A DNA stretch of 64,000 nt from Haliotis asinina (lineage: Eukaryota; Mollusca; Gastropoda; Lepetellida; Haliotidae), in NCBI RefSeq assembly GCF_037392515.1, contig NC_090292.1, positions 46,861,747 through 46,925,746 of the forward strand. The letters run 5' to 3'. Shown in pieces: positions 1 through 64,000 of this stretch (the stretch's first letter is position 1; each line of letters opens with the position of its first letter). The notes under the pieces were generated by a model that saw only the letters and a list, made by a program, of their open reading frames with translations, searched no databases and had not been told where the DNA came from. A program made the position numbers and the translations under genes.

Positions 1-820
1 AGGCATTTAGAGTGAGTGGATGTGGTTTTATTCTGTTGTGGGTGGCTTGGAGTGAGTGGGCGAGTGGCTTGAGTGAGTGGCACTGAAACATCTTGAAACA
101 TAATCCAGGTTTGTCTTTCATTAGCAGAAACACAATCCATTCAATTCTAGGGGAGAGTTTCTACAGTTTCTGAAACGATGAAGTCTGTCATATACATACT
201 GAAACACATAAGGTGAACTCTGTCTAATTTGTACCGACTTGGGACCTACTAAAAAGTCTGAATTAGACAGCAGTTCAAGTGACAAAGAAATTTCTTATTT
301 CGATGCCTGAAGTCTTGGACTGTCAGTTCAGTCCAGTTTATACAGCAAGGAAGAGTGGGAGTTGGACAGAGTGCACTGTATAACTAGTGCATCCCCAAGC
401 AAGTCTAGAATGTGTGACAAGTCTAGTTGAACAATTTCTTAACATGGGTCTCCTGCCTTCTTACTGCATTTTATTTAATATATAAACTTTTGTCTGTAAA
501 ATAAGTTCATTTCCGGAACAAGCTGCTAGTCTATGAGCTAGTCTGGTCATATACATATATATATATTTGCATAGGCAGTATATATGTTGCATTTTGTGTA
601 TGATAAACTGAGCCTTGGTTGCCTGGTGCATCGGAGCTGCCCACCCCTATCTGTCTCCGAGTGACTCATCTCTCTTGAAGGTATCCCAGCAGGCCAACTG
701 AGGCAGTATCAAGAAACACACAGAGCTTCGTAACCAGCACTTCACAACATTTAAACCACACAGCACATGTGTTGATGGAGACCAACTAGCTAGTACATTT
801 CACAAAATCATCAGGTTCAG
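1..820. other. No gene seen
   Basis: Non-coding AT-rich DNA that begins with a short GAGTGAGTGG-type repeat (1-90). Nothing else is supported. Confidence 0.5.
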
Positions 821-824
821 GTGA

Positions 825-1018
825 TGGGGGGGGGAAGAGGAGAGAGGAGGAGGAGGAGCAGGGGGAGCAGGGGGAGGAAAGGTGAGGAGAGGGGGAGAAA
901 AGGGGGGGGGGAGGGGGACGAAAGGGGGAAGTGGGGTAGGAGAGGGGGAGGAGAGGCAGGGAGGTGATGGGGGAGGAGAGAGGGGGAGGAAACGGGAGGA
1001 TAGAGGAAGGGGGGAAAC
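825..1018. repeat. Purine (G/A) tract
   Basis: About 190 bases made almost only of G and A on the plus strand (GGGGAGGGGGAC type). The two minus-strand Pro/Ser-rich open frames over it are composition effects. Confidence 0.85.
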
Positions 1019-1306
1019 AAATCGTTTTTTCTTCACACAGAATATTTCCATTTAAATTACATTAGATCTCTTCAATGTCAGTTCAGGAACTTTCTGATGC
1101 TTTAAAAATTGCATTAGGTTCACATGATGGGTTGTGGGGTGTAGCAATCTTCATTACTTCATCCACAAGTTTGTCTGTTATCTATTGACTACAATGATAT
1201 AGCGGAACTGATGCTTGATCTGAAAATGATATATGAAGCCACATATTCATTTACCAATGACCACTCACATCTGGTACACTGAAATACCACAACGATAAAA
1301 GCTTAC

Positions 1307-1519
1307 CACAAAAGTCCTTCCTTCCTGTCCAAATTAAAGCAATTACTCGACAGTTTCCGAAAGGTCAAGATTGATGATATAATAGAGCCATGAGTTTCCG
1401 TTTCTGTGAATGATATCAGAAATATCACAATATTCTGACCTTTAGGCCCATCTCTGAGTGCAACAGGATCTCCAGCTTGAGATAACCACCCCATAGGGTC
1501 ACATACGGTCACATAGTAA
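1307..1519 (-). CDS. Possible downstream exon on the minus strand
   Basis: Open over 213 bases from AACCAG (weak polypyrimidine) to a good donor TGTG|GTAAGC. It reads YYVTVCDPMGWLSQAGDPVA, then LRDGPKGQNIVIFLISFTE and on to LDRKEGLLW. The composition is protein-like, with no family recognised. Its entry phase fits the 4,635 candidate. Such fits occur by chance one time in three. Confidence 0.2.
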
Positions 1520-1576
1520 CTGGTTATCTACCTAATTAGTCCCTGTGTCATTAACTGAGGGTAATTATGATGTAAT

Positions 1577-1773
1577 GTAGGTTCATGCCAGCTGTGAATG
1601 TCAACACTGATCAGATCTACAGGTTAGATTTCCACGTGCACACCAGTGTTCCGCAAAGACTTGATAATTAACTTGTAGGTTCATGCCAGCTGTGAATGTC
1701 AACACTGATCAGATCTAATGGTTAGATTTCCATGTGCACACCAGTGTTCCGCAAAGACTTGATAATTAACTTG
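1577..1773. repeat. 98-bp tandem duplication
   Basis: Two adjacent copies of a 98-bp segment starting GTAGGTTCATGCCAGCTG (1,577 and 1,675) differ at only a few bases. Confidence 0.9.
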
Positions 1774-1974
1774 ATAAGCATACTTATAATTATCAATGTT
1801 ATCTATGTTTATGGAAAAAAACTGAAATTCAGCCCTATAACATCTTCATCCGTCCACTCTGAATAATTTTGCCTACTGGACACATATTTGTGTTGTTCAA
1901 AAAGTGAGTGAGTCAGTGAGTGAGTGAGCCGGGTGTTCTGCATGACACGTGAACGCTGCAACCACTTAGTTCCT

Positions 1975-2405
1975 ACACCCCAACCCTGTATAACACTTCC
2001 CAGAACTGGTACAACACTGCTCCAACTCTGTATAACACTGCCCCAACTCTGTATGACACTGCCCGGACAATGTATGGTGCTGCCCCAACTCGTGTAACAC
2101 CCAGACCCTGTACAACACTGCCCTGAAACCTGTACAACACCTCCCAGAGCCTGTATAACAAAGCCCCAACCGAGTATAACACTGGCCCAACCCTGTACAA
2201 TACTGCCCCAAACCTGTACAATACACACCCTGACCCAGAATAACAGTGCCCCAACCCCGTAAAACACTACCTGGAATCGGTACAAACCCCGTATAACACT
2301 GCCCCAACCCCGTATAACACTGCCCCAACCCCGTAAAACACTGCCCCAACCCCGTATAACACTGCCCCAACTCCGTAAAACACTACCTGGAATCGGTACA
2401 ACAAT
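1975..2405. repeat. Degenerate 20-bp minisatellite
   Basis: Roughly 20 imperfect copies of CCCCAACCCTGTATAACACTG. Open frames on the minus strand with repeated LGQCYTG or YRVGAVL motifs are products of this repeat. Confidence 0.85.
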
Positions 2406-3934
2406 GCCTAACCACCTGGAACAATCCCATTATCCCATTTATCAAACTCAACAGTGTTATCATTACCGCCTCATGTAAGGAAATTCGATACTTGTGGCCA
2501 TTATAACAAATAGAACAAAAATGAAATATACGTTTGAAATCTTCAAGGTCTCTAATGGTAATATCCTAGAACTAATTAATAAACAATCTGTTTCACTTAT
2601 TGAATTTCCTGAAGCGCAATGATAATACCTTTAAATTTTCCTTAAGTTCCATGTCACAAAAGAGATAACATTTCTGATGTATTTTCAAGCTAATGAGGTC
2701 TGATTGTCCTGATTAGGGGATCAGTGCATGCCTGATGTCATCAGCCAACCATCTGGTAGCTGGATTATCACCTTCAGACTGTTCAGATAGGGTTACAAGG
2801 AAACCACTAGCAGGCAAATGTTATGTTATACAAATATACAGTATTGAATACTAATATGTTCCTTGAATACTGAATGTTTAATATCCATATATTAAATAAC
2901 AAATATAATTGTTTAAGTTGAATTATTTAAAACTACATAAAACTCATTTAATATTATAAATATTTTATTTATTTTAAGTAGTCAAAATTGTTTCGAAGGC
3001 AGCCCATAGGTCACATGTCTGAAGTCAATCATCAGTTAAATCTCAACATGCTAATGATATGCAAGGTAACCATAGTACTGAAAAGCAAGTTTTAAAATGT
3101 ATTTTAACAAAATGACAAAAAATACTTTGTAACTGAAATATTCTAAAAAATCTGCATTATACTTCTGCAAAATATAGAAAGAGGTACCATGGAAACTCAG
3201 GTTTTCTGATTAAAAAAAGTTTTAAAAAAGCCTATAAAACATAAGAATAAATTCTTGGGGAAATTCTGTTTTTCTCAAAATACATAAAATATATATCTAC
3301 TAGATGCAACAGACAATAAAATTAATGGGATAACATTATATTCCTACAAAATACAAAATAAACAATAAGGAAAGTTGTTTCGTTTTAAAAATATAAAATA
3401 TATGTCTACAAAACATAACAATAAAATTTAAAGGGTTGGGTAACTTCCTAAAGCAGCATTAAATGCATGCAATGCGCAGCTGTGTTTAATCTCAGGCTCA
3501 TCAATGCAAGGTGTGCACCAGATTGTCCAGTCATCAATCACTCCTGTCACTGGAAGACAATTATTGTCACTGTCAATAATTTATGGCTGCTTAGGAAGAG
3601 TGTCAGCTCTCTAATAATATTTAAGGTGAGGATTACTGGGCAGTGCTAATTAGATCAAGACATATCAATATTTAATCATACCGGCTCACTTCCATCCTTA
3701 CTGGACTGAACTGCAGTCATTTACTCATGATGTGGATCACTGGATCATCTGGTCCAGACTCAGTTTAATATAGAACTATAGTCATACATACTGCTGATTT
3801 TCCTGAATACCATAAAGAGAGTGATTTACCCTTTCTGTCTGAGAGTTGTTGGCATAAAGAGTGACCAGGAAACTCAACATAGAACATTCAACATTCAGCA
3901 TTATGCAAGCTATATTGCCCTCATCTGTAAATAA

Positions 3935-4110
3935 TTGTCAATCCGAACCAGACAATCCAGTGATCAACAGCATGAGCATCAATCTACGTAGTTGCGACAT
4001 GATGACATGTGTGAACTATGTCAGAAACTGGCCATCCAATACTGTTAGTTGCCTCTTATGACAAGCATGGGTTAATGAAGACCAGTTCTAACCTGGATCT
4101 TTAAAAAGTC
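3935..4110 (+). mobile_element. SINE family 1, partial
   Basis: ACCAGACAATCCAGTGATCA through GCATGGGTTAATGAAG and TTCTAACCTGGATCTT match the 3' two thirds of the family 1 consensus seen at 23,857. It is old, with many substitutions. Confidence 0.8.
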
Positions 4111-4634
4111 GCCTTGGTGAACCACGAGGAAATGACAGTGCTCATGACATCAAACCTCTAGTCTGACAACCATGAACTTGTGTGTACACATTTAGTTCAG
4201 TGTAATAAAAGGCGTTATCAGGTGTAACATTTCTGATACTGACTATACAGAGATATATATAGATACATAGTATGTAAACCTACACTGAAACTGTTGAAGA
4301 CCATATAACATAGGGAGCTGACCTACATGTACCCAGAAATACTGGGCCATCTTTGTCTGGTATGTCAACAGTGGGTGGGTGGGTGAGTGAGTGAACAAGT
4401 GTCTGGGTGGAGGGAACCAGCACAATATGATGAGACCAAGGTCACACATGTATGGTAGGTGTGTTTACAGGATGCATGTGCAGGTGCAGACAAGAATACC
4501 GACAACTCCGGAGACCGACACACATGATCAGTCATGCATGATGATCTGAAATTTATAAAGATATAAATACTGCTTTGAGAGGAATTAAAAATGTTTTTGA
4601 CTGCTCATGAAAAAATGAGAAGAAACACTCTTAC

Positions 4635-4759
4635 CTAAGATTTAATGCAAAAACATTCACTTGACATGATGGATTGTACCAAAAGTTTAAAAAAATTACA
4701 GATGAAATAATGTACAATAATGTACAATAACGTACAATTATGTACAATAATGAAGAACA
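4635..4759 (-). CDS. Weak candidate exon on the minus strand
   Basis: A good acceptor (GATGTCTTTTTTCAG) and donor (TTAG|GTAAGA) bound an open 125-bp stretch, phase 0 to 2, compatible with both the 16,374 and 1,307 exons. The content is AT-rich and overlaps a run of GTACAATAAT repeats, so the open frame may be chance. Confidence 0.12.
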
Positions 4760-6334
4760 CTGAAAAAAGACATCCAAGATCCAGCAGAACAGCAGAAAGG
4801 AACCAAAGGAAAGCTCTGGCTGTAGGGAAATAATGTGGTTCAGGGTATGGGACTCAGATTTATTCAAGGTATAGCTGATATTTTGTACAGGAAGCTGAAC
4901 AAAACAGCACGACACTGACTACAGCATGTGGTTAGAAGCTTGTATTTACTGTTATCCATTGTGGAGTGTATGAATGGGCTGATGTATTTACCCAGCCGAA
5001 CCATCCACTCTCCCTTTCATTCAGACCCACCTGCAAGTGAAGCACACACTCTTTCACTGCCGGATATGGGATACAATGTAAATTGTTCAATTTCTGCCTA
5101 TCAGTGTTAACTCGACAAGGAAACTTCTCCCTAAATGAAATGTTTCGGCCAGTTTTTGTCTCTCAACAAGCACCCTTCAAACTTTTCAATTGAGGAAACT
5201 CATTTTTTGTTCGGCCTACACCGCTTTACATGACAATCTTACAATTGACATTTTTACCCGCAGGATGCTTAGAGCATAAAAAAATATCCCTCAAGTTTTG
5301 GTTTTATACAGCCTCACAAATGCTTATAGTGAGGACAGCCCAGCTGGTCTTGGACTAAAGCTTAGTTGCACTATATAGTCTACTCAGACTTGAAATATTT
5401 GTAAAACAGTTTGGGCAGACAAATCACAACAGACCAATCTCTTCACAGCTCTTACAAATGTCATTCTTCCTTCCATTTATATTCCTTCCTTTGATGTTTA
5501 ATTGTATCCTTGAAGAAAGACATCCAGTATTACCTACTGTGACAGGGACTGACCTAAGGCAATATAAGTTCCCAATGAAAGGCTGTCATGCTGTGCAAGG
5601 TGGCGAAATAGATGCTACACCCAACAAGAGAACTACACAGGTGGACCAAATACTTAAGAATACCAAACAAGGGCGTCATGGTCGGATTGTCAGCACTTAG
5701 TGGGGTTGTGTCAGTATGTCAGTGGTGGTGGATTGACACAACTCTTCTTATAATTTATAATTTCACATAGTTAACTTAATTTGAAAAAAGTAGGGGATAT
5801 CGGATTTACAAGATTGATAAAATGATAATGGGAAACATTTTTATCAATTAGCCTGGGTTCTATTAAATCTAATTCACTATCCGGGTGACACAAACTTAAA
5901 AAAGAAAATAAGATACTTTATGGGTAAGAACTTCTTTATTATATTTGATATGATGTTTCAGCATAGATTCTGTACGTCATTGTCAAGCAAGAGTGAAGAA
6001 CTACAGCAAAGGACAGCCTTACATTATTCAAGGAAATAAAGAACTGAATTGGCATTGAATATATTGATCAAAAAGGACTTAGTAAAAACATGTAGGTATG
6101 AATCAACAACAACAAACAGTGGTAATAATGCCGTGACAATAGGACTAAGCCTATTGTCCACGAGGCAGAACATTACGTACATGACAGGCTTCTGAGGAAA
6201 TATTTTTGTCAGTGTTTGTTTGAAGTTTAAGGTCATCTGTAGGCATGTCAAAGCAGCCTGTCAGCTATCAGAAACAAAATCATATTAGTTTAAAAGGGCT
6301 TGAGGGTTTTAACTTCATTTACAAAAGTGAACCA

Positions 6335-6445
6335 GTTTGGGTGTACCCTGCTTTTAACAAAATTCCAGCGATATCACAAGGAACATCAGACTTCACACAC
6401 TGTACCCATGTGGGGAACTGAAACCTGGTCAATCCTGTGACAAGC
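6335..6445 (-). mobile_element. tRNA-derived SINE family 2, old partial
   Basis: ATTCCAGCGATATCAC through ACTGTACCCATGTGGGGA is the reverse complement of the family 2 body. The B box is eroded. Confidence 0.6.
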
Positions 6446-6798
6446 TGACAACAACTGGGATCCTCTTATCAATGAACAAGGTGTCATTGTAACACAGCTC
6501 TGTTGAAATCTGTGTTCACACACAAGGCCTGTGTTGAATAGAGAGTGTGTATGGTGCCAGATTGAACACTCTACACTCTCCATGGCAGACAGAGAACAAA
6601 CACATTAAGATCAGCAAACAAATATTTGTGAATGCAGAGGCCAGCCTGATATCAGCTTGCTGACATTTATAGTTCCAAGTCTAATGGTGATGATTCTTAT
6701 ATATCAAGTTTGCTTTTCTCACACACTGTTTGACTTGTGCTGAACAGAGGTCAGTTGTCTGTATCATGGCCAAAGTTCTAACACTGACATCACTTGAC

Positions 6799-6870
6799 GG
6801 ACATGGTTTGCGAATGCTAACTGGACATGGTTTGCGAATGCTAACTGGACATGGTTTGCGAATGCTAACT
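6799..6870. repeat. 24-bp unit repeated three times
   Basis: GGACATGGTTTGCGAATGCT AACT occurs three times in a row without mismatch. Confidence 0.95.
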
Positions 6871-7327
6871 GTGTAACACAGACCAGTAGTACTGATCTAT
6901 CTTACCTTCCCTGAACCACATTATTTTCCCTACTCAGTGTTCGTGGTAGGTTTTGTATGAGTGCATGCATAAATAAAGTCATAAATAACTAGTCCAAATG
7001 TTTTGCACATGAAATTTTCATTACAATCCTGATCATTTCAAACATTATTGCTTTTCTATGTGTTACTCTTTAAACATACTTTTTAAAATCAAGATCAAAA
7101 TCTATGCATCCAAACCACACACACAAAATATTTGTTTGCTTGTTTTTATTATTTTTTTGCAAGAAAAATGCAGGTTTCTGGGTTAATGCAAACACTGCTA
7201 CTGTTTAGCCCTCCCTGCAACCACAAACCCTGAAAACAGCAAGTTTAGAAATACGTGGTCTCCCAGCTCCCAGGCACTCCTTTTCAAATTACCTGGGTTT
7301 ATTTCACACTATCAATCATGCATAAAT

Positions 7328-7448
7328 GCATTTGGTTTTAGCAATATTCCAGCATTATTACAGAATTATGTTTCCCATATTGTACCCATCTGGGAATCAA
7401 CCCATGTGTTTGGTGCGAGAAGTGAACACTTTAACCACTGGACTACCC
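7328..7448 (-). mobile_element. tRNA-derived SINE family 2, old copy
   Basis: Reverse-strand copy: TTAGCAATATTCCAGCAT, then TTGTACCCATCTGGGAATC, then CTTTAACCACTGGACTACCC (A-box side). Confidence 0.7.
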
Positions 7449-10400
7449 ACTATCCCTCAAAATTACGTACTCTTGTCTTGAGCTATTGTCTATCAGCTCT
7501 ACAGCTCTTCATCAGCCTATACCTGTCTCTTCACAGGTGTGCATCATCTGTATTTAACAGGTGTATCAATGCAGACTTGACTTCGCTTGTCACTGATGCT
7601 GAAATAATGGTGATGTGGAGCAAGGCCAAACTCAGCTGTGTCCTTGAAGTAATGATATCTTGTCATGACAAGAAAGTCATTCCATCCCACAAGGAACCAG
7701 TTAGATGATGGGTCCAATCCAACCATCAAAGATAATTGAAGGAATCTTGGTCTCACATGTTGGTGTAGCTATAGGAATTTTTGTGGCATCTGGATATTGT
7801 CAAGGACTCAAACCTAAATGCCTCTGTCAGGAAGAGAGTCTGGGTAATTGTTTCACTAAATCTTACAATTTCATTTCTGAGTCATTCATTGGAATGAAAA
7901 TATCCAATTTTCATTCTTCATTGTCTTAAGATGTATTGTACAACAAAAAACAACACAATATCTCTTCATTTTCAGTATGATACTGAAGAAAATCACATGG
8001 TTGACTTTCAAGCAGTCATAAATGCTATGGATTTTTAAAGAATATTTTGTGTCTGTAGTGATTTATTTCACACCAGGTCTGAAAAAGGTCAATGCATATT
8101 GGCGGGAAAATAATAAAATTATCTTGTCAAACCCCAGTTATTTATTCCTCTTAACTCCATTAAGTAGACCTGTTATTGTCCCTCAGTAAATCCCAGTGTT
8201 CATCTCTTAAACAATCATCACCCTGTCACAAGAATCATAATCTTCACCCAGCAACCATCACCTGTCTGACAGCCAGATTTACCCCACCCAGGTATTCCAT
8301 TGTCCTCCAAGACACAGGATCATTGTCCAAGCCACCTGACCCTTACTTCCCCCTTGACCACTGGCTGAAGCTCATGCATGGCTGGTCAGTGGCTGTATGG
8401 GGTTTTTGTCCCCCAGTGAAAGGTCTGACCCCTAACTGTTTTCAATTCAGGCTCTGGTTTTTCTGCCAGGCATGTAAAGATTTATCCTGGGAGCACCTGT
8501 TGCACTTAATGTGTGGGAAAAAAGAAAGGGGAAACAGAATTTTTCCTTCTAAATGTAAATCACTATTTGGCATATTAAGAATTTGAAAAGGTTCAACTAC
8601 AAAATAAGTTGCAAATTTATTTTTTCCAGATAAACATCCAATTTTTAATTTATATAACCAGATAAGTTGTGAGAAATTAGTCACTATGTTTCAGACTTGC
8701 ACTCCTCTTACATAACCCATTACAGAGAGTACAAGTATTAGTGTTGCCATGTTAACAGCCTTTTCTGTCAGTCAGTCAATCAGAAGGCCACTCAACCATA
8801 ACTTATTGAAAGATTTCCACAAGTAATTCCCAGTTCCCTTAGGCCATGCTTTTCCTTACTGCCTTTAGTCAGAAAGAAGTAACACCAAACTGATAATTAA
8901 ACCAGTTTTCTAGACCTTGGTCTTGTATTATTTCTATAGGGCTTTTAGATATACTGTGGAAATGGCAGTGTCAACACCTGATTCTACTGAGAATGTAGAT
9001 ACTAAAGCAAAACCTGAATCCAAAACATCAAAGTTCACACATACTTCGTGTTGAAATCTGAAAACATTTGAGTCAAGTCTCTTAAGTTTACAATACTTGA
9101 CCAAGTCAAGTAAGTGCTTATATTTGCCTATACTTGCATATACTCTTGCAAACCTGGCATACTTTCAGAAAGTGTAGCAAGTGTGTATACTAAGCCAGAT
9201 TTTTCTAGTCTGGGAAGTGTATATCCCCTGCCAAATATATCAGTGTATAAAATTTTAGCAAGTCTTGCAAGTGTGTATACTTGACTAAAATGTAAGTGAG
9301 ATAAGGATATATGTATACTTCACCAAATCTACTAAGTTTGGGGTAAAATGGGCACATCTACATCATTTGGGCAAGCAGATCAAGTCTAGGAAGTGCACAT
9401 CTTTTAAGTCTTGCAAGTCTGTATACATTTGCAAATCTACAACATTTAGCTCAGTCCAGCAAGTCATTACACTACTGGGCTCAATTGTTTTTGGCCCAGA
9501 CTGTAGTCTCATTCATGTTCGTACCATGTAACGGGAGCCTCTTCACGTACATTCATCGTTTTGTTACAAAAATAAACTCCTTTGACTAAGATCTAGGTTT
9601 CTCCCAGAATAACGTGCTTAAACAGTTGCACTGATGATGTATATATGTACAAGAGGAGTCAAGTATCCGTGAATTTGAGGATGAATTGGAGGATGTTGTA
9701 TTCATATTCAATCTTTTTGGGCTGTTGGTCGTTCTTTTTGGTCCAATGCTTGTTAAAAACAATATTATTGTGTCTTGCGAGTCATCCTGTAATCATTATT
9801 TGAGAACTGTTAAAATGACTTTTTCAACAGTAGCACCTACTTCACACACAATGCTTTCACAGGGGGAGGGATTTTCAGCACAACCCAGAACTTGTAACCA
9901 TGGCAACAGGAGCATCACCAAAATGAAGTTCATTACGATTGGTCTCACTGTTTTGCTTTTTCTTTTTGAACACTGCACTCGGCAATACAGCAACTGAAAT
10001 ATAGCTGAAAATATCACCCCTCTTGAAAAAATGACTTCTGAACTTCTGTGAAACATGAATCTTCTTTAAACTGGCCTTAACTGAAACACATCTCTTCTTT
10101 CCACTGTATCCTGTATCCTGTATCCTGGGGAGGAATTCATACATACTTATGCTCATAGACCAATCTGGTTCCTTTCATTGGAAATTAAATGTTTAAATTT
10201 ATCAAGGCACTCTCAGAAATCAACATTTAGTTATCTCTGAAGATCATGTTTTTATTTTCAATTTCCATAATTACAACACCAAGCATTTCCCAAATATAGG
10301 AATAAAACTGAAGTTATTGGAGTCACTGATTTAGAGAACTGTCCATCCATTTCAAGTCAGACATGATGACACTTTTACAAAATGAATGGAGACCTTTTTG

Positions 10401-13400
10401 ACAGAAAATCTCACAGAGGATCTGTTCCATGATCCAAGGAGCTTTACCCAAACACCCTTGCTTGAAACGGATTAAAACACAAGTATCTGCAAGCCAGAAC
10501 GTCTGGGTCCCACGATAAACAACCCACCCTGATGGTGACACTGTGACAAGGCTGATCTACCTGCATTCTTACCTGAATAGAGAAGAGGGCATAGTTGATA
10601 TCCCACCTGATTTATCAGGAGGGATCACACAACACAGGTGTGTGACGGAACATACAGGTAGAGGGTACTGTTACCTGGGATCTGGAGGACTGTTTGACAA
10701 CTCTTAAAAGTACTTGATCTTAAATCTTGTCGCTGATGACTACTTGAGCAAGTTAAAATACCTGATCATACTTCCAAGAATAAGCTTGTGTAGAGTAACT
10801 TGAAATCAAAAGCGCCTATTTGTAGTCTTGTATTAGTGAGTGAGGATTGTTCTACTCCACTTTCAGCAATATTCCAGCAATATCAAGGTTAGAAACACCA
10901 GAAATTGGCTTCTGGAGTATTGAACCTCTCTTTCTCTTTCACTCATGATGTTTATCACTGGACTGTCTGGTCCAGACTCAGGTATTTAAAGAGTGCTGCA
11001 ACAGAGCTTGAATATTGCTGAGAGCAGTGTTTAATAACAGACAAAGATATATGTATCATCTGCTACAAAATGGAGGACTATGAAACATATTCACGCCCCC
11101 CTAACATAACACAATGATAACAAAGTGAAACACTGTTCCACATTTCAATATGTTCAGCCTCAAGTATTTCAGTTTATACCACACTAATCAGTTGAGTATG
11201 GGATGAATGAACTATATTCCCAAGTAGAACAATGAAAAATGAAATGAAAACGGTCTCGGGGCTCCATTCATTCTATTATCTTTTTTACTATGAACCTTTA
11301 TCATTACAATATGTTCATTTCACTATTTTCAGAGACCAGTTGTTAGTCTACCCAGATGGGTGCACTCAGACTGAACTATTTCTGGCATATAACTTCCATG
11401 AATATTGTTAATGTTTGTTTTTACTATCCATCACAGAGCTCAAGCATTGCTGAATACAGGATAGAACTGAACTCACTCACTTATCTTCTTTGTATTGTAC
11501 TAAAGTATGCCCTGTTGCAATACTTCAGGAATACTGCTCTATGAGCCAAACACTATGCTCTGTCACTTGATGAACTACATACACACACCAAACATCCATG
11601 TTGCAATATATCTGCATCTCAATTAATCAAAGCCTTTATATGTGACAATCTAGAAAGCCTAGCACAAACAAATCAGACAAAAACATCACTTCCTTGAGAC
11701 AGAAATATACTGTGAAATATATTTCACAGACTATTTGAGAAATAGTCTAGTAAATAGAAACTCACATGTTAAATTTTAAGAACAAATGTGTTCTTAAAGA
11801 TAACTTATAACTAAGGTACATTAAAATTAAGTTCAATGAAAACTGCATCCTCATGATAATTTAAGCAATAAGTGCTATAGGCTTTCTATTGCTGGTTTCT
11901 TACTTATGTATATAACTAACAAAAAGATATCATCAAAAACTGAAACATACAAAAGAATAAATAATTGAAATAAAAGTCACTGGCTGTAGTGACTCACAGT
12001 TAACAGTTCACATAAAAAAGATGGTATTGTGAAATGTCATTCTTCAAGAATGAATAAAGTTTGAAAATTAATGACTGTAGCCTAAAACAGCTGAGTGCAT
12101 TATCTTGAAGTGGCAAACCTTGACTGTACCATGGCAAATACCTACATCCCACCTGCCAAAACACTACTATCACATGCTGACTAAACACTGACATACTATT
12201 TAGCTACAACAATACCTTGGCTCACAGAACTAATGTGAGTTGTTGTAGAAGCAGTGAAGACATTCACATCCACAATCCAAATCACATGTAATCCAAACTA
12301 TTGTGTACATTCTGGTTAGGTGGTGTCTAAACAAGGTTTTATATTCATGTAAACTATCTTAATGCTTTGACACACTGCCTGCTATGTAATTTACGGAATG
12401 TACAAACACTGTCCAACAGAACAAATATGATGGGTTTTGGTGCTCTTTTGGGTTTAAACTGATAAGATGAAAGTGTAATATTTCTGTCACTCTGTCTCAC
12501 AGTCACGGAACCACATTATTGTCCCTTCTGCCTTAGCCCCTCTGCAATGCTAAAGCCCCAAATGAGGCAAATCTAGACTTCCTCAGGTTCAATCTCTGGT
12601 CTCCCTGAGGCTCCTTTTCAGTTATTATGGGTTAATTTGTTACCATCAAAATTGTATATATTCAGAGACTAAGCATTAGTCTGTATTTCTGTGAAATCTG
12701 AGATTTATTTTGACCTGTTCAGTGGCTAAATGTGTTGTTAAAATTTATTTGCATCAAATTATGGACAAAGTGGAATTATGACAATTTTCCGCCAATATCA
12801 TGGACCCATGCCTTACCAAATCCAATAGAAAATAATTCTTTTACGTTTAGGACCCATTCCTTTGCCCATTTCTATCATAAACAATGATACAGCAATTCTT
12901 TGGTAATGTGCTTGGAGTCATACTCAATAACTTTAACCAATATTCAATGTCACTCACTCACTCCAGTCTCACATGCCAGGGAAATGGGCACCAGATGTGC
13001 ACATAAAGTTCGGCTCAACGATCCAGAAGATATTATGTTTACATTAAACATCAGAAATCCCCACATTTGAAATGTGGCATGAAAGTCTAAAGCTTGCTGG
13101 GTGTAGATTACATGTGGGTATTTCAAGAATCGTCATACCACGAATGATGGAAAGTCTGAGCAGATTTCCCCTTGTTGGAACAGCTTCGTGGGTGGATTAC
13201 GTCAAAATTGAACAATGCAAAAGTAAGTGCCAAATATAACACTACTGTGGTCCAGAAACGTAAACAAAACATCTTGGTTAAACCTAACTCAAATATTATT
13301 ATTGGTGTCGCGGGGATTTTGCCAAGAGACCAAGATTGCAGCGAAGCGGTTACGTCATCCGAGGTTAAAGGTCATACCCAGAAGTTTCTCACGTGCAGCA

Positions 13401-13525
13401 CGCCCTGCTCATAGCCGCGCGACCAGAGTGTGACATTTCACATGAAGTCCGTGCATCTGTTACGGAATAACAGGGCGGCAGGTGGCGAAGTCAAGACAAG
13501 CCTCATCTTCTACAGAAACCTCGCC
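7449..13525. other. Non-coding, intron-like
   Basis: No supported exon. 9,060-9,470 holds degenerate copies of CAAGTCTTGCAAGTGTGTATAC. 10,835-11,000 and 11,440-11,490 hold eroded SINE pieces. 12,500-12,620 resembles 18,736-18,800 and 7,200-7,290 (an old repeat around CACGGAACCACATTATTGTCC). Confidence 0.5.
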
Positions 13526-13612
13526 ATGGCGGGGAATCGAGCACCGGTTGGTGGAGTGAAATTTAATAAAGACGACTTTGACATCTGGAGGTCTGCAGCT
13601 CATGGAATCTGA
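13526..13612 (+). CDS. Short ORF with strong start context
   Basis: CTCGCCATGGCGG is a near-ideal start context. The 28-codon frame reads MAGNRAPVGGVKFNKDDFDI and then WRSAAHGI. The FNKDDFDI part recalls the N-terminus of STK32-type kinases (NFDHFEILRAIGKG), and a weak donor (TGGAG|GTCTGC) would fit that, but no kinase exon is seen downstream. It stays an unexplained ORF. Confidence 0.15.
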   Translation: MAGNRAPVGGVKFNKDDFDIWRSAAHGI

Positions 13613-16373
13613 GCCCCTTGTCAATTTTTGGACTGGTTTCCCACGGTCTAAAACTTCTCCCCCAATCCCCAACCCCCAACCAATTTGGGGTGAAAAGATC
13701 TTGGAAATGGGAAACGCATGTTTTGTCTTATCTTGAGTTCCCGTTAACCGCCTCGAGGATAATATATCTGGCCTCATAACTTGATAATTTGCATTAAGGC
13801 TCCTCAGAGTTATCTGTCATAAAGCGCGTTACTGAATAAATATTTGTCTACCGTCTTAATCCAAGACGAAACACGAAGGATTGTAATTAATAATCGGTGA
13901 CTCAAGTGAGACAGATTATCGTCAAATAATAAATTATTTAAGCTGGCAACTGTGATTATATTAGCAAAACATGCAGGGAGACAAAATCTTTTATAAATGA
14001 TGATTAGTCGCTATAAACGCGATTTTCCCTCTAAACAAAGTGAATGACACCAACGCATCTCACAAATTGTCGATCCATCGGTCCTCAAAGGATTTTGCTC
14101 CATTCAAAATATGTTGTATTTTGTATCTCCAACACAAATATAATCTCAGAACAAACCGAACCAGCAATTTCAATAGAACAAAATTTAAACAAATTGAAGA
14201 AGTTTAAATATTTCATAAAACCTGGTAGTGACATTTTCAACGGCAGTTTTATCCTTACAAATATCACAACAAAAACCGTTAATCCTTTCACAACTCAATC
14301 AGGAGTGTCACGTAACGTGCCTATCAAGCAACCGCTAAGAAAGTGTCCTGATCAACAGTCAATGTTGACATGTGTTAGTGGGAGGCAGTGTGTACAAATG
14401 TGTGTAGATCCAGAACCGACAGTGGTGTTTGGTGGGAACACTTGAATTCTCACGAGGAAAAACTCACGGAATTAGTCCCTCAATATCTGACAGGATTAAA
14501 CCCTCTCGTCAGGTACACATAAATGACATAGAAAATGAACATAAAAACAATAAATAAATAATAAAACAACAAAAACAAAAATTAACATAAATCCGTGTAC
14601 AAAAAAAACCATATTTTTTCATGAGATGCATAGAACGTGACCACATTAATCTGGCCAATTCCAAACAACTTCCTGGTGTAATTTCCTGCACACACACAGA
14701 CTGTTTTGTTTTTCGTTTTCTGGTTTTTCCTTCTGTAAAATAGGTTCATTTATGAGAATAGTTGTTAAAACATTCATAATTCACAAATGTCAGCTTGCTA
14801 CTCGGAAATAGTTTCCAGGTCAGTAAACAAGATGATTTGCCATGACCAACGAACCGGATGGTGACCGACATTGACAACTGATGAAATATTGATGTTCATG
14901 ACATCAGTCACTAGCTTATACAATCAAACTCCAGCATTTGCATAACGCTACTACATAGCTGGAACCATGCTTTGTAAGACAGTAAGCAAAACTTAAGTCC
15001 ATTAACACTATTCAAAGAAAAAGCTAAACGACATATTCCCCCCGGAGTATGTAATTATCACACGTGTTCCCCGTATAGCACACTGTCTAATATAAGGCTA
15101 GATACGTCTAGCCATTTTACAAGTCGCCTTGGGCTATAAAGGCGTTGCACGTCTCCTCTCCGATGACAGGCGGATCATGACAGAAATAGACAATGAGCTG
15201 TTCGAAGACGCACACACGCGGTACTGTAAGAGAGACTGGGAGTATATTCTAAACCACTCGCGCACGTCGAGTTATTTCACAATCGGCTGTACTAAACAAC
15301 GGATTGTGACACCGAGCTTCCGGATTCAGAAGGCAGACTGTAAACGAGACACTCATACAATAACTGTTTCTCATCATCTCGTCAACTTCACCTCCTCCCC
15401 CCCCATCCCCCTCTCCCCAAGCATACCCCAACACCCTCCGTCGTAGGCAGTAAAACTTTCATGCACTGGTACACGATACAGCTAGTCCTCCACTTCACCT
15501 ACGTTAACAATAGAAACGTCAACCGGCTGCACACTCTCCACCAACACACGTCTTCAATAATACTTGTGCAAAAAAGTATAGTAAGTTACAGTCGGTTACA
15601 ATGTACAATGGACATGTTAACTAACTACACCTACAACAACCCCACCCCACCAACCCACGTGCGCACAAACATTCACACAAAAAGTCCCCAATGCAACTAT
15701 CGAGCAATTGTTGTAGAAAGTACACCATATATACAAGTTTTTTATTAAAGTTCACCAATGACAATGAAAGCGTTATCGACTGCAGACCAAAGTGTGCAGT
15801 TTTGTAGAACCACGCACAATGCGTTATATGCTGTATTGAACACGTGCTTATTATCCGTCTGGAGAAAAACATATTATATTCTTATCTAAGCTCGGACTAG
15901 TAAGAACTACTTACAATGACAACGTTTGCATGCTTCGAAATAGATACAAGGATATCCTATTTCGTTGCCTAGGAATCGCGCTTACTAAAGGCTACCTCAT
16001 ATTTAACTCAGTAATGAGTTGCCATGGCGATACTAATACAGAATGCCTCACTGTCGCGGGGCATTTTACCTGGTGAAGATGCAAATCGTTTAAAATTTGA
16101 CATGGATGAAAATTATATTCAAAACACTGCTTCACCTGAGAACTGTGACACATAAAATAATGGCACCCATTCCTGTTTGTTCGAATTACCATTTTTTTAG
16201 TTTTGTACTCCACACATATTGATCATGCAGTTGTATTCTAGACCCTTAACTGTGAATCTGTTGGTGCTATTCGATAAAATATTTGCATATATCGCTTACA
16301 TTTGCTTTGAAGTTGTGAGTCTATTTCTATCATAGCCTTCGGTTAAACTTTATACATGACACTAATCACTTAC
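13613..16373. other. Non-coding, intron-like
   Basis: Apart from the doubtful small ORF at 15,177 nothing is supported. Local CpG content rises around 15,060-15,330. Confidence 0.4.
15177..15446 (+). CDS. Small ORF behind a TATA box, unrecognised
   Basis: TATAAA at 15,135-15,140 precedes an ATG at 15,177 (GGATCATGA) and a 90-codon frame starting MTEIDNELFEDAHTRYCKRD and ending in a Pro/Ser-rich stretch. No family is recognised. The late part overlaps a pyrimidine-rich run, so only the first 60 or so codons look protein-like. It could be a first exon or a chance ORF. Confidence 0.18.
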   Translation: MTEIDNELFEDAHTRYCKRDWEYILNHSRTSSYFTIGCTKQRIVTPSFRIQKADCKRDTHTITVSHHLVNFTSSPPIPLSPSIPQHPPS

Positions 16374-16619
16374 CGCTATGGCGTTTACGTATGTAGGCGT
16401 GACTTGGGTGAACTCGGTTGATTCCGTCAGTGTTTTCATGTTAAAGTACAACCCGCCGATTACAATTCCAAGCACAAGAATCACCGCCCCGAGGACCATG
16501 AATATCCACAACCTTCCCTCACATTTGGATTTACTTCTTCTGTAGATCCTCCTTCGTCCATTACTCCCTTCCTCGCTCTCTCCATCCGATGATTCACTGG
16601 GGGGACGTTTTTCATCCAT
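16374..16619 (-). CDS. First coding exon of a type II membrane protein
   Basis: ATG at 16,617-16,619 and donor GCG|GTAAGT give an 82-residue exon ending on a codon boundary. It has an acidic, Ser-rich cytosolic start (MDEKRPPSESSDGESEEG), a basic stop-transfer cluster (GRRRIYRRSKSK), and one hydrophobic span at about 38-59 (LWIFMVLGAVILVLGIVIGG). This is the layout of type II proteins such as BRICHOS/ITM2 or TNF-like ligands, but I do not recognise the family. The rest of the gene lies to the left, at lower coordinates, behind a long intron; two weak candidate exons are listed separately. Confidence 0.6.
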
Positions 16620-17260
16620 TTTGACAACTTTCTTTCTCCTTGGAAGTTTCAGAAATACATCGACATGCTAATCCGAGTATGTAGTTCAATGCACAGGTTG
16701 ATATTCAGATGTATACTGTAAATCACTGTGCTTTGTAGTCGTAGGTATGTCTTGCCTTTCAAAGTTAAAGACGCTTGCTTTTCACTGCCGAGGCAGAACG
16801 CTTGGCTTTGTGATGGACTCAGTCACCATGCGCCGTAGAGAGATAACAGGTTCTACAGTTACCCTGTCCTTTCAAAACTCTCGTCTGCTTCTGACAAGCA
16901 GCAAACAAACTTGTATTAAAGGTCACGTGTTCTAACCGTAAATCCCGACGACACTTTTCCAAAGTTATAACATCGCTCCACACGTTTTAAACCAAGACTC
17001 CAGAAATCCCTGCCAACGGAAGGCTGTTTCCCACGACCGGTCCGAGTGTGGTGAAATGTCCGAATTCCTTCACTGACCGCCTGACTCTCATATCACCCTT
17101 GCTCCCATTTCATAGCCAGTCATTCGTGTCGTCCCTCGCGACTGGCGCAAGTTATCGTCTGCCGTCAACTTCAGCACGCTCTGGGCTCGGGGGCCGCACG
17201 TGGCTGTTTATGTCTCGTCACGCGCTCGTGACTTTGCGAGACCTGAGAAAGGTTGAGGGG
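16620..17260. promoter_or_regulatory. CpG-rich putative promoter region
   Basis: CG dinucleotides are much denser here (CCTCGCGACTGGCGCAAG, CGTCACGCGCTCGTGAC) than in the AT-rich surroundings. It lies directly upstream of the minus-strand ATG at 16,619, as expected for a promoter. No TATA box was seen. No other coding sequence is visible. Confidence 0.35.
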
Positions 17261-18618
17261 TGAAAAAGTTTGTTTCAAAGTTTGTGAGCAGTCGCTGCGA
17301 GCTTCTTTGTCTAAAGCTTTCGCTGGGTTTGCAGAGGATTTGTTTGGCGTTTGTGCCTCACATTCAAACCTAAGGTTTCTTTGTTTAGCGTATTTAGATG
17401 TAGACTGTTGATGGTTCATGGGAGAGTGCCAGTTGGGAAAGTTTACGTTTGGGGGTTCATATCCCCTTCCAATACGTCTATATGCTGACAAGTATGACAC
17501 ACAATTCTGGCAGCTCTCATGTGGAATATACATAATGTCAAAACAAAAATCAAGTATTTTTTAGGTATGAACCTACTCGCTATAATGCTAAAACTTGCAT
17601 TCGTTTTCCCCGCTATATAGTTTGAAGGAAATCTATCAAAGTCTTTATTCCCTGAACCTTTTCACCCTTAACTTCTTCGAGTGGCATTTAGAATTTAGAG
17701 AGGGAGAATTCTCAGGATATGAAACTTATTTTTAGGAATATGAGCAACGTTGAGATGTAATTGCAAACGCCGCGCCGTGCTTGATAACGTTCGGTGTTAG
17801 TATTACGAAAACGACGTTCATAGCACTATGTATATATCCAGAGAACTCTCCCGGTTGTACATCTTCATCTGCGAAATAAGCTCATATGTAAATGTTTGAA
17901 CTGCGTTGACAAGTACCTGTCACTGTCGATCAACAAGTAAACCAAGGACGAATGTCGTTTTATACTGTCGATATGAGTCGACCATCTGAGGTTGTTGCGT
18001 ATCAATCATAATAAGTCGTGTGTTAAATGTTACACACAATGAAAAGCTGTGGATGATCTGTGATTGACTATAAACGTCATCGACTATATTAATCTGTCTG
18101 TGATTGGAGACATATTTTATGGACCATCGAGAGAATAGGTGTATGCGTCAAGTTAGTTTTATATCCGCATTACGCAATAATAATATACGTAGAGGACACC
18201 AGGAATGGACTTATCACATTGTGCCCATGTAGAGAATCAAATCCGTGTTTTCAGCGAGTTGAGCGACTCTTTTACCACTGTGCTACCCTGTGGACCATGG
18301 AAGGTAAATTATCGATCACGGCATGATTGAACATCGATATCAGAGATAGATTATCCTTGATTGTTTACTGTTAATATTATCGATTATCGAAGATAGATAA
18401 TATGTATGAAATTACACCTTAATATCACTAAACATTCAGGGATTGTAGGGCTATGGTGTTACTCCCAGTCATAACAGTGTCAGTGATGGGCGATTTAATT
18501 TGTAGACTAAATGCCATCGATTGTTGACATGGAAGCCAGTCAATAACTGAGTTTTAAATAGATCCCACTTTGAAAGGTTGACTTATCGGAACGTATACCC
18601 TGGAGATATCGAGGATGA
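17261..18618. other. Intergenic, one SINE
   Basis: No coding signal. A reverse-strand SINE family 2 copy lies at 18,195-18,297 (GTGCCCATGTAGAGAATCAA, then TTTTACCACTGTGCTACCC). It ends at the duplication breakpoint. Confidence 0.5.
18195..18297 (-). mobile_element. tRNA-derived SINE family 2, old copy
   Basis: Reverse-strand copy with recognisable B-box (AATCAAATCC) and A-box (CCACTGTGCTA) regions, several substitutions each. Confidence 0.65.
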
Positions 18619-20229
18619 GAACCAGTGGCTGTGCTGTATTAAATGCTACCGATTATCAATAGTCATAAGAGCAAGGATTGTCAAGATATAGACGGTCTTG
18701 ATTTGTTGAATGGTTGCAGCGTAGTAAATAGTCTGTCTCACAGCCCGTGAACCACGTTATTGTCCTTACTGCCCGTCCCTTCCTGCAATGCTGAAGTCCA
18801 GTGCTGCGATTGAAAATGTTAACAATATATATGCACCACTCCGTCAGCATGGTAATCAGTGCAGTACTAACATTGTGACGTAATCGCTCACTTGGGGACC
18901 GTGTCAAGAGCTGTTATTCTGATTCGACACTTTGTCACAGCGGATGTGTAACTGCGTCACGTGATGCAACCTCCTGTCATTGTTTTACCGAGGTGGAAGC
19001 TTTGTAAACAAATGGATTAGGTGTAGAAGCAATTTGCGGTAAAGCCTAATCCTGGTGTCATCTAAATCATCATGTTGTGGTAATTAAAGATTTATTACAC
19101 CACGGGCGATGAATGAATGAATGAATGAATGAATGAATGAATGAATGAATGAATGAATAGTCGACCGATCTCATGTTCGACCATGTTCAAAGCGTTGAAA
19201 TTTCAAAGTGATAACAGCAAGCACTAATGAAATCTACACTTTGATTGAAAGATAAAACGATTCGCTATACGTCTCAAATTACAAGTATATGACTCACACA
19301 CAAGTGCCAAGAGCCAGTCAAAGGAGATAAAATAACCCTTTGGATATAAATTCTAACCATATCCCACTAGCAATTTGCAGACACGTGTGGAACTGAAAAT
19401 GGCAATATACACGGCTCAGCAGTAGTGATGTATATTTCATCTCATGATGCGTGTCTGTATCACTCATCTGACAGCTATGGACAACAGGTGCGAGGCGGGA
19501 AGCACGAGAAACATCCACCATGCTTCACGTGCTTCAGGTGAGACAACGGGAGAGTCAAGCTGGGTGCGTTTGGACAAATCCACTTGTGGTCGGAAACAGT
19601 GTTCAGCCCTGTAAAGTATACCTTCAGCAATATGTCAGCAACACGAACGGCAGGGCATAACTTCACAAATAATGTTTCACTGCACAGGCGGCTGGTACCT
19701 AGAAATAAATATGGAGAGAGTCCATATTGGTTGACTATTGCTAAAAACGGCGTAAAACCATACCCACTCACTCACCTCATTTTGGAGTACCGAGAAAAAT
19801 GACACACTCGCCATAACGCAGCACACCTCGTTCGTATCAATTATCGCCACGTGAACGGGTCTTGTCTGTTCTCTTGAGATTCTGTGATTATATCTCCGAG
19901 GTGAATTATTTTTCACGAATCACTGAACTGGACGGTGTATATTGTACACTGTCTCAAACACACAAAGACAATCCCAGCGGGCGCACCCCATTCACAGATC
20001 TTTAAATAGGTGTCTATTGACAATTAACCTTTTTATATGCTTTCACTGAATCGTCCATTTTGGTGTATATTCCTGTGTAGGAGTTGTGCTCCTGTGAGAT
20101 ATGTGCGTTGTTTGTTTTGCTTGTGAGCTAGTTCATTGAGTGACTTCGTGCATGTGATTGACGTGCACTTTAAATGCATGGTCGACAGCATATTGGGTGC
20201 GTGGATGGGTGGTTGGTTCTTTAACAGCG
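18619..20229. other. Intergenic part of unit 1
   Basis: No supported gene apart from the microsatellite at 19,108. Small open frames at 19,475-19,916 on both strands are conserved in unit 2 only because the units are near-identical. Confidence 0.45.
19108..19158. repeat. (GAAT)n microsatellite
   Basis: A run of GAATGAAT. The unit-2 copy at 47,536-47,573 is shorter by several repeats. Confidence 0.95.
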
Positions 20230-20385
20230 CGGGGCGGTGGGGTAGCCTAATGGTTAAAGCGTTAGCTCGTCACGCCGAAGACCCGGTTCGGTTCCCCATA
20301 TGGGTAGAATGTTTGAAGCTCATTTCTTGTTTCCCCCGCTGGGATATTGCTGGGATATTGCTAAAGCTCAACTCAGTCACTCACT
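20230..20385 (+). mobile_element. tRNA-derived SINE family 2, well preserved
   Basis: A box TAGCCTAATGG at 20,243-20,253 and B box GGTTCGGTTCC at 20,285-20,295, spaced as in a tRNA. The body then ends in CAGTCACTCAC. It is an RNA polymerase III-type SINE head, not a tRNA gene, since the arms do not pair. Confidence 0.88.
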
Positions 20386-21055
20386 TTGATACGAGTGTGT
20401 ATTTTCTGTATATTTTGTTATTAATTCAGTAATAATCATTATTGGGTCACAATGTTTAGTGTTGTGAATATTTCGTTTTCGTCACATTTCGTTCTAATAG
20501 ATGGTCAGCACTTTTAGGATTCTTGTTTTTCGGAATTTATCTATTCTTAGTTTTCTGTGTGTTTACTTCCGGGAGACTTATTCAAGGGCATTGTACAGTG
20601 TTAACGGTGGTCGTAAGTGGCCGAACTTTCGGGAAATGACTGAGTATATATATAAAGATTGGTTGCCGTGTTGAGGGCGACACACATTCACATAACTGGA
20701 GGATATACATCACTGCCAACGCCTGATCATCAAAACCCGTCCACGCCTGAATCTACATTATGTGCTGTCAGACCGATCGCTGTGTTTACATTCTGCATAG
20801 TTGATTATCTCTCGTACTGAGACTTTGGTGAGTTTGCTATATTATATCTCGTGACTCATTGCCTTAGATTTTGTCTCATTTGTACTAAATTTGTAATCAG
20901 CATTGTGACTATTGACTTGTGACTTTGTATACCTTGCTCTCGTTGCATAATAATACAGAATTTGAACGTTTACGACTTGTCTTTGTTCTGTTTTGCTGGT
21001 TGACAGGGGATTTCTTACATTATTGTCACGGTAAATTCTTAACCGTAACAACTTT

Positions 21056-21137
21056 AATGCCGCACTCAGCAGTATTCCAACAATTCAGACAATTCAGTGA
21101 TCAACAACATGAGCATCGATCTATGCAACTGGAACAA
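21056..21137 (+). mobile_element. SINE family 1, internally deleted copy
   Basis: GCCGCACTCAGCAGTATTCC is followed directly by CAGTGATCAACAACATGAGC; the middle of the element is missing. A second family 1 copy starts at its end. Confidence 0.75.
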
Positions 21138-21320
21138 GTGAGTTTAGTTTTACGCCTCACTCCAGCTATATGGCGGCGGTTTGTAAATAATCGGGTCTGG
21201 TCGAGGCCTGGGCAACCGAGAACTGATGATGTGTCAACCAAGTCAGTGATCCTGACCACCCGATCCCCTTACAACTAGCACGGGCTACTGAAGATCGGTT
21301 CTAACCCGGACCTTCAGCCA
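21138..21320 (+). mobile_element. SINE family 1 copy
   Basis: GTGAGTTTAGTTTTACGCCT to TCTAACCCGGACCTTCAG, nearly full length. Confidence 0.88.
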
Positions 21321-21416
21321 CAGTCGAGTACACAAATATGGACATCTTACAAGTCTTCATATCATACGTAAAAATAAATAAGCAGATACATTTGTGAATA
21401 GTGTTTCCGTAATACC

Positions 21417-21905
21417 TTAGTGAGTGAGTTAATATTTGACGTCACATCGACAATATTTGAGCCATATCGTGACGAGAACATAACACTGAAATGGAATATA
21501 TTTACATTATAAAACCTGTCGACAGAGGACAGTAAAACAACTAGAATATCACAGAAAAGAATGTAAAACTAGTAATAATGCCTAAAACAATTTATCTATA
21601 GAGGAGAAGACAATATAAAAATGGGCTATAGATTGCTAACAACTGAAGGTAGATCACCATACTAGGGATCAAGGGGACTTACAGTATTTCTGCTACCTAC
21701 ATGGACCGTAGCTGGATTTACATCATCCCTCAGCCGTCAGCAATTTGAAAAATCTAGCCATACAGTCAAAAGACACATTCTACGATTAAAAACGTGGAAA
21801 GTTTAAATTTACTTTGAATGTTTGTGGACTTACGTACCCTCTCAAGAGGACAATAGTTTTACAGTACTTCAACCCCCTTTGAGGATACAGCCACTAACAA
21901 GGACA
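21417..21905 (+). mobile_element. Repeat family 3, long copy
   Basis: GTGAGTGAGTTAATATTTGA to about CCACTAACAAGG. The start (CACATCGACAATATTTGAGCC) recurs at 38,204, 38,338, 41,503 and 46,700, and in reverse at 28,943 and 31,281. No coding capacity or terminal inverted repeats seen; probably a SINE-like non-autonomous element. Confidence 0.75.
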
Positions 21906-21972
21906 GTTACGAATAAATATCCGTAATACGTAATGAGGAAGGTTTAAACTGATTATAGTTACTTCTTCGGTG

Positions 21973-22621
21973 CACAGGCCCTCGAGTCTTTGCGAGGATT
22001 AAAGATTTTTTTTTAAAAATATATATATATATATATAAAACACATGAGATGACCCCCGACTTGGAACGTTGTACTGTGAAGCGTTCCAAGTCGGGGGTCA
22101 TCTCAGAATTTCTATATTGTCACGCAGTAACAGAAATAAACTCTCAACACTGTGACTAATCTACTTTCACTTTAATTCTATTTGGAACAACAATGTTCAC
22201 AACAATCTAGTCCTGTTGTGACTACAACCAAAAACTATCAATATGTATCACAAATGCAGCCTATCAACTAGCGAGTCATAATCAAATATAACGATAAGCC
22301 GTCAACTATACAACCTTTCGCCAGTCTAACACTATATTTAATCAGGGCTCGCCGAAAACACGACCGCTAAAGTCCGAAGTTCTAACAATACTGTTCAAAA
22401 CTGCTATCTGGGGAACCTGCAGGCTCAACTCCACGTGTTTCACGCAATGAAATTCCGCGAAATGAAAATTGCTTGCGCAAATGTTCGTATTTCCGAAACA
22501 AAAACTCACGCGAATATTCTACGCTTGCAAACCCAGTTTCTTCTCCTGAACATATGCTTTGAAAAAAAAAAACATCTAAGAAAAAAAAGCTTTAATCCTC
22601 GCAATGACACAAGGGCCTGTG
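21973..22621 (+). mobile_element. hAT-like non-autonomous DNA transposon, unit 1
   Basis: Near-identical inverted termini of about 32 bp (CACAGGCCCTCGAGTCTTTG at 21,973; the reverse complement ends at 22,621, with three mismatches). They are flanked by a perfect 8-bp direct repeat CTTCGGTG at 21,965-21,972 and 22,622-22,629. An 8-bp target duplication with termini starting CA fits hAT. There is no transposase. Inside are an AT run and a 24-bp perfect hairpin. Confidence 0.8.
22045..22105. repeat. Perfect 24-bp inverted repeat (hairpin)
   Basis: Arms TGAGATGACCCCCGACTTGG AACG (22,045-22,068) and its exact reverse complement (22,082-22,105), with a 13-base loop. It lies inside the hAT-like element. 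Confidence 0.95.
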
Positions 22622-22659
22622 CTTCGGTGTCACGGTGACATTTAGTCTTACGTCACTTG

Positions 22660-22785
22660 CATCAATATTCCTGCAATAGGTGCTGGGACACCAGTGGTTT
22701 TCCCACAATGTACCCATACTGGAATCGAACCCGGGCCTACGGTGAGACGAGCGGACATGTAACCACTAGATCATCCACCATCATT
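22660..22785 (-). mobile_element. tRNA-derived SINE family 2 copy
   Basis: Reverse-strand copy with an intact B box (GGAATCGAACC on the plus strand at 22,731) and A-box side CCACTAGATCATCC. Confidence 0.85.
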
Positions 22786-22823
22786 AACCCTTTGGTTTGG
22801 ATACTATCAGATGCATTTCTATA

Positions 22824-22999
22824 CAGTGGACGCTGTCTAAACCGGCACTGATCGGAACTGAAGAAATAATCCATTTTAGACAACGTGCCGGATTGGAGAG
22901 CTGATGATAAATGTAAAAGCCACAAATTGGACTGAGATGTTTTGCCGGTGTTGACATGTTACCGGCATATACAGATGCCGGTTTTGACAGCTTCCACTG
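22824..22999 (+). mobile_element. Pogo-like MITE, 176 bp
   Basis: Inverted termini CAGTGGACGCTGTCTAAACC and (reverse) CAGTGGAAGCTGTCAAAACC, flanked by TA on both sides. The same element sits at 35,228 and 51,301. TA target and CAGT ends fit pogo/Tigger-type Tc1-mariner relatives; no coding sequence. Confidence 0.82.
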
Positions 23000-23151
23000 T
23001 ATTACGTGAAGGTTCTCGCACATCAGTGCGTGAGATTAATCTTAACCTAATACCGTCTTAACAAAATGTAGGGATCATGCAAAAATATTTTTCTTCTAAA
23101 AATGTGCTACAACAAAGATAACTGCTGACAACAAGCCCTCTATGCAAGAAA

Positions 23152-23312
23152 GGGGTGCGAGGTGGCCTGGTGGTTAAGGTGTGTTCACACTGATGACCCC
23201 GGTTCGATTCCACGCAAGAGTGCAATGTTTAAAGCCCATTTCTAGGGTCCCCCCGCCGTGATATTGCTGGAACATCACTAAATGCGGCCTAAAACTATAC
23301 TCGTTCACTCCT
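23152..23312 (+). mobile_element. tRNA-derived SINE family 2 copy
   Basis: A box TGGCCTGGTGG at 23,163-23,173 and B box GGTTCGATTCC at 23,201-23,211, then the family 2 body. Confidence 0.88.
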
Positions 23313-23856
23313 TTGTTGAATCTAGGGAGTGGAATAAAACACTCAGACTTTGATACGCATTCAGCGCACAACCAGCGGGACCGTTAACGACATAGAGAAG
23401 TAACTAAGCAACTACTTCCATAAGCTCGGAATTTCATTTTTCTTAAAATTTGCTCACAATAGGGTCAGTTGTACCGTATAGCCGGACCAAGCCACCGCTC
23501 TGTCAGCCTGTGAACGATTCCGCTGATCCTATTCCGTGCAAAGTACTTAGATAATAGCGATAGTGTGAAAAAGATCCATCATTGTTCTTTTCTATAGCAT
23601 GGTCTTTTTGTCTGTCCCTTCATGTCGATTCTGGTTACGAGTGATTGACAGATGTAGATTACACGATACGGAAGTGCTGAGATGTGTCACGTGATAGCTT
23701 CAACACAAAGCCTCAGATTGAAGGATAAGCATGGAGGCATACCACCTGTAGCAGGCGGTACGTATTTTACGGTCGCTTCTGCTAATACCGCGCAATAAAT
23801 TTAACTTCCGTCAAATTTAGGTTAAAGTATCCCATTGCCTTCTGGGGTAACGTTTT

Positions 23857-24086
23857 GTGAGTGAGTGAGTGAGTTTAGTTTTACGCCACACTCAGCAATA
23901 TTCCAGCTGAATGGCGGTGGTCTGTAAATATTCGAGTTTGGACCAGACAATCCAGTGTTCAAATCGATCTGCGCAACTGGGAACCGATGACGTGTCAACC
24001 AAGTCAGTGAGCCTGACCACCAGATCCCGTTAGTCGCCTCTAAGTATAGCCGCCTTTTGTGACAAGCATGGGTTGCTGAAGACAGT
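23857..24086 (+). mobile_element. SINE family 1, near full length
   Basis: GTGAGTGAGTGAGTGAGTTT through ACGCCACACTCAGCAATATT to CATGGGTTGCTGAAGAC. Used here as reference for the family. Confidence 0.9.
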
Positions 24087-24209
24087 ACCGTTTTGTTATG
24101 TCAACTAATAAGTAACTGTCAACAGCTGTTGCATAAACATGCGTGCACAGTCTGACTTTAAGGCAAGAAAAAATCTAATGATTGCGTAAACCGTAACCCT
24201 AGTGGTTTG

Positions 24210-24383
24210 ACAGTCAAATTTGCTGATGGTGCGGCTTCGGTCGGTCTGATTAAAGGGATGGAAGTCCATTTCATAAACGACGTAAAGGATTTTCTACACT
24301 GGAGGGACGATAACTACATGCAATTAAATGTTGCGAAAACAAAGTTCATCGCTCATTTTGCACAATATCATTGGGACAGATGA
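24210..24383 (+). mobile_element. LINE reverse-transcriptase fragment
   Basis: 57 codons and a stop read TVKFADGAASVGLIKG, then HWRDDNYMQLNVAKTKFIAH. This matches the FADDT...WCxxNxLxLNxxKTKE block of CR1/L2-type non-LTR reverse transcriptases. The catalytic FADD is FADG, so the second Asp is lost. No other part of the LINE is visible; a dead fragment. Confidence 0.75.
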
Positions 24384-24682
24384 TATTTGTTTAAAATATC
24401 ATTTTTTTGACATGTTCATACATTTATTTAAATATCCCTTGTCTACAATTTCTTTGTATCAAGTGGACTATCTTTTAAGTATACCTTGCCACTGAGGGGT
24501 ATTCAGTAGAAAGGCCCTGCTCAGTGCAACAGGATGACCTTATTAGAGATTTCACGATTTCCGAGACATCGAAAGACAATGGAATGATGTTAGTGGAGGT
24601 TTATAAAACATATGACATAACTGTGTGCAATCGTTTTGTAGAGGTGCGAAGTAGCTGGTTCCAAGGTTCGTTTTATTTGTTT

Positions 24683-24848
24683 GTGATTAATATCGCACCC
24701 AGCAGCTGTATTCCAGCTATATGACGGGTGTCTGTAAGTCTGGACCAGACAACCCAGTGATCAGCAGCATGAGTGTCGTTCAATGCAAATGGAACACGAT
24801 GACATGTGTCAATCAAGCGAGCAAGCCTGACACCCGATCCCGTTAGTA
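24683..24848 (+). mobile_element. SINE family 1 copy
   Basis: ATCGCACCCAGCAGCTGTAT to ACCCGATCCCGTTAGT, 5' and 3' ends trimmed. Confidence 0.82.
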
Positions 24849-27565
24849 TTGTAACAGTGTAATCCGTTGTAAAAGGCTGTATTGTCTTTGAAGATTTGGA
24901 TATTATTGCAGTGACTTCTTTTGAATATAACACATGGCCAAGATGTTGAAAACCAGGAAACTGTGGCTTCCGAGCTGAAAAAATATATTGAAAACCACGA
25001 AACTGTAGCCTCCGAGCTGAAAAAATGTATTGCCATTTCGCACAAATTGGATATCAGGAATTAACATAAACGGTATCCGGAAAGGGTGGGGTAATGAGAG
25101 GATATGGTACACTAGTAGTACATTTGGACCCGTCACAGCCGTAAAAGAGGTGACGGGTCGATACAAAATTATCAGTATATCAACAGATTTCTAAATTTGG
25201 TATCATTTTTGCAGAAAACTGTATCCCGTATCCAGTTATGTAATGCAAAAATCAAATCATCAGGGCATTTGTTTGACAAGTGGCGTCCCCTTATGGTACG
25301 ATCTGTAAAGTTCTCTTAAACGTAAATTGCTTACTTTTATCATTCAGTGTGTGTTTGTTTATAAAGATATTTCAGTATTGATATGACGTATAGCAGGAAA
25401 ATGATTTTTCAAGTCAGTATTTAGGATTTGACACATTAGGTAACTTCTAAAAACCTCGAATTTTCATCGATGAAAAATAGATTTTTATAATAAAAAGATT
25501 TTTTTAACAACATGTAATTTTATTTAATAAATTCACACTTGATTAATATTCAAAAACAGAGAGGATTATCATAACCTTCAATTAAAACCCAAATAAATAC
25601 TTGACAAGGGGAGATAACCCTTGCCCAGCTTCACCTCAAGATAAATGCTTGTCTGGCCAAAATATCATGAAGCATAATTAGAAGCAGGATAAAGGGAAAT
25701 AACTGCGTAACATAAATACGCGCTCCAAATGTCATACTGCGTCGCACACGGTATGCGCAGAGTCTTACAAAAAAGTAGTAAACTTGCGGCTCGGGTTTGT
25801 TAGACTGAGTATAAGCGGTGTAACGAATATCTTTGAACCTAAGTTTACTTAGACCTGGTCTGCGCACAAACCACGGTGTCCAAACTCTTTAAATTGGCGT
25901 GTTTGTTTCAAACGCATGCAGGAACACCCAAAACTTAGTCTGTCCAACAGACCCGGAAGCACATATATCCAAGAAAGCCCTTGCGAGTCTAGCAAATGTG
26001 GCAAGTCTAGATTATCCGAGGTTCAGCTTCTTTAAATGAAGAAAAGTCCGAAAGCATTGGAGAAAGTCCGTTGCTGGTGTCCGCCCCCGTGTTGATGATT
26101 GACAGAAGCGGCAAATAATCTCACGCACGCACGCGCGCGCACTTATTTATTTATTTATTTATAGTCGGTTGATATCAGAATAACAAAGATACGGGGTGGG
26201 GTCGGGTAGCATGTGTGTGTGTGGTGGGGGCTGGGTGAAATCTAGAATTATTACAGTAAGAAATACAGGGCCTAGAGACTCTCACTTTCCATGAGTTATG
26301 CTTAGCATTACGCGCTTTTAGTTATAGTTTTTACAAAAACACTGCAGGCACCACACATGACCTTCACACATTATACCTATGCAGATGATCCAAACCCGGT
26401 GGTCGAAGTGACGAGCAAACACTTTAACCATAAGGCTAACCCAATGTGCGAAACTTGAATTTCGATAAAACATTCAGACAATGACCTACCTATCCAAACT
26501 TTCTCGTGTGAAAATGAAAATAGACACCACAAACAACAACTCTGGTTACACTGAACTCCATCTCCTTATTTCATAAGAAAATGGTATTTACTACTGAAGT
26601 TTAAATCTTTAGACTGTCCCTGTTTGATGAGATGGTCGTAAAATGTTTCACAATACTTCTTGACCACTGGTTACACCTGTTGTGTGTTGTGCACGTATTT
26701 ATTGAAGCTATGTAACGCACAATGAGACTGATATAATATCAGTTCCGTACCAGACCGCCATACTTTTCAAGCGGCAGCGCCTCGTTTTGGAATTTCCAGG
26801 TCTCCGTTTGTCAGAGCTGGCTGTACGCACGTGCACACTGTACGACGTCTTTTCAAGGATTAGAAGATAATGTTGCTGTTGTAGAAAATAAAATGTGCTT
26901 AGATGAATCAAATAATACTGATTAATATTTATGTAACCAGTTATAATGAATAAGTCTGAAACACCTGGACTGGTTATTGCACTTAGTTACGCAATATGAC
27001 GGAACCCAGTCAACGGGTGACAAGACTGTTGTGTAATCAATGCTTTGACTTGATGAGTTGTAAAATGATTCACAATGCATCTGGCTCACTGATTACACCA
27101 AATATATTTTTGCGCGTATTCAGTTTAGCTCTGTAACGCACAATGTGATTGATATAATATCACTTCTGTACCAGACCGCAAAACATTTCTAGCTGCTGAG
27201 TCTCGTTTTGAGATTCACACCGTTTCAACGTTGCGCTTGATATTATTACTCTTGTACAGACCTGTGTGCGCGAGTGTGTGTACGTGCGTGTGCTTGTGTT
27301 TGTGTGTGTGTCTGAGCTGTTATTAGTTTAGACAAATGCCTGATTTACACCGTAAGCCCACTGACATACCATGTCACACTGAAACTTCACACCCAAACTC
27401 TGACACAGAATACCGTGTCCGATCCTGTCGTTGCTTCATTCTTCCATTGTCAATCACCAGGCAAGGTAACATCAAGTACCTCGCTTTACCTAGAGACCAG
27501 TAATCGAACCTCTTCTGTCAGACGCTCTTTCACTGGGGGATGAGGGAGGTCCCTCAAAGTCTTCA
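24849..27565. other. Repeats and intergenic DNA
   Basis: A 55-bp tandem pair (GAAAACCAGGAAACTGTGGC type) at 24,944-25,025, a CACG/TTTA simple repeat at 26,125-26,162, and a SINE at 26,340. A segment around 26,690-26,800 is echoed at 27,115-27,215 (CGTATTTATTGAAGC and CGTATTCAGTTTAGC). No gene seen. Confidence 0.5.
26340..26445 (-). mobile_element. tRNA-derived SINE family 2, old copy
   Basis: Reverse-strand body ending CTTTAACCATAAGGCTAACC. The B box is eroded (ATCCAAACCC). Confidence 0.65.
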
Positions 27566-27567
27566 GT

Positions 27568-27800
27568 AAGTGAGTGAGTTTAGTTTTCCGCCGCATTCAG
27601 AAATGGTCTAACTATATGGAGGTTGTCTGTAAATAATCGACTCTGGACCAGAAAACCCAGTGATCAACAGCACTAACATCGGCCTACGCAACTGCTATGC
27701 GATGGCATAGGTCTACCAAGTCAGAGAGCCAGACCACCCAATCCCGTTAGTCGCCTCTTACGACAAGCATGGGTTACTGAAGGTGAGTTCTATCACGGAG
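27568..27800 (+). mobile_element. SINE family 1 copy
   Basis: AAGTGAGTGAGTTTAGTTTT to AGCATGGGTTACTGAAGG, about 180 bases upstream of the putative Schlafen TATA box. Confidence 0.85.
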
Positions 27801-27979
27801 CCACACAACGTTCAAGAGGGAATATTAAATATATAAAACTACTATTCATTTCTAATCTCCAAGCTGTCGGAAGTGAAAACCAAACAGGGGTATTCAGTTC
27901 GCTTCAAGTCGTTGTCTAGAAGGCTGCTTTCCTTTAAGCTGTGCTAGACGTCGCCCTGATTATCGGCTCTAGATATACC

Positions 27980-27987
27980 TATAAATA
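27980..27987 (+). promoter_or_regulatory. TATA box upstream of Schlafen copy 1
   Basis: TATAAATA, followed about 25-30 bases later by GTCAGACACTCACG as a possible start region and about 165 bases later by a strong splice donor. AAGTGAAA at 27,871-27,878 fits the AANNGAAA core bound by IRF proteins, but one such site is expected by chance quite often. Confidence 0.4.
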
Positions 27988-28009
27988 CACGCTTTTTGAG
28001 GTCAGACAC

Positions 28010-28150
28010 TCACGTTGCAGGTGATTAGAAAAAAACCCCGATTGATCAGTTATCGATCTCAGCTCTTGCAGGAACTTGCAAAGTCATGCAATACAAACTC
28101 AGCACAATGGCGGGAAATGCACACCCGTTGCTCCCCAAATACATGTGCAG
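28010..28150 (+). CDS. Candidate first exon of Schlafen-like gene copy 1
   Basis: This exon-like stretch starts about 25-30 bases after a TATA box and ends in a strong donor, CAG|GTAAGA. Three ATGs occur. The one at 28,117 (MHTRCSPNTCA plus G) leaves one base and joins the core exon at 33,958 in frame. The better-placed ATG at 28,107 (CACAATGG; MAGNAHPLLPKYM) is out of phase with direct splicing. The 5.8-kb intron this implies contains repeats only. It could equally be non-coding, with the start in the 31,670 candidate. The transcription start is inferred from TATA spacing. Confidence 0.33.
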
Positions 28151-28269
28151 GTAAGATTTCTCAATGATATCTCACTATTAATGATAGTTAAGGACACATT
28201 AATATGCCCTTTTGACGTGTAAACTAATTCGTGTCTAGTACATTTCACAGCATGCTCATTTTCATTCTG

Positions 28270-28400
28270 TAGAAATGATCTTCAGCAACCCATGCTTGTC
28301 GTAAGACGCGACAAACGAGGTCAGCTGGTTTGCTGACTTGGTTCATGTATGTCATCGTATCCTTTTGCGTAGACCGATGCTCATGCTGTTGATCACTTAA
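28270..28400 (-). mobile_element. SINE family 1, partial reverse copy
   Basis: TTCAGCAACCCATGCTTGTC to TCATGCTGTTGATCACTT, the reverse complement of the family 1 3' half. Confidence 0.8.
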
Positions 28401-28512
28401 TAGTATGTTCAAGATATCTAATTAACAGACTGGAAAGTTTCTGAGTTCAGCGGAAAACAACTCAGGGAACAACAATCGAAAAAAACCAAACAAGCAAGCA
28501 GAAAAGAAAACA

Positions 28513-28699
28513 ATTGAGTAGAGGTGCTTTGAAGAAAAACAGTTGAGTAGAGGTGCTTTGAAGAAAAACAGTTGAGTAGAGGTGCTTTGAAGAAAAACAG
28601 TTGAGTAGAGGTGCTTTGAAGAAAAACAGTTGAGTAGAGATGCTTTGAAGAAAAACAGTTGAGTAGAGGTGCTTTGAAGAAAAACAGTTGAGTAGAATG
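28513..28699. repeat. 29-bp minisatellite, about 6.4 units
   Basis: Unit GTTGAGTAGAGGTGCTTTGA AGAAAAACA. Seven starts of GTTGAGTAGA are seen, against six in unit 2. The minus-strand frame with repeated TQLFFFKAPLLNC is a repeat effect. Confidence 0.93.
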
Positions 28700-28942
28700 T
28701 GTACGTTGCATCGTCATTGTTTCAGCCATGTCTGCACATTCAATAAAGAAGACAAACAAATAACAAAAAAACATTACATTGCATTAACGGTTCTTATTAA
28801 TAACTGATAAATATTTCTAATGCAATTGTAGCAATATCAGTTTTTGTTTCATTATTGCATGTTTAAACGAATTAGGTTTCTTGAATGGTTTGTTCATAGA
28901 TAACCATTTTATTATTGGTAGTCTTGATTAGTTGTGATTGTT

Positions 28943-29690
28943 CGTGGCTGGATCCTCAAAGGGGTTGAAGTATTGCAAACTATTGTCCTCCTGAGAGAGT
29001 ACGTAAGTCCCAAATCTCAGCACATGTATGTATGTATGTATGTATGTATGTATGTATGTATGTATGTATGTATGTATGTATGTATGTATGTATGTATGTA
29101 TGTATGTATGTATGTATGTATGTATGTGTATGTGTGTGTGTTTGTGTGTGTGTGTTTGTGTTTGTGTGTGTGTGTTTGTGTGTGTGTATGTGTGTGTGTA
29201 TGTATGTGTTTGTGTGTGTGTATGTTTGTGTGTCTCTGTGTGTGTATGTATGTAATAATGTGTGTGTGTGTTTGTGTGTGTATGTGTTTGTGTGTGTGTG
29301 TTTGTGTGTGTATGTGTTTGTGTGTGTGTATGTGTTTGTGTGTGTGTATGTGTTTGTGTGTATGTTTGTGTGTCTCTGTGTGTGTATGTATGTAATAATG
29401 TGTGTGTGTGTTTGTGTGTGTGTGTATGTGTTTGTGTGTGTGTATGTTTGTGTGTCTCTGTGTGTGTATGTATGTAATAATGTGTGTGTGTGTGTTTGTG
29501 TGTGTGTGTATGTTTGTGTGTGTGTGTATGTGTTTGTGTATGTTTGTGTGTCTCTGTGTGTGTATGTATGTAATAATGTGTGTGTGTGTGTGTGTGTGTG
29601 TGTTATAAACACGTATCCTGCATTTATCACTCGTTTTAGTCATGATATGGCTGAAATATTGTCGATGTGAATTTAAATCGTAACTCCCGC
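28943..29690 (-). mobile_element. Repeat family 3 copy invaded by a microsatellite
   Basis: GATCCTCAAAGGGGTTGAAG (28,950) and ATGGCTGAAATATTGTCGAT (29,648) are the reverse of the two ends of family 3. Between them is a TATG/TGTG tract. Unit 1 lacks about 66 bases that unit 2 keeps next to the tract. Confidence 0.7.
29024..29604. repeat. (TATG)n and (TG)n tract
   Basis: About 100 bases of TATG followed by about 480 bases of imperfect TG with TATGTTTGTGTGTCTCTGTG blocks. All long frames here (MYVC, THTH repeats) are artefacts. Confidence 0.97.
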
Positions 29691-31280
29691 ACTCAAATAC
29701 AATTGTGCAAGGGTACCCGAAACTTTCCGCGCCAGGAAAGGTTTTGTACCGTCTTAACGACAGTAGAGTTGAGTCACGTGTCGCTATTGCAGTGTCGTTT
29801 TGTATGTTATCTATACAAGCAGTGTTTGTAGTCGTCCATTCGAGACAGCAGACAGAAGCCTGGCTTTATATAGCTGTGCATTGATCCAACAGGTATTTAC
29901 CCCTACTGCGTAGTCTTAGTGTCCCCGATTTCATACCAAGGAGCGGCAATGTTAAAACGTTGTCAACATAAACAAATACTGTAAGGAAAACATAATTGTC
30001 AGTCACTCAGTCTGTGTAACACAAAGTCAATGTCAGTCCCTTTGATGAGCAGCCCGCTTGATTTCATCTGAATAATCCAATCTGGCAGAACAGCCAGATA
30101 ATAACCTATTTCATATGTTTATTCCCAAAATAGTGATTTTCGATTTTTTCGTACTTTCTGTTATTGTCTATCGTGTCATGGTTAAATTTCTAAAGCTTGA
30201 AATAACGAGAAAATTTAGAGTTTTTAAAAGAAACTTGAAACAATGGGAAAATAAGCGAAATTGCGAGAATATATTCGAGAAATGTTCAAACTCTAAAATA
30301 GACAAATAATTGAAACAAGGAGAAATTATATCAAAGTGGCGTTATTAAGCTTTTGTTCAAAATTAGCTAACGTCCCGAAACAAACCCAATAATTCAGGTT
30401 GGTAGGAGAGTTGAATCAGGCTTTATGTCGCATTGGCATTATTCCCGCATCAATGACGAGATGAAGCCTGAGTTCATAAAAAATTGAAGTGCAGAGTACA
30501 AATGAGTTTTATTTTGAAAACACACATAATCAGTACATTTCATTTAGAATCAGAAAATGTCGTGTGTGTGTGTGTGTGTGTTCTTGAAACATTAACGCTA
30601 TAAAACAGTTAGAGCGTAGTTCCAAGTTTTCAACGTGACGTAACGCGGTCGGTCATCCATAATGCTATTCATTCGGCTGACGATCTGCTTATACCATTCT
30701 AAATTTAAACAGTCGTCACTAAAGTAGGTGGGACATAACAATAACACACGTGAACGTATTCACGCCCTGAAAGAGTCAGAGTTGTAAAGACGTCATTCGT
30801 GACTGGTAACGTTACACAGTAACGCGGACAACACGAAAAATAAATACACACTTAACATTCGATTAATCATGAAATGAGTGTTGTGAGTATAGGTGTATGT
30901 CTTTACCTACATATGGGGAGTCTACCTACATATGGGGCATTTACCAGTGAAAGTCACGCTGCCTGAAAGCGATGTCTATGTTGACATAATGGGTATGTAA
31001 ATGTATCCCTGTATTCTGTATGTATGTCTGTGTGTGTAGTCAGTGAAATGACAGAACGTAAATCTCAACAGTAAATTTAAACTTGCCACTTGTTTAGTCG
31101 TAGGATATGTGTGCTTTGTTTTATGGGAAGGTGTGTCTTCCTTTTAACCAGGTTAATTATCATTTAATTATCGAGTGTTTAAAATACACTGAACTGTTTG
31201 ATAAAGCTTAATTGACATGATTTGTAGATAAATATTTGTTAATGATTGGGAGTTTAAGTTAGAGACATATATTATTACTG
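29691..31280. other. Intronic or intergenic, no gene seen
   Basis: AT-rich single-copy DNA with a short TG run at 30,560. Kept in unit 2 with few changes. Confidence 0.45.
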
Positions 31281-31566
31281 GCTGTTTCCTCGAAGGAGGT
31301 TGAAGGATTGTAAAATCATATCATTACTATTATTATTATTGTAAAAATGAGTAAATCTAAATCTTACCAGGATTGTTAAAACGTAGTATTTACGTTATTT
31401 CTGTGATATTCCACTACTTTTTGCTGTCCTCCCATAACAGGTTTTTATACTTTAATTTTCATTGTAATATAAGTTAGATTGTTCTCGTCGCGATATACCT
31501 GAAATATTGCCGATATGACGCCAAACACTCACTCACTCACTAACTCACTCACTCACTCACTCACTC
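31281..31566 (-). mobile_element. Repeat family 3, partial, with (ACTC)n end
   Basis: CTCGAAGGAGGTTGAAGGAT (31,290) and CGCGATATACCTGAAATATT (31,490) are reversed family 3 motifs, followed by an ACTC run. Confidence 0.6.
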
Positions 31567-31620
31567 TGAGAGCCAGAGACGTGGTATGAGTTTATGACAG
31601 AAGTTTCACCCTTTTTTCAG

Positions 31621-31682
31621 ATGCCATACGTAGACACCCAGCTACTCCAATGACACACAGAACCAGGAAATGACAAGTGAAG
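31621..31682 (+). CDS. Alternative candidate start exon of Schlafen copy 1
   Basis: Acceptor CACCCTTTTTTCAG at 31,620 and a weak donor GAAG|GTATTC. ATG at 31,670 gives MTSE plus one base, which would join the core exon as MTSEESCGNCCSVIRG, in phase. Two earlier ATGs in the same stretch open only short frames. It is an alternative or a complement to the 28,010 exon, and the weak donor keeps confidence low. Confidence 0.25.
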
Positions 31683-31854
31683 GTATTCTTTCTTTGATGT
31701 CAACAGAAAATGCAAATACAAACATTCTTAACTTTTCCCCCAATTTAAAATGTTGGTCGAGTCCTACAAGAATGTTTGGACAGAACGGAGGAAGTTGAGG
31801 TTGTGGAGTTGAGGTTGTATATGAAGATGGTGAAGAGGTGAAGCTGTATATTGG

Positions 31855-32101
31855 GTGAGTGAGTTTAGTTTTACGCCGCACTCAGCAATCTTCCAGGCGG
31901 TCTGGAAATAATCGAGCCTGGACCAGACAACCAGTGATCAACAGCAGAGTTTCGATCTGCTCAATTGGGAACCAATGACATGCGTCAACCAAGTCAGCGA
32001 GCCTGACCACCTGACCCCTTTAGTCGCCTTTCACGACAAGCATAGTTGTATTTCATTGCAAGCATGGTTGCTGAAGGCCTATTCTATCCCGGACCTTCAC
32101 T
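31855..32101 (+). mobile_element. SINE family 1 copy
   Basis: GTGAGTGAGTTTAGTTTTAC to CTATCCCGGACCTTCACT. Unit 1 lacks about 13 bases (CTATACGACGGCG region) that unit 2 keeps. It contains a small insertion GTTGTATTTCATTGCAAGCA. Confidence 0.88.
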
Positions 32102-32955
32102 GGTCTAAGACTGTAGATGGAGAGGGTGAAGAGGTGAGGCTGTAGATGAATATTGTGAAGTGGTGAGGCTGTACATTAAAAAGTGAAGATGTAAGCCTGT
32201 TGATGGAGAATGTTAATAGGTGAGGTTGTAGAAAAAGAAGATGAAGTGGTGAGGATGTAGATGTAGATGTGAACTGGCGAAGCTGTAGATGGAGAATGTT
32301 AAGAGGAAGGCTGTAGATGAATACGGTGAAGTAGTGAGGCTGTAGATGAAGAAGGTGAAGTGGTGAGGCACTAAATGAGGAAAATGAGATGATGTTGAGT
32401 TTGTAAATGAGGCAGATGAGTTGATGGGGATGTGGATGAGGAAGGTAAGACTGTAGAGGAGGAAGTTGAAGTGGTGAAGCTTGATAATTTTTAAAGTTTC
32501 TCTTTGCCATCCTTTCCACGATCCTTGGGCCTGTCCTTAGTGAATTGTTGTTACTGTGAATACGTAAGGCGAAATATGATTCTGTGAAATGATGAAACTG
32601 TGGATCAGGAATGTGAAGTGGTAAGACTGCGAATGAGCAAGATGAAATGTTGAATCTGTGGATGAGGAAGGTGAAATATTGAGACTGTGGATGAGGAAGA
32701 TGAAATGTTGAAACTGTGGATGAAGAAGGTGAAGTGGTGAGGCTGCGGATGAGGAAGGCGAATTGGTGAGATTGCGGGTGAGGAAGGTGCAATGGTGAAA
32801 TTACGGATGAGGAAAGTGGAATGTTAAGATAGTGGATTAGGGAGATGAAATGTTGAATTTGTGGATGAAGAAGGTGAAGTGCTGAGACTGTGGATGAAGA
32901 AGGTGGAATGTTGAGACAGTGGATGAGGAAGGTGAAATGTTGAAACTGTGGATGT
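32102..32955. repeat. Degenerate GATGAAGAAGGTGAAGTGGTGAG minisatellite
   Basis: Imperfect units of about 28-30 bp such as GTGAGGCTGTAGATGAAGAA GG. The minus-strand frame of 231 codons (LPHPQSHQFAF type) is produced by the repeat. It lies in the inferred first Schlafen intron. Confidence 0.85.
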
Positions 32956-33010
32956 GGACGGTCAGTTATTTGGCACCGCCTTAGGTAAACAAAAATGCCA
33001 TGTTAATGCA

Positions 33011-33911
33011 CACTCATGTGCAAAAGAAACGTCCCCGAAATAAAAAACAAAACAAAGGTTACACGTGTCGTTTAAATGGCCATACGCGTGAATTAGGGTT
33101 TGGAGCAGCAGGAATGCTGAAAGTGGGAGTCACGTACTCGCATGCTGCAAGAATCATACAACGAATAGCTGGAAGACTGATGACTTGAGACAAACTGGCA
33201 GGACAGGGCAAAGAGCGGAAGACCAAGCGTCACAACCTCCCAGGAAGACCGCCATTTACGGGTGCTTCATCTGAGGAACATGTTTTAACAGCGGCGAAAA
33301 GTCGAGTCAGCACATGGACAGCAAGCGGTCATCTTCGCGCATATGGTATCCGTGCCTACCGAACTTCAAGGCCATGACGTTGACGCATAAACAACGACGT
33401 CGCAGTTATAGCAAGGAAATTGGGGTCGAGATTTTATGACAAATGAAATCAGGTTCTACATTAACAGACCTGATGGTCGGATATATGACTGAGGACCCGT
33501 GTTACCAACTAGAACGTCACACCCAAAAGCGTTTACCGCCTCCGTTGACCAGGAATGCGTTGATTTAGGTCCTGAAGGGGCAACGGCTACTGGTACCACA
33601 TCACGTGAGGAGACACCGTGTTCGCTCTGTGCGACGTCGTGTCCAGACATGCCTTAACGCCAGAGATGGTCACATGCGTTACTAGAGATTTTGGAACTTT
33701 TTATGCTACGTTGTGTATGTTGGCATGTGTCCAAACACCGAGCAATCAACCGTCATTTGCAAACAACCCTATAAATATATTGAATCAATCCTGATCTCTA
33801 TGACGACCTACCGAATTGTAAATTATAGGTTTTTGTTTCTTGATTTAAAGCCCCGAACATCCTTATTTGTTTTTTGAGAGAGAATGGGGACCTTTCTTTT
33901 GTACATGAGTG
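33011..33911 (+). mobile_element. Tc1-like DNA transposon, internally deleted, unit 1
   Basis: 26-bp inverted termini, CACTCATGTGCAAAAGAAAC GTCCCC at 33,011 and its reverse complement ending at 33,911, with two mismatches. Transposase remnants in different frames: GHTRELGFGAAGMLKVGVTY (first helix-turn-helix), SGRPSVTTSQEDRHLRVLHL (linker and GRPR-like region), RRRVQTCLNARDGHMRY and stop at 33,685 (the usual C-terminal end). The catalytic DDE centre is missing. A TA follows the right end; the left TA is not clear. Confidence 0.8.
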
Positions 33912-33957
33912 TATGGATTGACACTTTAAGATGGTTATGAGAAATGTTCTATTGCAG

Positions 33958-34996
33958 AAAGTTGTGGGAACTGCTGCTCAGTAATACGTGGAACAAACTT
34001 TCCAGAGGATCATCGTTTAAGTCTAGATGTAGATGTGACTGTGATAAATAATAAGAAGCAACAAGAAAGGAGAAAGACAACAACTAAAGAACTTCGGAAG
34101 AAAGTTTCCGCTTTACGAAACTCAACAGGCGGTGTTCTGTTTATACACATCCAGCGAATTGCCAAGACTGACAGATCGTTGCACCATCTTAATGAATACA
34201 TTGACCCAATTTTAGAAACATTTCTCCAAAGACATGAGCAGTTTGCTAATATCTATGAAAAGGTTTGGTTAAGCGACATTGAACCTGATCATGAACACGT
34301 ACATGAATTTGTGGTTCTAAAAGTTAAAGGTTCGTCTTTTCTTTGTACGACTGAATTCAATACCTCTGTGAATACTGATTTCAGCATTAAATCTGCAAAT
34401 GTAGATGTGATTCTGGACTTACTGAATTCAAGTGACATTTCACCTGGTAAACCTCACCTCGTGGGAGAAGGATTTATAAATGGTACGGCAAACAGTTCAT
34501 CATTTCAAGAAAGTAGATGCCTAGAGTTTAAACATTGGACGAAAGCTGACATACCACACCTTTGGCATGACTTAAAATTGAAGAATTATATGACTTCCTT
34601 CTCAAAGCTGCCAAAGGGTGGTTCAATCATATTTGGAATAGATGAAAACGAGGAAAAACAGCGATTATCAGCACATGATGGCTACGATTACATGAAACTA
34701 AAAGTGACTGGCTTGAATGTTTCCAGTGAAGAACTTGGAGACGTGCCCAAAAAACTAAAGGAGCTCATTGAGAAGGAAATTGTGATATCCCCCACCTCTC
34801 AGGACAATCAAAGAAAGTTACCCTGGGAATGTAAATTACATAGATTAGAGCGAGGAAAGTATATATTGGAGATCGCTGTTGGTTTCATGAATGGATGTGT
34901 GTTCCATGACTCTGGCCCGGAAGCATACAGAATAATAAATAACAGAATACAGGAACTAGATCTTGACACCTGGCTACAAAAGATCCAAAATGGACA
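33958..34996 (+). CDS. Schlafen-like protein, core-domain exon (copy 1)
   Basis: This exon encodes almost the whole Schlafen core, a horseshoe-shaped RNA-binding and tRNA/rRNA endonuclease fold known from vertebrate SLFN proteins. Numbering from the GTG valine at 34,035: ALRNSTGGVLFI (26-37) matches the first AlbA-like lobe (ALLNSGGGVI in SLFN11). ESRCLEFK (159-166), LPKGGSIIFGIDEN (192-205) and YRIINNRIQELDLDTWLQKI (298-317) match the second lobe and its C-terminal RP.xxEW-type strand. The nuclease triad is present as E159, E164 and D203 with spacing 5 and 39, close to SLFN13 (5 and 38). The His-x-Cys and Cys-Cys pairs of the vertebrate zinc site are not evident. The exon begins after TTCTATTGCAG at 33,957 and reads SCGNCCSVIRGTNFPEDHR before the core. 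There is no in-frame ATG before residue 186, so an upstream exon must supply the start. The donor is CA|GTAAGT, and the exon enters and leaves with split codons. Confidence 0.88.
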
Positions 34997-35227
34997 GTAA
35001 GTAAAAGTACCCATATATTATGACAGTTTATATCCTGGCGCTATGCATGAATACTACTTTGTTTAAGCATCATGTTAAGGCAACTCTACCACCACCACCA
35101 CCAACAACAAAACCGATGTAACTATATGCATGGATAATGCTTCGTTTAAGCATTATGGTAAGGCTAAAAAAGTTTCAGAATGTTACTGTGGAATTACATT
35201 CGCTAAAATGGAATACAATACATACTA

Positions 35228-35403
35228 CAGTGGTAGCTGTCTAAACCGGCACTCATTGGGACTGAAGGAATGATCCGGTTTAGACAACATGCCGGATTGC
35301 AGAGCTGTTGATAAAGGTACATGCGACGGGCGGGACTGAGATTTTATGCTGGTGTTGACAACTTGCCGGATTGGACAAATGCCGGTTTTGACAGCTCCCT
35401 CTG
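35228..35403 (+). mobile_element. Pogo-like MITE in Schlafen intron
   Basis: CAGTGGTAGCTGTCTAAACC to GGTTTTGACAGCTCCCTCTG with TA on both sides. Same length as the copy at 22,824 but several substitutions away. It lies between the core exon and the next exon. Confidence 0.82.
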
Positions 35404-35500
35404 TAGTAGCAAGTATTAGAGTTACTCCAAGCTATTGCTATCGTAAAGCTTTTTTTTCCAAATGTTTGACCAACATGAATTAGTTGGTAATGCTTTTCAG

Positions 35501-35625
35501 CAGTATATTTGATATTGTTTCAGACCCAAGTCTTGTAACGTGGCCCAGCAATGACCCTTTCCTTCCAAAGATGAGACACAAGGATGGATCCTTGAGAAAT
35601 ATTCGGGAATGTTTCATCAGCACAG
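35501..35625 (+). CDS. Schlafen-like gene copy 1, exon 2 after core exon
   Basis: The acceptor TGCTTTTCAG at 35,500 and donor CACAG|GTTTGT bound an open 125-bp exon reading HSIFDIVSDPSLVTWPSNDP and onward. It follows the core exon in phase (2+1) and ends with one base that joins GG of the next exon. The segment corresponds to the stretch after the core in vertebrate Schlafens (MEADPDLS in SLFN proteins), linking core and SWADL domain. The acceptor is a tandem CAGCAG, which allows loss of one serine. Confidence 0.78.
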
Positions 35626-35921
35626 GTTTGTTGTGGCCTTGTCGTCAGTCAAATATACTGACGGAAACAAATAAGGGAACACCACTTCATGGCAGTGTTC
35701 GTTTATTTATTCTCAGATTTCCTCCCACCGAACTATCCAAAGCTGGTGATGAAAACTGCAAACTATTAAAGAAACGATTGAATATTTCTGTGTTCCTGTA
35801 TTTGTTTAACTCAGCATATTTATGATAACTGAATGCATTTTACAGTATAGCCAGATATCGACATACATCTATCAAACGCATAAAGAGATACATGTTTTAA
35901 ATCATGAAATGCATTTATGAT

Positions 35922-36890
35922 AATAAATATGTGTATTATACTGAGTATATGGAGATAAATATGTGTATCATATATGGAGATAAATATGTGTATCATATGG
36001 AGTATATGGAAATAAATATGTGTATCATATATGGAGATAAATATGTGTATGAAATGGAGTATATGGAGATAAATATGTGTATGAAATGGAGTATATGGAG
36101 ATAAATATGTGTATCCTATGGAGTATATGGAGATAAATATGTGTATCCTATGGAGTATATGGAGATAAATATGTGTATCCTATAGAGTATATGGAGATAA
36201 ATATGTGTATCCTATGTAGTATATGGAGATAAATATGTTTATCCTATAGAGTATATGGAGATAAATATGTGTATGAAATGGAGTATATGGAGATAAATAT
36301 GTGTATCCTATGGAGTGTATGGAGATAAATATGTGCATCCTATGTAGTATATGGAGATAAATATATGTATTCTTTGGAGTATATGGAGATAAATGTATCA
36401 TATGGAGTATATGGAGATAAATATGTGTATCCTATATAGCATATGGAGATAAATATGTGTATCCTATGTAGTATATGGAGATAAATATGTGTATCCTATG
36501 GAGTATATGGAAATAAATATGTGTATGAAATGGAGTATATGGAGATAAATATGTGTATGAAATGGAGTATATGGAGATAAATATGTGTATCCTACAGAGT
36601 ATATGGAGATAAATATGTGTATCATATGGAGTATATGGAGAAAAATATGTGTATCATTTGGAGTATATGGAGATAAATATGTGTATCCTATGGAGTATAT
36701 GGAAATAAATATGTGTATGAAATGGAGTATATGGAGATAAATATGTGTATGAAATGGAGTATATGGAGATAAATATGTGTATCCTACAGAGTATATGGAG
36801 ATAAATATGTGTATCATATGGAGTATATGGAGAAAAATATGTGTATCATTTGGAGTATATGGAGATAAATATGTGTATGAAATGGAGTAT
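35922..36890. repeat. 32-bp tandem array, about 30 units
   Basis: Unit GAGTATATGGAGATAAATAT GTGTATCCTATG with variants. A six-unit block (192 bp) is itself repeated (36,495 and 36,687), showing higher-order growth. It ends 32 bases before the acceptor of the Schlafen linker exon. Confidence 0.95.
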
Positions 36891-36922
36891 CCACTTTCTA
36901 TGGTTACAGTTTGTTCTTCCAG

Positions 36923-37544
36923 GGCTTGCTGTCTGGCCACATTCCAAGTCATCTCTTTACCAGAAACGTCTCAGAGATCGACTGGACACGACATTCTACA
37001 ATCACAACGATACAGTCGGTTTACTGTACATGAGTGACTCGCTTGCAGAACTACTGAAAACAGAGAATATATCAGACGTTAAGATACCATCTGATCTTCT
37101 ATTTGAAGCTCTGTATGTGTCGTCAAGCCAGGCGTTGACGCTTCTGTGTGTCGTCGAACACAAACATGACAAAATGGAAGAGAAGCAGAATTACATTCTG
37201 CAACTGACAAGGAAAGTTACAAAGAGGGTTCGTCAGTTTACAGATGAGCACATCAGCTGCATATACGGCCTTCTTGACGGCGATGAACTTCAGGATGATG
37301 ACTCTTTTCATAAATGTTTATTGTGTATGGAGGAGAAGGCCCGTGCATACAATAACCCAGCCTCTTTGAAAATGACGCGACACAAATGTGAGAAAGTATT
37401 GAATGCCTTCATTGCTGCTGTTGGTACGAGGCAGGTGGTTCTTGATGAGAGGGAAGAAGAACTATGGCTCACGGAGGAAGAGTTCTATAAACGGATCAAA
37501 ACCACCGAAGGAACGCATGAGCGCACGGAGGAGGAGGTCATGAG
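36923..37544 (+). CDS. Schlafen-like gene copy 1, SWADL-type linker exon
   Basis: Acceptor TTGTTCTTCCAG at 36,922. The exon reads GLAVWPHSKSSLYQKRLRDRL and onward. Its order of motifs follows the vertebrate Schlafen linker: VGLLYMSDSLAELL (GILIFSQSWAVDLG in SLFN13), a DLLFEALYVSSSQALTLLCV strand region (VICDALLISQNNTPILYTIF), QNYILQLTRKVTKRVRQFT, and ARAYNNPASLKMTRHKCEKV (YPESYNFMTPQHMEALLQSL). The canonical SWADL residues are only partly kept. The frame stays open to a TAA at 37,579, but the downstream exons join in frame only if splicing uses ATGAG|GCAAGT at 37,544/37,545, a classic GC-donor consensus. Retention of that intron would end the protein at TFKR (37,578). Confidence 0.78.
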
Positions 37545-37703
37545 GCAAGTACACGTCCGATATCAAACGTTCAAGAGATAAATCTCAATGTCTCCTGTAA
37601 CGCCATGCAAAGCTGTATGACACGGCTACATAGCAGAGTCGGTATTTGAAATTTTCATACTTAACCAGCTTCCTACAGACATCATATATTGTTTGTAGTC
37701 GAA

Positions 37704-38065
37704 TAAAGTGAAATTAAGATTGCGAACCCTCATAACATTTCAAGTCTCAGAATGTTATTCAACTTAGGATAAAACTTGTTTAACAAGTGATAGTCTCAAA
37801 TCGCTCTATTTGTTTGTTTTTACAAGGGAGTATGCACATTAAATGAAACACCTGGAACATGTAGGTTTGGTCGAAGTTAACGGTCATCACTTACCGCACG
37901 TGGATTTGTTTCACTGTTCCAAGTACTGCGGTTCCCCCCTTGCAATACATAGCAATAACAACGGTTTTAAGCTCGTTTGTTGAACAACTTTTATCCTAAG
38001 TTGAATAAAAATTCTGAGGCTTAAATTTTCAGTCGGCAAGATTCGCAATCCTATTTTCACTTTAA
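37704..38065. repeat. Imperfect inverted repeat in Schlafen intron
   Basis: Arms of about 80 bases: AAAGTGAAATTAAGATTGCG through CAACTTAGGATAAAACTTG on the left, and ACTTTTATCCTAAGTTGAAT through GCAATCCTATTTTCACTTTA on the right, with roughly 75 percent match and a 200-base loop. It could be an old foldback or MITE element. Confidence 0.7.
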
Positions 38066-38203
38066 TTGGTTTATGTTTTTTGAAAGCGAAATTCATCGGT
38101 ACGTTTTCACTGCAGTCTGTAGATGGCAAACACATTTAAAAAGGGTCAGGACATACACACGTTTATATAACCCCATGAATTACATTGCCTATGATAAACT
38201 CAA

Positions 38204-38337
38204 GTGAGTGAGTGAGTGAGTTATTTAACGTAACATCGGCAATATTTCAGCCATATCGTGACGGGAGCATGTTTGATATTGAAATGAAATGTGCATACTT
38301 TATGAAAACCTGTCGTCAAAGGACAGTAAAATAACTA
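38204..38337 (+). mobile_element. Repeat family 3, 5' piece
   Basis: GAGTGAGTTATTTAACGTAA to GACAGTAAAATAACTAGT, then a second copy of the same element begins. Confidence 0.75.
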
Positions 38338-38600
38338 GTGAGTGAGTTAATATTTAACGTCACATCGGCAATATTTCAACCATATCGTGACGAGAACATG
38401 TTTGATATTGAAATGAAATATGTATATATTATATAAACCTGTCATCAAAGGGCCGCAAAACAACTAGAATATCACAGTCATGCCTAAACTACTCTGGAAA
38501 CTTAAAATTAGTAGTAATATTTGGACAAAGCAATATAAAATACGGGCTATACATCACACTCAACTGAAGGTAGATCACCATACCAGCTCAAGTCTTCTTG
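38338..38600 (+). mobile_element. Repeat family 3 copy
   Basis: GTGAGTTAATATTTAACGTC to GAAGGTAGATCACCATACCA, directly joined to the previous piece. Confidence 0.75.
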
Positions 38601-38787
38601 TAACATTGAATGACCACAACTATTTGAATGTATGAGGGAAATACGTGTGGATCTCTTACCTTGCTAATGCCCTTGTAGTTATTACTGTGTCTCGTGTGGC
38701 GGTTGTGGCAGCATTACTATATATTTCACAAACTCCCAGATAGAGTCATCGATATATATATGATGACTTCAATATTCATTTTTTCAG

Positions 38788-38851
38788 AACACTCACGGCG
38801 ACTGACACCAAGAGCAGTGTCAATGGAGACAACGTGAATACTAAGCTGAAC
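38788..38851 (+). CDS. Schlafen-like gene copy 1, short tail exon
   Basis: A 64-bp exon between ATTCATTTTTTCAG and GTAGGT. Only one frame is open, needing two bases from the previous exon, which the GC donor at 37,545 supplies. It reads TLTATDTKSSVNGDNVNTKL and ends on a codon boundary. It is low in complexity, polar and likely disordered. No counterpart in vertebrate Schlafens is recognised. Confidence 0.62.
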
Positions 38852-38903
38852 GTAGGTTCACTTTATAAATTATATGTGCATCGTCAATTGAAAAATTGTG
38901 TTC

Positions 38904-38908
<5 letters not shown>

Positions 38909-38974
<66 letters not shown>

Positions 38975-38986
38975 ATATATATATCC
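38909..38986. repeat. (TG)n / (TATG)n microsatellite
   Basis: TATATATATATG, about 38 bases of TG, then TATG repeats, in a Schlafen intron. Confidence 0.95.
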
Positions 38987-39017
38987 TATTTGTTTGTTAG
39001 TTTGCTTCTTTCTGCTT

Positions 39018-39205
39018 GTTGTTTAACGCCACAGTCAGCCATGTTCCCGCCAATATGACGGCAGTCTCTTACTCATTAAAGAAAAAGCAAACCAGTGATT
39101 GATATCATGAGCATCCACAACAGGCATCAACAAAGCAATAGGCCTGTCCCATCTTGTAGCGCAACCTACAGCAGGCAAGGGTTGTTGAAGAGTCACCCTC
39201 ATCTT
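39018..39205 (+). mobile_element. SINE family 1, strongly eroded
   Basis: TTTAACGCCACAGTCAGCCA, then CAGTGATTGATATCATGAGC, then GCAAGGGTTGTTGAAGAG. Confidence 0.55.
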
Positions 39206-39294
39206 CATGGATTGCATATAAATGTGAGTGACACCGTTTAGGCCATTGGAATGCCTAGCATCTGTAACGAAGTCTGTCTCATTTCATCTTTCAG

Positions 39295-39409
39295 CTGGTG
39301 GAAGAGAGACGAAAATATCGCACTGAATTTGAAATGGTGAATGCTCTACAGAAGAAAACTTCACGCCAACTGGCACGTCTTTATGAACTCAACTCTGAGA
39401 CTCAAGCAT
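39295..39409 (+). CDS. Schlafen-like gene copy 1, coiled-coil tail exon
   Basis: Acceptor TTCATCTTTCAG, donor GCAT|GTAAGA. It reads LVEERRKYRTEFEMVNALQK and on to RLYELNSETQA, a charged helical stretch suggestive of a short coiled coil. It enters in phase 0 from the 38,788 exon and leaves one base, which pairs with the two bases at the start of the 39,933 exon. This chain of compatible phases is the main support that these small exons belong to one gene. Confidence 0.65.
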
Positions 39410-39611
39410 GTAAGAATCCCTCAGTGATGTCACTTTTTGCCCTTTTGGAAACAGTTTGTTTCTTTCACCAAAATCCGTGGGTTCCTTACACTGACATCAT
39501 CAGAAAATTAGAAAGAAAACAATAGCACATAAACAATAAAAAAACCCAATAAATGACTATAATTTCCGCCTAAACCATTGAGTGCAGATAATTTCCGGAC
39601 AACATATTTAA

Positions 39612-39740
39612 TGGAGTGAGTTTGATTTTACGCCGCTTTTAGCAATATTCCATCAACAGCACGGCATCACACCAGAAATGGGCTTCAGACATTGTAGTTT
39701 TGTCGGGAATCGAACCCGGATCTTCTGTATGACGAATATC
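39612..39740 (-). mobile_element. tRNA-derived SINE family 2 copy
   Basis: Reverse-strand copy: ACGCCGCTTTTAGCAATATT, then GGGAATCGAACCCGGATCTT (intact B box), A-box end missing. Confidence 0.75.
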
Positions 39741-39932
39741 AATGGAATATTGACAAATGCCTTGTACAATTTTACTCACCATGAATGAGGCACTTGATGC
39801 GAAAAAAAGTTCTTTAGTGTCCTTGCAAAATTATGTTGCTTAAATTCTTATTTTGAACCTAATTTTAAGCCAGTAAACCATATGTATATGAATGACTAAT
39901 TCCCGCTGCCCGTTTTCATTTATTTTACCCAG

Positions 39933-40021
39933 ATATGCCTCTTCTGAAAGCACACCGTTCACAAAAGACCGCTCCACTGGGCACCGTGAAGGTGAAGACC
40001 ACAGACGCTGCTACTCAAACA
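39933..40021 (+). CDS. Schlafen-like gene copy 1, basic tail exon
   Basis: Acceptor TTTATTTTACCCAG, donor AACA|GTAGGC. In the phase set by the previous exon it reads YMPLLKAHRSQKTAPLGTVK and on to KTTDAATQT, rich in Lys and Thr. No known domain; probably disordered. It ends on a codon boundary. Confidence 0.6.
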
Positions 40022-40135
40022 GTAGGCGTTTCCAAAATTATTCATATCTCAAAAGAGATGACCTTTGTTGTGACCTTATGAAAGAAGGGCACCAGTGCCC
40101 TCACCTGAAACCCCGATAAGATCTGGCTTAGAATT

Positions 40136-40310
40136 AATCATCAGCAATCTACGCTTGTCCTAACAGATCGGGTGGCCAGGCAGTTGTGTAGACCAATGCT
40201 CGTGTTGTCGATCACTGTATTGTGTGGTCATTTGGACTCAAGTTATCAACAGACACCCACCATGTTACTAAAATATTGCTGGGGCGTGCGGCGTTAAACA
40301 GCAGTCAACC
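40136..40310 (-). mobile_element. SINE family 1, eroded reverse copy
   Basis: CATCAGCAATCTACGCTTGT through GCTCGTGTTGTCGATCACTG to GCTGGGGCGTGCGGCGTTAA. Confidence 0.7.
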
Positions 40311-40384
40311 AGCCTGCTATAATTCTTTCTTAAGTTTGTTTGCATTCAAATGTTCTGAAACCATGGACCCGTTAAGATCCCGGG

Positions 40385-40622
40385 GTAGATTAGGCCTTCA
40401 GCAATCCAAGCTTGGCGACTATGCTTGCCGTAAGAGGCGACTAACGGGATCGGTTGGTCAGGCTCCCTGACTCGGTTGACACATGCCATCGGTTCCCAAT
40501 CGCACAGATCGGTGCTCATGTTGTTGGTGACTGGATTGTTTCGTCCAGACTCGATTATTTACACACCGCCGCCATTGAGCTTGAATATTGCTGAGTGCGG
40601 CGTAAAACTAAACTCACTCACC
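40385..40622 (-). mobile_element. SINE family 1, full-length reverse copy
   Basis: CCTTCAGCAATCCAAGCTTG to GAGTGCGGCGTAAAACTAAA and CTCACTCACC, the complete element on the minus strand between two Schlafen tail exons. Confidence 0.88.
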
Positions 40623-40851
40623 CTGAAACCATGTACCCACTGATAAAACCTGCTGTCCGGAGTTAGGAGCAGCGTTGCTCCTGGATGGTATCCCTTTTCC
40701 ATTGTGAAATTGGTACAAAGTAAGCTGCTTGATCTTTTAAATGCTGAAAGTAGGATAAAGTAACGGGCAAAACTTATACACCACTCAAATCAGTTTCATG
40801 TGGATCAGACACACGAGAGCCTTATTTAACAACCTGGTGTCTTGTGTTCAG

Positions 40852-40905
40852 GTCGAGCCAAGGAAGAGTCGAAGGAAACAAATCCACGATGTTCAAGAAT
40901 ACAGG
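40852..40905 (+). CDS. Schlafen-like gene copy 1, Arg/Lys-rich tail exon
   Basis: A 54-bp exon between CTTGTGTTCAG and GGTAAGC (donor G|GTAAGC), phase 0 to phase 0. It encodes VEPRKSRRKQIHDVQEYR. The cluster PRKSRRK resembles a nuclear-localisation or nucleic-acid-binding basic patch (inference). Confidence 0.62.
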
Positions 40906-41502
40906 GTAAGCGCTTTATGATCGAGTGTGTTTCATTGCTGCTTTAAACTGTTAAGGCGTGTGTCAGCTCAATGTGTCAGATGCCAACTTTTTGTTGTGAA
41001 ATTAATGGGCAGACCAAATCTAACAGCTGAGGTTCTGAGCCCACATCTCTGGTTTCCTGAAGTTCTGAGCCCACATCTCTGGTTTACTGAAGCGATGAAA
41101 ACCTGCTCCCTTGCACATCTTCAGATGCCTTTGGCCAACATTGTCAGCTTTCATGACATGGAATGCTAATTTAATCCTGTAAATTTATATCAATTTTATT
41201 TTCAAGAGGCCAAATTGAGACTATTGTTTTAACATAACTGGGCATCTTAACTGACAAAATCACAGATAATAACAACGAATGATATGACAACAGGAAAATT
41301 AGTTCCACAATTTTCACAATTGAGGTGGAATGCCTGTATGGACATTTGCCCCTATATCCTGAAGCAAATGCCAAATACCGTCATATATGAATATAGTTTA
41401 ACCTTCTTACAAACCTTATTGATTTTTGAAATGATGCCGAAAGCATGTTATGTTTGGATGAGTGTTTAATGCCACAATAAGCAATATCCCAGCTGTGTGT
41501 GG

Positions 41503-41768
41503 GTGAGTGAGTTAATAATATTTAACTTCACATGTACATCGGCAATGTTTCATATCGTGATGAGAAGGCATTTGACATGAAAATAGAATTTTCGTACATT
41601 ATAACAAAAACCAAAACAAACAAACAAAATAACTGTTGACGAAGGGCAGTAAACCAACTTGAATATCACAACCAGAATTGAAAATAGGTTGAAAAGTTAA
41701 AACTGATAACAATATTTATACAATACAAATAAGCACAGGCTACAGATCGCCAACAACAATAGGTAGGT
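41503..41768 (+). mobile_element. Repeat family 3, eroded copy
   Basis: GTGAGTGAGTTAATAATATT, then ATCGGCAATGTTTCATATCG, then CAACAACAATAGGTAGG. Confidence 0.65.
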
Positions 41769-41782
41769 CTATCAAATAGGTC

Positions 41783-41925
41783 TGTAAGTAACCCCAGTGA
41801 TCAATCGACCTACGCAGCTGGAATATGATGACTTGCATCAACCATGTCAGCGAGTCATATGATCCCGTCGGTGGCATCTCTTGGAAAACGTGTTCCTGAG
41901 GGCGAATTCTAACACCGGTGTTCAC
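41783..41925 (+). mobile_element. SINE family 1, 3' piece
   Basis: CCCCAGTGATCAATCGACCT to GGGCGAATTCTAACACCGGT, eroded. Confidence 0.65.
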
Positions 41926-42298
41926 AGGTCAAATCACTGTGTAAAACGACAAGCTAGAAATATGATTCCAGTGAACACTGATTATTATTACAGATTAAGA
42001 TAGATATGTAGCAGAGAGGGTTCGGGTAAGGCACAGTCAGGCTGGTAAGGCTCATCATCAGCTCAGGGCCCTCGCCCCCTCTACACGCAGCCCAGACAGC
42101 GAATGGGACTTCTCCCAGGAAACACTGCCTAGACGAACCCACCAAGAACTTTCCGGAGAATATGGAGGCTTCCCAACACAGCAGCCTTCTGCATTACCCA
42201 GATTGAAAAGTTAGACATATGATTCTAATGAACACCGAATATTATTACTGCCGCTTTAAGCAATGAACTAATGAACACATTCTTATATTATTTTTCAG

Positions 42299-42388
42299 AG
42301 ATCAAAATCTGCACAATGCAAGAGATCACGCCCTCCAAGTGGACTCCAACCACGGAGCGAAGGCTGTCTATTGATACACGTGTATTAA
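42299..42388 (+). CDS. Schlafen-like gene copy 1, last coding exon
   Basis: Acceptor TTATATTATTTTTCAG at 42,298. Phase 0 reading gives RSKSAQCKRSRPPSGLQPRS and then EGCLLIHVY and TAA at 42,386-42,388. With the seven exons upstream this makes 2,198 coding bases: two bases completing a split codon plus exactly 732 codons (731 residues and stop). Another basic patch (CKRSRPP) follows the one in the previous exon. Where long vertebrate Schlafens have a helicase, this protein ends in an unrelated tail. Confidence 0.65.
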   Translation, partial: RSKSAQCKRSRPPSGLQPRSEGCLLIHVY

Positions 42389-42640
42389 CGTGTGTTCAGG
42401 TCATTTATAGTCTGTATAGTGTCCTCACAAATATGACATAAATACCTCCATGTATATATAAATCTTCATTCCTCTTGTTGACAATGTTAAAACACATCAC
42501 TATGAATAGCGATGAAAGAACTATGCATACCATTAGCCGTACAAACCCGGAGTATGAGCGAAGTTGAACATGTGCTTTCACCGGAAGCAGACGACTAGAA
42601 GGGAGGTCACTCTAAAATGATGTGTAACTAGTGAACTGGC

Positions 42641-42646
42641 AATAAA
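42641..42646 (+). terminator. Polyadenylation signal AATAAA of Schlafen copy 1
   Basis: AATAAA lies 253 bases after the Schlafen stop codon on the same strand. It is the first canonical signal downstream of the stop that I see, and is consistent with a 3' UTR of about 270 bases. Confidence 0.45.
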
Positions 42647-43258
42647 GTGAATGAAGCACTCGTAAAGGGTAGTAGTGTGCCCACCAGCGAGAGCTACAGC
42701 CAGGTCAGAATGGAACACAAAGGCATGCAATTAATGCATACCAAATAATTAAATGGCCCTATGCGGGGCACCACAGTCTACGTGAGCAATCTTGGAATAA
42801 TGGAATCGTCAGGAAGAGGAATATTGTATCTGAAGTAACGTAAAAATGTCAATCTGCAGTTTCAGTACTTTGAGTAATTTTGATGATGCTGACATACAAG
42901 ACGGATCTGCTCATCCCAGTAAGACCATTGCCTGGGTGGTCATCTAATGCAAAATCCCTGCATATGAAGTAAACACACAATGTGCAAACACTGATTTTCA
43001 CCTGCATTCTGTGTGCAGTATGAATGATCAATGTCAACACGAATGTTCGTATATTGTGTATACAATACAAAAAGAAGTTGACATCTATATTTTGGCTTGA
43101 ATATCAACGTGTACATGCCTCTCAAGAACCTCAGTATAAATCAAGTCTAGTTCGGTTCCCGTTTTTTGTGTTTTTTTTGTCTTTAGCTCTTCATAGTTGG
43201 TTGATGATGTGTGCTTTATTTCAATGTCTACATCTGAAGCTTGACAAAATCCCTTGTA

Positions 43259-43348
<90 letters not shown>
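43259..43348. repeat. (TG)n microsatellite, about 44 units
   Basis: Nearly pure TG run. Confidence 0.97.
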
Positions 43349-43349
<1 letters not shown>

Positions 43350-43746
43350 TACTTTTGGTCTGTGTTACATCCACCCAGTGATTGTTTATAGAGATACCTA
43401 GATAATGTATATTTTTCCCTTGGTGTATGTTACATCCATCCAGTTTTTGTTGATCTAGGTGCCTATATATACGTATGTTTTACTTTTGGTCTGTGTTACA
43501 TCCATCCAGTGATTTTTATTGAGGTACCTAGATAAATGCAGATTTTATTATTTATTTTATTCTGTGGTACATCCATCCAATGATTGTTTTATACGTACCT
43601 AGATACGTACCATGTATGTTTTACTGCTGATTCATATTACATCCATCTAGCTTTTGTTGATATAGGTGCCTAGATATAAGTATGTTTTACTTTTGATCTG
43701 TGTTAGAGAAATACCTAGATACATGTATATTTTACTTTTGGTCTGC
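43349..43746. repeat. Degenerate tandem array, about 70-bp unit
   Basis: Five to six imperfect copies of TTACTTTTGGTCTGTGTTAC, CATCCATCCAGTGATTGTT and TACCTAGATA, probably seeded beside the TG run. Confidence 0.85.
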
Positions 43747-44349
43747 AGTATTGACTCATGTATGCTTGACAACGGCACAACAGGAACGTCGCTCTCACGA
43801 ATTAAAGAAGATGTTATCCATTAAGTTTGTTCTATATATTGTACTTCCCAACTTCCAGAATGCCATTTAAAGAAGTAATCACGTTGCTGTCAAAATATCA
43901 TTATTTTATCAATTATTAGTATACGATTTTGTACGTTAGATAGCTTTTGGCCTGTCCATGTGACCTTGTTTAGCCTGTGTTATTTTATTTCTTTCTCTCC
44001 GAATATTTTAATTAAGACAAGATCATAGGAAAACATCAGCTTTATTTAGAATACCGTTACAAACATAATAAGCTCTGACACAGAAAGAAAAGCTAATAAT
44101 TTCGATACTTCCCTACTTCGGTCAAACCAGTTAGGAATGCCTTCAAATTTTGATGCCATAAACATGGTCTGATAGCCATCTGGTATTCGTTCGAAAACAC
44201 AACCTAGCTTTCATGGAAGAATTATTTCCAAATGGCTTTCCAGTATTGGCGAATGGACAAACTGTTGAACAAAACCTATAACCATGTATTGTATCAACTC
44301 TTCGTCCCGCTGAGAAGAGAAAGTTAAATACAAGACATTTATCTTGGTC

Positions 44350-44503
44350 TTATACTAAGTCATCTGCGATCATCCGCTGCTCTTCCTGCATAGGCTCAAA
44401 CTGCGTCTCAGGTGTGTCACGTGGAGGAAGGTTGGTGAAACGGGAGACAACTCCCACCATTAGGCAATCACTGGCGACATTTACTGTGGTGCCAAAACGA
44501 TCC
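44350..44503 (-). CDS. SLC1-family transporter, last exon
   Basis: Read on the minus strand from acceptor CCTTCCAG: DRFGTTVNVASDCLMVGVVS and a polar tail ending ADDLV and TAA. It matches TM8 of SLC1 carriers (DRFRTMVNVLGDALGAGIV). The Asp that holds the substrate amino group and the Asn and Asp of the sodium site are kept. The Arg that binds the acidic side chain in glutamate carriers is Gly. ASCT neutral amino acid carriers also lack this Arg (Thr or Cys), so a neutral or changed substrate is more likely than glutamate. The tail may be a PDZ ligand (inference). Confidence 0.85.
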
Positions 44504-44777
44504 CTGGAAGGACATGCTTAAATCAGCCGCAGATACCTTATGTTTTTACCAGAGCTCGTTTTGTTCTTTTCATTTATTACAATTTTTAGAAAAAAAGTTT
44601 CACTTAAGGATATAAACAGCAAGAGTAATAAAATATACGATTTAATAATAAATAAATAAATATTTAATAAATATACGATTTTTATCTCTCAGAGGATGAT
44701 GTCAAGCTCTTCTTCATACACAAAGGAACAAATGCTGGTATTTCACATCAGCCGAAGTGATTTTTATGAAAACTTAC

Positions 44778-44912
44778 ATCAGCCAGCCGATCGTAAGCAG
44801 CAAGGAGGCGCCTCGAACTGGGAGGCCAATCGCCCGTAGGACAAGCATCAGCATTGCCAGATCAGACGCAGGTATGCTGGCAGTTCCAATACTGACGAGG
44901 AACGCTGCTAAA
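44778..44912 (-). CDS. SLC1-family transporter, penultimate exon
   Basis: Bounded by ..CTATAG and AT|GTAAGT. It reads LAAFLVSIGTASIPASDLAM and on to LLLTIGWL, matching hairpin HP2 and the start of TM8 (TAASIGAAGIPQAGLV in EAATs). The glycine-rich AAGIP tip is TASIP here. The split codons with both neighbours restore C and M (L-M-D-R), so the three exons read through without a break. Confidence 0.85.
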
Positions 44913-45192
44913 CTATAGAACATAGAGACATTTGGTGTTTTTAGCTTGAACATTAGTTATAGCAGAAAACGATATATCGGAACACAGGCAAGTATGATAC
45001 TGTACTGGCGATACAGTATCACAGATTAAAAGGCACACACACGCACGCACGCACACACACACACGCACACACACATTATGGCATGCTTATAAAATCTTGT
45101 GTTTATATTTGGAGTGTTACTTATTCGTGAACAATGGGTGGGAATGTTATTGCTTGTGAAATGTGTTATGTTATGGACCTATTTTTTTAGTT

Positions 45193-46187
45193 CTCATATG
45201 TATGTATATCTATGTATATATCATATGTATGTATATCTATGTATATATCATATGTATGTATATCTATGTATATATCATATGTATGTATATCTATGTATAT
45301 ATCATATGTATGTATATCTATGTATATATCATAGGTATGTATATCTATGTATATATCATATGTATGTATATCTATGTATATATCATATGTATGTATATAT
45401 CATATGTATGTATATCTATGTATATATCATAGGTATGTATATCTGTGTATATATCATATGTATGTATATCTATGTATATATCATATGTATGTATATCTTT
45501 GTATATATCATATGTATGTATATCTATGTATATATCATATGTATGTATATCTATGTATATATCATATGTATGTATATCTGTGTATATATCATATGTATGT
45601 ATATATCATATGTATGTATATCTATGTATATATCATATGTATGTATATCTGTGTATATATCATATGTATGTATATCTATGTATATATCATAGGTATGTAT
45701 ATCTGTGTATATATCATATGTATGTATATCTATGTATATATCATATGTATGTATATCTGTGTATATATCATATGTATGTATATCTGTATATATCATATGT
45801 ATGTATATCTATGTATATATCATATGTATGTATATCTGTGTATATATCATATGTATGTATATATCATATGTATGTATATCTATGTATATATCATATGTAT
45901 GTATATCTGTGTATATATCATATGTATGTATATCTATGTATATATCATAGGTATGTATATCTGTGTATATATCATATGTATGTATATCTATGTATATATC
46001 ATATGTATGTATATCTGTGTATATATCATATGTATGTATATATCACATGTATGTATATCTATGTATATATCATATGTATGTATATCTGTGTATACATCAT
46101 ATGTATGTATATCTATGTATACATCATATGTATGTATATCTATGTATATATCATATGTATGTATATCTATGTATATATCATATGTAC
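45193..46187. repeat. 27-bp tandem array of about 1 kb in SLC1 intron
   Basis: Unit ATATGTATGTATATCTATGT ATATATC with shorter variants that skip part of the unit. It accounts for the 314- and 262-codon frames of type MYVYLCIYH, which are not genes. Confidence 0.96.
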
Positions 46188-46486
46188 ATCTGAGGCCGAA
46201 GAAAGGAAGGTCAGACAATGCACACCTACTTGACCTTGAACATTACTTCCAGCGAGAGCAGGAAAGAATACTTTTGAACACAGGCAATTAATAGACAAAG
46301 CAATTGTCAAAGCAATATGACAGACACAGAAATACAGACACACAAAATGAACATGATAGTATGCTTATTAGATGTCACTCCTTGTACCAAACATTGCTTA
46401 TGACAATGGAGCACGGTTTATCAGTCTGAATACAGATGTAATGCATGTGTGTGTTTAGTTTCACTCTCCATTACTCTTTCTCTTAC

Positions 46487-46681
46487 CAGATTATGAAGAA
46501 GTCACCAAACGACAGGGGTATTCCATTGTACTGTGCTATGAACACGGCCGCCACGACACCGTACACAGCTCCCCCGTCCATGTTTACAGTTGTACCAACT
46601 GGGAGGATGACCCTTGAGATCCTCTTGTCCATATGCAGCCTCTCCTCTACACATTCCATTGTTACCGGCAGTGTGGCAGCG
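46487..46681 (-). CDS. SLC1-family transporter, TM7 exon
   Basis: Bounded by ATTCTAG and TG|GTAAGA. It reads [20 protein letters not shown] and on through [20 protein letters not shown] to [18 protein letters not shown]. This is the serine-rich HP1 end (SSSATLP), the link and TM7 with the sodium-binding NMD motif (NMDGT in EAATs, NMDGG here). The exon before it, which should encode the rest of HP1 (TALATSS), is not found between 46,682 and 47,070, where repeat DNA runs up to the duplication junction. Only the last 160 or so residues of a carrier of about 500 are therefore present in this unit. Confidence 0.85.
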
Positions 46682-46699
46682 CTAGAATGTGAATGTATG

Positions 46700-46972
46700 T
46701 TTTAAGTATCTTCACATCGACAATATGTCACTCGTATCGTGACGAAAACAATTAATTTTATGCTTAGTACTTAATGGTAAATTCTGAAAACCTGTCAGTG
46801 ATCATGAAGGACAATAAAATAACTAGATGATCACAGATTCGAATGTAAGACTAGTAATGGGATCCAAAACAATTTAACTATTGGTGACAATACGATGTAA
46901 AAACAGGCCATATATTGCAAACAACGGGGGGGTAGATCACCATACTAGGGACCGTGGGGTATATGTTGTAAG
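46700..46972 (+). mobile_element. Repeat family 3 copy beside duplication junction
   Basis: CTTCACATCGACAATATGTC to GGGTAGATCACCATACTAGG. It ends about 100 bases before the junction at 47,071. Confidence 0.7.
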
Positions 46973-48645
46973 CAATCATTATTCCACTTATAGCTATGGA
47001 ACGTGGGACATGTTCACCTTGAGCTTGTGGCAAATGCTGTAAGCAGGGCAGGTAGTGATCTGAGGTATATGAACCAGTGGCTGTGCTGTATTAAATGCTA
47101 CCGATTATCAATAGTCATAAGAGCAAGGATTGTCAAGATATAGACGGTCTTGATTTGTTGAATGGTTGCAGCGTAGTAAATAGTCTGTCTCACAGCCTGT
47201 CCCTTCCTGCAATGCTGAAGTCCAGTGCTGCGATTCAAAATGTTAACAATATATATGCACCTCTCCGTCAGCATGTTAATCAGTGCAGCACTACTAACAT
47301 TGTGACGTAATCGCTCACTTGGGGACCGTGTCAAGAGCTGTTATTCTGATTCGACACTTTGTCACAGCGGATGTGTAACTGCGTCACGTGATGCAACCTC
47401 CTGTCATTGTTTTACCGAGGTGGAAGCTTTGTAAACAAATGGATTAGGTGTAGAAGCAATTTGCGGTAAAGCCTAATCCTGGTGTCATCTAAATCATCAT
47501 GTTGTGGTAATTAAAGATTTATTACACCACGGGCGATGAATGAATGAATGAATGAATGAATGAATGAATGAATAGTCGACCGATCTCATGTTCGACCATG
47601 TTCAAAGCGTTGAAATTTCAAAGTGATAACAGCAAGCACTAATGAAATCTACACTTTGATTGAAAGATAAAACGATTCGCTATACGTCTCAAATTACAAG
47701 TATATGACTCACACACAAGTGCCAAGAGCCAGTCAAAGGAGATAAAATAACCCTTTGGATATAAATTCTAACCATATCCCACTAGCAATTTGCAGACACG
47801 TGTGGAACTGAAAATGGCAATATACACGGCTCAGCAGTAGTGATGTATATTTCATCTCAATGATGCGTGTCTATATCACTCATCTGACAGCTATGGACAA
47901 CAGGTGCGAGGCGGGAAGCACGAGAAACATCCACCATGCTTCACGTGCTTCAGGTGAGACAACGGGAGAGTCAAGCTGGGTGCGTTTGGACAAATCCACT
48001 TGTGGTCGGAAACAGTGTTCAGCCCTGTAAAGTATACCTTCAGCAATATGTCAGCAACACGAACGGCAGGGCATAACTTCACAAATAATGTTTCACTGCA
48101 CAGGCGGCTGGTACCTAGAAATAAATATGGAGAGAGTCCATATTGGTTGACTATTGCTAAAAACGGCGTAAAACCATACCCACTCACTCACCTCATTTTG
48201 GAGTACCGAGAAAAATGACACACTCGCCATAACGCAGCACACCTCGTTCGTATCAATTATCGCCACGTGAACGGGTCTTGTCTGTTCTCTTGAGATTCTG
48301 TGATTATATCTCCGAGGTGAATTATTTTTCACGAATCATTGAACTGGACGGTGTATATTGTACACTGTCTCAAACACACAAAGACAATCCCAGCGGGCGC
48401 ACCCCATTCACAGATCTTTAAATAGGTGTCTATTGCCAATTAACCTTTTTATATGCTTTCACTGAATCGTCCTTTTTGGTGTATATTCCTGTGTAGGAGT
48501 TGTGCTCCTGTGAGATATGTGCGTTGTTTGTTTTGCTTGTGAGCTAGTTCATTGAGTGACTTCGTGCATGTGATTGACGTGCACTTTAAATGCATGGTCG
48601 ACAGCATATTGGGTGCGTGGATGGCTGGTTGGTTCTTTAACAGCG

Positions 48646-48801
48646 CGGGGCGGTGGGGTAGCCTAATGGTTAAAGCGTTAGCTCGTCACGCCGAAGACCC
48701 GGTTCGGTTCCCCATATGGGTAGAATGTTTGAAGCTCATTTCTTGTTTCCCCCGCTGGGATATTGCTGGGATATTGCTAAAGCTCAACTCAGTCACTCAC
48801 T
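48646..48801 (+). mobile_element. tRNA-derived SINE family 2, unit 2 copy
   Basis: Same element as at 20,230, with both Pol III boxes unchanged. Confidence 0.88.
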
Positions 48802-49471
48802 TTGATACGAGTGTGTATTTTCTGTATATTTTGTTATTAATTCAGTAATAATCAATATTGGGTCACAATGTATAGTGTTGTGAATATTTCGTTTTCGTCA
48901 CATTTCGTTCTAATAGATGGTCAGCACTTTTAGGATTCTTGTTTTTCGGAATTTATCTATTCTTAGTTTTCTGTGTGTTTACTTCCGGGAGACTTATTCA
49001 AGGGCATTCTACAGTGTTAACGGTGGTCGTAAGTGGCCGAACTTTCGGGAAATGACTGAGTATATATATAAAGATTGGTTGCCGTGTTGAGGGCGACACA
49101 CATTCACATAACTGGAGGATATACATCACTGCCAACGCCTGATCATCAAAACCCGTCCACGCCTGAATCTACATTATGTGCTGTCAGACCGATCGCTGTG
49201 TTTACATTCTGCATAGTTGATTATCTCTCGTACTGAGACTTTGGTGAGTTTGCTATATTATATCTCGTGACTCATTGCCTTAGATTTTGTCTCATTTGTA
49301 CTAAATTTGTAATCAGCATTGTGACTACTGACTTGTGACTTTGTATACCTTGCTCTCGTTGCATAATAATACAGAATTTGAACGTTTACGACTTGTCTTT
49401 GTTCTGTTTTGCTGGTTGACAGGGGATTTCTTACATTATTGTCACTGTAAATTCTTAACCGTAACAACTTT

Positions 49472-49755
49472 AATGCCGCACTCAGCAGTATTCCAACAAT
49501 TCAGACAATTCAGTGATCAACAACCTGAGCATCGATCTATGCAACTGGAACAAGTGAGTTTAGTTTTACGCCTCACTCCAGCTATATGGCGGCGGTTTGT
49601 AAATAATCGGGTCTGGTCGAGGCCTGGGCAACCGAGAACTGATGATGTGTCAACCAAGTCAGTGATCCTGACCACCCGATCCCCTTACAACTAGCACCCC
49701 CTTACAACTAGCACGGGCTACTGAAGATCGGTTCTAACCCGGACCTTCAGCCACA
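49472..49755 (+). mobile_element. SINE family 1 pair, unit 2 copy
   Basis: Corresponds to 21,056-21,320, with a 17-bp tandem gain (CCCCTTACAACTAGCAC twice) near 49,690. Confidence 0.85.
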
Positions 49756-49851
49756 GTCGAGTACACAAATATGGACATCTTACAAGTCTTCATATCATAC
49801 GTAAAAATAAATAAGCAGATACATTTGTGAATAGTGTTTCCGTAATACCTT

Positions 49852-50338
49852 AGTGAGTGAGTTAATATTTGACGTCACATCGACAATATCTGAGCCATAT
49901 CGTGACGAGAACATAACACTGAAATGGAATATATTTACATTATAAAACCTGTCGACAGAGGACAGTAAAACAACTAGAATATCACAGAAAAAAATGTAAA
50001 ACTAGTAATAATGCCTAAAACAATTTATCTATAGAGGAGAAGACAATATAAAAATGGGCTATAGATTGCTAACAACTGAAGGTAGATCACCATACTAGGG
50101 ATCAAGGGGACTTACAGTATTTCTGCTACCTACATGGACCGTAGCTGGATTTACATCATCCCTCAGCCGTCAGCAATTTGAAAAATCTAGCCATACAGTC
50201 AAAAGACACATTCTACGATTAAAAACGTGGAAAGTTTAAATTTACTTTGAATGTTTGTGGACTTACGTACCCTCTCAAGAGGACAATAGTTTTACAGTAC
50301 TTCAACCCCCTTTGAGGATGCAGCCACTAACAAGGACA
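49852..50338 (+). mobile_element. Repeat family 3, unit 2 copy
   Basis: Corresponds to 21,417-21,905. Confidence 0.75.
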
Positions 50339-50405
50339 GTTACGAATAAATATCCGTAATACGTAATGAGGAAGGTTTAAACTGATTATAGTTACTTCTT
50401 CGGTG

Positions 50406-50445
50406 CACAGGCCCTCGAGTCTTTGCGAGGATTAAAGATTTTTTA

Positions 50446-50518
<73 letters not shown>

Positions 50519-51098
50519 CATGAGATGACACCCGACTTGGAACGTTGTACTGTGAAGCGTTCCAAGTCGGGGGTCATCTCAGAATTTCTATATTGTCACG
50601 CAGTGTTCTATGAAATAAACTCTCAACACTGTGACTAATCTACTTTCACTTTAATTCTATTTGGAACAACAATGTTCACAACAATCTAGTCCTGTTGTGA
50701 CTACAACCAAAAACTATCAATATGTATCACAAATGCAGCCTATCAACTAGCGAGTCATAATCAAATATAACGATAAGCCGTCAACTATACAACCTTTCGC
50801 CAGTCTAACACTATATTTAATCAGGGCTCGCCGAAAACACGACCGCTAAAGTCCGAAGTTCTAACAATACTGTTCAAAACTGCTATCTGGGGAACCTGCA
50901 GGCTCAACTCCACGTGTTTCACGCAATGAAATTATGCGAAATGAAAATTGCTTGCGCAAATGTTCGTATTTCCGAAACAAAAACTCACGCGAATATTCTA
51001 CGCTTGCAAACCCAGTTTCTTCTCCTGAACATATGCTTTGAAAAAAAAACATCTAAGAAAAAAAAGCTTTAATCCTCGCAATGACACAAGGGCCTGTG
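50406..51098 (+). mobile_element. hAT-like element, unit 2 copy
   Basis: Same termini and 8-bp duplication CTTCGGTG (50,398-50,405 and 51,099-51,106). The internal AT run is expanded to about 64 bases, and one hairpin arm carries a C-to-A change, so arms 50,521-50,544 and 50,558-50,581 have one mismatch. Confidence 0.8.
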
Positions 51099-51136
51099 CT
51101 TCGGTGTCACGGTGACATTTAGTCTTACGTCACTTG

Positions 51137-51262
51137 CATCAATATTCCTGCAATAGGTGCTGGGACACCAGTGGTTTTCCCACAATGTACCCATACTGGA
51201 ATCGAACCCGGGCCTACGGTGAGACGAGCGGACATGTAACCACTAGATTATCCACCATCATT
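51137..51262 (-). mobile_element. tRNA-derived SINE family 2, unit 2 copy
   Basis: Corresponds to 22,660-22,785. Confidence 0.85.
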
Positions 51263-51300
51263 AACCCTTTGGTTTGGATACTATCAGATGCATTTCTATA

Positions 51301-51476
51301 CAGTGGACGCTGTCTAAACCGGCACTGATCGGAACTGAAGAAATAATCCATTTTAGACAACGTGCCGGATTGGAGAGCTGATGATAAATGTAAAAGCCAC
51401 AAATTGGACTGAGATGTTTTGCCGGTGTTGACATGCTACCGGCATATACAGATGCCGGTTTTGACAGCTTCCACTG
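51301..51476 (+). mobile_element. Pogo-like MITE, unit 2 copy
   Basis: Corresponds to 22,824-22,999, TA flanks kept. Confidence 0.82.
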
Positions 51477-51628
51477 TATTACGTGAAGGTTCTCGCACAT
51501 CAGTGCGTGAGATTAATCTTAACCTAATACCGTCTTAACAAAATGTAGGGATCATGCAAAAATATTTTTCTTCTAAAAATGTGCTACAACAAAGATAACT
51601 GCTGACAACAAGCCCTCTATGCAAGAAA

Positions 51629-51789
51629 GGGGTGCGAGGTGGCCTGGTGGTTAAGGTGTGTTCACGCTGATGACCCCGGTTCGATTCCACGCAAGAGTAC
51701 AATGTTTAAAGCCCATTTCTAGGGTCCCCCCGCCGTGATATTGCTGGAACATCACTAAATGCGGCCTAAAACTATACTCGTTCACTCCT
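51629..51789 (+). mobile_element. tRNA-derived SINE family 2, unit 2 copy
   Basis: Corresponds to 23,152-23,312. Confidence 0.88.
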
Positions 51790-52333
51790 TTGTTGAATCT
51801 AGGGAGTGGAATAAAACACTCAGACTTTGATACGCATTCAGCGCACAACCAGCCGGACCGTTAACGACATAGAGAAGTAACTAAGCAACTACTTCCATAA
51901 GCTCGGAATTTCATTTTTCTTAAAATTTGCTCACAATAGGGTCAGTTGTACCGTATAGCCGGACCAAGCCACCGCTCTGTCAGCCTGTGAACGATTCCGC
52001 TGATCCTATTCCGTGCAAAGTACTTAGATAATAGCGATAGTGTGAAAAAGATCCATCATTGTTCTTTTCTATAGCATGGTCTTTTTGTCTGTCCCTTCAT
52101 GTCGATTCTGGTTACGAGTGATTGACAGATGTAGATTACACGATACGGAAGTGCTGAGATGTGTCACGTGATAACTTCAACACAAAGCCTCAGATTGAAG
52201 GATAAGCATGGAGGCATACCACCTGTAGCAGGCGGTACGTATTTTACGGTCGCTTCTGCTAATACCGCGCAATAAATTTAACTTCCGTCAAATTTAGGTT
52301 AAAGTATCCCATTGCCTTCTGGGGTAACGTTTT

Positions 52334-52563
52334 GTGAGTGAGTGAGTGAGTTTAGTTTTACGCCACACTCAGCAATATTCCAGCTGAATGGCGGTGGTCT
52401 GTAAATATTCGAGTTTGGACCAGACAATCCAGTGTTCAAATCGATCTGCGCAACTGGGAACCGATGACGTGTCAACCAAGTCAGTGAGCCTGACCACCAG
52501 ATCCCGTTAGTCGCCTCTAAGTATAGCCGCCTTTTGTGACAAGCATGGGTTGCTGAAGACAGT
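52334..52563 (+). mobile_element. SINE family 1, unit 2 copy
   Basis: Corresponds to 23,857-24,086. Confidence 0.9.
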
Positions 52564-52686
52564 ACCGTTTTGTTATGTCAACTAATAAGTAACTGTCAAC
52601 AGCTGTTGCATAAACATGCGTGCACAGTCTGACTTTAAGGCAAGAAAAAATCTAATGATTGCGTAAACCGTAACTCTAGTGGTTTG

Positions 52687-52860
52687 ACAGTCAAATTTGC
52701 TGATGGTGCGGCTTCGGTCGGTCTGATTAAAGGGATGGAAGTCCATTTCATAAACGACGTAAAGGATTTTCTACACTGGAGGGACGATAACTACATGCAA
52801 TTAAATGTTGCGAAAACAAAGTTCATCGCTCATTTTGCACAATATCATTGGGACAGATGA
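52687..52860 (+). mobile_element. LINE reverse-transcriptase fragment, unit 2 copy
   Basis: Same 57-codon fragment with FADG, so the catalytic change predates the duplication. Confidence 0.75.
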
Positions 52861-53159
52861 TATTTGTTTAAAATATCATTTTTTTGACATGTTCATACAT
52901 TTATTTAAATATCCCTTGTCTACAATTTCTTTGTATCAAGTGGACTATCTTTTAAGTATACCTTGCCACTGAGGGGTATTCAGTAGAAAGGCCCTGCTCA
53001 GTGCAACAGGATGACCTTATTAGAGATTTCACGATTTCCGAGACATCGAAAGACAATGGAATGATGTTAGTGGAGGTTTATAAAACATATGACATAACTG
53101 TGTGCAATCGTTTTGTAGAGGTGCGAAGTAGCTGGTTCCAAGGTTCGTTTTATTTGTTT

Positions 53160-53325
53160 GTGATTAATATCGCACCCAGCAGCTGTATTCCAGCTATATG
53201 ACGGGTGTCTGTAAGTCTGGACCAGACAACCCAGTGATCAGCAGCATGAGTGTCGTTCAATGCAAATGGAACACGATGACATGTGTCAGTCAAGCGAGCA
53301 AGCCTGACACCCGATCCCGTTAGTA
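53160..53325 (+). mobile_element. SINE family 1, unit 2 copy
   Basis: Corresponds to 24,683-24,848. Confidence 0.82.
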
Positions 53326-54815
53326 TTGTAACAGTGTAATCCGTTGTAAAAGGCTGTTTTGTCTTTGAAGATTTGGATATTATTGCAGTGACTTCTTTTG
53401 AATATAACACATGGCCAAGATGTTGAAAACCAGGAAACTGTGGCTTCCGAGCTGAAAAAATATATTGAAAACCACGAAACTGTAGCCTCCGAGCTGAAAA
53501 AATGTATTGCCATTTCGCACAAATTGGATATCAGGAATTAACATAAACGGTATCCGGAAAGGGTGGGGTAATGAGAGGATATGGTACACTAGTAGTACAT
53601 TTGGACCCGTCACAGCCGTAAAAGAGGTGACGGGTCGATACAAAATTATCAGTATATCAACAGATTTCTAAATTTGGTATCATTTTTGCAGAAAACTGTA
53701 TCCCGTATCCAGTTATGTAATGCAAAAATCAAATCATCAGGGCATTTGTTTGACAAGTGGCGTCCCCTTATGGTACGATCTGTAAAGTTCTCTTAAACGT
53801 AAATTGCTTACTTTTATCATTCAGTGTGTGTTTGTTTATAAAGATATTTCAGTATTGATATGACGTATAGCAGGAAAATGATTTTTCAAGTCAGTATTTA
53901 GGATTTGACACATTAGGTAACTTCTAAAAACCTCGAATTTTCATCGATGAAAAATAGATTTTTATAATAAAAAGATTTTTTTAACAACATGTAATTTTAT
54001 TTAATAAATTCACACTTGATTAATATTCAAAAACAGAGAGGATTATCATAACCTTCAATTAAAACCCAAATAAATATTTGACAAGGGGAGATAACCCTTG
54101 CCCAGCTTCACCTCAAGATAAATGCTTGTCTGGCCAAAATATCATGAAGTATAATTAGAAGCAGGATAAAGGGAAATAACTGCGTAACATAAATACGCGC
54201 TCCAAATGTCATACTGCGTCGCACACGGTATGCGCAGAGTCTTACAAAAAAAGTGGTAAACTTGCGGCTCGGGTTTGTTAGACTGAGTATAAGCGGTGTA
54301 ACGAATATCTTTGAACCTAAGTTTACTTAGACCTGGTCTGCGCACAAACCACGGTGTCCAAACTCTTTAAATTGGCGTGTTTGTTTCAAACGCATGCAGG
54401 AACACCCAAAACTTAGTCTGTCCTACAGACCCGGAAGCACATATATCCAAGAAAGCCCTTGCGAGTCTAGCAAATGTGGCAAGTCTAGATTATCCGAGGT
54501 TCAGCTTCTTTAAATGAAGAAAAGTCCGAAAGCATTGGAGAAAGTCCGTTGCTGGTGTCCGCCCCCGTGTTGATGATTGACAGAAGCGGCAAATAATCTC
54601 ACGCACGCACGCGCGCGCACTTATTTATTTATTTATTTATAGTCGGTTGATATCAGAATAACAAAGATACGGGGTGGGGTCGGGTAGCATGTGTGTGTAT
54701 GGTGGGGGCTGGGTGAAATCTAGAATTATTACAGTAAGAAATACAGGGCCTAGAGACTCTCACTTTCCATGAGTTATGCTTAGCATTACGCGCTTTTAGT
54801 TATAGTTTTTACAAA

Positions 54816-54922
54816 AACACTGCAGGCACCACACATGACCTTCACACATTATACCTATGCAGATGATCCAAACCCGGTGGTCGAAGTGACGAGCAAACAC
54901 TTTAACCATAAGGCTAACCCAA
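54816..54922 (-). mobile_element. tRNA-derived SINE family 2, unit 2 copy
   Basis: Corresponds to 26,340-26,445. Confidence 0.65.
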
Positions 54923-56045
54923 TGTGCGAAACTTGAATTTCGATAAAACATTCAGACAATGACCTACCTATCCAAACTTTCTCGTGTGAAAATGAAAATA
55001 GACACCACAAACAACAACTCTGGTTACACTGAACTCCATCTCCTTATTTCATAAGAAAATGGTATTTACTACTGAAGTTTAAATCTTTAGACTGTCCCTG
55101 TTTGATGAGATGGTCGTAAAATGTTTCACAATACTTCTTGACCACTGGTTACACCTGTTGTGTGTTGTGCACGTATTTATTGAAGCTATGTAACGCACAA
55201 TGAGACTGATATAATATCAGTTCCGTACCAGACCGCCATACTTTTCAAGCGGCAGCGCCTCGTTTTGGAATTTCCAGGTCTCCGTTTGTCAGAGCTGGCT
55301 GTACGCACGTGCACACTGTACGACGTCTTTTCAAGGATTAGAAGATAATGTTGCTGTTGTAGAAAATAATATGTGCTTAGATGAATCAAATAATACTGAT
55401 TAATATTTATGTAACCAGTTATAATGAATAAGTCTGAAACACCTGGACTGGTTATTGCACTTAGTTACGCAATATGACGGAACCCAGTCAACGGGTGACA
55501 AGACTGTTGTGTAATCAATGCTTTGACTTGATGAGTTGTAAAATGATTCACAATGCATCTGGCTCACTGATTACACCAAATATATTTTTGCGCGTATTCA
55601 GTTTAGCTCTGTAACGCACAATGTGATTGATATAATATCACTTCTGTACCAGACCGCAAAACATTTCTAGCTGCTGAGTCTCGTTTTGAGATTCACACCG
55701 TTTCAACGTTGCGCTTGATATTATTATTCTTGTACAGACCTGTGTGCGCGAGTGTGTGTACGTGCGTGTGCTTGTGTTTGTGTGTGTGTCTGAGCTGTTA
55801 TTAGTTTAGACAAATGCCTGATTTACACCGTAAGCCCACTGACATACCATGTCACACTGAAACTTCACACCCAAACTCTGACACAGAATACCGTGTCCGA
55901 TCCTGTCGTTGCTTCATTCTTCCATTGTCAATCACCAGGCAAGGTAACATCAAGTACATCGCTTTACCTAGAGACCAGTAATCGAACCTCTTCTGTCAGA
56001 CGCTCTTTCACTGGGGGATGAGGGAGGTCCCTCAAAGTCTTCAGT

Positions 56046-56276
56046 AAGTGAGTGAGTTTAGTTTTCCGCCGCATTCAGAAATGGTCTAACTATATGGAGG
56101 TTGTCTGTAAATAATCGACTCTGGACCAGAAAACCCAGTGATCAACAGCACTAACATCGGCCTACACAACTGCTATGCGATGGCATAGGTCTACCAAGTC
56201 AGAGAGCCAGACCACCCAATCCCGTTAGTCGCCTCTTACGACAAGCATGGGTTACTGAAGGTGAGTTCTATCACGG
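56046..56276 (+). mobile_element. SINE family 1, unit 2 copy
   Basis: Corresponds to 27,568-27,800. Confidence 0.85.
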
Positions 56277-56457
56277 AGCCACACAACGTTCAAGAGGGAA
56301 TATTAAATATATAAAACTACTATTCATTTCTAATCTCCAAGCTGTCGGAAGTGAAAACCAAACAGGGGTATTCAGTTCGCTTCAAGTCGTTGTCTAAAAG
56401 GCTGCTTTCCTTTAAGCTGTGCTAGACGTCGCCCTGATTATCGGCTCTAGATATACC

Positions 56458-56465
56458 TATAAATA
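56458..56465 (+). promoter_or_regulatory. TATA box upstream of Schlafen copy 2
   Basis: The same TATAAATA as in unit 1, with the same downstream sequence and donor. The upstream AAGTGAAA is also kept (about 56,349). Confidence 0.4.
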
Positions 56466-56487
56466 CACGCTTTTTGAGGTCAGACAC

Positions 56488-56628
56488 TCACGTTGCAGGT
56501 GATTAGAAAAAAAACCCCGATTGATCAGTTATCGATCTCAGCTCTTGCAGGAACTTGCAAAGTCATGCAATACAAACTCAGCACAATGGCGGGAAATGCA
56601 CACCCGTTGCTCCCCAAATACATGTGCA
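56488..56628 (+). CDS. Candidate first exon of Schlafen-like gene copy 2
   Basis: The unit-2 equivalent of 28,010-28,150, with the same ATGs and the same CAG|GTAAGA donor. The same uncertainty about the start codon applies. Confidence 0.3.
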
Positions 56629-56751
56629 GGTAAGATTTCTCAATGATATCTCACTATTAATGATAGTTAAGGACACATTAATATGCCCTTTTGTCGTGTA
56701 AACTAATTCGTGTCTAGTACATTTCACAGCATGCTCATTTTCATTCTGTAG

Positions 56752-56880
56752 AAATGATCTTCAGCAACCCATGCTTGTCGTAAGACGCGACAAACGAGGT
56801 CAGCTGGTTTGCTGACTTGGTTCATGTATGTCATCGTATCCTTTTGCGTAGACCGATGCTCATGCTGTTGATCACTTAAT
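56752..56880 (-). mobile_element. SINE family 1, partial, unit 2 copy
   Basis: Corresponds to 28,270-28,400. Confidence 0.8.
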
Positions 56881-56991
56881 AGTATGTTCAAGATATCTAA
56901 TTAACAGACTGGAAAGTTTCTGAGTTCAGCGGAAAACAACTCAGGGAACGACAATCGAAAAAAAACAAACAAGCAAGCAGAAAAGAAAACA

Positions 56992-57149
56992 ATTGAGTAG
57001 AGGTGCTTTGAAGAAAAACAGTTGAGTAGAGGTGCTTTGAAGAAAAACAGTTGAGTAGAGGTGCTTTGAAGAAAAACAGTTGAGTAGAGGTGCTTTGAAG
57101 AAAAACAGTTGAGTAGAGGTGCTTTGAAGAAAAACAGTTGAGTAGAATG
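56992..57149. repeat. 29-bp minisatellite, one unit fewer than unit 1
   Basis: Six starts of GTTGAGTAGA against seven in unit 1. Confidence 0.93.
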
Positions 57150-57420
57150 TGTACGTTGCATCGTCATTGTTTCAGCCATGTCTGCACATTCAATAAAGAA
57201 GACAAACAAATAACAAAAAAACATTACATTGCATTAACGGTTCTTATTAATAACTGATAAATATTTCTAATGCAATTGTAGCAATATCAGTTTTTGTTTC
57301 ATTATTGCATGTTTAAACGAATTAGGTTTCTTGAATGGTTTGTTCATAGATAACCATTTTATTATTGGTAGTCTTGATTAGTTGTGATTGTTCGTGGCTG
57401 GATCCTCAAAGGGGTTGAAG

Positions 57421-57589
57421 TATTGCAAACTATTGTCCTCCTGAGAGAGTACGTAAGTCCCAAAACACTTGATGTAAATTTAAGTCTACCAGGTTTTTAA
57501 TGGTCAGTTTTACTGTATGGCTAAATCTCAGCACATGTATGTATGTATGTATGTATGTATGTATGTATGTATGTATGTATGTATGTATG

Positions 57590-57620
<31 letters not shown>

Positions 57621-58145
57621 GTATGTATGTATGTATGTATGTATGTATGTATGTATGTATGTATGTATGTATGTATGTATGTGTATGTGTGTGTTTGTGT
57701 GTGTGTGTTTGTGTGTGTGTATGTGTGTGTGTATGTATGTGTTTGTGTGTGTGTATGTTTGTGTGTCTCTGTGTGTGTATGTATGTAATAATGTGTGTGT
57801 GTGTTTGTGTGTGTATGTGTTTGTGTGTGTGTGTTTGTGTGTGTATGTGTTTGTGTGTGTGTATGTGTTTGTGTGTGTGTATGTGTTTGTGTGTATGTTT
57901 GTGTGTCTCTGTGTGTGTATGTATGTAATAATGTGTGTGTGTGTGTTTGTGTGTGTGTATGTGTTTGTGTGTGTGTGTGTATGTGTTTGTGTGTGTGTAT
58001 GTTTGTGTGTCTCTGTGTGTGTATGTATGTAATAATGTGTGTGTGTGTGTTTGTGTGTTATAAACACGTATCCTGCATTTATCACTCGTTTTAGTCATGA
58101 TATGGCTGAAATATTGTCGATGTGAATTTAAATCGTAACTCCCGC
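57421..58145 (-). mobile_element. Repeat family 3 copy with microsatellite, unit 2
   Basis: Corresponds to 28,943-29,690 but keeps 66 bases (57,465-57,530, with CAGTTTTACTGTATGGCTA) that match the reversed family 3 interior, so unit 1 has lost them. The TATG/TG tract (57,536-58,057) also differs in length. Confidence 0.72.
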
Positions 58146-59740
58146 ACTCAAATACAATTGTGCAAGGGTACCCGAAACTTTCCGCGCCAGGAAAGGTTTT
58201 GTACCGTCTTAACGACAGTAGAGTTGAGTCACGTGTCGCTATTGCAGTGTCGTTTTGTATGTTATCTATACAAGCAGTGTTTGTTGTCGTCCATTCGAGA
58301 CAGCAGACAGAAGTCTGGCTTTATATAGCTGTGCATTGATCCAACAGGTATTTACCCCTACTGTGTAGTCTTAGTGTCCCCGATTTCATACCAAGGAGCG
58401 GCAATGTTAAAACGTTGTCAACATAAACAAATACTGTAAGGAAAACATAATTGTCAGTCACTCAGTCTGTGTAACACAAAGTCAATGTCAGTCCCTTTGA
58501 TGAGCAGCCCGCTTGATTTCATCTGAATAATCCAATCTGGCAGAACAGCCAGATAATAACCTATTTCATATGTTTATTCCCAAAATAGTGATTTCCTATT
58601 TTTTCGTACTTTCTGTTATTGTCTATCGTGTCATGGTTAAATTTCTAAAGCTTGAAATAACGAGAAAATTTAGAGTTTTTAAAAGAAACTTGAAACAATG
58701 GGAAAATAAGCGAAATTGCGCGAATATATTCGAGAAATGTTCAAACTCTAAAATAGACAAATAATTGAAACAAGGAGAAATTATATCAAAGTGGCGTTAT
58801 TAAGCTTTTGTTCAAAATTAGCTAACGTCCCGAAACAAACCCAATAATTCAGGTTGGTAGGAGAGTTGAATCAGGCTTTATGTCGCATTGGCATTATTCC
58901 CGCATCAATGACGAGATGAAGCCTGAGTTCATAAAAAATTGAAGTGCAGAGTACAAATGAGTTTTATTTTGAAAACACACATAATCAGTACATTTCATTT
59001 AGAATCAGAAAATGTCGTGTGTGTGTGTGTGTGTTCTTGAAACATTAACGCTATAAAACAGTTAGAGCGTAGTTCCAAGTTTTCAACGTGACGTAACGCG
59101 GTCGGTCATCCATAATGCTATTCATTCGGCTGACGATCTGCTTATACCATTCTAAATTTAAACAGTCGTCACTAAAGTAGGTGGGACATAACAATAACAC
59201 ACGTGAACGTATTCACACCCTGAAAGAGTCAGAGTTGTAAAGACGTCATTCGTGACTGGTAACGTTACACAGTAACGCGGACAACACGAAAAATAAATAC
59301 ATACTTAACATTCGATTAATCATGAGATGAGTGTTGTGAGTATAGGTGTATGTCTTTACCTACATATGGGGAGTCTACCTACATATGGGGCATTTACCAG
59401 TGAAAGTCACGCTGCCTGAAAGCGATGTCTATGTTGACATAATGGGTATGTAAATGTATCCCTGTATTCTGTATGTATGTCTGTGTGTGTAGTCAGTGAA
59501 ATGACAGAAAGTAAATCTCAACATATTAACAGTAAATTTAAACTTGCCACTTGTTTAGTCGTAGGATATGTGTGCTTTGTTTTATGGGAAGGTGTGTCTT
59601 CCTTTTAACCAGGTTAATTATCATTTAATTATCGTGTGTTTAAAATACACTGAACTGTTTGATAAAGCTTAATTGACATGATTTGTAGATAAATATTTGT
59701 TAATGATTGGGAGTTTAAGTTAGAGACATATATTATTACT

Positions 59741-60018
59741 GGCTGTTTCCTCGAAGGAGGTTGAAGGATTGTAAAATCATATCATTACTATTATTATTAT
59801 TGTAAAAATGAGTAAATCTAAATCTTACCAGGATTGTTAAAACGTAGTATTTACGTTATTTCTGTGATATTCCACTACTTTTTGCTGTCCTCCCATAACA
59901 GGTTTTTATACTTTAATTTTCATTGTAATATAAGTTAGATTGTTCTCGTCGCGATATACCTGAAATATTGCCGATATGACGCCACTCACTCACTCACTCA
60001 CTCACTCACTCACTCACT
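59741..60018 (-). mobile_element. Repeat family 3, partial, unit 2 copy
   Basis: Corresponds to 31,281-31,566. The ACTC run differs in length. Confidence 0.6.
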
Positions 60019-60101
60019 CTGAGAGCCAGAGACGTGGTATGAGTTTATGACAGAAGTTCCACCCTTTTTTCAGATGCCATACGTAGACACCCAGCTACTC
60101 C

Positions 60102-60135
60102 AATGACACACAGAACCAGGAAATGACAAGTGAAG
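60102..60135 (+). CDS. Alternative candidate start exon of Schlafen copy 2
   Basis: Equivalent of the 31,670 candidate: ATG at about 60,123 (MTSE) and donor GAAG|GTATTC. Same low confidence. Confidence 0.2.
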
Positions 60136-60307
60136 GTATTCTTTCTTTGATGTCAACAGAAAATGCAAATACAAACATTCTTAACTTTTCCCCCAATTTA
60201 AAATGTTGGTCGAGTCCTACAAGAATGTTTGGACAGAACGGAGGAAGTTGAGGTTGTGGAGTTGAGGTTGTGTATGAAGATGGTGAAGAGGTGAAGCTGT
60301 ATATTGG

Positions 60308-60563
60308 GTGAGTGAGTTTAGTTTTACGCCGCACTCAGCAATCTTCCAGCTATACGACGGCGGTCTGGAAATAATCGAGCCTGGACCAGACAACCAGTGA
60401 TCAACAGCAGAGTTTCGATCTGCTCAATTGGGAACCAATGACATGCGTCAACCAAGTCAGCGAGCCTGACCACCTGACCCCTTTAGTCGCCTTTCACGAC
60501 AAGCATAGTTGTATTTCATTGCAAGCATGGTTGCTGAAGGCCTATTCTATCCCGGACCTTCAC
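60308..60563 (+). mobile_element. SINE family 1, unit 2 copy
   Basis: Corresponds to 31,855-32,101 but keeps CTATACGACGGCGG, missing from unit 1. Confidence 0.88.
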
Positions 60564-61875
60564 TGGTCTAAGACTGTAGATGGAGAGGGTGAAGAGGTGA
60601 GGCTGTAGATGAATATTGTGAAGTGGTGAGGCTGTACATTAAAAAGTGAAGATGTAAGCCTGTTGATGGAGAATGTTAATAGGTGAGGTTGTAGAAAAAG
60701 AAGATGAAGTGGTGAGGATGCAGATGTAGATGTGAACCGGCGAAGCTGTAGATGGAGAATGTTAAGAGGAAGGCTGTAGATGAAGAAGGTGAAGTGGTGA
60801 GGATGTAGATGTAGATGTGAACTGGCGAAGCTGCAGATGGAGAATGTTAAGAGGAAGGCTGTAGATGAAGAAGGTGAAGTGGTGAGGATGTAGATGTAGA
60901 TGTGAACTGGCGAAGCTGTAGATGGAGAATGTTAAGAGGAAGGCTGTAGATGAAGAAGGTGAAGTGGTGAGGATGTAGATGTAGATGTGAACTGGCGAAG
61001 CTGCAGATGGAGAATGTTAAGAGGAAGGCTGTAGATGAAGAAGGTGAAGTGGTGAGGATGTAGATGTAGATGTGAACTGGCGAAGCTGCAGATGGAGAAT
61101 GTTAAGAGGAAGGCTGTAGATGAAGAAGGTGAAGTGGTGAGGATGTAGATGTAGATGTGAACCGGCGAAGCTGTAGATGGAGAATGTTAAGAGGAAGGCT
61201 GTAGATGAAGAAGGCGAAGTGGTGAGGCTGTAGATGAAGAAGGCGCAGTGGTGAGGCTGTAGATGAAGAAGGTGAAGTGGTGAGGCACTAGACGAGGAAA
61301 ATGAGATGATGTTGAGTTTGTAAATGAGGAAGATGAGTTGATGGGGATGTGGATGAGGAAGGTAAGACTGTAGAGGAGGAAGTTGAAGTGGTGAAGCTTG
61401 ATCATTTTTTCTCTTTGCCATCCTTTCCATGATCCTTGGGCCTGTCCTTAGTGAATTGTTGTTACTGTGAATACGTAAGGCGAAATATGATTCTGTGAAA
61501 TGATGAAACTGTGGATCAGGAATGTGAAGTGGTAAGACTGCGAATGAGCAAGATGAAATGTTGAATCTGTGGATGAGGAAGGTGAAATATTGAGACTGTG
61601 GATGAGGAAGATGAAATGTTGAAACTGTGGATGAAGAAGATGAAGTGGTGAGGCTGCGGATGAGGAAGGCGAATTGGTGAGATTGCGGGTGAGGAAGGTG
61701 CAATGGTGAAATTACGGATGAGGAAAGTGGAATGTTAAGATAGTGGATTAGGGAGATGAAATGTTGAATTTGTGGATGAAGAAGGTGAAGTGCTGAGACT
61801 GTGGATGAAGAAGGTGGAATGTTGAGACTGTGGATGAGGAAGGTGAAATGTTGAAACTGTGGATGTGGACGGTCA
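60564..61875. repeat. Minisatellite with 85-bp unit expansion, unit 2
   Basis: Corresponds to 32,102-32,955. GAGGAAGGCTGTAGATGAAG recurs at 60,766, 60,851, 60,936, 61,021, 61,106 and 61,191, exactly 85 bases apart; unit 1 has a single such segment. This explains most of the offset change between the units. Confidence 0.93.
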
Positions 61876-61933
61876 GTTATTGTTACTACTATTTGGCACC
61901 GCCTTAGGTAAACAAAAATGCCATGTTAATGCA

Positions 61934-62821
61934 CACTCATGTGCAAAAGAAACGTCCCCGAAATAAAAACAAAACAAAACACATGTTACAAGTGTCGTCT
62001 AAATGGCCATACGCGTGAATTAGGGTTTGGAGCAGCAGGAATGCTGAAAGTGGGAGTCACGTACTCTCATGTTGCAAGAATCATACAACGAATAGCTGGA
62101 AGACTGATCACACGCTTGAGACAAACTGGCAGGACAGGCCAAAGAGCGGAAGACCAAGGGTCACAACCTCCCAGGAAAACCGCCATTTACGGCTGCTTCA
62201 TCTGAGGAACATGTTTTAACAGCGGCGAAAAGTCTTGGGCATCGAGTCAGCACATGGACAGCAAGCGGTCATCTTCGCATATATGGTATCCGTGCCTACC
62301 GAACGTCAAGGCCATGACGTTGACGCATAAACAACGACGTCGCAGTTATAGCAACGAAATTGGGGTCGAGATTTTATCACAAATGAAATCAGGTTCTACA
62401 TTAACAGACCTGATGGACAGATATATGACTGAGGACCCGTGTTACCAACTAGAACGTCACACCCAAAAGCGTTTACCGCCTCCGTTGACCAGGAATGCGT
62501 TGATTTAGGTCCTGAAGGGGCAATGGCTACTGGTACCACATCACGTGAGGAGACACCGTGTTCGCTCTGTGCGACGTCGTGTCCAGACATGCCTTAACGC
62601 CAGAGATGGTCACACGCGTTACTAGAGATTTTGGTACTTTTTATGCTACGATGTGTATGTTGGCATGTGTCCAAACACCGAGCGATCAACCGTCATGTGC
62701 AAACAACCCTATAAATATATTGAATCAATCCTGATCTCTATGACGACCTACCGAATTGTAAATTATAGGTTTTTGTTTCTTGATTTAAACCCCCGAACAC
62801 CCTTTCTTTTGTACATGAGTG
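61934..62821 (+). mobile_element. Tc1-like DNA transposon, unit 2 copy
   Basis: Corresponds to 33,011-33,911. It lacks about 30 bases before the right end, including part of the terminal repeat. The remnant TRLRQTGRTGQRAEDQGS keeps a few codons (TRLR) lost in unit 1; the C-terminal ARDGHTRY is intact. Confidence 0.8.
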
Positions 62822-62867
62822 TATGGATTGACACTTTAAGATGTTTATGAGAAATGTTCTATTGCAG

Positions 62868-63906
62868 AAAGTTGTGGGAACTGCTTCTCAGTAATACGTG
62901 GAACAAACTTTCCTGAGGATCATCGTTTAAGTCTAGATGTAGATGTGACTGTGATAAATAAAAAGAAGCAACAAGAAAGGAGAAAGACAACAACTAAAGA
63001 ACTTCGGAAGAAAGTTTCCGCTTTACGAAACTCAACAGGCGGTGTTCTGTTTATACACATCCAGCGAATTGCCAAGACTGACAGATCGTTGCACCATCTT
63101 AACGAATACGTTGACCCAATTTTAGAAACATTTCTCCAAAGACATGAGCAGTTTGCTAATATCTATGAAAAGGTTTGGTTAAGCGACATTGAACCTGATC
63201 ATGAACACGTACATGAATTTGTGGTTCTAAAAGTTAAAGGTTCGTCTTTTCTTTGTACGGCTGAATTCAATACCTCTGTGAATACTGATTTCAGCATTAA
63301 ATCTGCAAATGTAGATGTGATTCTGGACTTACTGAATTCAAGTGACATTTCACCTGGTAAACCTCACCTCGTGGGAGAAGGATTTATAAATGGTACGGCA
63401 AACAGTTCATCATTTCAAGAAAGTAGATGCCTAGAGTTTAAACATTGGACGAAAGCTGACATACCACACCTTTGGCATGACTTAAAATTGAAGAATTATA
63501 TGACTTCCTTCTCAAAGCTGCCAAAGGGTGGTTCAATCATATTTGGAATAGATGAAAACGAGGAAAAACAGCGATTATCAGCACATGATGGCTACGATTA
63601 CATGAAACTAAAAGTGACTGGCTTGAATGTTTCCAGTGAAGAACTTGGAGACGTGCCCAAAAAACTAAAGGAGCTCATTGAGAAGGAAATTGTGATATCC
63701 CCCACCTCTCAGGACAATCAAAGAAAGTTACCCTGGGAATGTAAATTACATAGATTAGAGCGAGGAAAGTATATATTGGAGATCGCTGTTGGTTTCATGA
63801 ATGGATGTGTGTTCCATGACTCTGGCCCGGAAGCATACAGAATAATAAATAACAGAATACAGGAACTAGATCTTGACACCTGGCTACAAAAGATCCAAAA
63901 TGGACA
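62868..63906 (+). CDS. Schlafen-like protein, core-domain exon (copy 2)
   Basis: The second gene copy is fully open, with the same acceptor (ATTGCAG) and donor (GTAAGT). Compared with copy 1 I count six substitutions. Four change residues: the second Cys of CCS to Phe, N to K in NNKK, I to V in NEYIDP, T to A in CTTEF. Two are silent. The nuclease triad and C-terminal lobe are identical. The remaining exons must lie to the right of the window. Function as for copy 1: a predicted RNA-cleaving Schlafen core, probably in stress or antiviral defence (family knowledge, not shown here). Confidence 0.87.
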
Positions 63907-64000
63907 GTAAGTAAAAGTACCCATATATTATGACAGTTTATATCCTGGCGCTATGCATGAATACTACTTTGTTTAAGCATCATGTTAAGGCAACTCTACC

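Follow-up and report, generated by a model that had tools for sequence, protein, structure and literature searches.

A Schlafen gene of Haliotis asinina with a SWADL-type linker and a probable basic tail, and its paralogues next to STAND and ankyrin modules

What kind of protein does a mollusc make from a Schlafen gene? The Schlafen family is best known in mammals, for tRNA cutting and virus restriction, and to our knowledge its members have been studied almost only there; the family has also been described as limited to mammals in the available text of one report (PMC7055508). The gene considered here lies on the + strand of Haliotis asinina contig NC_090292.1, at 33958..42388 of the 64,000 nt stretch that was analysed (the window). 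The initial annotation had proposed a Schlafen gene of eight exons, and the family assignment is borne out by the Pfam family SLFN_AlbA_2, by a core profile and by a linker profile. The gene appears to be a functional-looking member of a large family, and we give an even chance to its being a metal-dependent tRNA/rRNA endoribonuclease with a probable coil and basic tail. Core, linker and catalytic triad can be read from the sequence itself, and analogy with the family makes it plausible that the protein cleaves tRNA or rRNA and serves in defence.

The eight exons form a phase-consistent open reading from 33958 to 42388, encoding 730 aa followed by a stop, so that this part of the proposed gene model holds, while the start codon is missing and exons 6 and 8 are poorly supported. 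Exon 1 (33958..34996, +; 345 aa) contains both Schlafen core lobes, as recognised by Pfam, the PDB and the 19-core profile. It opens on a phase-1 acceptor and has no Met ahead of both catalytic glutamates, hence the model lacks a 5' exon that carries the start codon. Exon 2 (35504..35625, +) has an alternative start at 35501, these being the sole two acceptors that keep the frame open; an acceptor before 35524 was ruled out because it yields stops. Exon 3 (36923..37544, +) encodes the SWADL-type linker and then the beginning of a region that continues in the paralogues. Ten other frames of the window gave nothing above the Pfam cut-off, and an Rfam search across the window found no match.

In the profile search suggested along with the annotation, exon 1 matched SLFN_AlbA_2 at 5.2e-6 with 27.4 bits (cut-off 25.3), and the whole spliced protein, at 24.7 bits, fell just below that cut-off. 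The exon 1 sequence retrieved SLFN11 from the PDB (0.0022), and a profile built from 19 core exons of the same genome retrieved the solved proteins SLFN11, 14, 12 and 5 and Schlafen 8, the best match being SLFN11 at 2.3e-10. Profile positions 22-71 and 183-350 align collinearly with SLFN11 residues 21-70 and 189-333, in agreement with the claim that the core lobes follow the vertebrate order. The core exon starts with a CxxC (C2 and C5; 33963..33974, +) present in 19/19 aligned cores, a column that is partly so by construction since the alignment rows were trimmed to begin there. When viral contigs were searched with the core, a single pattern match and no relative was obtained.

Concerning the linker, exon 3 of the window gene alone had no database match, the PDB giving two chance-level, non-Schlafen matches. 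A profile of eight linker exons from Schlafen family members of the same genome, six of which match Pfam SLFN_GTPase-like, retrieved six PDB sequences at E<=10, all of them SLFN5, 11 or 12 (best 0.0036). As the profile retrieves Schlafen linkers exclusively, the SWADL-type linker of the annotation stands; SLAELL (37039..37056, +) stands where SLFN5 and SLFN11 have SWAVDL. The genome as a whole holds 55 places that resemble the core, of which 48 have long open frames, and 15 of the 18 linker places lie on the same strand as a core, 1.2-7.3 kb downstream of it, which indicates that core and linker belong to one gene; none of the 18 lies upstream of a core or on the opposite strand within 15 kb. 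About fifty members in a single invertebrate, with a vertebrate-type core and linker, mean that this architecture is old.

Several paralogues are followed by further modules. At three loci on three chromosomes (L010, L015 and L017) core and linker precede a same-strand nSTAND3-ankyrin frame, 2.2-3.7 kb after the core, and ankyrin, AIG1 and NHL frames are also found behind paralogues. This arrangement suggests Schlafen-headed, NLR-like receptors among the paralogues. It is only slightly short of an even bet, in our judgement, that core and linker serve as the N-terminal effector of STAND-NTPase-ankyrin receptors, perhaps joined also to ankyrin, AIG1 or NHL modules, and that the window gene represents a derived member that stands alone and bears a basic tail. 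Such NLR-like proteins may release the RNase upon sensing infection, and the window gene may have lost the post-linker part and gained the tail, its post-linker region being cut short where the paralogues continue.

The strongest competing explanation, to which we assign much the same, not quite even, likelihood, is that these downstream frames, whether nSTAND-ankyrin, ankyrin, AIG1 or NHL, are separate neighbouring genes. The nSTAND frames of L015 and L017 carry their own Met ahead of the P-loop, whereas that of L010 has none before it; splice-phase tests from linker exon to module gave some compatible pairs but were weak; and in a genome-wide search with PF20720 none of the best 22 of 173 candidate places adjoins a core. 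The AIG1 frame is part of ordinary AIG1 clusters on two contigs (C13 and C9), and AIG1 is hence no more than a possible fused Schlafen module. Separate genes would nevertheless have to account for the recurrence on three chromosomes, on the same strand and at 2.2-3.7 kb from the core, and for the L015 and L017 nSTANDs being reciprocal best matches. Titles and abstract openings of the literature, a search that is partly uninformative on absence, yielded no paper in which a STAND NTPase or ankyrin repeats are linked to a Schlafen from an invertebrate.

Comparable systems are described in the accessible parts of two reports. The DZIP3/HEPN-STAND proteins expanded in oyster are a lineage-specific expansion of RNase type with ankyrin and NACHT partners (PMC3710099), comparable to the Schlafen paralogues that precede nSTAND-ankyrin frames, although their nuclease fold is HEPN instead of Schlafen. 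In prokaryotes, Schlafen RNases with links to BREX and other systems take part in defence against infection, and likewise combine a defence effector with other regulatory domains; the fusion partners described for them are a minimal histidine kinase and wHTH, and that part of the source mentions no SWADL linker (PMC12839542). If the receptor reading is true, Schlafen-STAND-ankyrin proteins would couple an RNase effector to a sensor of NLR type in animals, a connection between the suicide RNases of bacteria and animal immunity that lends itself to direct testing.

What follows the linker in the window gene depends on a GC donor, since exon 3 as modelled requires a GC-AG intron. If this donor is read through (37545..37581, +), an in-frame stop is reached at 37579-37581, 37 bases past the donor, as a possible alternative protein end. 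The gene would then end in exon 3 with core and linker only, in the SLFN12 layout, and the tail exons would be chance or part of something else, a reading that we regard as somewhat less likely than not. GC donors are rare, an AATAAA follows the stop at 37702 (another lies at 42641, 3' of exon 8), and the tail was found nowhere in the genome outside this gene and its tandem copy. On the other hand, the donor fits the consensus and is in phase with exon 4, the tail acceptors rank in the top 2% of 3657 AG sites, and the top-scoring chain of exons that starts at the donor of exon 3, scored with splice matrices, lies above every one of 111 overlapping controls when the exon penalty is 0-3, 2/111 reaching it at penalties 4 and 5. 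An earlier chain test with tight thresholds, in which 3/81 controls equalled the score, was discarded, as it excluded some of the noted exons by construction.

With the tail retained, exon 4 (38788..38851, +; identical in copy 2) and the coil-like exon 5 (39295..39409, +) are backed by splice sites and the chain test, and exon 7 (40852..40905, +), with the first basic patch PRKSRRK (40858-40878), has strong splice sites; all three are in the best chain. Exon 6 (39933..40021, +) is uncertain, having a weak donor and entering the best chain just at penalties 0-1 with a different donor. Also uncertain is exon 8 with the stop (42299..42388, +), which carries the second patch CKRSRPP (42317-42337): its acceptor is good, yet other terminal exons score higher and it is never part of the best chain. 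A coil and a basic tail are probably present. The whole tail has a net charge of +14, and it would help the protein to bind RNA or the ribosome, or to enter the nucleus. Both basic patches named in the annotation are encoded in the tail exons, the second in the uncertain exon 8, but the basic residues of the tail show no clustering in excess of that expected from composition (1136/5000 shuffles reach it).

No helicase was found in the spliced protein, nor, judged by eye, in the downstream frames of the window; of the basic tail said to replace it, exons 4, 5 and 7 hold up, and exons 6 and 8 are poorly supported. The claim of an architecture of its own likewise holds in part: the helicase is absent, but the tail is confined to the gene pair and vertebrates have a helicase-less Schlafen too. 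That protein, SLFN12 of group II, resembles the window gene in core, E/E/D site, SWADL-type linker and lack of a helicase, according to the part of the source available (PMC8285493). The window gene differs from it in having at most about 30% similarity, no vertebrate zinc ligands, an N-terminal CxxC and a possible coil and basic tail.

The gene sits in the first unit (18761..47185, unstranded) of a tandem duplication. Exon 1 of copy 2 lies at 62868..63906 (+), its remaining exons falling past the window edge, and differs from that of copy 1 at 6 of 1039 bases. Copy 2 is open across all eight exons; exon 5 has a single change, which is nonsynonymous. With pN 0.0035, pS 0.0042 and 8 changed codons, the pair alone gives no sign of constraint. 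Somewhat improbably, the copies could be alleles set in tandem by the assembly: pN is close to pS, and 26 of 32 aligned 500-base steps (19000-35000) differ by <=1.0%, within the range of allelic difference. The assembly has chromosome-sized contigs, however, and the units also differ by indels and, in single steps, by up to 3.6%.

As for activity, the initial annotation had placed a nuclease triad at 159/164/203, which in the present numbering (plus 25) is E184 (34509..34511, +), E189 (34524..34526, +) and D228 (34641..34646, + with its neighbour E229). The triad is indeed present, with spacings of 5 and 44 compared with 5 and 43 for E205/E210/D248 of SLFN13, where the E205A and E210A mutants lack activity and D248 is important, according to the available text (PMC5862951). 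E184, which lines up with the ES in SLFN11 and in Schlafen 8, is Glu in 19/19 cores; E189 is Glu in 11/19 and Gln in 8/19; D228 occurs in the window gene only, and E229 in 19/19, so that the exact E/E/D triad is carried by the window gene alone. As D228 is unconserved and Gln replaces the second Glu in 8/19 cores, catalysis need not be the common function of the family. The absence of the vertebrate zinc-site Cys/His pairs was also correctly noted, no Cys/His being conserved at the place of the CCCH zinc finger among the 19 aligned cores, for what we take to be the vertebrate ligands; SLFN13 needs this site for solubility.

SLFN13 and SLFN11, the helicase-bearing, tRNA/rRNA-cutting group III proteins, are nearest in core matches and triad spacing, again from the accessible text (PMC5862951), and the window gene departs from them in having no helicase, no zinc site and a third residue one position further. 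By analogy, the window protein would cut tRNA or rRNA as a metal-dependent endoribonuclease, and translation would be stopped in infected or stressed cells. The openness of copy 2 over eight exons, the SLFN13 mutants and the bacterial and mussel defence parallels, Schlafen genes being among the most upregulated in mussel gills after Vibrio in the part of that report available (PMC7772429), count for this reading; the missing zinc site, the unconserved D228, the Gln variants, a linker without its own match and a pair of copies that by itself gives no sign of constraint count against it. A nuclease-inactive Schlafen, acting through RNA or DNA binding or as a partner of other Schlafens, would suit the third position that varies in 18/19 cores, the second glutamate missing in 8/19, the absent zinc ligands and the spacing one off SLFN13, but is unlikely for a gene that carries all three catalytic residues. 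In the paralogues, the natural replacements at the active site, Gln for Glu and a variable third residue, provide ready material for testing the mechanism.

The gene at 33958-42388 (+) of the window (G000:C13:46861747-46925746, in a genome assembly of 1.14 Gb and 159 contigs) was modelled with eight exons and an open frame of 730 aa, and its initial annotation as a Schlafen gene is borne out by the matches of the core exon to Pfam SLFN_AlbA_2 and of the core profile to PDB Schlafens. Exon 1, the core, reaches 27.4 bits (5.2e-6) against SLFN_AlbA_2, for a cut-off of 25.3, and the whole spliced protein 24.7 bits. A phmmer search of the PDB with this exon at E<=10 returned solely SLFN11 (7fex, 0.0022) and Schlafen 8 (5yd0, 0.13), the N-lobe stretch to 5yd0 being not significant alone. 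Eighteen of 20 sampled paralogue loci were aligned with the window exon to give 19 rows, omitting L021, with a stop inside the frame, and L024, whose core protein is identical to that of L023. The resulting profile matches 16 PDB sequences at E<=1, namely 14 Schlafens (SLFN11 best, at 2.3e-10, SLFN14, SLFN12, SLFN5 and Schlafen 8) and two others at ~0.9, and 10 of its 19 members match SLFN_AlbA_2 at E<=0.01. Judged by sequence, the window gene is a Schlafen. Exon 1 starts with a phase-1 acceptor and has no Met ahead of both catalytic glutamates, hence the start codon must lie in a 5' exon; no such exon was found. The exon 2 acceptor lies before 35501 or 35504, and the donor of exon 3 is a GC site.

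The proposed SWADL-type linker, exon 3, was detected by tblastn in 7 of the 20 paralogue loci, with linker-like stretches seen by eye also in L013, L015, L023, L026 and L027. A profile built from the seven paralogue exons plus the window exon upholds the proposal: at E<=10 it matches six PDB sequences, all of them SLFN5, SLFN11 or SLFN12 (best 0.0036, others 0.07-0.57), aligning SWAVDL on the family's SLAV.L. What gives this evidence its strength is its specificity and not any single score. Pfam SLFN_GTPase-like is matched at E<=1 by six of the eight members (best 3.6e-4), and the window gene's own linker exon gave no match to it. The genome holds 18 linker places, of which 15 are downstream of a core on the same strand, 1.2-7.3 kb away, none lies upstream of a core or on the opposite strand within 15 kb, and three have no listed core inside 15 kb. 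Core and linker are one gene.

Concerning the active site, all three residues of the annotated E/E/D triad are present. E184 is Glu in all 19 aligned cores, the E189 column holds Glu in 11 and Gln in 8, and the D228 column holds Asp in the window gene alone and Glu in two others. These columns give the window gene the exact vertebrate triad and the paralogues varied nuclease sites; in many of the latter, nuclease activity may be changed or lost. E229, K191 and K216 are invariant. E229, neighbour of the third catalytic position, is the counterpart of SLFN13 E249; in the available text on SLFN13, E205A and E210A are inactive, D248 matters, and E249A is among the mutants behaving unlike these (PMC5862951), which argues against E229 simply replacing the third catalytic residue. 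The vertebrate zinc site is absent from the window gene, as had been suspected. All 19 rows, trimmed to start at this motif, carry a CxxC at the core-exon start (columns 2 and 5, window 33963-33974), missing among the 20 paralogues in L021 alone, and H63 is likewise invariant (column 63, window 34146-34148); one guess is that they form a metal site replacing the vertebrate zinc finger. Zinc-site mutants of SLFN13 are reportedly insoluble.

The claim of a basic tail instead of a helicase holds in part, exons 4, 5 and 7 being supported by a chain search and exons 6 and 8 poorly so. With splice-site scoring matrices, the five tail-exon acceptors rank in the top 2% of 3657 AG sites. The donors of exons 4, 5 and 7 fall within the top 5%, and the exon 6 donor only within the top 11%. 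The chain from the exon 3 donor scores above all 111 controls at exon penalties 0-3, and is reached by 2 of 111 at penalty 4 and at penalty 5. Best chains include exons 4, 5 and 7, exon 6 at penalties 0-1 only and with a different donor, and never the annotated exon 8. The gene may instead end at 37581, without a tail. In most paralogues exon 3 continues into a stretch that follows the same order as the beginning of the helicase, Walker A included, in SLFN5 and SLFN11. In the window gene this stretch stops short after LWLTEEEF. Taken by themselves, the partial matches of the linker profile to the helicase start lack significance (i-Evalues 32 and ~400) and Pfam found no helicase family in the linker members, so loss of a helicase-like region from the window gene is only faintly suggested. 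A Schlafen without helicase is already known in vertebrate SLFN12, according to the available text of PMC8285493.

The region 18761-35090 is repeated at 47186-64000, and the repeat extends past the window as far as the counterpart of position 47072. The tandem units (18761-47185 and, inside the window, 47186-64000) measure ~28.4-28.9 kb, each with a Schlafen gene. All eight exons are open in the second copy, with eight changed codons, six nonsynonymous and two synonymous (pN 0.0035, pS 0.0042); recent duplication and doubled alleles fit alike. The tail sequence occurs at 10 places in the genome, five in each copy and none elsewhere. Minisatellite arrays occupy 35904-36890, inside intron 2/3, and 45194-46186, in the unit's other half. 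Both copies carry, ahead of exon 1 (33060-33750 and ~61930-62508), sequence that to the eye resembles a decayed transposase; Pfam had no match for two frames taken from the second copy.

On the grounds of family and triad, the product would most likely be a metal-dependent endoribonuclease, which could cut tRNA or rRNA and so shut down translation in infected cells. Should the basic tail be real, it might confer RNA affinity or nuclear entry. Such a role is supported, as far as the available text of the sources goes, by mussel Schlafen genes, which rank with the most strongly upregulated genes of gills after Vibrio (PMC7772429), and by Schlafen RNases at work in bacterial defence (PMC12839542).

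The core exon matches 55 genome places, counting the window gene and its copy, of which a few are two pieces of a single gene and ~33 were taken without flanking sequence; 48 have an open frame of at least 340 aa, stop-free within the match. A tree of the 19 aligned cores places the window gene in a group with L009, L010 and L011 (97/90), which L012 and L014 join next (100/99), the remaining 13 forming a second clade.

Behind three paralogue cores on three chromosomes, and on the same strand as core and linker, lie frames encoding nSTAND3 and many ankyrin repeats: L010:5784-8372 (+; 863 aa, nSTAND3 1.8e-17, 3.7 kb after the core), L015:1759-5946 (-; 1396 aa, 3.8e-16, 2.2 kb) and L017:544-4842 (-; 1433 aa, 1.4e-12, 3.3 kb). 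L009 is the inverted twin of L010 (G000:C11:11090629-11101432 and 11114033-11119832) and has, 9.1 kb downstream, an nSTAND broken by stops, that of L010 being intact. The L015 and L017 nSTANDs are reciprocal best genome matches (2.1e-16, next 1.5e-8; 8.3e-17, next 6.9e-13), the pattern that joint descent of core and nSTAND would produce. By chance, ~0.006 same-strand nSTAND neighbours are expected at up to 4 kb from any of 20 cores, an estimate using the at least 173 candidates of a first look; it would still be small if the nSTANDs were several times as numerous. Counting against the association, none of the 22 PF20720 places scored among those candidates adjoins a core. An nSTAND query covering the window plus 30 kb outside it found none for the window gene, and for L014 the query and frames viewed by eye gave no module in ~14 kb.

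Other downstream frames are an ankyrin frame behind L011 (L035:5488-6813, -; ~3.6 kb after the linker frame), a frame with an NHL match barely over cut-off (4.1e-4) behind L021 (L034:7514-8443, -; ~0.7 kb after the linker frame), and AIG1/GIMAP frames downstream of two cores on the same strand, one behind L012 (L036:6253-7335, -; ~3.8 kb after the linker frame) and one at G000:C9:33156183-33157109 (-), beside the core C9:33157991-33158947 (-). Both lie inside AIG1 clusters and may be neighbours from them. Elsewhere in the window, a 101-aa frame at 16362-16667 (-), with no Pfam match above cut-off, has a charged N-terminus and a single membrane-like stretch, and could represent exon 1 of a membrane protein.
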